From a virus, in IMG/VR virus record IMGVR_UViG_3300035698_017435, positions 1 through 30,596 of that record: a DNA stretch of 30,596 nucleotides, one strand, 5' to 3'. This document shows, one piece after another, positions 1 to 30,596 of this stretch. The notes under the pieces are model-generated. The model was not told the DNA's origin, made no database searches, and was given only the letters and a program-made list of their open reading frames with translations. The number at the start of each line of letters is the position of its first letter. Positions within the stretch are counted from its first letter, which is position 1. The position numbers and the translations under genes were made by a program.

Positions 1-72
1 AACGATCAAGTAAAGACGCGCCGAGGCGATAATCACCCCAACGATTCCGAACATGGATAACCAGCCCTTCAC
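1..72 (-). CDS. Possible partial membrane protein, cut by the left edge
   Basis: Read on the minus strand, the frame is open from a TAA near position 129 to the window edge. A GTG lies at position 72 and an ATG at position 54. From the GTG it would give about 24 residues, mostly hydrophobic, ending (M)FGIVGVIIASARLYLIV, which could be a membrane segment. There is no family match and the length is too short to judge. It would be transcribed away from the integrase-like gene. It may be a chance open frame. Confidence 0.25.
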   Translation of the reverse strand, partial: MKGWLSMFGIVGVIIASARLYLIV

Positions 73-132
73 CCTGAAACCTTGCGAGCCACCTTCCTCG
101 GCGTCGTCTTCTACGCCTTGTTATGCTTCTTT

Positions 133-207
133 CGAATAATCTCAAGCTACCGAATAATCTCAAGCTACTGAATAAATGAAATACTACCCGAATAAATGAA
201 ATACTAC
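133..207. repeat. Four degenerate 18-20 bp tandem repeats
   Basis: Two perfect copies of CGAATAATCTCAAGCTAC (133-150, 151-168) are followed by two copies of GAATAAATGAAATACTAC (170-187, 190-207). All four begin GAATAA and end TAC, so they look like one family that diverged and then duplicated in pairs. The last copy contains the start codon of the following small ORF (ATG at 196). The third copy contains an equivalent ATG at 176 that opens a seven-codon frame. Confidence 0.85.
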
Positions 208-396
208 TGGATCACAATAGCAATCGAACACGGCGGAGTGCTAACCACATCAAAGAACGTTCACGGCATCTACTCAACGATGCACTGGAAAGCTGGAGGA
301 AGCGTAAGCGGTGAGCATTGCTCAACGCTGCCGGATGCGCTATCATCTCTCAACCATGCACTGGAAGACGATGCTGCGGATGAATGTTCAGCATAA
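196..396 (+). CDS. Small hypothetical protein, 66 aa
   Basis: This is a 66-residue ORF upstream of the IntI-like recombinase, with no family that I recognise. It has an aromatic start (MKYYW), a hydrophobic first strand and an acidic C-terminus, and no signal peptide or membrane span. The first codons lie inside the last of four tandem repeats, so the start region was duplicated. A seven-codon frame (M-K-Y-Y-P-N-K, 176-199) ends in a TGA that overlaps this ATG, which would allow translational coupling. No Shine-Dalgarno site is seen. I looked for integron attC or attI core sites (GTTRRRY, RYYYAAC) around it and found none, so I do not call it a gene cassette. Confidence 0.5.
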   Translation: MKYYWITIAIEHGGVLTTSKNVHGIYSTMHWKAGGSVSGEHCSTLPDALSSLNHALEDDAADECSA

Positions 397-409
397 CAGT
401 GAAGTATAA

Positions 410-421
410 GAACTTAAGTTC
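410..421. promoter_or_regulatory. 12-bp perfect palindrome before the recombinase gene
   Basis: GAACTTAAGTTC is a perfect palindrome ending 8 nt before the ATG at 430. Its position fits an operator or a recombinase binding site, but nothing else in the window repeats it. Confidence 0.35.
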
Positions 422-429
422 CCTTTATC

Positions 430-1413
430 ATGAAAATTAAAGACGCTCTCGAAAAATTTGAAATTGGAATGCAGGTGGAACGGAAAGCCCGGACCACCCA
501 ATCCAGCTATAAATCCCACGTTCGTCAGTTTCTTTCCTTTTCTACCAAGAGCAAAGCCTCCACCGCCGAGGAAAAAGTTTCAGACTACCTCTCTCTCCTC
601 GCTCGGACTCGCTCCGCAGGACTCCAAAAGCAGGCGCTCAATGCGCTAGTCTGTTTTTATCGGATCATTGGAAGGCCGATAGGGACGCTCCCGGCATGGG
701 CAAGACCTAGAAAAAAGATCACAGTCCCCGCATGGGTAACGATCAAAGAAGCTAAAGAAATCATATCCTTCCTTCCTAGCCCGGCTGATGAAATCGCTTC
801 CCTTCTCATTGGCTCAGGTCTCCGCATTGCGGAATGCCTACGCCTCCGAGTCAAAGACCTCGATCTCGTGCGCCGCACCGTCACCATAAGAGGAGGAAAA
901 GGAAATAAGGACAGGATCGTCATGCTTGCCGGCTCTCTCATCCCCATCCTCACCCAGCGCCTCGAAGTCAACCGGGCAATCTGGACAGAAGACCGCTTCG
1001 AAAAAAGAAACCCAATCCACCTCCCCAACGGCCTAGAGCGAAAATTCCCGAACGCCGGCAGGGAATGGCCATGGTTCTGGATTTTCCCGTCACCCTCAGA
1101 ATCCAAAGACCCAGAGACCCAGCTCCGCCGCCGGCATCACCGTTGCCCCAAGGGTTTCTCAAAAGTCCTCAAAGTCGCCACTCGCCGCGCCGGAACCTCC
1201 AAGCGCGTCACCGCCCACGCTTTCCGCCATGGCTTCGCCACTGCCTACCTCGAAGCTGGTGGCACACTCCCAGAGCTTCAAGAACTTCTCGGACATGCCT
1301 ACATCGAAACCACCCAGATATATACCCATTGCCTTCCCCAACTAGCCTCCAGAGTTTCCAGTCCCCTCGACCATTCAGAAAACAATATCACCCCCATACG
1401 TCGGATAGCATAA
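430..1413 (+). CDS. Tyrosine recombinase of the integron-integrase (IntI) type
   Basis: A 327-residue DNA recombinase with an N-terminal SAM-like core-binding domain (about residues 1-90) and a C-terminal catalytic domain. The catalytic set is complete: R132 in GSGLRIAE, K157 in GGKGNKD, H263 and R266 in HAFRHGFA, H289 in LLGH, and the nucleophile Y298 in IYTH. Between the Lys and the HxxR motif it carries the insertion that separates integron integrases from XerC/XerD: residues about 198-240, with GLERKFPNAG, a W-x-W-x-W-x-FPS stretch and RRRHH. In IntI proteins this patch helps bind folded single-stranded attC. The stop codon abuts the terminase start (TAAATG), so the gene is placed as the first gene of the packaging operon. 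Codon use matches the phage genes downstream. No attI, attC or cassette array is visible. The family assignment is firm; its role in a phage is unknown. Confidence 0.93.
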   Translation: MKIKDALEKFEIGMQVERKARTTQSSYKSHVRQFLSFSTKSKASTAEEKVSDYLSLLARTRSAGLQKQALNALVCFYRIIGRPIGTLPAWARPRKKITVPAWVTIKEAKEIISFLPSPADEIASLLIGSGLRIAECLRLRVKDLDLVRRTVTIRGGKGNKDRIVMLAGSLIPILTQRLEVNRAIWTEDRFEKRNPIHLPNGLERKFPNAGREWPWFWIFPSPSESKDPETQLRRRHHRCPKGFSKVLKVATRRAGTSKRVTAHAFRHGFATAYLEAGGTLPELQELLGHAYIETTQIYTHCLPQLASRVSSPLDHSENNITPIRRIA

Positions 1414-3045
1414 ATGCACTTACTCCGGCACATCTCTCCCCTCGATGGACTGCAATCCACCCCGCTCGCAAGCAGGGAATGGAGGCTACAAAACATCTAT
1501 ACCATCCGAGACGCCAACGGAAAACTTTGCCCTTTCCGCCCCAACCTAGGCCAGCGACTTTTCTGGAATAATTATTGGTATTGCAACCATGTCCTCAAAG
1601 CGCGGAAAGTTGGATTTTCCACCATGATCGAAATCATCTACGCAGATGATCTCCTTTTTTCCTCAACCGGACTCTCCGCCGGGATCATCGATTACACGAT
1701 CGAAGACGCGGAGTCTAAACTCCTCATGCTGCACACCGCATGGGAGCACCTCGACAACGGGGACATCCACCCGGAAACGTGGCAGATGGGAAAGCTCATA
1801 AAGAAAGCAGTTCCACTCGCCTCCCTCGCCGCTCGCAAGATCGAGTTTGAAAATGGATCCATTGCAAAATGCTCCACCTCCCTCCGTGGATCCACTCCCC
1901 AGCGGATCCACCTTTCAGAACCTGGCAAGACTGCAATTTGGGCGCCCAAGAAAATGCGGGAAATTATCAACGGAGCTTTCAATGCCATGACCCCCGGAAA
2001 CATCCGCAACATCGAGTCCACCCATGAAGGAGGCCGCACCGGAGACCATTACCGGCTCCTTCAACAATGCATGCGACTCGACCCACAGAAACTCTCGACC
2101 ATTCAATCGCGATTTCACTTTTACTCTTGGCACATCGATCCTCGCTACCAGCTCCCAACCCATGAACACACCATCCGCCCAGAAATTCTCGACTACTTCG
2201 CTATCCTCGAACGCGACCACGGCATCACCGTCACAGAGGAGCAGATGCTTTGGTATGATCACAAACACCAAGAACAAGGCCACGGCATGAAGAAAGAATT
2301 TCCATCCACCGCCGGCGAAGCCTTCGAATCAATTTTCGAGGGAGCCATCTACGGGAAGCAAATGGCCGACCTCCGAGCAGCCGGCAGAATCATCGACTTC
2401 GGCCACGAAGCTAATCACCCGCTTTTCACCTTTTGGGACATTGGCCTCTCAGACTACACCTCCGTCTGGCTCATTCAAGACGTAGGAAGATCGTTCCTTG
2501 TCCTCGATTGGATGGAAGTGGAAAACGTCCCCGGCTCCGGAATGCCGGACAGGATGCTCCTTTGGGAAAGGAAATACAACAAACCGATTGCCTCCCACTA
2601 CCTCCCGCACGATGCAGAAACCCGAGACCGAGGCACAGGACTCTCCTATCGCGCAGAGCTCGAAGCCGGAGGCATGACCAACATCTCAGTAGTCCCCCGC
2701 ACTTCGGATAAATGGCTAGGAATCGGCTACGTCCGCGACGTGCTCCCTCATTGTTGGTTTCATAAAACCGCTTGCGATACATCCAGAAACGCAGACGGCA
2801 GCACCCACCGCGCCGGCGACACCCAAGAAGACTACCCCTCCGGAGTCGCTTGCCTCGAAGGTTACAGCAAAGACGTTTCCGCCGCTGGACGCTCCTCTCT
2901 CCGTGAAATGCCCAAGCATGACGTTTTTTCCCACAGCGCCGACGCTTTCCGCACCTTCGCAGAAGCCCACCGCCGCAAGATGATCAACGCCCCATCTTCC
3001 CGAGCGAGAAACAAACCCAAAGCCCTCGGAGGCATCAAACGATGA
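1414..3045 (+). CDS. Phage terminase large subunit
   Basis: The 543-residue DNA-packaging motor, ATPase plus nuclease, which threads DNA into the procapsid through the portal. The ATPase half has a divergent Walker A-like segment RKVGFST (residues 64-70), the SLRGSTPQRIHLSE stretch with its acidic pair partner E169, and a coupling-type EST followed by GGRTGDHYRL (about 201-215). The C-terminal RNase H-like nuclease half shows D342 in TFWDIGLSD and D510 in HSADAFRT, the usual metal-binding aspartates of the family. The start codon directly follows the recombinase stop, and the 3' end overlaps the next ORF by ATGA. No small terminase subunit is recognisable nearby. Confidence 0.93.
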   Translation: MHLLRHISPLDGLQSTPLASREWRLQNIYTIRDANGKLCPFRPNLGQRLFWNNYWYCNHVLKARKVGFSTMIEIIYADDLLFSSTGLSAGIIDYTIEDAESKLLMLHTAWEHLDNGDIHPETWQMGKLIKKAVPLASLAARKIEFENGSIAKCSTSLRGSTPQRIHLSEPGKTAIWAPKKMREIINGAFNAMTPGNIRNIESTHEGGRTGDHYRLLQQCMRLDPQKLSTIQSRFHFYSWHIDPRYQLPTHEHTIRPEILDYFAILERDHGITVTEEQMLWYDHKHQEQGHGMKKEFPSTAGEAFESIFEGAIYGKQMADLRAAGRIIDFGHEANHPLFTFWDIGLSDYTSVWLIQDVGRSFLVLDWMEVENVPGSGMPDRMLLWERKYNKPIASHYLPHDAETRDRGTGLSYRAELEAGGMTNISVVPRTSDKWLGIGYVRDVLPHCWFHKTACDTSRNADGSTHRAGDTQEDYPSGVACLEGYSKDVSAAGRSSLREMPKHDVFSHSADAFRTFAEAHRRKMINAPSSRARNKPKALGGIKR

Positions 3046-3443
3046 GCCCTTACCTACAAGCCGCCATCCTCTACTCCAACGCCGGCGATGTCGAAACCCG
3101 CTACACATGGAACGAAGTAATCACCTACCATCTCCACTATGCCCACGTCCTCTCTACCCCCACCGGTTTCCTACTCGCTCGGCCAGTCATTTCCACATTA
3201 ACAGACACGCATGGAACCCTAGACCCCCTTCACTCCCCGACATCCTCAGATTGTTGGCATATTTGGGCAGCAGCCGGAAATCTCCCGGAGTTACTGAGTC
3301 AAGCGCGCCTCCACCCGCTTCCCTTCGTTTCTTGGAATCGCCGGCAAAAATTCCGGATATATTCTCTCGATGTAGTCCTCGCCCGCCATGACAAAAACAC
3401 CCAAAGCCCCCGCAGCTCCACCGCCACCACCGCCACCGGTTAA
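3042..3443 (+). CDS. Hypothetical protein downstream of terminase, 133 aa
   Basis: Its start overlaps the terminase stop (ATGA), a common sign of translational coupling. The protein has no membrane span. The most protein-like stretch is the second half, with CWHIWAAAGNLPELL and FVSWNRRQKFRIYSLDVVLARH. The last 18 or so codons overlap the next small ORF in another frame and look like low-complexity read-through (Ser/Thr/Pro). I do not recognise the family. One copy of the recurring CCCTTCACT nonamer (3226-3234) lies inside it. By position it could be a small morphogenesis factor, but nothing in the sequence proves that. Confidence 0.6.
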   Translation: MSPYLQAAILYSNAGDVETRYTWNEVITYHLHYAHVLSTPTGFLLARPVISTLTDTHGTLDPLHSPTSSDCWHIWAAAGNLPELLSQARLHPLPFVSWNRRQKFRIYSLDVVLARHDKNTQSPRSSTATTATG

Positions 3444-3567
3444 ATCCACCGGTGCAGACCGCGAACAGGCAGAGACCCAGCAACGGAAGAAACAGAAATC
3501 GCGTTACTCATTCGAGGACACCATCCTCTCCTCCAATCCCAACGGCGGTAAATCCACGCTTGGCTAA
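3388..3567 (+). CDS. Small protein between terminase and portal, 59 aa
   Basis: The ATG at 3388 opens a 59-codon frame ending in TAA at 3565-3567, two bases before the portal start. The N-terminus has a run of seven prolines (residues 11-17), then a charged Gln/Lys-rich segment, then a C-terminal tail RYSFEDTILSSNPNGGKSTLG. From memory, phages with this head plan often encode a short protein just before the portal that ends in a similar T-I-L-T/S...K-T-L-L-G tail; that resemblance and the position are the evidence. It overlaps the end of the preceding ORF in a different frame. The function is not known to me. Confidence 0.6.
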   Translation: MTKTPKAPAAPPPPPPPVKSTGADREQAETQQRKKQKSRYSFEDTILSSNPNGGKSTLG

Positions 3568-3569
3568 TC

Positions 3570-5231
3570 ATGTCCGAACAAGCTGAAAACATTGTTCGCA
3601 TCATCGGAGCCCTCGATGCCGAACGCACGCCATGGGAAGGATTATGGCAGGAACTGGCAGACGTTTGCCACCCACGCCGCTCCACCATCCAACGCGCCGC
3701 TCAAACCCAGAACACGCCAGACCGCACCAAGCTGGCCTCGACATTTGACGGAACCGCCCAGCGCGCCAACGGAACCCTCGCTTCCGGACAGTCCGCCCGC
3801 ATCACTCCCATGGGAGCCAGATGGTTTGTCCTACGCCCACCAGCCGAACAAGAAGACAATCCCACTGCCCAAGCCTACTACCACCGCGCCACGGAAATCC
3901 TCGCCGCCAAGCTTGGCACATCAAATTTCTACAACCGGGCGCATGAATGTTATCTCGACCGGGGAGCCTTCGGAATCTCCGCTCTCGAAGCCGTCACCGG
4001 ATCCAATCAAAAAGGGCTCCACTTTCGCGCCCTCCCCGTTGGCTCCTACTCCATCTCGCAAAACTCGCTCGATGAAGTTGACACGATTGCCCACACCTAT
4101 TCGTTCACTCCCGCGCAGATTGTCCAAGCTTTCCAAAAAGTCCCGGAGTCCGTCCAAAAACTCCACGATGATCCATCGACACGATTCACAAAAAAGCTGG
4201 AAATCTCCCGGCTTATTCATCCGCGCCATGATCGAGACCCGCGCAAAAATGATTCTCGAAACAAAGCGTTTGCGTCCTTCCACGTTCTTAAAGCCGGAAA
4301 TCACATCCTCGAAGAATCCGGATTTGACGAAATGCCAATCGCCGTTTCCAGATGGTCCACATGGGGAGAAAGCCCTTACGGATGGGCTCCATCCTACGCA
4401 GCCCTCCCAGAAGCTTCTCAGCTCAATTATTTAGAGCAGCTCCTCGACACCCTGGCCGAGCGCGCCGCATTTCCTCCCGTCCTTGTCCCATCCGGAATGA
4501 CCGAGGACGTTGACTACCGAGCCATGGGAATCACTTCCTTTGATCCAAACAACCCCTCCGCTATGCCGAAAGAATGGCTCACAGGAGGCCGCTATGACAT
4601 TGGCAAAGACCGCTCCCAAGAAAAGCGCGCAGCCATCAAAGAAGCGTTTCACGTTGAACTATTCAACGCCGTTTCACACCTCTCGCCAGACGCCACAGCG
4701 ACCCACGTTTCCGCCATCATATCGGAGTCCCGTGAGCTTTTCCACCCCATCTATTCCAACATGGTCCGCGAGTTTCTCACCCCGATTCTCCGCCGGTGCT
4801 TCGCTCTCCTTATCCGCTCCGGAGAAATTCCACCGCCGCCTCCGGAAATTTTACAGCAAGACGATTTAGGAGCATTTCTAGCCGACCCAGATGTCGAATA
4901 CGTTTCAGCCATGGCGCTCGCCCTGGAACAGTCCCACCTCACTAGCCTCCAAGATATTTTCACCGTCACCGGTCCAATGGGCCAGCTCGATCCAACCATC
5001 TACGACCAACTCGACCCCGCTGCAATCATCCCGCACTTCATCCGAGCCAAGGGACTCCCGTCAAAACTTCTACGCACCCCAAAACAGCTCGAAGAACTCG
5101 CCCAATCCCGTCAGCAACAAGCAGAGCAGCAACAAGCGCTCCAAGCGACCGAAGCCGTCAAAAACCTAGGAGGAGCCGAGCAAGTTGCCAAGGCCGCCCA
5201 GCAACTCCCACCGGACGCATTCCAACAATAA
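3570..5231 (+). CDS. Portal / head-tail connector protein (T7 gp8-like)
   Basis: A 553-residue homologue of the T7-type head-tail connector, the dodecameric ring at one capsid vertex through which DNA enters and leaves. Recognisable segments are the N-terminal PWEGLWQELADVCHPRR, TFDGTAQRANGTLASGQ (about residues 57-75), the RWFVLRPP strand, the YLDRGAFGISALE segment, and the crown and stem region around APSYAALPEASQLNYLEQLLDTLAERA. The C-terminus is a helical Gln/Ala-rich tail (QSRQQQAEQQQALQATEAVKNLGGAEQVAKAAQQLP), usual for this family. The length is typical. The start ATG follows the 59-residue ORF by two bases, so the two are likely cotranscribed. Confidence 0.92.
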   Translation: MSEQAENIVRIIGALDAERTPWEGLWQELADVCHPRRSTIQRAAQTQNTPDRTKLASTFDGTAQRANGTLASGQSARITPMGARWFVLRPPAEQEDNPTAQAYYHRATEILAAKLGTSNFYNRAHECYLDRGAFGISALEAVTGSNQKGLHFRALPVGSYSISQNSLDEVDTIAHTYSFTPAQIVQAFQKVPESVQKLHDDPSTRFTKKLEISRLIHPRHDRDPRKNDSRNKAFASFHVLKAGNHILEESGFDEMPIAVSRWSTWGESPYGWAPSYAALPEASQLNYLEQLLDTLAERAAFPPVLVPSGMTEDVDYRAMGITSFDPNNPSAMPKEWLTGGRYDIGKDRSQEKRAAIKEAFHVELFNAVSHLSPDATATHVSAIISESRELFHPIYSNMVREFLTPILRRCFALLIRSGEIPPPPPEILQQDDLGAFLADPDVEYVSAMALALEQSHLTSLQDIFTVTGPMGQLDPTIYDQLDPAAIIPHFIRAKGLPSKLLRTPKQLEELAQSRQQQAEQQQALQATEAVKNLGGAEQVAKAAQQLPPDAFQQ

Positions 5232-5262
5232 AACCTTAGAAACTCTCAGCCTTAACAACACA

Positions 5263-5622
5263 ATGTCCCATGCCACGAAAACGCCCAACAACCAAGCAAG
5301 CAAAGAAGTCGCCGCAGAAAAAAACCGCAACGCCGGCAGACAGCTCCGCCAGTCATTCCGCCACATCTTCGGAACCTACCAAGACGGAAGCTTTACCGAT
5401 TCCTCCCCAGACGCCGCCCGCGTCATTGCCTGCCTACGCTCCACCGCCGGCTCCAACTCCCCAAGCTTTCTCCCCACAGCCACCGGAAGCTATTGCCCCA
5501 TTGCCGCCGCTTTCCGAGACGGACGAAAATCCATCCTCCTCGAAATCGCTGCAAACTCCCAGCCCGAGCGAGACCCCAACACCGGCGAAAGCGCAGACGC
5601 CAAGCCCACAGCTATCTCATAA
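5263..5622 (+). CDS. Bbp19-like phage head-region protein
   Basis: The 119-residue frame starting at ATG 5263 has C-rich third codon positions like its neighbours, unlike the competing frame that starts seven bases later. The core LRQSFRHIFGTYQDGS...AARVIACLRSTAG...AAFRDGRKSILLEI follows the pattern of Bbp19-type proteins (a phage-head-region family named after Bordetella phage BPP-1), which usually sit between portal and scaffold as here. The biochemical role of the family is unsettled. The frame ends at TAA 5620-5622, but coding character continues in the +1 frame to 5827, so this gene and the next may be one interrupted or frameshifted gene. Confidence 0.7.
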   Translation: MSHATKTPNNQASKEVAAEKNRNAGRQLRQSFRHIFGTYQDGSFTDSSPDAARVIACLRSTAGSNSPSFLPTATGSYCPIAAAFRDGRKSILLEIAANSQPERDPNTGESADAKPTAIS

Positions 5623-5827
5623 CCCAGAGCCATCGCCAGAAGAACCCGCGATCGACCCCGTCTTAGGAACTGGCACAGTCGAATTCTTTATCTATTCCGC
5701 CCGCTTTCACAGCGATGAGAAGTTTTTCCACCTCTACTCACTTCGCGCGCCAAACATGCAGCGCCGTTGCGCCGGAATCAAAAGCGCAAAACCAGCCCTC
5801 GCCCGCCTCAAAAAACTCTTAGCATAA
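5270..5827 (+). CDS. Overlapping +1-frame ORF; only its last ~68 codons look coding
   Basis: This frame is open for 185 codons, but residues up to about 118 are Pro/Thr/Ser low complexity, with the third-position pattern expected of a shadow of the Bbp19-like gene. From about 5623 on, codon use becomes normal and the product looks like a real domain: GTVEFFIYSARFHSDEKFF, then HLYSLRAPNMQRRCAGIKSA, then a basic helical end. There is no ATG or GTG near 5623; the only ATG upstream is 5270, seven bases after the Bbp19-like start. Options are a non-AUG start (a TTG at 5501 is in frame), a +1 ribosomal frameshift from the gene before, true dual coding, or a one-base sequence error. I do not recognise the C-terminal domain. 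Confidence 0.45.
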   Translation: MPRKRPTTKQAKKSPQKKTATPADSSASHSATSSEPTKTEALPIPPQTPPASLPAYAPPPAPTPQAFSPQPPEAIAPLPPLSETDENPSSSKSLQTPSPSETPTPAKAQTPSPQLSHNPEPSPEEPAIDPVLGTGTVEFFIYSARFHSDEKFFHLYSLRAPNMQRRCAGIKSAKPALARLKKLLA

Positions 5828-5864
5828 ACCAAGCATCGCCTTAAAACTCGCACCTTAGAAAACC

Positions 5865-6764
5865 ATGGAAGCAACCCCAGACCTAGCCGCTGCAGTAGTC
5901 CCAGACCCAGCAGTAACACCCGCTGCAGCAGCAGCAAGCCCAGCCGCCGCAGCCCCAGACCCATCCGCAGCAGCCGCAGCAGCACAACCGCCCGTTTCTC
6001 TGATCAACCCAGATGGAACCTTCTCGGAAAACTGGCACACATCACTCGGAGACGAGTTTGCGCCGCACGCAGAAACCGCCGGCAGATTTAAAGACGTTGG
6101 CTCACTTCTTAAAAGTTACGTTCATCTCAGAGGAACCGGTCCAACCTATCCAACAGACACCTCGACACCCGACGAAGTCTCCCGCTTCCAAACCCTCGCC
6201 AACGTCCCCTCAACGCCAGAAGGCTACAACATGGGAATCCCAGAGAACCTCCCAGAAGGGACCGAGTTCAATGAAGACATTGCCAAAGAGTTTGCAGCAG
6301 TCGCGCACAAGCACCACGTCCCAGCTCCCGCGCTCCAAGCTTTGCTTGCCAAGCAAATTGAGATTGAAGGAGCCCGCGCGTCCCAGCACGCCACCACCAC
6401 CGCAGAAACTTCCAAAGCGGCACAGGACTCGCTCATCGCAGAATGGCGCGGAGACTTCACGCAGAACGCCTCCACCGTCCGTCACCTCACCAACACCCTA
6501 GGCGAGCAAGCAGGCATCTCCGAGGACTCCGCAAAGTCCCTCGCTAACAATCCCGACTTTGCCCGCGTAATGATGCAAGTTGCCAAGCTCACCCAGGAAG
6601 ACGGCATCCGCCCTCCATCCGGCTTCGGGGAACTCCGCAGCCCAGCCGAGCAAGCCCAGCAGATCATCGACGGAAAAGATCCAGTCTGGTCGGAAAAATA
6701 TAAAGCCGGCGATGTCTCCGCCTATAACAAAGTTGCAGATCTCTACACCGCTTCGAAGAAATAG
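5865..6764 (+). CDS. Capsid scaffolding (assembly) protein
   Basis: A 299-residue protein between the portal and major capsid genes, the usual place for scaffold. It starts with a long Ala/Pro-rich disordered arm (residues 1-45), then SLINPDGTFSENWHTSLGDE, a conserved-looking segment F-K-D-V-G-S-L-L-K-S-Y-V-H-L-R (about 75-89), a segment with VPSTPEGYNMGIPENLPEGTEF, and a long charged helical C-terminal half. This order is what I know of scaffold proteins in T7-like and related phages of environmental bacteria. It would direct procapsid assembly and leave before or during packaging. A strong terminator follows 23 nt after the stop. Confidence 0.83.
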   Translation: MEATPDLAAAVVPDPAVTPAAAAASPAAAAPDPSAAAAAAQPPVSLINPDGTFSENWHTSLGDEFAPHAETAGRFKDVGSLLKSYVHLRGTGPTYPTDTSTPDEVSRFQTLANVPSTPEGYNMGIPENLPEGTEFNEDIAKEFAAVAHKHHVPAPALQALLAKQIEIEGARASQHATTTAETSKAAQDSLIAEWRGDFTQNASTVRHLTNTLGEQAGISEDSAKSLANNPDFARVMMQVAKLTQEDGIRPPSGFGELRSPAEQAQQIIDGKDPVWSEKYKAGDVSAYNKVADLYTASKK

Positions 6765-6787
6765 CACTCTTCCAACTAAATCCCAAG

Positions 6788-6816
6788 AACCCGCCCAGAA
6801 ATGGCGCGGGTTTTTT
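6788..6816 (+). terminator. Rho-independent terminator after the scaffold gene
   Basis: A hairpin with AACCCGC pairing GCGGGTT, an inner CC/GG pair, one bulged C and a six-base loop, followed directly by a run of six T. It ends the early head operon before the capsid gene. Confidence 0.88.
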
Positions 6817-6850
6817 CTTACCCACTAAACCCTAACTTTCACGACAAACC

Positions 6851-6888
6851 CCCTTCACTCCCGCACCTCCTAAAAATAGCCCAACGTC
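6851..6888 (+). promoter_or_regulatory. CCCTTCACT leader-type element upstream of the capsid gene
   Basis: The 271-nt gap between scaffold and capsid holds the terminator, then CCCTTCACT (6851-6859), and after a shorter spacer CTCC and AATAGC (6875-6880). That is the same order as in the two long elements at 22806 and 26084. Here no ATG follows at the +44 position; the capsid ATG is 185 nt downstream. The rest of the gap shows only a small GTCT/AGAC hairpin (6886-6897) and no other feature I can support. The element could be a promoter or regulatory site for the capsid transcript. Confidence 0.45.
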
Positions 6889-7035
6889 TAACCAGACAGA
6901 CAACCTGATCTCTTTTCGATTTCGGCCCCGTCCCTTCCGCAAGCCACTGGACACGCCCCGCAAGGACAACCGCCACCAGAAGCCAGCAACTCATCCCTGC
7001 CTCTTCTAATCAAAATCTAATCGAAAACTAAAATC

Positions 7036-7965
7036 ATGGACACCGTCCCCGACCACTTCACCACTCAGTTTGGTAAAAACTTTGAGCCGCTCGCAGCTCA
7101 AACCGTCTCCCGTCTCCGCAATTGCGCCGTAGTAACTACCGGATGCACTGGCGAGTCAAAGACTCATAATCAAGTTCACTCTATCGTTTCCAAGGAAACG
7201 ACCGGCGAACGCTACACCCGCCTCCAACAGAAGGATCTCGAAACCGAGAAGCGCTGGAACCACATCCGCACTTTCCGGGGACTCTCCTCCGAAAGTGAAT
7301 GGGACGAGCAAGCACTTGCTCCGACCATCATGGGAAATGGAACCCACGTAATGCAGCACAGCGCCGCATACGCTCGCCAGCTTGACAGCGTGCTCATCGA
7401 GGGACTCCTTGGCGAAAACGTAGTTGGCAAAAAAGGCACCGAATCCAAGAACATCACGCAGAGCGTCTCCGTGGATTTCGTGGCATCCGGCGCAGCAGCC
7501 GAATCCGGCCTCACCGGTCCAAAGGTAATCGAAGCAGTTAAAATGCTGAAAAAATCGGAAGCCTTCAACGCTGAAAAGCAAGCCCAAGGCGTCAAGCTTT
7601 GCGGCCTGATGAATGCCGAACTCGAAGCGCAACTCCTCCAGTCCGCTAACTCCCCCAACGGAGACCGTCTCTTCTCCAAAGACTTCCTCCCTCCCGTCTA
7701 TGACGAGAATGGAACTCTTAAGTTTTGGCTCGGAGTCAACTGGATGTCGATCGAAGCTCTCCGCATTAACGAAGCGGACGACCAGATTGTCGAATCCGCT
7801 ATCTGGACATCGGACGGCCTCTATCTCGATATTTGGCAGGACCTTAAAGTGCATGTCGATATTCTCGCCGAACTCGACCACGCGGTCCAGTTCACCTCGA
7901 AATACGCATTCAACGCGACACGTCGCCAAGAAAGCCAAGTCGTCCGCATCAACGCGCATATCTAA
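7036..7965 (+). CDS. Major capsid protein
   Basis: A 309-residue HK97-fold-type major head protein by content and position. The pattern matches the phage capsid family common in phages of this gene order (Phage_capsid_2-like): an N-terminal region with FTTQFGKNFEPLAAQTVSRLR, then SIVSKETTGERYTRLQQKDLETEKRW, a central region with the small insertion KKGTESKNITQSVS, and a C-terminal strand region TLKFWLGVNWMSIEALRI...IWTSDGLYLDIWQDLKVHVDIL. The length is normal. It forms a short unit with the next gene between two strong terminators, which fits the need for high, separate expression. The start follows an A-rich leader without a Shine-Dalgarno site. Confidence 0.88.
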   Translation: MDTVPDHFTTQFGKNFEPLAAQTVSRLRNCAVVTTGCTGESKTHNQVHSIVSKETTGERYTRLQQKDLETEKRWNHIRTFRGLSSESEWDEQALAPTIMGNGTHVMQHSAAYARQLDSVLIEGLLGENVVGKKGTESKNITQSVSVDFVASGAAAESGLTGPKVIEAVKMLKKSEAFNAEKQAQGVKLCGLMNAELEAQLLQSANSPNGDRLFSKDFLPPVYDENGTLKFWLGVNWMSIEALRINEADDQIVESAIWTSDGLYLDIWQDLKVHVDILAELDHAVQFTSKYAFNATRRQESQVVRINAHI

Positions 7966-8026
7966 CCACCATAAGAACCTGCCGGGGGACAGACTCCCCC
8001 TCCTCTCACCTTTTACTTAAAATATC

Positions 8027-8488
8027 ATGGCCACAATTCTATCAACCCTCGCAGTATTAGCCGCAGCGCCCGCTCTGTCAGACAAACTTGTCAACGGAGA
8101 CGACGCCAACGGTAAACTCACCATCGCCACCGCTATCGTTGACATCGGTGCATCGCTCGCAGCCGACGACATCCTCACCATTATCCCGGATCAATTCATC
8201 CCGGACGGTGCAATCGTCGTCCCGCAGCTTTGCTCCGTCACTTGCGCGAACCCCGGCACAACCCTAACCCTCGACATCGGAGACGCCGACGACGTGGACC
8301 GCTATGCGGACGGCATTGTCCTCTCCGCAGGCGGACAAATTGGATTCGCATCCGGCACAATCCCAGCCGGCACACTGGTCCCATATCGCCTCCCAGTTGG
8401 CAAAGGCATCTCCGCAATCGTTAAATCCGCCGCCTCCATTTCCGCTGATGGGAAGCTTGTCTTCCTCATCGCTTATCGTTCTAAGTAA
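8027..8488 (+). CDS. Putative capsid decoration / minor head protein
   Basis: A 153-residue protein directly after the capsid gene and before a strong terminator. The sequence is rich in short beta-type segments (LTIIPDQFIPDGAIVVPQL, TLTLDIGDADDVDRYADGIVL, KLVFLIAYRSK) with many Gly, Ala and Asp, fitting a small beta-sandwich or head-stabilising protein. The hydrophobic first residues (ILSTLAVLAAAPAL) are not a convincing signal peptide, since no basic residue precedes them. Cotranscription with the capsid gene supports a head role. The exact function is inferred from position. Confidence 0.75.
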   Translation: MATILSTLAVLAAAPALSDKLVNGDDANGKLTIATAIVDIGASLAADDILTIIPDQFIPDGAIVVPQLCSVTCANPGTTLTLDIGDADDVDRYADGIVLSAGGQIGFASGTIPAGTLVPYRLPVGKGISAIVKSAASISADGKLVFLIAYRSK

Positions 8489-8511
8489 CCGCTTGGTTTC
8501 ATAGTGTTGAG

Positions 8512-8546
8512 AAAACCCGTGCCACTGGGTATGGCACGGGTTTTTT
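8512..8546 (+). terminator. Strong rho-independent terminator after the capsid unit
   Basis: A perfect 13-bp stem, AAAACCCGTGCCA with TGGCACGGGTTTT, around a seven-base loop and extended into six T. Because the stem begins with A's, it may also work for transcripts from the other strand. Confidence 0.93.
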
Positions 8547-8588
8547 CTTTACTAAAATTCCATTGAACCACCCAACCCCAGCAACCTC

Positions 8589-9491
8589 ATGAATGAAACA
8601 ACCTTGGCAAGCATCGCCCTCGATCACATTGGAGAGCCTCCTCTCGTAAACCTAGACACAGACACCAGCACCGCCGCCGTTTCTGCCCGCGCCCATTATC
8701 GCGTCACCTTGGAGACACTCCTCGAAGATCATCCATGGTCATTTGCCCGCATCACCTCCACCCTCCTCCCTTTCTACTTTGAGGCCATTTTTATCCTAGA
8801 AGGAATCTCGACCACTATCAGAGGAATCGAACTTTCCTCCGACTCCGAAAGTATCACCACCTACACCGCCACCGATGACGATGGCGCAATCTGGCTTTTC
8901 ACCCGTCGCAAGCTTTCCCTCAATTGGATTGTCACTGTCACCGCGATCAATGGAGACATTCCTTACACCTTCACCTCATCCTCCCCGGACATTTCCCCCC
9001 ACCGTGCCATATTCGCACTAGAGTCTAGTCTCCTTACGGCCTCCCTAGTAGTAAATCTCTCCCCAATGTTTGCGCCGTGGCCTACCGGATTCAAACTCCC
9101 CACAGATTGCGCCCGCTTCATCCGCATCAATGACTCCATCGATGCGCCAGGTCTCCGCTTTGAAATCATCGGGGATAAACTTCTCACAGAAGACGACTCC
9201 CCGCGCAACATCCTATACATCTCAGACAACCCACCCATTTCCACCTACCCCGCCCGCTTTAAGGAAGCTTTCACCTTGGCTCTCGCCTCCAAGCTAGCCA
9301 AGACGCTTGCCCAATCAGAGCAGCTCTCCTCAAGTCTCCTCCAACAAAGCCTCCTCGCACTCTCTAAAGCCATGAACAAATCCGCCCAAGAAACTGGATC
9401 CGGCGAAAACCACGGCCCGCGCAAGCTCATCGCGCAATCAGGACTTGTCCGCTCCCGCTTTTATCCATCCGGACAATCCGGGATCCTTTAA
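8589..9491 (+). CDS. Tail tubular protein A-like adaptor (T7 gp11-like), with insertion
   Basis: A 300-residue protein that begins with the family pattern: LASIALDHIGEPPLVNL (residues 6-22), the Tyr and Leu positions of AHYRVTLETLLEDHPWSFAR (35-54), and, after a break, PWPTGFKLPTDCARFIRIN (163-181) and YPARFKEAFTLALASKLAKTL. In T7 this protein forms the ring joining the portal to the tail nozzle. Here about 100 residues (60-160), with alternating Thr/Ser-rich strand-like segments, sit between the HPWSFA and LP-x-DC blocks, where relatives have a short link. That looks like an inserted beta domain on the outer face. The next gene starts 18 nt downstream. Confidence 0.85.
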   Translation: MNETTLASIALDHIGEPPLVNLDTDTSTAAVSARAHYRVTLETLLEDHPWSFARITSTLLPFYFEAIFILEGISTTIRGIELSSDSESITTYTATDDDGAIWLFTRRKLSLNWIVTVTAINGDIPYTFTSSSPDISPHRAIFALESSLLTASLVVNLSPMFAPWPTGFKLPTDCARFIRINDSIDAPGLRFEIIGDKLLTEDDSPRNILYISDNPPISTYPARFKEAFTLALASKLAKTLAQSEQLSSSLLQQSLLALSKAMNKSAQETGSGENHGPRKLIAQSGLVRSRFYPSGQSGIL

Positions 9492-9509
9492 AGCTTTAAT
9501 TATTTACCC

Positions 9510-12500
9510 ATGAAAACCTCCCTCCTCTCCTTCAACAATGGCGAAGTCTCCCCCTACCTCCGACACCGCACCGATTTCGAGAAAACCGCATCGAGCGCAG
9601 AGATTTGTGAGAATTTTATAGCCTCCCCCTTTGGTTCACTTTCTAAGCGCCCTGGACTCCTCCACCTAGCCGCCACTCTCACCGCCGGCCAAAACTCCAA
9701 GCTTGTCCCATTCACCTCCACAGATGGCGCGCGCTACCTCCTCCACTTCACCACCGGACTCCTCACCATCTACCGCACAGATGGAACGACCGCCGCATCC
9801 CTCGATTTCCTCACCGGCCTCACCCCAAAAGTTCCACCCGTCCCCGCTCCTACGGGTTTCTGGTCAGCTCCGCTCCGTCTCCTCCAATACGTCGCCATCA
9901 ATGACGTCCTTTTCATCTCCCACCCCCAGACTCACCCAATCCAACTCTCCCGCCGCTCCGATACCGATTGGAGAATCGAGTTTATTCCATTCACCCAGCC
10001 TCCCGTCCTCGATCAAAACCGCGTATCCAACCTTAAATTTTCCGTTCTTTCTAATCCCATAGCGGCCGCATGGGATGATCTCGCTACTTCCTACGCCGCA
10101 GGGACTTCGGTCTTCTACGGAGGAGCAGAATGGACTTGCCTTGCAAGGCACGAACCCGCTCTCAACACGCGCCCAATGACTGGCGATAATTGGAAAAGAA
10201 TGTGGCGTCGCAGAATTTACCAAAAAAACGAACCCGTTACGCTCACGGCAATCAATACTTTCGCGGAAGACTTTGTTAATACCTTTGAAGAAGGCCAGTT
10301 CATATACACCGACGAGGGCAGCAATGGAAGCTACTATTGCACCCAGACCCACCAGCCAGCCAATGCCGGAGAGCACCCCGGATTCACTAGCCCTTATTGG
10401 GATAACATCCGCACCTGGAGCACTAGCTCTAGCATCGGGATTGACACGCTAGTCTATTACGATGGAACGATTTACAAGATGCTGATCACCGTAACCCCGT
10501 CAAATGGAATCCCCGTTCCAGATACTCGGCCAGACATTTACGAAGTTTTCCTCCCCTCCCCTCCCCGTCCTTACCCTGCCTACGTCCCGTTTATCGACAT
10601 TCAAACCGGAACACTCGTCTCCTACAATGGACAAGTATGGGAAGCCCAAAGCAACATCACCCCCACCCTAGTCAGCACAGCCGACGGAGGCATCTCCGGA
10701 AAGCCGGAGACTGGCGATGATTGGTTGCTTGTCGAGCGTTTCGATTCTTCTTATGCAGCAACCTCCAACTCACCGGGCACTCCCTTCCAAATCTCTCCAA
10801 GCCGCGATAAATCAGACTTTCAATCTGAACTCGCCGCTATTACTGCAAATAATGGCAATAATTCTCAGCCTATCGCCGTGGAAGGAGCTTGGAACTTTAC
10901 CACCTTTGGAACATGGCACGGAACTTTCAGAATCGAACGCTCAACCGATAACTCCGCTTCATGGGAAACTATCAGGAACTTTCAAGCATCCGGAGACCGC
11001 AATGTCTCTGACAAAGGAGAGGAAGTCCAACCGGTGCTTTTACGCATTTCATTCGAATCCTCCGCCTCCACCGCCGGCTCCGGAGCCCAACGCGCGGTCC
11101 TATCCCCAGAGTCCCAAAAAATAACCGGCTACGCCCTTGCCGATACGTTTGTCAATAGCTCGATCCTCACCGGCTTCGCCACGACAACCATCATGTCAGG
11201 ACTCACGGAAGATTGGAGCGAGGGAGCCTTCTCCGCTCGCCGTGGGTTTCCCGCAGCTATCTCTCTCCATGAGTCTCGCCTATGTTTCGCCGGCACGTAT
11301 TCCCGACCCGTCTCTATCTGGCTCTCACAAACCGACGACTTCATCAATTTTAGAATAGGAGCCGCCGACACAGATGCAATTTTCGTTACCCTCGCCGCTC
11401 CGTATCAATACCCGATTCGCTGGATTGCATCACAGCGCCGGCTTTTCCTTGGAACCGCTACGGCTTTATGGGTATGCGGATCCGAAACACAGGACTCCAC
11501 TCTTTCGCCGGCAAACTTCAATGCCCGCCTCTACACCGCCACCGGATCCAGTTCTTTGCAACCGGTCCTCGCCGCCGATTCTCTCTACTTCCTAAACCGT
11601 AAAGGATCCCGCCTCCATCAAATCGCATTTTCCGACGAGCTCGGAGGCTACGACGCCGCAGACCTATCTCGTCTTGCCGAGCACCTCACACAGCCCGGAG
11701 TCATCTCGATCGACTACCAGCAGACCCGCGAACCCTCACTCTATTCCATCACTAGAGATGGAGTTCTCTTGCAATTCGCTTACTCCCGCCGCGATAACAT
11801 CCAAGCCTGGACGAGACACAATTCCCCCCTCACCAAATTCCGAGACGTTGCCATCCTGCCAAGCGACGAAGGCGACGACGAAGTTTTCTTTATCCTCGAT
11901 CATGGCGCCGGACTCTCCTCCCTCGCCCGCTTCCCACAGCACTTTCAAGAAACCCAAGAAACCGGCCAAAATCCGAACGAGCCTTTCCAAGAACCTTTCC
12001 CCTACTTCTACCTGGATGGAATCTCTACGCTTGGAGAGGACATCACCCAACTCACCGTTCCCGCCCACCTTCTCAATCAAGAGCTCACCCTCATCACATC
12101 GGACGATAACGGCAATCTCACCGAGTCAGTCGTCACTCCCACCGCTTCCCCCTTCACCATCACCGCTTGCACCCGCGCGCTCCTTGGCTACCCAGTGCGC
12201 GCCCACTACCGCAGCCTGCCAATCGACTACCCAGAAACCCACGGCCAAAGAAAGCGATCCAATAAATTTGCCCTGTCTCTCTACCGTTCTAGCGGAGGCC
12301 GCTCCTACAATATCAACCCAAACCTCGCCCAGCCAATCCCCCAACCAATCACCGGGGCCGAGCTTTTTACTGGATGGGCGGACGTAGCCCCAGACTTAGG
12401 ACACACCGACGACCTCCAACTCGGAGTGATTCACGATACTCCCTACCCGTTCACCCTACGCGCCGCGCTCATAAAAATGGACATCACCGAGCGTCGATAG
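9510..12500 (+). CDS. Tail tubular protein B-like nozzle protein (T7 gp12-like)
   Basis: The 996-residue nozzle of the short tail. The N-terminus has the family signature LLSFNNGEVSPYLRHRTDFEK, then ICENFIASPFGSLSKRPGL. Later conserved blocks are FSARRGFPAAISLHESRLCFAGTYSRPVSIWLSQTDDFINF (about residues 575-615) and the strand-rich core around RWIASQRRLFLGTATALWVCG. It is longer than T7 gp12 (about 800 residues). The extra length lies in the middle (about residues 230-440), where paired W-containing segments such as WDDLATSYAAGTSVFYGGAEWTC and TGTLVSYNGQVWEAQS resemble carbohydrate-binding-like modules. The repeated Y-x-G-x-x-W pattern suggests two related modules; that is inference. Confidence 0.88.
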   Translation: MKTSLLSFNNGEVSPYLRHRTDFEKTASSAEICENFIASPFGSLSKRPGLLHLAATLTAGQNSKLVPFTSTDGARYLLHFTTGLLTIYRTDGTTAASLDFLTGLTPKVPPVPAPTGFWSAPLRLLQYVAINDVLFISHPQTHPIQLSRRSDTDWRIEFIPFTQPPVLDQNRVSNLKFSVLSNPIAAAWDDLATSYAAGTSVFYGGAEWTCLARHEPALNTRPMTGDNWKRMWRRRIYQKNEPVTLTAINTFAEDFVNTFEEGQFIYTDEGSNGSYYCTQTHQPANAGEHPGFTSPYWDNIRTWSTSSSIGIDTLVYYDGTIYKMLITVTPSNGIPVPDTRPDIYEVFLPSPPRPYPAYVPFIDIQTGTLVSYNGQVWEAQSNITPTLVSTADGGISGKPETGDDWLLVERFDSSYAATSNSPGTPFQISPSRDKSDFQSELAAITANNGNNSQPIAVEGAWNFTTFGTWHGTFRIERSTDNSASWETIRNFQASGDRNVSDKGEEVQPVLLRISFESSASTAGSGAQRAVLSPESQKITGYALADTFVNSSILTGFATTTIMSGLTEDWSEGAFSARRGFPAAISLHESRLCFAGTYSRPVSIWLSQTDDFINFRIGAADTDAIFVTLAAPYQYPIRWIASQRRLFLGTATALWVCGSETQDSTLSPANFNARLYTATGSSSLQPVLAADSLYFLNRKGSRLHQIAFSDELGGYDAADLSRLAEHLTQPGVISIDYQQTREPSLYSITRDGVLLQFAYSRRDNIQAWTRHNSPLTKFRDVAILPSDEGDDEVFFILDHGAGLSSLARFPQHFQETQETGQNPNEPFQEPFPYFYLDGISTLGEDITQLTVPAHLLNQELTLITSDDNGNLTESVVTPTASPFTITACTRALLGYPVRAHYRSLPIDYPETHGQRKRSNKFALSLYRSSGGRSYNINPNLAQPIPQPITGAELFTGWADVAPDLGHTDDLQLGVIHDTPYPFTLRAALIKMDITERR

Positions 12501-12519
12501 ACGCAAAAAAGGAATGAGC

Positions 12520-12563
12520 CCCTTCACTACCTAGCACTTTTTAAACCCCCTAAAGTCAGAGAA
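12520..12563 (+). promoter_or_regulatory. Leader element: CCCTTCACT 44 nt before a start, with inverted repeat
   Basis: CCCTTCACT begins at 12520, exactly 44 nt before the ATG at 12564. Between them, ACTTT (12536-12540) can pair with AAAGT (12552-12556). The layout matches the elements at 22806 and 26084, but the stem sequence is different. Confidence 0.6.
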
Positions 12564-13010
12564 ATGCACCTCCGCCCCTTCGCGATCAACCCCGGCACTC
12601 GCCGAATCGCCGCGGAAGATTTCTCTCTCATCTCTTCATGGTGGACAGCGCGGAACCAAGAATCTCCCTCTCTTGAAATGCTTCCGGGACTTGGCTTCAT
12701 CGCCTTTGATAAAGAGAACGGAACACCACTCGCCACTTGCTCCGCTTACCTAGACGCCACCGGCTCCGGAGTTGCCCGCCTCGCCTACGCCGCCACAAAC
12801 CCAGCAGCCTCCCCGCTCGCCCGTGGCAAAGCGCTGGCGCACGTCCTCGATCTCCTTATTCAACACATCCAGTCCCTCAATTACTGGCTCATCAATGCGT
12901 CATTTAACCAGCCGGCACTCCTCCGCTTTCTAAAAAAACATAATTTCCGAACAGCCGAAACCGTCCCCATGGAAAATCTTTACCTCAACCTCGCAACATC
13001 ATGGGAGTAG
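12564..13010 (+). CDS. GNAT-type acetyltransferase-like phage protein
   Basis: A 148-residue protein between tail nozzle and ejection-protein genes, a place where such phages often carry a GNAT-fold protein of unknown substrate. Visible family features: SSWWTARNQESPSLEMLPGLGFIAFDKENGTPLATCSAYLD (residues 24-64), a helix LARGKALAHVLDLLIQHIQSLNYWLINAS, and the end ...PALLRFLKKHNFRTAE, the usual helix then strand 'L-x-x-F-L-x-K-x-x-F-x' of GNAT C-termini. The acetyl-CoA pyrophosphate loop (Q/RxxGxG/A) is poorly kept, so catalysis is uncertain. It overlaps the next gene by 10 nt. Its start has a special leader element. Confidence 0.72.
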   Translation: MHLRPFAINPGTRRIAAEDFSLISSWWTARNQESPSLEMLPGLGFIAFDKENGTPLATCSAYLDATGSGVARLAYAATNPAASPLARGKALAHVLDLLIQHIQSLNYWLINASFNQPALLRFLKKHNFRTAETVPMENLYLNLATSWE

Positions 13011-13483
13011 GGGCCGCCATGTTAGTCGGGAGCCTGGTCTCCACCGGGCTCGCCGTTTATGGAGCAAAGCAAGAAGGCAAAGCCGCCCAATCCGCAGCAA
13101 GATACAACAACGCCCTCGCCCAAAGAGAAGCCAATAACCTCGAAGCAGAATCAACGGAGAACATCGCCCGCCAGCGGATCAATAACCGCCGGCAAATGTC
13201 CACCCTCCGCGCGCGCGCCGCCGGCTCTAACATCATTAGCACATCCGGATCCTCCGCCCTGGTCCTCGAAGACGCCGCCGGCTCCATGCAAATCGGCATT
13301 GCAGACGCCGCCCGCTCCGCCGGGATCCAGTCAGAATCGATCCGCCAGAAAGGGAAAATGGCGCTCTATGAAGGCGACCAAGCAAAAGCCGCCAGCAAAG
13401 GCAAAGCTCTCGCCATCGGCATCTCCGGACTTACCTCCGCCGCCGGCTCCGCTTACGGAAACTATCGCGTTGGCAACAAGTAG
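13001..13483 (+). CDS. Small internal virion / DNA-ejection protein (T7 gp14-like)
   Basis: A 160-residue protein with a Gly/Ala-rich hydrophobic N-terminus (GVGAAMLVGSLVSTGLAVYGAKQ), a long charged helix with QREANNLEAESTENIARQRINNRRQMSTLRARAAGSNI, then SGSSALVLEDAAGSMQIGIADAARSAGIQSE and a second Gly/Ala helix at the end. This pattern is shared by the smallest of the three T7-type ejection proteins, which leave the capsid first and insert in the outer membrane. It is followed by two larger candidates for the other ejection proteins in the expected order. The start overlaps the GNAT-like gene. Confidence 0.8.
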   Translation: MGVGAAMLVGSLVSTGLAVYGAKQEGKAAQSAARYNNALAQREANNLEAESTENIARQRINNRRQMSTLRARAAGSNIISTSGSSALVLEDAAGSMQIGIADAARSAGIQSESIRQKGKMALYEGDQAKAASKGKALAIGISGLTSAAGSAYGNYRVGNK

Positions 13484-13507
13484 CTTTCTCCCCTCACTCA
13501 TTTTCTT

Positions 13508-14965
13508 ATGATCCGGATCGACACCCCCCTCGCCCGCGCCACCCCACTAGGAGCGCCCCAAATGTCCGCCAGTGCAGCAGCCGCTCCCGCCCGCGCACTT
13601 CAACAAGTCGCCGGAGCGATTGGAAACACCGCCCAACAATTCACCAACCTTGGCCAGCAGCTCGCCCGCCAAGACAACGCCCGAAAACTTTCAGAGGCTC
13701 GCCAGTCCCTCGCAGCCAACTACGCCCAATTTAACCTCGATCAAGAGAAGGAAAACGACCCGCAAGCCCGGATCAATAACACGGCCTCATTTCTAGCCGC
13801 ACAGAAAAACCTCCTCGACCAACCAGACTACGCCCCGGAACTCAAAGACCAGCTTGCCGATCACTTCACATCCTTTTCCAGTCGCGCCTCCATTGACCAA
13901 TCACAGAGCGCCGCCGCCCTCACTAGCAAACGCGCCAAACTCGCTTTCGAGAACGAACTCCAAACCGCCCACCGCACCGGCGACCGCGAAACTTTTGAGA
14001 ATGCCAAAGCATCCGCCCAGGACGGACTCAACCTCCTACCGGAAGAAATCGATTCACTCGATCGAGACTTTGCCCACACCGAGCAACTCCTCAAAGCCGA
14101 GGCACTCATCGCCTCCGATCCTCTCATCGCCGCCGAACTCATGGCAGATGGCTACTTCGACCAAGAAAACGAGCTTCTCACTCCCCGAGACAGACAGCGC
14201 CTCATACGCCAAGCAGAGGGAGCGGTTCAAGAAGAACGCTCTAACGAAATCGAAATACTTGAGGACACCTTAGCCGCCGGGGAACTCACCGAGGAAGACA
14301 TCAATTCCGCCGCGTTCCTCTCAAATAAAGATAAACGCGCCTTCACTAAGGCCATCCAGAAGGAGACCCCTCCGGACTCCCAAGCATACTTTGCCGCATG
14401 GGGAATTCTGGACACTCTCCGCGACCAGCGCACCGACCCCTCCATCTCTAAAGAAGAATATCTCCGACTCCATTCAGAGGCACGACTCGCCCTGGTGGAC
14501 TCCGTTCACCCGACATTCAGAGGAGATTTGAAAAAGGAACTCTCCTACCTCACCCCAGCAGGACGAAACACGTCAGAGGAAGCCAGAAAAGCCCCAAACT
14601 TTTCAGACCTTAACGCTCTCGCCCGCGACCAGATCAAGCGCGCCTATGATGCAGGCATGTATGGCGACACCTCGAAAGAGTCAGACTTCCCGACAAAAGA
14701 ACGCGCCGCCCGACAAGCAGAGGACAACCGCCGCCAAGTGGAACGATTCATTGAACTAAACAATCCCTCAGTGGAACAGCTCCGCAAGGAAGTTGAAAGA
14801 ATCAACGGCCATTCCCTCGACAGCTCCGCCGCTCTCATCCCAGCTCTCCCAGCTCCCGTTTCCATCACCGCCGAGGAGCTAAACGAATTACTTAAAACCA
14901 ACGCGCCTCTCATTCCGGACAGCTCCGGAGCAAGCGGTTCACTCCTCCCTCCAATAAGCCGCTAG
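13508..14965 (+). CDS. Internal virion / ejection protein (T7 gp15-like position)
   Basis: A 485-residue, almost fully helical, strongly charged protein without membrane span or signal peptide. It begins with an Ala/Pro-rich stretch, then AGAIGNTAQQFTNLGQQLARQDNARKLSEARQSLAANYAQF, a long helix typical of phage ejection proteins of this position. Later parts repeat helices rich in Glu, Arg and Leu (for example RQRLIRQAEGAVQEERSNEIEIL). Position between the gp14-like gene and the giant ejection protein supports the role of the periplasmic tunnel component. Assignment rests mainly on gene order and helical content, not on motifs. Confidence 0.72.
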   Translation: MIRIDTPLARATPLGAPQMSASAAAAPARALQQVAGAIGNTAQQFTNLGQQLARQDNARKLSEARQSLAANYAQFNLDQEKENDPQARINNTASFLAAQKNLLDQPDYAPELKDQLADHFTSFSSRASIDQSQSAAALTSKRAKLAFENELQTAHRTGDRETFENAKASAQDGLNLLPEEIDSLDRDFAHTEQLLKAEALIASDPLIAAELMADGYFDQENELLTPRDRQRLIRQAEGAVQEERSNEIEILEDTLAAGELTEEDINSAAFLSNKDKRAFTKAIQKETPPDSQAYFAAWGILDTLRDQRTDPSISKEEYLRLHSEARLALVDSVHPTFRGDLKKELSYLTPAGRNTSEEARKAPNFSDLNALARDQIKRAYDAGMYGDTSKESDFPTKERAARQAEDNRRQVERFIELNNPSVEQLRKEVERINGHSLDSSAALIPALPAPVSITAEELNELLKTNAPLIPDSSGASGSLLPPISR

Positions 14966-14979
14966 CAACCTTCTCTTTA

Positions 14980-17900
14980 ATGTCTGAACTACAAAAAGCC
15001 CTCGAAGGATTCACTTCCGTCCCAGAAACAACCGCCTGGAACTCCCTTAAATCTCTCCAAGAAGCAAAGAAAAATCCCGAACTCGTCGCGGATCCACAGC
15101 AAGCCAGCCTCCTCGACCAACAAAAAAACAATCTTCGCTCCTACGTCACAGAGCGCGCCGCCTACGGCCACGATCTTTTCCCCAACCAAATCGCCGCCGC
15201 CAATAAAAAGCGCAACGAGAGCCTCCAGAATCTTTACACAAAGCCACTCGAAGAATCTCTCCCAGAGGAAAACGTCGCAAGGATCAATCGCCTAGCAGAT
15301 TTCACGGCAGACCCGGAAGAGTTTCGCCAGCGCACCATCAATCGCTCCTATCTCTCCGCAACCCTTGGCCGTGAAATTCCCGCAGAGCAATACGACGCCA
15401 TCCGCCAAATTTACGCAAAACAACACCTCGACCTGGATGGAGATAGTTCAGACCGCGCCGTCTTCAACGCCATTAAGAACCGCTACTCCGAGGAAGCCAC
15501 CACCACCGGCCAGATTCAAGAAATTTCCAGAGACTCCTTCTCCGCCATTATCAAAGGAGAAACCGGAACCGCTCCCACTCTCTCCAAGGAACAGCTCGAA
15601 GCCGTCCCTCCCCGCCTACGAGAAGCCGCCGTTAAGCAGTATGAAGCCAGCATCCGCGCCGCCCGCCGCAAGCACCGCCAATTAACCCCTATCGTTGACA
15701 AGCTCGCCGAGTCTCTCCTCAAAATGGGGAAAGAACTTAATGACGACCGGAGTGCTTTAAGCTTTACCGGCGACCATCTCATCGACACCCGCTCCCTTAT
15801 CGAGCTAGTCCCAAAGGATCCAGCAGACCGCGCCCTCACTCTCTCACTCCTCTCGGAAAAACTCAAAGAGGCCGAGCCAGTAACAAACGACGGAGCGAAT
15901 GCCCGGATGCTCAAAAGCCAGAGACGCGGATCCTTTGATGCAGTTGTCAAAGCTCTCACCCTTCCGCTCGCTTTAGGCGCTGAACTTCGCGCCAAAGTTG
16001 ACGGGACAGAAAAAGAGTTCCTGGAAGCCGAAGACGGCCAACTCATCGCAAAGCAACTCCGCCAAATCTATTTCCAAGAAGGCGACCCGGTCCGCTCCTC
16101 AACAGATGGATTTGTTGCCGACTCACTCATCCTCGCCTCGGGCTCCGCTTGGACTCTCCCCGCCATTCTCGCCGGTCCGCTTGGGTATGGAACAATGGCC
16201 TCATCTTTCGCACAAGACTCCTACGAGGACGCCAGAATCGAAAACCCAGAAGCAGACCGCAACGCCCAGCGCCTCGCCGGAATAGGTTCTGGCGTAGCCC
16301 AAACAGTCGCCGAGACCGTCCTTACCAAAGTAGGACTCAAGCTTACTTTTGGGAAAATGCCACAGCTTGCCGGCGTCCTCAATAAAATCACCACCAAGCC
16401 CATCCTACGCGGAGCCATTGGCGGAGCCGCCCGTGGAACAGGCGTGCTTGTTGCAGAATACTCCGAGGAAGCCATCCAAGGAGCGATCGATGAAGGAGCG
16501 CAAGACCTCGCCCTCGTATTCTCCGAACTCGCACCCCAAACCAATTGGAAAGGTTTCTTCGGTGAATGGCTCACAGTTGCAGGAGCAGAACAGCAGGACG
16601 CCCTCAAAGCGATTCTCCCTTTTGCCATCATCGGAGCCGGCGGAGGATCCATTCAGCATTTCAAATATGGGGCCCAACTCACACGCAACGCCTCCATTCT
16701 TCACGATCTAGGCATCCCAGCCGAACGAGTCAAAGCGATCGTTTCCCAGACCGACCCCGTCAAGATCGACCAGCAAATCAAAGAAGCTTTTGAGGAAGGA
16801 CTCGAGACTCGAACCGCTGAGCAAAAGTCTCGAGTCCTCGAAACTCTCCGGGAAGCCGCCAAAGCCCGCGAAGCCGCTGGCATTCCTACCGTTTCCCCAG
16901 TAACCAACGAGTTTACCGAAGACACCACATTCGACTACACCGACCCAATTACACGGGAAACCACGTCTTTCGAGACCGAGGAGGAAGCGCTCCTCCATTG
17001 GAGAGACCGCGCCCAGCTCACCGAGGAAGCCCAGCTCGAATCCATCCGCCAGGGAGCAACCGAGCAATCACTCGACTCCCTCACAGACGAAGGAAAAGCA
17101 TCCGAGGACACCCGTGTCATCGAAGACGAATACACCGGCAACATTGACCGACTTATCAAAATGGGCCTCACCACACAAGCCCAGGTCGATGCGCGGATCC
17201 GCGTCTATATTCTCGAGAACGGTCTCACCCCAGAGGAAGCAGTCAAAGCCACCGAATCCGTCACAATCAAAGCCATGTCCGTCCAAGAGTTCACCCGTGA
17301 AGGACAAGCACTCTACACCGTCCGCCTTTTTAAAGGCCACAACCCACTAGACATCTTCGAAGACTTTTCAGAGGACGCCATCAAACGCTACATCGAAGAG
17401 GGAATCGTCTCTCCGGAGCAAGTCCTCGCCGACCTCCGCGCCTACCAGACCGCCAGCAATTCCAACCTTGGCCTCCCAGTCGATTACGAATACACGCAAG
17501 AAAACGACCTCCCACTCATCGAAGCTTTCTCGAAGCTCGCCCGCGCCCATGTCGTCGGATCCGCCAACTCCGAGCTAGTCCCAGCCAAAACGCGCGATTG
17601 GATCAATCTCTATTCCTCCATTGCCGGCTACACCGCCGGAAATGCGGACGCCATCGCTAACGACATCGACCGCGCCGGCACACTCCGCAAGCAGACCGCC
17701 GAGGGGAAAGTCCCCGCCCGGCTCCTCGACATCATTACCGACTCCGTGGGAATGAACGAGACCCAGACCATGGCCCGCCTCGAAAAGAAATATGAGGAAC
17801 AGCTCGCCGCGGAAGCGATGGAAGGTTTTCCGGAAATTCAAGAGGAAGCCAAAGGACTCCTCCCTCACCCAGAAACTCTCCGCAAAGATAACCACCCGCT

Positions 17901-20900
17901 CACCGGAGAAGTGCAGCGCCTTTGGGAATCCCTAAAAAAACCCACCCGCCGCCGAGACAAGACCGGCCGCACCATCGACCGCACTAACGAGGCCAACGCA
18001 TTCTTCCTCCCAATCGGAGAAAAAATAGACCTCGATCTAGTCCGCCGACGCATGGAGGAAAAAGGTTTCGAGCTCGACACACCCGCCCAGCTCCTCGAAG
18101 CCCTCGAACTCTCCATCTCCTACGGTAAACCCATCTACGGAACCCTCTCCTCCGCAGAACCATCCTTCTCCATCGCTGGCAATCGAGCAGGCGAAAGCCT
18201 TATGGACTCCCTCTCGCCAGAGCAACACAGTCAAACTCTCATTGACAAAATCGGAGAGGATGCGCTACGCTTAGAGCAACCGCGAATTCCATATGCAAAG
18301 AAACTCCAAGACATCCTCGATTTCTCTAAGTCCATCTTCGGAAGACTTAAATCAGGCAATGAAAAAGGGAGTGATTCTGGAAGACGTGGCGGACTATCAG
18401 TTATCCGCCAAAGGCTCGCCGACAACATTTCCACAGACCTCAAAGTCAACTTCCTTGGAGAAACAGTCTCCAACATCGAAGACCTAGCAGTCAAAGCGCA
18501 GGCATTACGCAATCCGCGCTTCGAGACTTTTTACCTCATAGCCCTAGTAGATAAAGGCAAGGGCTGGCTTGTCAAAGACGCCATGGCAGTGACCGCCCGC
18601 GTCCCTAACTCCGCCCCATTATTTGCAGAGGGAAGCTCTTGGGACGAAGGAATAGAGGCCCACCGCCAGTTTCTAAAAACGGCAGAAGCGGACTCCTACG
18701 TCCTAATCCACAACCATCCATCCGGAGACACATCCCCCAGCACCGCCGACGTTAGAATCACCACCGGCTACACTACGGACATGACCGCCGCTGGTGGGCC
18801 TCCTATGCTTGAGCATATCGTCATCAATCACAAAGAATTCACTACGATCAATCGAGACGGAAACATCAAACGCGCAAAGCTCCCAACCTACAACCCCGAC
18901 CCTTTCGCATGGCCCAATCCCGGCACCGAAATCCAAAAAAACGCCAATAGTTCTGAAAGACTTGTCGGAATTGCTCAGGGAATGACAGAGGCCAAGCAAA
19001 ATCCCGATCTAATCATCGGCTTCTATCTGAACGCCCAGCTTCAAGTCGTCAAATCCGTGCAAGGAACCATTGAGGAAATTCTCGCGGTGGACTTTTCAAA
19101 GACCGTTATAACTGCCCGAGAGCAGGGAGCTATCTATTTCAGCGTCCACGCCCAAACCACAAACCGAACAGAAGCCAAAAACCTTATAGACCGCCTCCAA
19201 CCTCTCAATGATTCGGGAATCCTTCTCGATGCAGCCATAGAGTTTGAAACAGAAAGCAATGGAATCTCCTATATCGGAGCAGTCGATGAAGGATTGTTCA
19301 AAATTCCTCCAGTATTTTTCGGCGCAACGGAAGCTTTCCAACACTCTCGCATTCAAGAAACCCCAGTCTCCCTTGAAACAGCAAAATCCCCGCAGACATC
19401 CTTTGCCCTCTCTCCCCAGGGCATCAATCGCCTGGAGCGCGCCATTGCTCACCGACTCAATAAAGAGCCACGGGAACGCGCCGAGTTCTACGAAAAAGTC
19501 CGCAACCGCATCGCCGCCCTAACCCAGCAGATCGAAGACATGGAAAACGGAGTGGGCATCTTCGCACGCAAGGCCACCGACGAAATCGGAGAAGAACGCA
19601 GGCGCATCCAAGACGCAATCGGCGAAGCCAAGGCGATCGTTGCATCCCTCCCAGTCGAAGCACGCGGAAAAGTCACCATCGACTTTGCCGACATCACCGG
19701 GAAATCAACCGAGAAAGGCAGGATCAAAGCATTGCTCCGCCTCATCGATCAAGCAGACAGCGCCCTCGAAACGGTTTTAAGAACTCAATACACCCAAGCT
19801 TTCGAGAAGCTCCTCGACCTCGCATCCCCAGACCTACGCCAAAACAAAGGACTACGCGGAAGGCTCACCCCGGAGACCCAGCGCCTAGTCAACGCAATCA
19901 TCCCGCTCATTCACCTCACACCCACACAAGTCTCCGCCCGCCTCATCGGAGCCCAAGCCAACTACGACGCCCTCGAATCGAAATACCCCGAGACCACCGA
20001 CGAGAACCTTGTCGAAGAATGGGAGGCAGAACTTGCCACAGAACAGCAAAATATTGATCTCCTCGAAACCTTTGGAGCCCTCACCAACTCCACAGCAGCA
20101 GAACTCTCACAAGCCTACGACCACCTCCTCACCATCTACACACGCGGACGCACCGCCCGCCAGATCATCGACCAGAACAACCGCCAAGAAATCGCAGGCA
20201 TGAAGCGCGAAGTTCTCGACTCCATCGGCGGACGAGTCTCCCAAATGAAATGGGCAAAGCGGACGGCCGACAAGGGATTAAAAGACCTCACAAAGACATT
20301 GCTCCTTAGCGATATGTCCTCCTTCCATCAAACGATGGAAAGACTTTTCCCGAAATCTCCGACCGCTCGCCTATTCCAAGACCGCCTCCGGGAGTCAGAG
20401 CGCTCCGTCACCCGTGCCAAGATCAAAGCCCGCGAACGCTTTGAAGAATTCACCCGCAACGCCTTCAATCTCTCCGGAATAGCCGCGAAGAGGAAGATGA
20501 ACAGCACCCTCGCCACTCTCTCCAAGCGCCGCACCTTTGACATCGAGACCGCAGAGGGAACACGTTTCGAGACGGAGAAGATGTCCGAAGAGCAAGCGGC
20601 CGCAATCCTAGCCGGGGAAATGAAAACTGGATGGGAAATGGACCGAATCGCCATGGAGTCCCTCCGCCAGTCCCTTGCAGACTTCCGCCTCCAACGTCTC
20701 ACCGCTCAAAACGAACAAAAAGCCTTTAGTAAAAAGGTCGTGCGCTTCCAACGTCTCACATCCCGAGGAGTCGCCGGCAATCTCCGGATGAGCGACATGG
20801 AAGCGCTCTACTATCTCCAACTTGCCGATCAAGCTCAATACCTCCCAGCCCTCGATAAATACGGATTTACCCAATCCGTTCTCGAAGACATCAAAGCCCA

Positions 20901-22797
20901 GATCGATCCGAAAGCCCTGGTAATTGGCTCCCATCTACGGACCGAATATAACGAGCAATACAAACGCCTCAATCCCGTTTTCCAACGGCTTTACGGCCTA
21001 GACATGCCTCAAATCAAAAACTACACCCCCGGCCTATTTGAGTCCCTAGACACCCGCTCCGAATCAGTCAACCCAGACGGAAGCACCGGCCCAGTCAATG
21101 CCATGTCCGCCGGTTTCACAAAAACACGCAGCCACCACACCGCCCGGCCTAAGCAATCAAACGCCCTCGCAAACTATTGGGCCTCCCTGGAATCGACCGA
21201 GTATTTCATCGCCTACGCGGAGACCATGCGGGACATGCGCCAAGTCTTCCGCTCCCCCGACCTACGCCGCGCCATCGAAGGAAACTACGGAACACGCGAA
21301 GCCGCTAACTTCTCCAACTGGCTCGACGTGCTCGAAGTGGATGGCCAGAACCGCGCAGCAAAAACGCAGGGCCTCGCAGAAGTGACCCAGAACATGCTTG
21401 CCGCCCAGTCCGCTATCGGCCTCTCCTTCAACCTCGGAACAATCTTCAAACAGTGGTCCGCCGGACTTGGACATTTCATGATGGAACCAACCACCGACGC
21501 GATACGCGGCACGTTCCTCGCCATCTCAGACCCCTCCTCGCTTAAAATGGTATGGGGATCCGAATCCGTGCAGCAGCGGATCCTCCAAGGCATGAACCCG
21601 GAGGACAAGCGCATCCTCGAAGCAGCCCGCGCCAGTCCGTCCCTCGCCATGCAACTCCTCGACGCGGGCCGGCTCCCCATCGCATGGGCGGATGCAGCCT
21701 TCACCACCCTTACGGGAGCCGCGTCTTATAAATCACAATACGACCGAGCAATCAAAGCCGGACTTTCAGACTCCCAAGCACACGAAGCCGGACTGATCCA
21801 CATGGACCGCATTATCGTAAAGACCGCCCAGCCTGCCACCACACAGGACAAGTCTCTCGCCGAAAATACCGCCCACGGCTTTGCGAAAGCTTTGTTTCTA
21901 TTCCGTTCAGACCCTCGACAAAAGTTTGCTATTAGCGCCAACGCCGTAGCCCTTGCCAGTGCAGGAGAGATAAGCAAAGGAGCCGCCGCCCGGAGAATAT
22001 TCTTCTCATGGTCAATCTATGGACTCATGGGCCAGATGGCTGGAGATATTTGGAAAACCATTTCTCGAGACGGAGACGACGAGGATAACTGGGAACCCCG
22101 CGACTACCTCGCCGCCATGATCGCCGGACCACTCTCCGGACTCCCGCTCCTTGGCCAAGGACTTGAATTCGCCATCTTTTCCACGATTGGTAAAGGTGGA
22201 TTTTCATCATCCGCTAACCCGATCGACAAGACCATCGCCTCTATCATCCAGGCCAAAGGCTCGGCCGTTTATCGCGATTGGAACACCGACGACCTCACAA
22301 TCCAAGACTTCCTCCGGGACGCTGGCAACTACTCTCAACTACTTGGAGTTTACAACGCAGGTTTTGCCATAGTCCCCGCCGGTTTCCGTGCAGCCCGCGA
22401 TAGCTACGGAATCGCCAAAAACGCAAAGGATCTAATCTTCGGAGAGTCACAGGACGAGAAAGTCCGCCGCATCATTTCCGAGGAAAAAGACACACTCAAA
22501 GAAAAGCGCGACGACTCCACCGCCCGCATCGAAACACTCACCGCCGAACTCCTCGACCTCCCCACTAAACAGCAAGAGTCCCGCCTCGCCCGCATGGACA
22601 AAGCCACTAGCCGCCGCGTGGCGCCGCGCCTACGCAAAGCCTCCATGACACAGCAAGAGCTCGCCCTCTCTCGTCTCACCATAGACTCCCGCGCCCGTGC
22701 CATCACCCGCATCATCGCCACGCTCCCAGAGCAAGACCGTCCCACTTATCTCGACCGCTTAGAGTCTCTAAAACTCTACGACCCGAAAGATAAATAA
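14980..22797 (+). CDS. Giant polyvalent-type ejection protein with JAMM (RadC/MPN) domain
   Basis: At 2605 residues it is the largest gene, placed where T7 has gp16, so probably packaged and ejected with DNA. Seen in order: helical N-terminus (1-330); Gly/Ala-rich hydrophobic segments near 376-405, 477-500 and 540-556, candidate membrane-inserting parts; a charged linker region; a RadC/MPN-like domain (about 1170-1300) with a JAMM zinc motif HNHPSGDTSPSTAD, ligands H1244, H1246 and D1257; a Phe-Ala-Leu-Ser-Pro boundary (near 1475) followed by long coiled helices to about 2000; a segment MPQIKNYTPGLFES and ARPKQSNALANYWASLESTEYF (about 2010-2075) seen in large polyvalent phage proteins; a hydrophobic region (about 2335-2400); a basic helical tail. 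The JAMM fold is known in isopeptidases and in RadC-like phage proteins. No lytic transglycosylase motif was found. Substrate unknown. Confidence 0.85.
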   Translation: MSELQKALEGFTSVPETTAWNSLKSLQEAKKNPELVADPQQASLLDQQKNNLRSYVTERAAYGHDLFPNQIAAANKKRNESLQNLYTKPLEESLPEENVARINRLADFTADPEEFRQRTINRSYLSATLGREIPAEQYDAIRQIYAKQHLDLDGDSSDRAVFNAIKNRYSEEATTTGQIQEISRDSFSAIIKGETGTAPTLSKEQLEAVPPRLREAAVKQYEASIRAARRKHRQLTPIVDKLAESLLKMGKELNDDRSALSFTGDHLIDTRSLIELVPKDPADRALTLSLLSEKLKEAEPVTNDGANARMLKSQRRGSFDAVVKALTLPLALGAELRAKVDGTEKEFLEAEDGQLIAKQLRQIYFQEGDPVRSSTDGFVADSLILASGSAWTLPAILAGPLGYGTMASSFAQDSYEDARIENPEADRNAQRLAGIGSGVAQTVAETVLTKVGLKLTFGKMPQLAGVLNKITTKPILRGAIGGAARGTGVLVAEYSEEAIQGAIDEGAQDLALVFSELAPQTNWKGFFGEWLTVAGAEQQDALKAILPFAIIGAGGGSIQHFKYGAQLTRNASILHDLGIPAERVKAIVSQTDPVKIDQQIKEAFEEGLETRTAEQKSRVLETLREAAKAREAAGIPTVSPVTNEFTEDTTFDYTDPITRETTSFETEEEALLHWRDRAQLTEEAQLESIRQGATEQSLDSLTDEGKASEDTRVIEDEYTGNIDRLIKMGLTTQAQVDARIRVYILENGLTPEEAVKATESVTIKAMSVQEFTREGQALYTVRLFKGHNPLDIFEDFSEDAIKRYIEEGIVSPEQVLADLRAYQTASNSNLGLPVDYEYTQENDLPLIEAFSKLARAHVVGSANSELVPAKTRDWINLYSSIAGYTAGNADAIANDIDRAGTLRKQTAEGKVPARLLDIITDSVGMNETQTMARLEKKYEEQLAAEAMEGFPEIQEEAKGLLPHPETLRKDNHPLTGEVQRLWESLKKPTRRRDKTGRTIDRTNEANAFFLPIGEKIDLDLVRRRMEEKGFELDTPAQLLEALELSISYGKPIYGTLSSAEPSFSIAGNRAGESLMDSLSPEQHSQTLIDKIGEDALRLEQPRIPYAKKLQDILDFSKSIFGRLKSGNEKGSDSGRRGGLSVIRQRLADNISTDLKVNFLGETVSNIEDLAVKAQALRNPRFETFYLIALVDKGKGWLVKDAMAVTARVPNSAPLFAEGSSWDEGIEAHRQFLKTAEADSYVLIHNHPSGDTSPSTADVRITTGYTTDMTAAGGPPMLEHIVINHKEFTTINRDGNIKRAKLPTYNPDPFAWPNPGTEIQKNANSSERLVGIAQGMTEAKQNPDLIIGFYLNAQLQVVKSVQGTIEEILAVDFSKTVITAREQGAIYFSVHAQTTNRTEAKNLIDRLQPLNDSGILLDAAIEFETESNGISYIGAVDEGLFKIPPVFFGATEAFQHSRIQETPVSLETAKSPQTSFALSPQGINRLERAIAHRLNKEPRERAEFYEKVRNRIAALTQQIEDMENGVGIFARKATDEIGEERRRIQDAIGEAKAIVASLPVEARGKVTIDFADITGKSTEKGRIKALLRLIDQADSALETVLRTQYTQAFEKLLDLASPDLRQNKGLRGRLTPETQRLVNAIIPLIHLTPTQVSARLIGAQANYDALESKYPETTDENLVEEWEAELATEQQNIDLLETFGALTNSTAAELSQAYDHLLTIYTRGRTARQIIDQNNRQEIAGMKREVLDSIGGRVSQMKWAKRTADKGLKDLTKTLLLSDMSSFHQTMERLFPKSPTARLFQDRLRESERSVTRAKIKARERFEEFTRNAFNLSGIAAKRKMNSTLATLSKRRTFDIETAEGTRFETEKMSEEQAAAILAGEMKTGWEMDRIAMESLRQSLADFRLQRLTAQNEQKAFSKKVVRFQRLTSRGVAGNLRMSDMEALYYLQLADQAQYLPALDKYGFTQSVLEDIKAQIDPKALVIGSHLRTEYNEQYKRLNPVFQRLYGLDMPQIKNYTPGLFESLDTRSESVNPDGSTGPVNAMSAGFTKTRSHHTARPKQSNALANYWASLESTEYFIAYAETMRDMRQVFRSPDLRRAIEGNYGTREAANFSNWLDVLEVDGQNRAAKTQGLAEVTQNMLAAQSAIGLSFNLGTIFKQWSAGLGHFMMEPTTDAIRGTFLAISDPSSLKMVWGSESVQQRILQGMNPEDKRILEAARASPSLAMQLLDAGRLPIAWADAAFTTLTGAASYKSQYDRAIKAGLSDSQAHEAGLIHMDRIIVKTAQPATTQDKSLAENTAHGFAKALFLFRSDPRQKFAISANAVALASAGEISKGAAARRIFFSWSIYGLMGQMAGDIWKTISRDGDDEDNWEPRDYLAAMIAGPLSGLPLLGQGLEFAIFSTIGKGGFSSSANPIDKTIASIIQAKGSAVYRDWNTDDLTIQDFLRDAGNYSQLLGVYNAGFAIVPAGFRAARDSYGIAKNAKDLIFGESQDEKVRRIISEEKDTLKEKRDDSTARIETLTAELLDLPTKQQESRLARMDKATSRRVAPRLRKASMTQQELALSRLTIDSRARAITRIIATLPEQDRPTYLDRLESLKLYDPKDK

Positions 22798-22805
22798 AAA
22801 GAACG

Positions 22806-22849
22806 CCCTTCACTCTTCCCCACCCGGCGGCTCCGCATAATAGCCGAGC
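22806..22849 (+). promoter_or_regulatory. Leader element of the tail fibre gene
   Basis: CCCTTCACT starts exactly 44 nt before the ATG at 22850. CGGCT (22828-22832) pairs with AGCCG (22842-22846) around nine bases. The stretch from CTCC (22831) to the ATG is nearly the same as in the endolysin leader at 26109: CTCC, then CAyAATAG, then CGArC. Confidence 0.6.
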
Positions 22850-24691
22850 ATGAGCCAGCCTACCCTTACCGCAAACGGAACCACTTCTTTCCTCACCTTC
22901 CCCGGTCGCGAGTATTCCCTCGCCTTTTCCGGATCCTTTGGTGGCGGTTCACTCGCCATCGAATACCAAATTGGAGCAACCTGGAATCGCTTTGAATTCT
23001 CCCCGCTCACCACCGGCAGCAATTTCCGGTTCATAGCTCCATCTAAAGCCGTCCGCCTAGTCCTCTCCGGATCCACCTCATCGGACATCGCCATCGCCTT
23101 CTCGATAGCCGTTGACGGAGCAATCCTAAACTCTTACTCCCGTGGTCTCATCCGCCCCGAAACCGGAGAGTCCTATCACCCAGATACTCCGACCGAAGTG
23201 CTCGCTCGAATCAATGCGCGCGCGCTAAGATTCGACCAGGACCAAACCCTTTCGACGGCCGACCAATTACAGGCCCGCCAGAACGCCGGCGCCGCGTCGC
23301 AGGCGGATCTCGATGCAGAGGAGACAGCGAGAGCGGCCGCAGTAACCTCGCTTCAATCCGCGATCACAGCTCTGCAATCCATCCTCGCCGCCGACGATGT
23401 TGATCTCGACACAGCTCAGGAGCGTATCGACTTTATTAAAAACCTCTCGACCGAGTTAGACGGCCTTGGCATTGCGGACATTCTCGGACTGCAAGCCGCG
23501 CTCGATGCAGAAGCGGAAGCACGGGCTGCAGCGGATTTGGAAGCCGGGCTTTCTGGCAACTCGTTTATCGCTGCATATGGTGACGGGGCTGATGCAGTCG
23601 CTAACGGCGAAGCTCTAAAAGATGCCTACACCGCTGCGAAAGCTCTCACGCCTAACGGGGCGGCACTCTCTGCAACCAATCGCGCGTGTGTCTTGGTATT
23701 CTCTGGCCGCTACGATTTAGTAGCGGCTACCGACACCAACGGAATAACCCTCGATGCTGAGTTCGTCGATTTAATCGGCGTTGGCGCAAGAGAGAATGTC
23801 TGGATCACCAGCGTAGGCAGAACGGTCGCTCAGACTGCCAATGATGTCTTGATTCAAGGAATGACACTAGAGAGTGCCAGTGATGCCGTTGGTATATCGA
23901 ATGACGTCGCGTATTATCCAAACACCAATCTTCCACTTACCAAAATGAAGGATGTGAACTGCGTTGGGACTAATAAAGGCCGTTCGCATAGAAACCAAGT
24001 GGATTTTTCAGGAACATTCACGAACTGCACTGCTGGAGATGCTGGCTTCGGCGGCAGCAGCGGCACAGCTTCAGGAACATTCACTGACTGCACTGCTGGA
24101 GAGAGCAGCTTCGGCGGCAGCGGAGGAACAGCTTCTGGAACATTCACTGGCTGCACTGCTGGAGATGAGAGCTTCGGCAGCCAAGGAACAGCTTCAGGAA
24201 CATTCACGAACTGCACTGCTGGAGGTGTAGGCTTCGGCGGCAGCAGCGGCACAGCTTCAGGAACATTCACTGACTGCACTGCTGGAGAGTATAGCTTCGG
24301 CGGCAATCGTAACTTCGGCGGCGGAGGAACAGCCACAGGAACATTCACCAGATGCACTGCTGGAAATAGAAGCTTTGGCGGCAACAGCGGCACAGCCTCA
24401 GGAACATTCACTGGCTGCACTGCTGGAGATGAGAGCTTCGGCAGCGAAGGAACAGCTTCAGGAACATTCACGAACTGCACTGCTGGAGGTGTAGGCTTCG
24501 GCGGCGTAGGCACAGCTTCTGGAACATTCACTGACTGCACTGCTGGAGAGTATAGCTTCGGCCGTTACGGCACATTCACAGGGAATCTATACAAATGCCG
24601 CGTAAAAGTAGGGGAGTTTGAAACGGTCTCAGGAGGAGGCATTACGCGCCTTTGCCTAGACGGATCAAGCGTAGAAAACAACCAAGGATAA
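22850..24691 (+). CDS. Tail fibre / receptor-binding protein with Cys-ladder repeats
   Basis: 613 residues. The N-terminal 120 residues are beta-rich and likely the virion anchor. Residues about 125-235 form coiled coil, with the segment ILAADDVDLDTAQERIDFIKN, a type common in phage tail fibres. Residues about 240-385 look like a right-handed beta-helix start (ACVLVFSGRYDLV, ANDVLIQGMTLESASDAVGI). From residue about 388 come nine repeats of 20-21 residues, pattern GTASGTFTxCTAGxxSFGG, each with one Cys at the same place. A short cap (NLYKCRVKVGEFETVSGGGITRLCLDG) ends it. The stacked repeats predict a beta-solenoid shaft or tip. Third codon positions are less C-rich from about 23560 onward than in the other structural genes, so the distal part may have been acquired. 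The next gene is 4 nt downstream. Confidence 0.85.
   Translation: MSQPTLTANGTTSFLTFPGREYSLAFSGSFGGGSLAIEYQIGATWNRFEFSPLTTGSNFRFIAPSKAVRLVLSGSTSSDIAIAFSIAVDGAILNSYSRGLIRPETGESYHPDTPTEVLARINARALRFDQDQTLSTADQLQARQNAGAASQADLDAEETARAAAVTSLQSAITALQSILAADDVDLDTAQERIDFIKNLSTELDGLGIADILGLQAALDAEAEARAAADLEAGLSGNSFIAAYGDGADAVANGEALKDAYTAAKALTPNGAALSATNRACVLVFSGRYDLVAATDTNGITLDAEFVDLIGVGARENVWITSVGRTVAQTANDVLIQGMTLESASDAVGISNDVAYYPNTNLPLTKMKDVNCVGTNKGRSHRNQVDFSGTFTNCTAGDAGFGGSSGTASGTFTDCTAGESSFGGSGGTASGTFTGCTAGDESFGSQGTASGTFTNCTAGGVGFGGSSGTASGTFTDCTAGEYSFGGNRNFGGGGTATGTFTRCTAGNRSFGGNSGTASGTFTGCTAGDESFGSEGTASGTFTNCTAGGVGFGGVGTASGTFTDCTAGEYSFGRYGTFTGNLYKCRVKVGEFETVSGGGITRLCLDGSSVENNQG
24011..24579 (+). repeat. 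Nine in-frame 60/63-nt repeats in the fibre gene
   Basis: GGAACATTCAC recurs at 24011, 24074, 24137, 24197, 24260, 24338, 24401, 24461 and 24521, spaced 63, 63, 60, 63, 78, 63, 60 and 60 nt, always in frame. A degraded tenth start lies near 24569. Units 3-5 (from 24137) and 7-9 (from 24401) are nearly identical over about 160 nt and lie 264 nt apart, pointing to a recent segmental duplication inside the gene. Confidence 0.92.
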
Positions 24692-24695
24692 CATT

Positions 24696-25202
24696 ATGGA
24701 ATTTACACCAACACAACTCGCAATCGCACTAGACCACCTCGCTAAATCACGCGATGCCAATGTAGTCCCCTCAGTAGATTACATTTTCGGCGTCACCGAA
24801 CGTCCTGAAATCTCACAGGAGCTACGTTCAGAGATGGAGACCATGACCACCGAGGAGCGAAGAGCTGCAATGCCTAAATCCGTTTGGGGAATCACCCACT
24901 GGGACACTGCTAAACTTGGTGTCGAGCCTACTATTACGGAGATTGAGAGTGCAGTGGCCGCGCCCGTGCCCACCGAAGTAACCAACTACCAAGTCAAGCA
25001 GGCGTTAAACGCCACACCAGCGGACCGCGAAACAGTCGAAGCCCTGATCTCAGAGGCAGACCAGAATACTAAAGATGGCTGGAATCATGCCTCCACAATC
25101 AAACGCTCAAACCCATTGTTTATTGCGGCAGTCGAACAGCTTGGCTGGTCTAAGGAAAAGATTGATGGCCTTTTTATTCTCGGAGCTACGTTTCATTTAT
25201 AA
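24696..25202 (+). CDS. Probable tail fibre assembly / accessory protein
   Basis: 168 residues, starting 4 nt after the fibre stop, with an AAGGA Shine-Dalgarno-like site seven bases before the ATG. The N-terminal half is acidic and unremarkable. The C-terminal part, VTNYQVKQALNATPADRETVEALISEADQNTKDGWNHASTIKRSNPLFIAAVEQLGWSKEKIDGLF (split here only by domain), follows a pattern common in phage proteins next to tail fibres: a short helix 'qvk.aL', a helix 'veali', a W, an 'R.nP' turn and 'lg...e.iD.lF..A'. These are thought to be fibre chaperones or tip proteins. Position makes an assembly role likely; the precise job is inferred. Confidence 0.7.
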   Translation: MEFTPTQLAIALDHLAKSRDANVVPSVDYIFGVTERPEISQELRSEMETMTTEERRAAMPKSVWGITHWDTAKLGVEPTITEIESAVAAPVPTEVTNYQVKQALNATPADRETVEALISEADQNTKDGWNHASTIKRSNPLFIAAVEQLGWSKEKIDGLFILGATFHL

Positions 25203-25205
25203 GCC

Positions 25206-25304
25206 ATGAACCCCACAGGCGAGACGATAGCAGCACGGATCATCCTGCATCTCCGCTGCATCGCCCGCCATCTGCTAGGAATCCTCCGAGAATTTAAAAA
25301 ATGA
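25206..25304 (+). CDS. Possible 32-aa ORF coupled to the spanin gene
   Basis: The ATG at 25206 is 3 nt after the previous stop, and its TGA overlaps the spanin ATG (ATGA at 25301-25304). The product, MNPTGETIAARIILHLRCI followed by ARHLLGILREFKK, is a basic amphipathic helix without a clear membrane span. The tight fit between two genes is the main support; it may only serve to couple translation. Confidence 0.4.
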   Translation: MNPTGETIAARIILHLRCIARHLLGILREFKK

Positions 25305-25897
25305 ACCGCCCACATCTAACCCTTTGTTGCCTAGCCCTACTCGTCGCATCTTGTGGCGTGCAGGCTCCTCCGCGCGCTATCATCGCACCACCTCCGCCCG
25401 TCTATAAAGTTGAACCCCGAGATGTGGCGGACTCCGTGGCCAAGGTTTCTAAAGCCACCACCGCCGCCAGTGATCAAGCAGCCAAGGCCACGACCAAAGC
25501 CCTCGATCTAACCAAGGCGCTTGATCTAATCCCTATCACCTCAGAGACCAAGAGACAGCTCCAAACCGCCAAAGTCCTAGCCGGCCAGCTCAACCAGGAA
25601 CTCGCCACCACCCAGACCGCACTCGACGCCGTCACCAAAGAATCAATCACCCTTACCCGGAACTTCCAGACCCTCACCCGCGACCTCGCCGTCAACGAGT
25701 CCCAGACCTACGCACTCCAACAAGAAAACGCTACGCTTCGCGAATACGCCACCATCGCCAACACCACCAACGACCAGCTCGCAGCAGAGCGAGCGCTTCA
25801 CAAAAACACCAAGAAAACCCGCAACCGCTTTGCCGGCATCTCCACTCTCCTCGCTATCTCCACCACCGCTCTCCTCTACCTCCTATTTAAACCATGA
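25301..25897 (+). CDS. Probable unimolecular spanin: lipoprotein with C-terminal membrane span
   Basis: 198 residues. The N-terminus is a lipoprotein signal: hydrophobic LTLCCLALLVAS followed by Cys18 (V-A-S-C lipobox). Then comes a Pro-rich linker (about 21-38), long Ala/Gln/Thr-rich helical, coiled-coil-like segments (about 40-165), and a C-terminal hydrophobic span, residues about 177-195 (FAGISTLLAISTTALLYLLF). An acylated N-terminus in the outer membrane joined to a C-terminal inner-membrane anchor is the layout of u-spanins such as T1 gp11, which fuse the membranes at the last step of Gram-negative lysis. The neighbours (endolysin, small membrane proteins) agree. One caution: the basic cluster KNTKKTRNR lies before the span, opposite to the positive-inside rule for that topology. 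A cell-surface lipoprotein is the alternative. Confidence 0.72.
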   Translation: MNRPHLTLCCLALLVASCGVQAPPRAIIAPPPPVYKVEPRDVADSVAKVSKATTAASDQAAKATTKALDLTKALDLIPITSETKRQLQTAKVLAGQLNQELATTQTALDAVTKESITLTRNFQTLTRDLAVNESQTYALQQENATLREYATIANTTNDQLAAERALHKNTKKTRNRFAGISTLLAISTTALLYLLFKP

Positions 25898-26064
25898 AAT
25901 CACCAAACGCCTCCGCTCCCCGCCGCTCCACCCTCCGCAATTCCATTTTCGCGTTTGCCTTTGGGATTATTTGCCTCCCTATGGGCTGGCTTGTAGCCGC
26001 GCTTGTCATCATCTCGCTCGCATTCATCAATCTACTTCTTGGCAGTCTTCTTAAAGGCTACTAA
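25894..26064 (+). CDS. Small membrane protein, 56 aa, holin-like candidate
   Basis: The ATG overlaps the spanin stop (ATGA) and the frame ends at TAA 26062-26064. The N-terminal 16 residues are polar and basic (KSPNASAPRRSTLRNS). Residues 17-53 are almost entirely hydrophobic (IFAFAFGIICLPMGWLVAALVIISLAFINLLLG), long enough for one long or two short membrane spans with a Pro-Met-Gly break at 29-31. The tail is LLKGY. Size, charge distribution and place between spanin and endolysin fit a small holin or pinholin; no family motif is recognised. Confidence 0.62.
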   Translation: MKSPNASAPRRSTLRNSIFAFAFGIICLPMGWLVAALVIISLAFINLLLGSLLKGY

Positions 26065-26083
26065 GTAATTAGTAACAGGGAGT

Positions 26084-26127
26084 CCCTTCACTCCCCGCCC
26101 GTCTATTGCTCCACACAATAGACGAAC
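26084..26127 (+). promoter_or_regulatory. Leader element of the endolysin gene, with 9-bp hairpin
   Basis: CCCTTCACT begins exactly 44 nt before the endolysin ATG. CGTCTATTG (26100-26108) pairs perfectly with CAATAGACG (26116-26124) around CTCCACA, ending 3 nt before the start codon. If formed in the mRNA, it would cover the ribosome landing site, giving a way to delay endolysin synthesis. Confidence 0.65.
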
Positions 26128-26733
26128 ATGAACGCCCTCGAAATCACCCGGATGCAACGCCGCATCGTGGACTCCTACGCACCCGAAGACCGCGATGGAT
26201 CCGACGATGGTTTCTGGGGACCTATCTCACAAAAAGCATGTCGTCGCCATCTTCGCGCACTCATGCCAAAAGTCAGCCCTTGGCCTAAATCAGACCAACA
26301 ATCTCTCCGTAATTTTTACGGAGAGCCGGGCAATGAGTCACAACTCACCATGATCGACTTTCCCTATCCCATGCTATTCGACGGGAAGAAAGTCCGCCGG
26401 ACCCGCGTGCATCACAAAGTTGCCTGTTCCCTCCTCAAAATTCTCGAAGCCATCGAAAAGCTACATGGCACCGATCGAGACATCATGGAAGAGGCAGAGG
26501 ACTACGGTGGCGTCTTCAACTTCCGCAATAAACGCGGAGGCCGCTCTTACTCCGTGCACGCCTACGGAGCCGCGATCGACCTAGACGCAGACGACAACTC
26601 CTTCCGCAATAGTTGGCCAATGCAAGCCGACATGCCCCTCGAAATCATGGAAGAATTCGCCAAAGAAGGATGGATCTCCGCCGGTGCCTTTTGGGGATAT
26701 GACGCCATGCACTTCGAGGCCACCCGGCACTAA
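26128..26733 (+). CDS. Endolysin: M15-family peptidase (LAS-type carboxypeptidase)
   Basis: A 201-residue peptidoglycan-cutting metalloenzyme. The C-terminal domain has the M15 zinc and catalytic pattern: SVHAYGAAIDLD with H144 and D151, and DAMHFE with H195. The segment FNFRNKRGGRSYSVHAYGAAIDLDADDN and the closing GWISAGAFWGYDAMHFE match the L-Ala-D-Glu/D-Ala-D-Ala endopeptidase type of phage endolysins. The N-terminus (RMQRRIVDSYAPEDRDGSDDGFWGPISQKACRRHL in part) resembles a short peptidoglycan-binding module with its DG-x-WGP motif. No signal peptide, so export would need a holin. It starts after a hairpin-bearing leader. Confidence 0.9.
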   Translation: MNALEITRMQRRIVDSYAPEDRDGSDDGFWGPISQKACRRHLRALMPKVSPWPKSDQQSLRNFYGEPGNESQLTMIDFPYPMLFDGKKVRRTRVHHKVACSLLKILEAIEKLHGTDRDIMEEAEDYGGVFNFRNKRGGRSYSVHAYGAAIDLDADDNSFRNSWPMQADMPLEIMEEFAKEGWISAGAFWGYDAMHFEATRH

Positions 26734-26754
26734 ACTCCCACCACGAAGCACACC

Positions 26755-27219
26755 ATGGGGCCATTTAGCACAGCACTTTTCCCAGCACTCTCCGCAGCCG
26801 GAGCGAGTCTCTTAGCGCTTACACTCCGAGCACCCATCGCCGCCTCCGGACTCATCCCCTCGACCGTTGCCGAGCCCGCCACCGGAGTCCTACTCGATAG
26901 CACCCTCACAGTCCTAGCCCTCGCCGGCGCCGTGGGGGGCGGATTTATGGCCGTAGCATTTTTTCCAAAGAAAGATCAAAAACAAAGCATCCGCACCGAG
27001 CTAATCCGCTGGCTAGGTTGCGCCATGTTTGGCGGAACCTTTTCCCCGTTCATCATCGACCACATCCTCCCCAAGTGGGAAATCAGTGTTAGCCCATCCA
27101 CCGCACTCGCAACGAGCGCTTTTCTCGCCATGTTTGCCTGGGCAATCGTTGCCATTATTCCCACGATCATCTCAGCCATCCCGGACATCATTAAATCCTA
27201 CATCGCCGCCAAGAAATGA
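26755..27219 (+). CDS. Multi-span membrane protein, 154 aa, possible holin
   Basis: About four hydrophobic segments are visible: residues 4-26, 47-70 (with AGAVGGGFMAVAFF), 88-106 (GCAMFGGTFSPFIID) and 115-142. A basic loop follows the second (KKDQKQSIR), and the C-terminus is basic (YIAAKK). It lies 21 nt after the endolysin and overlaps the next membrane protein gene by ATGA, so it belongs to the lysis operon. I do not recognise a named family. A holin, antiholin or channel role is inferred from position and hydrophobicity. Confidence 0.68.
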   Translation: MGPFSTALFPALSAAGASLLALTLRAPIAASGLIPSTVAEPATGVLLDSTLTVLALAGAVGGGFMAVAFFPKKDQKQSIRTELIRWLGCAMFGGTFSPFIIDHILPKWEISVSPSTALATSAFLAMFAWAIVAIIPTIISAIPDIIKSYIAAKK

Positions 27220-27587
27220 GAGACCTTGCTATCACCGGCATGGAATTCGTCACTAATCCGCCCCATATTGGTTACATGACACTGATCCAAGTAATTTGCT
27301 GCTTCCTCGCCAGCGCGGGAATATGGATTGCACTGATCCGCATCCCTGCCACCCAGCTCGCTCATAACCGCATTCCCCTCGCATTCGCCGGCGCCGGACT
27401 TTTTATCACCGGGACAGGTTTCCTTTGTGGCAACCTCGAAGCCGTGAAAATCGGACACATCCTCGAAAATTTTGGGCTGTCTTTATGGGTATGGCTCACC
27501 ATCGCAAAAACTCTCTACGACAGGCACATCGCGCCAGATGCACCTAAGCCCAGTAACATTCCATCGGAACACTCTCGGAACAGTTAA
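27216..27587 (+). CDS. Membrane protein, 123 aa, possible holin or antiholin
   Basis: Translation is probably coupled to the preceding gene (ATGA overlap). It has three likely membrane spans: IGYMTLIQVICCFLASAGIWIALI (about 18-41), IPLAFAGAGLFITGTGFLCG (about 53-72) and a region around ILENFGLSLWVWLTIA (about 82-97), then a polar Pro/Ser-rich tail. The last codons (SEHSRNS) lie in one pair of the TCGGAACA repeats of the putative attP, so the end of the gene shares DNA with the integration site. Function beyond a membrane lysis-region protein is inferred. Confidence 0.65.
   Translation: MRDLAITGMEFVTNPPHIGYMTLIQVICCFLASAGIWIALIRIPATQLAHNRIPLAFAGAGLFITGTGFLCGNLEAVKIGHILENFGLSLWVWLTIAKTLYDRHIAPDAPKPSNIPSEHSRNS
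27564..27582. repeat. Paired TCGGAACA sites, left of the attP core
   Basis: TCGGAACA occurs at 27564-27571 and 27575-27582, an 11-nt step. The same pair stands on the other side of the tRNA fragment at 27759-27776, in the same orientation. Such paired direct repeats on both arms are typical of arm-type binding sites of tyrosine integrases. Confidence 0.65.
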
Positions 27588-27592
27588 ACGGA

Positions 27593-27627
27593 GAAGGCCG
27601 TCTAACTCTTATAGCTAAACGGCCTTC
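27593..27627. repeat. Inverted repeat beside the tRNA fragment
   Basis: GAAGGCCGT (27593-27601) pairs with ACGGCCTTC (27619-27627) around 17 bases. No T-run follows on either strand, so it is a weak candidate for a terminator of the lysis operon or of a tRNA read from the minus strand after integration. Confidence 0.55.
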
Positions 27628-27629
27628 AT

Positions 27630-27657
27630 TGGTTGCGGGAGCAGGATTTGAACCTGC
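27630..27657 (-). other. Probable attP core: 3' end of a tRNA gene (likely initiator tRNA)
   Basis: On the minus strand this holds a complete T-arm (GCAGG, TTCAAAT, CCTGC), then the acceptor strand TCCCGCA, discriminator A and an encoded CCA (27632-27630). Nothing upstream completes an anticodon or D arm, so it is only the last 28 nt. An A at position 72 before discriminator A73 is the mark of bacterial initiator tRNA (C1-A72 mismatch). The minus-strand integrase ends 25 nt away, the usual place of an attP that restores the tRNA on integration. Confidence 0.78.
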
Positions 27658-27682
27658 CCGCATCTTAGAGCGTAGTGGAATC

Positions 27683-28951
27683 TCACGCCCTTTTCTTTTG
27701 TTTAAAAGGAATCGCTTTTCCTATCTCGTCACCTTCCACGATAGAACCATCCATTTCATCGGAACATATCGGAACAGTTGTTTGAAACCATGCAGCACCG
27801 TCCTCCTCAGTTTGAGGGTTATGATAATGGCGGAGCAACATCGCCCGAGACGTTCCCATCTCCTCGGCTACCTGTTCAAGTGAACGCAACACCCCGTTCC
27901 GATAAGAGCCATAAGAATGACGGAGAGCGTCTTGAGGCCAGCCGTCCGAGAACACCACCTTGCCGAGCCGCAGAGTTTCCCCGGCCTTTGCTGGATTAAC
28001 AGCACACACGGGGCCGCTATCCTGAACACCAGCCCAGAGCAGACCCGCCCGGCACGCTGGCAACAAAGGGACAACGCGAGGGAATCCCGTCTTAGCTACC
28101 TCCGCAGGAACGCGAATGACGTTAAACTTGAAATCGATCTCCTCCCACCGCAGACCACGCTTATTTCCTCGCTTGCTAGTTCCTGCAGAAATCTCCTCCG
28201 GTCTCATCCCGGCAAATGCTCCAAGGATTGCCCATGCACGGAAGTCCGATTCCACAGCCACAAGCAACCGCTCCAACTCGTCAACGCTCAACACGCGCCG
28301 CTTGCCGTGACCCACAGCCACCAACGGCAACCGCTCCGCAACCGTCACACCATCGCCCGCGACTAAATTGTTTCGCTTAGCCCACTTCCAAAACGCAACG
28401 AGATTTGCCCGCAGGTCTTTCCGCCGCTTCGCACTCAGTTTCTCTCCACGCGCACGCCACCAAGTTTCCAAATCGGAATGAGTAATATCCGCCACAGCAC
28501 AGCCAGCAAACTCCTTGCCCATCTCAGACAGCACAGAGCCAACTTGTCGAAGGTGGGGAGTATTCTCTCCCGTGCTCTCAATCTTGAAGCGCATGAACAT
28601 CTCCACCGCCTCGACTATCTCAGAGCTCTCATTGCGCGCTTTTAAATACCTGATCACCTCCGGCCAACTCTCTTCCTTAGTGGATCCATAGACCTCTTCG
28701 AGAAAATGTTGAGCTTTCGCTCCGAGCTCACTCCACACCATGCCGCCAAGGTCCAGCTCTTCGCATAGCGCATCGAGAGCATCATCGATCTCTCCCTTCG
28801 TCTTCCCTGTCTTGTATCTCCATGGGGAAACAGAGTCCCGCCTCCATGCAAATCGCCACCGGCTGGAACCCGTTGCTGGATGCTTCCAATCGTAAACCGT
28901 AAAAACACGGTTGCCTCTTCGGGTTTTATAGCTTTTCCTTTTATCGTTCAT
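27683..28951 (-). CDS. Phage integrase, tyrosine recombinase family
   Basis: 422 residues, transcribed against the structural genes. An N-terminal arm-binding-like region (VYDWKHPATGSSRWRF, residues 19-34) leads to a SAM-like core-binding domain (about 110-205: DITHSDLETWWRARGEKLSAKRRKDLRANLVAFWKWA) and a catalytic domain. Catalytic residues seen: R250 in AGMRPEEI, probable K287, R344 in WPQDALRHSYGSYR, and nucleophile Y376 in HYHNP. The box II His is Asp341 and the second His/Trp position is Thr, as in a subgroup of integrases I associate with Verrucomicrobiota and related phyla; such variants can be active. The attP-like tRNA fragment lies 25 nt past the stop. The gene starts 8 bp from a divergent gene. 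Confidence 0.9.
   Translation of the reverse strand: MNDKRKSYKTRRGNRVFTVYDWKHPATGSSRWRFAWRRDSVSPWRYKTGKTKGEIDDALDALCEELDLGGMVWSELGAKAQHFLEEVYGSTKEESWPEVIRYLKARNESSEIVEAVEMFMRFKIESTGENTPHLRQVGSVLSEMGKEFAGCAVADITHSDLETWWRARGEKLSAKRRKDLRANLVAFWKWAKRNNLVAGDGVTVAERLPLVAVGHGKRRVLSVDELERLLVAVESDFRAWAILGAFAGMRPEEISAGTSKRGNKRGLRWEEIDFKFNVIRVPAEVAKTGFPRVVPLLPACRAGLLWAGVQDSGPVCAVNPAKAGETLRLGKVVFSDGWPQDALRHSYGSYRNGVLRSLEQVAEEMGTSRAMLLRHYHNPQTEEDGAAWFQTTVPICSDEMDGSIVEGDEIGKAIPFKQKKRA
27759..27776. repeat. Paired TCGGAACA sites, right of the attP core
   Basis: TCGGAACA at 27759-27766 and 27769-27776, a 10-nt step, in the same orientation as the left pair. It lies within the 3' end of the integrase gene. 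Confidence 0.65.
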
Positions 28952-28959
28952 CTTCGTCT

Positions 28960-29310
28960 ATGAAAAAATTATCTCTCTCTGCAATCCTCGCGCCCACTGA
29001 TAGCGTTATCCCATTTTTAGGAATCACTGGAGGATTTGTCTGGCTTCTATGTGGCCTATTCATTCCAGAATACAGAGTTGCGCTCCTTCTCATTGCCTTT
29101 GTTTGCATTCTCATCGCTTATCTTTCACTCGTTAAATCACACATGAAGGAAGAATCTATTTCTACCCAAGCAAAAGATATTAAGAAGTCCCAAGAAACGA
29201 AAGATCTTATCCTTACCTTGGCATGGGTAATCCCTTGCATCATTGGAGGAATTTGGCTCCTTGTCTGCTTCTTCTTTCAGGACTTCGTTCAAAGTCTTTT
29301 CAATTACTAG
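28960..29310 (+). CDS. Membrane protein, 116 aa, possible exclusion or lysogenic gene
   Basis: It begins 8 bp from the divergent integrase start, so promoters must overlap coding DNA. Three spans are likely: residues about 16-35 (IPFLGITGGFVWLLCGLFIP), 40-59 (VALLLIAFVCILIAYLSLV) and 84-108 (LILTLAWVIPCIIGGIWLLVCFFF), with a lysine-rich loop between the second and third (KSHMKEESISTQAKDIKKSQETK). Codons are more A/T-rich than in the structural genes. Small membrane proteins between integrase and repressor are often superinfection-exclusion or lysogenic-conversion genes, but no motif proves this here. Confidence 0.62.
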   Translation: MKKLSLSAILAPTDSVIPFLGITGGFVWLLCGLFIPEYRVALLLIAFVCILIAYLSLVKSHMKEESISTQAKDIKKSQETKDLILTLAWVIPCIIGGIWLLVCFFFQDFVQSLFNY

Positions 29311-29322
29311 GTTCATCGTAGT

Positions 29323-29583
29323 TTAAGTATTAAACTCGGTTTTATCTTCCGCGACCTTTAGACCGGAAGCTTCCCTTTTCTTCACTGGTCCCCTGACCAT
29401 ATCGACCACAGTTCCAGCAAGATCGTAGTCAATCCGTCGCAAATCCTCTAGACCAATTGCGGTGCAAAGCCGGATTATTTCTTGCTTAGGTAAGCCCGTT
29501 ATTTCCGCCGCTAAGTCGATCTTATCTAAGGTAGATTGTGGAAATTTTACCGTTGATGGAGCTTTGCTTTTCTTCTCAGCCAT
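29323..29583 (-). CDS. Ribbon-helix-helix regulator, candidate repressor
   Basis: 86 residues on the minus strand. The segment TVKFPQSTLDKIDLAAEITGLPKQEIIRLCTAIGLEDL (residues about 11-48) has the ribbon-helix-helix order: a strand with alternating residues (TVKF), a helix with LDKIDLAA, a turn at G-L-P, and a second helix EIIRLCTAIGLEDL. The C-terminal part is charged (VRGPVKKREASGLKVAEDKTEF). It is divergent from another RHH gene across a 75-bp spacer full of repeats. By analogy with the Arc/Mnt type of phage regulators, it is a candidate lysogeny repressor or its antagonist. Confidence 0.78.
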   Translation of the reverse strand: MAEKKSKAPSTVKFPQSTLDKIDLAAEITGLPKQEIIRLCTAIGLEDLRRIDYDLAGTVVDMVRGPVKKREASGLKVAEDKTEFNT

Positions 29584-29658
29584 CCCTTATTTTACACAAG
29601 GTAGGAAATTTTACTACTTTTTTCTTGTCGTAATAGTAGATTCTACTACTTTTTAGAA
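29584..29658. promoter_or_regulatory. Operator-rich spacer between divergent RHH genes
   Basis: The spacer is A/T-rich. It holds a perfect inverted repeat TAGTAGA-T-TCTACTA (29634-29648), an imperfect one GTAGGAAATTTTACTAC (29602-29618 region), and two direct copies of TACTACTTTTT (29612 and 29644) 32 bp apart, about three helical turns. GTAG/CTAC half-sites thus recur four or more times. This is the expected form of an operator set for RHH dimers. I could not place a convincing -35/-10 pair. Confidence 0.68.
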
Positions 29659-29853
29659 ATGGCAACCAACAAATCGACCTCCCGACAGTTATCTAAACCC
29701 GTGTCTCTAAAGCTCACTCCACAGGTGGAATCCAAGCTTTTAGAAGCCTCAACTCAGACCGGCCTCAAACGCTCCGACATCCTCCGCATGTCAGTAGATA
29801 GAGGCATTGATGTTTTAATCGGACAACTCACCACCATCAAGAAAGCATCATGA
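29659..29853 (+). CDS. Small ribbon-helix-helix regulator, 64 aa
   Basis: 64 residues with a clear RHH pattern: strand PVSLKLTP (residues 14-21), helix VESKLLEASTQTG, turn, helix RSDILRMSVDRGIDVLIGQL. It is the first gene of the rightward early operon and overlaps the next start (ATGA). Divergent from the other RHH gene, it is the natural partner in a lysis-lysogeny switch, either as the early Cro-like regulator or as the repressor. Confidence 0.8.
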   Translation: MATNKSTSRQLSKPVSLKLTPQVESKLLEASTQTGLKRSDILRMSVDRGIDVLIGQLTTIKKAS

Positions 29854-30188
29854 ACATCCTCACAGAGTCCCAGCTCGCCGAGGCCATTGCCCAAGCAGCC
29901 ACTCAAATCGCCAACCATGCCCTTCAAAACGGCATTCCCCCTAATCTCTTCGACCTCATCGCCGAAAAACTCGCCGACCGCATCGAGGAAGCCCAGGGAG
30001 ATATTGCGTCTAAAGTTGTCCTCCCAATGAAGACCGTGGAAGTGCTCGTCGCACTCAGCTCGAAGCAAATCCCCCACTACTTAGCCGTCACCGAGACCGC
30101 GAAGGGAAAGCACGGAGTCACACTTGGCAACGTCCTCGCTCACATCACCTCGAAGACAGTCGAACCTAAAAAGAAGGAGGCAGCATGA
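29850..30188 (+). CDS. Early protein, 112 aa, possible HTH/excisionase-like
   Basis: It is coupled to the RHH gene by ATGA. The N-terminal 50 residues are helical and acidic (LTESQLAEAIAQAATQIANHAL, LIAEKLADRIEEAQGD). Residues about 60-100 (MKTVEVLVALSSKQIPHYLAVTETAKGKHGVTLGNVLAHI) look like a small MerR/excisionase-type winged helix: a helix with L-S-x-x-Q-I, a turn, then a basic stretch and a second helix. The C-terminus is Lys-rich. An Xis-like role would suit the place, but the match is loose. Confidence 0.65.
   Translation: MNILTESQLAEAIAQAATQIANHALQNGIPPNLFDLIAEKLADRIEEAQGDIASKVVLPMKTVEVLVALSSKQIPHYLAVTETAKGKHGVTLGNVLAHITSKTVEPKKKEAA
30174..30180 (+). promoter_or_regulatory. Strong Shine-Dalgarno site
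   Basis: AAGGAGG ends four bases before the ATG at 30185. It is by far the best ribosome-binding site in the window; most structural genes have none, so it helps confirm this start. Confidence 0.6.
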
Positions 30189-30514
30189 TCGATGAAGCCA
30201 CACTCGAACGCGCCAGCGCCGCCGGGATCTCAAAAATCCGCAGCCTGCTTGCTCTCAGCATCATCGCGAAAAGGGAATGTGTCTCTCTTTACCGCGTAGC
30301 CCAATGCCTCGACATCACCGTCGAAGACGCCGCCGGAATCGCATCTTTCCTCGAAGACAAAAGAATGATCACCCGCGCTATCAAAGAGCTCAAACCCAAA
30401 AACGCCGGAATGATCCTGATTCAAGCCACACCAGCAGGCCGGAAACTCTTCCCAGAGACCCCAATCTTCCGCGCCAAGAACCTCCGCACCATCAACACCG
30501 CACAGCCATGCTAA
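30185..30514 (+). CDS. Early protein, 109 aa, winged-helix-like
   Basis: It overlaps the preceding stop by ATGA and has a strong Shine-Dalgarno site. The region IRSLLALSIIAKRECVSLYRVAQCLDITVEDAAGIASFLEDKRMITRAI (residues about 18-66) has the helix-helix-helix pattern of a winged helix DNA-binding domain, followed by a wing-like MILIQATPAGRKLFPE, the 'l.lT..G..l' type of ending seen in MarR-like proteins. It could be an early regulator or replication-accessory protein. No family is assigned. Confidence 0.65.
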   Translation: MIDEATLERASAAGISKIRSLLALSIIAKRECVSLYRVAQCLDITVEDAAGIASFLEDKRMITRAIKELKPKNAGMILIQATPAGRKLFPETPIFRAKNLRTINTAQPC

Positions 30515-30596
30515 CCACCATCGAGAAACGACACGTTCCCAACGTCCGAGGCTACTCTGACTTTCTCCTCGAAACCATTTTCGATGAACTCAAAGG
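30508..30596 (+). CDS. Start of the next early gene, cut by the right edge
   Basis: The ATG at 30508 overlaps the end of the previous gene and the frame stays open to the window end, giving 29 codons (MLTTIEKRHVPNVRGYSDF and on). It follows the same overlapping-gene style as its neighbours. Too little is visible to assign a function. Confidence 0.55.
   Translation, partial: MLTTIEKRHVPNVRGYSDFLLETIFDELK

Follow-up and report, generated by a model that had tools for sequence, protein, structure and literature searches.

A repeated phage nonamer as the local spelling of a putative late-gene control site in a family of uncultured podoviruses

Introduction

A short sequence that recurs at one fixed distance from several start codons of a phage genome raises the question of whether it serves transcription, translation, or neither. 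The nonamer CCCTTCACT poses this question in a 30,596-nt virus record, IMGVR_UViG_3300035698_017435, the whole of which was analyzed and is referred to here as the window. A preliminary description of this DNA noted five copies of the nonamer, three of them 44 nt before an ATG and each of the three followed by its own inverted repeat, and proposed either a phage-specific promoter with a leader or a translational control element. The window belongs to a family of uncultured podoviruses.

Several phage systems offer a comparison. The middle and late promoters of phage phiEco32 use the sigma factor phi32_gp36 and the late promoters of phage 7-11 use SaPh711_gp47; the phiEco32 promoter is a single contiguous element, tAATGTAtA, which lacks a -35 box and directs transcription starts 6-8 bp downstream, and the element differs between these relatives as the phage factor diverges (PMC8948821). 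In T4 late transcription, gp55, gp33, and the sliding clamp redirect the host polymerase at late promoters (PMC2988020). The repressors of mycobacteriophages of the L5 type bind more than 20 asymmetric 13-mers, which are oriented with transcription and found both in promoters and in short spaces between genes (PMC9283540).

Copies of the nonamer in the window

All five copies of CCCTTCACT (Table 1) lie on the + strand, and no reverse-complement copy is present in the window. Shuffled sequence gave an expectation of 0.36 copies and a maximum of 2 in 100 shuffles, and the pattern CCCTTCACT-N35-ATG, which has three exact matches (12520, 22806, and 26084), was never found in shuffles; thus, both the excess over chance and the 44-nt distance given in the preliminary description are borne out. 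The short strings CTCC, AATAG, and CGArC that it placed at equal positions in the copies at 22806 and 26084 are real, and a similar string, CTCC-TAAAAATAG-CCCAAC, occurs at 6867-6885 before the capsid gene, 9 nt nearer the nonamer. Among the downstream genes, the one at 12564 had been labeled GNAT-like, a label for which we obtained no Pfam match, and the fibre-like gene matched neither PHROG nor Pfam.

Table 1. Positions of the nonamer copies, associated structures, and downstream genes in the window
Feature	Position	Strand	Remarks
Element copy in orf133 (3042-3443)	3226..3234	+	344 nt upstream of portal ATG; homologous copies in relatives
Intrinsic-terminator-like hairpin and T run	6788..6819	+	After scaffold gene, upstream of capsid element; read directly
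Element copy before capsid gene	6851..6859	+	
Helix P1 of capsid-leader RNA	6892..6934 (approximate)	+	Conserved leader extends to 7035
Major capsid gene	7036..7965	+	phrog_3437 major head protein, E 2.4e-27; downstream of 6851 copy
Element copy	12520..12528	+	44 nt before start codon of post-tail-tube-B gene
148-aa gene after tail-tube B	12564..13010	+	phrog_17252, unknown function
Element copy	22806..22814	+	44 nt before fibre-like gene
613-aa repeat-rich fibre-like gene	22850..24691	+	Downstream of 22806 copy
Element copy	26084..26092	+	44 nt before endolysin gene
Perfect 9-bp inverted repeat CGTCTATTG/CAATAGACG	26100..26124	+	Sole stable hairpin among three leaders
Endolysin gene	26128..26733	+	phrog_17001 endolysin, E 4.8e-27

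A family-wide site with lineage-specific spelling

Absence of the nonamer from homologous phages had been named in advance as a finding against the element, and formally it is what we found, as the exact nonamer occurs in 0 of 20 relatives. It is missing because the spelling of the element changes between lineages: related podoviruses carry at matching places a site of 14-16 contiguous bases, with genome-specific spelling and a family consensus of about YTTnCCCCnSTTMAAT. These sites share the strand and direction of the genes they precede and occur upstream of late modules only, with 4-5 sites per genome located before portal, before capsid just after the terminator, after tail-tube B, and before fibre or giant virion genes. 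The 41.7-kb record L028 has four sites, all in its late half, and the only match in its early half has 3 mismatches.

Agreement within genomes was assessed by a motif-blind test, in which fixed regions before capsid and portal were compared in 22 genomes, same-genome pairs against controls. The best same-strand match within a genome averaged 13.5, versus 8.4 for the reverse complement and 8.8 between genomes, and a match of at least 11 was obtained within 15 of the 22 genomes, versus 1 of 22 for the reverse complement and 9% of different-genome pairs; four genomes (L025, L188, L191, and L193) had no clear shared site in this test. Under label permutation of two sites in nine clades, identity was 131/144 versus 102.6 expected (p 5e-6). 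The distance to the start codon is likewise constrained. Of 28 intergenic sites other than those of capsid, about 25 have TTnnnT 38-44 nt upstream of the start codon, and the genes they precede are not homologous; at the homologous sites after tail-tube B (L006, L011, L017, L018, L028, and L186), TTCAnT lies 39-41 nt before the ATG.

The copies at 6851 and 3226, treated as minor in the preliminary description, both belong to this conserved set, and the motif-blind comparison within the window returned ACCCCCTTCACTCCC at both. The copy at 3226 was literally, as had been stated, a bare nonamer inside an ORF, but relatives have a conserved site homologous to it; there the codons read TCC CCG CTT CAA (SPLQ), whereas the window has CCC CTT CAC (PLH), so that the local spelling is retained at the price of one amino acid. 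On these sequence comparisons, the window phage spells a putative family-wide late-gene control site as CCCTTCACT.

Broader searches were less productive. Unbiased 8-mer counting upstream of genes gave no signal above a swamping GC-rich background, portal queries returned no further family members, and a scan of the whole collection with TTCCCCGCTTCAAT matched mostly unrelated contigs, the only loci with two copies being L229 and L280, which are the family members L028 and L005. The phage collection searched contained no close cultured relative of the family, every match falling below 60% identity.

The earlier judgment that the element does not fit a sigma-70 promoter agrees with the family-wide data. 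No second conserved box was detected from -60 to +50 around 24 sites, and we rejected a sigma-70 promoter, as the -35 and -10 hexamers about 17 bp apart were not found at these sites. Around the site, AT content peaks at the TTMAAT core. Apart from this core, the GC-rich members have nothing AT-rich at the would-be -10 position, a point against reading the element as a promoter; AATAG, considered as a -10-like box in the window, was discarded since it does not hold in relatives.

Leader hairpins and the capsid-leader RNA

The inverted repeats described between nonamer and ATG are present as letters, but only the endolysin-leader stem CGTCTATTG/CAATAGACG is more stable than shuffled sequence (z -5.2), whereas the other two fold at chance level (z 0.0 and -0.4). 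No counterpart of the endolysin-leader hairpin was observed in front of other genes or in relatives, the leaders at the homologous gene in L006, L011, L017, L018, and L028 are unstructured, and the sequence between element and ATG is not conserved. Selection on a hairpin for translational control was therefore rejected for the three start codons, given two of three stems at chance and unstructured homologous leaders.

The capsid site has a different architecture, in the order terminator, element, leader, gene, with 176-190 nt between the element and its own start codon; a terminator-like stem precedes the element at this site in relatives as well. The suggested check for stem covariation, which yielded no conserved stems before the three ATGs, did reveal RNA covariation here, downstream of the copy at 6851. 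Over 22 leaders, helix P1 had a covariation score of 0.604 versus 0.270 when shuffled, with 40 versus 14 doubly changed cells, and the signal collapsed when the partners were slid; the version in the window is a divergent one. The helix was recovered when P1 was aligned alone, since the full capsid leader was misaligned by MAFFT with RNAalifold and gave 3 pairs only. Thus, the capsid leader contains a covarying RNA structure, for which Rfam gave no match and which offers a further regulatory lead, independent of the element.

A candidate factor encoded beside terS

Neither terS nor the early region is present in the window record, and its own regulator is therefore out of view. In 17 of the 19 records that cover the position, the gene directly upstream of terS encodes a protein for which AlphaFold2 predicts (mean pLDDT 85, core above 90) a MarR-type winged-helix fold, with Foldseek TM-scores of 0.62-0.64 to MarR (1jgs) and MepR (5fb2), 8-21% identity over the structural matches listed, and no Pfam match above cut-off. 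Across 13 genomes in a Mantel test, with portal, terL, and terS as the only ancestry controls and the RHH regulators left out, the distances of this protein correlated with those of element spelling (r 0.61; partial r given portal 0.45, p 0.0002), and terS (0.03) and terL (-0.07) distances did not track spelling. The spelling is thus tracked more closely by the divergence of this protein than by the divergence of portal, terS, or terL, and on this evidence the MarR-fold protein is the best candidate for the factor that reads the element. MarR proteins usually bind palindromes as dimers, unlike what the asymmetric element would require. Several members of the protein family begin with QLxF or QLELF, which we take to resemble clamp-binding peptides.

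Discussion

The lineage-specific spelling throughout the family suggests that the phages make a protein of their own to switch on late genes, and we consider it probable that CCCTTCACT is the core of a late promoter or activator site read by a phage-coded factor ahead of the late modules. From the observed position, orientation, start-codon spacing, and within-genome spelling of the element, we infer promoter activity, a start point, and a factor as follows. A phage-coded DNA-binding protein, possibly the MarR-fold protein from the gene immediately upstream of terS, would recognize the element before each late module (portal, capsid, post-tail-tube, fibre, and lysis) and cause the host RNA polymerase to initiate slightly downstream of it, giving a leader of about 30 nt or, in front of capsid, a structured leader of 170-190 nt. 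Of the two functions proposed in the preliminary description, a phage-specific, non-sigma-70 element of late genes is retained and translational control is not.

Such an arrangement would resemble that of phiEco32 and 7-11 in having several late sites per genome at conserved gene positions, but the family element is longer (14-16 nt) and C-rich, the start codon follows 38-44 nt on, and the candidate has a MarR fold, no sigma factor having been identified. As in T4 late transcription, phage factors would redirect the host polymerase; unlike in T4, no gp55-like sigma or gp33 was found and the element sequence is unrelated. The MarR fold, predicted by resemblance to 1jgs and 5fb2, would here serve an asymmetric target if the link is right. 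As a bolder and rather doubtful extension, the protein may be a late-transcription activator or sigma substitute that recruits the host polymerase to one-box promoters, possibly coupled to replication via QLxF, with protein and site co-evolving as orthogonal pairs.

Alternatively, the elements could be stoperator-like sites at which a lysogeny repressor blocks late-gene transcription in the prophage. Like the L5-type operators and stoperators, they are asymmetric, oriented, lineage-specific, and in short intergenic spaces, and the family phages carry integrases. We nevertheless regard this as unlikely: L5-type systems have more than 20 sites including promoter operators, whereas the family has only 4-5 before late modules at a near-constant distance from the start codon, no site in the early half of L028, the expected place of action for a lysogeny repressor, comes closer than 3 mismatches, and the candidate binder is encoded in the early lytic operon by terS, not beside the integrase, and is MarR-like, unlike the two-domain monomeric L5-type repressor.

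Ordinary promoters of the host RNA polymerase, with a housekeeping or alternative sigma factor and no phage factor, would accord with the failure to find an evident phage sigma gene or a phage polymerase, and a promoter made of one box with TTMAAT at its core can be imagined. The spelling, however, changes genome by genome inside one phage family, and the 4.5-Mb Akkermansiaceae MAG that contains L180 has one match to the degenerate pattern, while the 11.9-Mb Acidobacteriia MAG that contains L179 has 11 (for the most part a single recurring string, several matches lying near contig ends), both pairings being uncertain; we think this explanation distinctly unlikely. A signal in the mRNA, whether a processing site or the target of a phage protein or small RNA, that affects how late messages are translated or how stable they are could account for the near-constant distance to the start codon and for the covarying RNA after the capsid copy. 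It is improbable in view of the capsid copy far from its start codon, the close-clade orf133 copy inside another gene, the unstructured and unconserved leaders, and a window without a reverse-complement nonamer as antisense seed.

A promoter for a T7-like single-subunit phage RNA polymerase is suggested by the contiguous, strongly conserved, lineage-specific site and the T7-like podovirus structural genes of the family. The T3 promoter core is ACCCTCACTA, which CCCTTCACT resembles, a lead only. We consider a promoter of this kind very improbable, as no G-rich start follows the site and the early half of L028 has no ORF of suitable size; the giant 2605-aa protein was rejected as a polymerase, its signature search giving only a RadC/JAB domain. 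PF00940 was unmatched in 14 records, most of them incomplete, but control genomes were equally silent, so that the case for the absence of such a polymerase depends chiefly on the list of ORFs in L028. Dispersed recombination repeats at module boundaries without a role in expression, conceivable for copies at gene boundaries kept alike within a genome, are hardly credible given their near-constant start-codon spacing, their single orientation, and one copy inside a gene whose spelling alters the protein.

For this podovirus family, the analysis yields a site spelled out in more than a dozen lineages and a candidate for the protein that reads it, so that matched and mismatched pairs can be compared directly for binding or in a reporter. 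If confirmed, the late promoter or activator site and its reader would bring an unexpected protein fold into the repertoire with which phages redirect host transcription and would provide a set of orthogonal promoter-activator pairs.

Late-gene control site and its spelling

The window has five copies of the nonamer CCCTTCACT, on the plus strand only, against 0.36 expected from shuffles, and three of them precede an ATG by exactly 44 nt, where shuffles predict none; the preliminary description had reported both features correctly. Before an ATG, the exact nonamer was found in none of 20 related records of uncultured podoviruses, where the equivalent positions read TTCCCCGCTTCAAT, CCCTTCAATCGCC and the like. 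The spelling of this 14-16-nt element is particular to each genome and recurs within it: TTCCCCGCTTCCCT in L016 and TTCCCCTTAAATT in L020 (two copies each), TTCCCCGCTTCAATT in L028, CTTGCCACCCCTTAAA in L187 and L196, and TTCGCCACCTGTTCAA in L181. Relatives carry it within orf133, before the capsid gene immediately 3' of the scaffold terminator, and about 40 nt ahead of the gene following tail-tube B. The copy at 3226, initially taken for a bare nonamer within an ORF, is homologous to the first of these conserved sites, with relatives' codons TCC CCG CTT CAA encoding SPLQ and the window PLH. In L199, the capsid element is separated from the scaffold terminator by an insertion of small tandem repeats, GGGTGCTTCAA..CACCCTTCAACCACCCATTGAA. 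Another string, CTCCnnAnAATAGnCnAnC, is common to three window sites and was not seen in relatives.

Between two sites in nine clades, 131 of 144 bases are identical, against 102.6 expected under permutation of genome labels (p 5e-6). Since these sites had been chosen by eye, we also took set intervals preceding the capsid and portal genes of 22 genomes and compared these, motif-blind, by their best ungapped match. Same-strand best matches within a genome averaged 13.5; the means were 8.4 when one region was reverse-complemented and 8.8 for regions from different genomes. Matches of at least 11 were obtained in 15/22, 1/22 and 9% of comparisons, respectively. Best matches land on the element; among the 22 genomes, L025, L188, L191 and L193 gave no clear site.

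TTnnnT lies 38-44 nt from the downstream start codon at about 25 of 28 intergenic non-capsid sites (three with an ambiguous start: L017 26515, L026 9160 and L028 21186), including sites before mutually unrelated genes. The 41.7-kb L028 record has four sites, all on the plus strand of its late half, and a single hit with three mismatches in its early half. The TTMAAT core is the AT-richest stretch around the sites, and no second conserved box was found from 60 nt upstream to 50 nt downstream. The element is a real, family-wide and co-evolving late-gene control site.

RNA structures in the leaders

Selection on hairpins had been proposed for the three genes preceded by the 44-nt spacing. Of the three window leaders, that of the endolysin gene alone folds more stably than shuffles do (z -5.2), and the remaining two do not exceed chance; no structure whatever was predicted in homologous-gene leaders of L006, L011, L017, L018 and L028, so the proposal is unsupported and we reject it. 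The sole leader hairpin clearly beyond chance, a perfect inverted repeat directly 5' of the endolysin start codon, might act as an operator in its own right or as a structure that times lysis.

A covarying RNA before the capsid gene is distinct from those hairpins. The first helix of this conserved leader, which is roughly 150 nt long and lies 3' of the capsid copy, is two-part and contains an AYWAY internal loop. Covariation of this helix in 22 sequences is strong, scoring 0.604 versus 0.270 shuffled (doubly changed cells, 40 versus 14), a signal that collapses when partners are slid. RNAalifold independently recovered six of its pairs, all with compensatory changes; Rfam gave no match to the leader. 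In relatives, a second arm, CGACCCGC..GCGGACAATCG, apparently carries the ACAAYC loop again.

Gene content of the window

The record, which coincides with the 30.6-kb window, encodes an epsilon15/phiV10-like podovirus structural set (portal, capsid, tail proteins, endolysin) and an integrase, and lacks terS and any obvious early replication region. In the isolate collection, neither portal nor terL has a match reaching 60% identity.

Features of the window
Feature	Position	Strand	Remarks
Integrase	430-1413		Adjoins terL
orf133	3042-3443		Upstream of portal
orf185	5270-5827		Between portal and scaffold; in 21/21 genomes compared; low-complexity N-terminus, conserved C-terminal part without assigned function
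Capsid nonamer	6851	+	
CTCCnnAnAATAGnCnAnC	6867-6885, 22831-22849, 26109-26127		3' of three of five nonamers
Capsid leader	6892-7035		
Start, gene after tail-tube B	12564		
Giant virion protein	14980-22797		2605 aa (relatives 2550-3193 aa); RadC/JAB the sole recognised domain
Start, fibre-like gene	22850		
Inverted repeat	26100-26124		9 bp
Start, endolysin	26128		
GGTTGCGGGAGCAGGATTTGAACCTGC	27632-27679		tRNA-3'-end-like, beside minus-strand integrase; probably an attachment site
Second integrase-like ORF	27683-28951	-	

Candidate reader and proposed mode of action

A search for T7-type polymerases gave no match, with control genomes likewise silent, and L028 has no evident ORF for a sigma-like protein or a large polymerase. 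Directly 5' of terS, usually overlapping it, 17 of 19 terS-bearing records encode a small protein (L006 is truncated there; L187 has an integrase instead). With a mean pLDDT of 85 (core >90), AlphaFold2 predicts for it a winged helix nearest in the PDB to MarR and MepR (TM-score 0.62-0.64), and neither Pfam above cut-off nor the isolate collection at E 0.01 gave a relative. In 13 genomes, distances between versions of this protein follow those between elements (r 0.61), compared with 0.54 for orf133, which itself holds a site, 0.47 for portal, 0.30 for capsid, 0.03 for terS and -0.07 for terL, the other genes compared; with portal controlled for, the protein's partial correlation with the element is 0.45 (p 0.0002). 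By this correlation, the winged-helix protein is a candidate reader of the element.

The main rival, a stoperator-like repressor site (PMC9283540), is opposed by the few sites per genome, their confinement to late modules, their near-constant spacing and the location of the candidate gene in an early operon. A host promoter is less likely, given the genome-specific spelling and a single match in the 4.5-Mb Akkermansiaceae MAG with relative L180, which may not represent the window phage's host; 11 matches, mostly one recurrent string and several near contig ends, occur in the 11.9-Mb Acidobacteriia MAG that contains L179.

Most likely, the element is a promoter or activator site for late genes, similar in logic to the single-element promoters of phiEco32, whose spelling differs in relative 7-11 (PMC8948821). 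A phage protein would read the element and redirect the host RNA polymerase.
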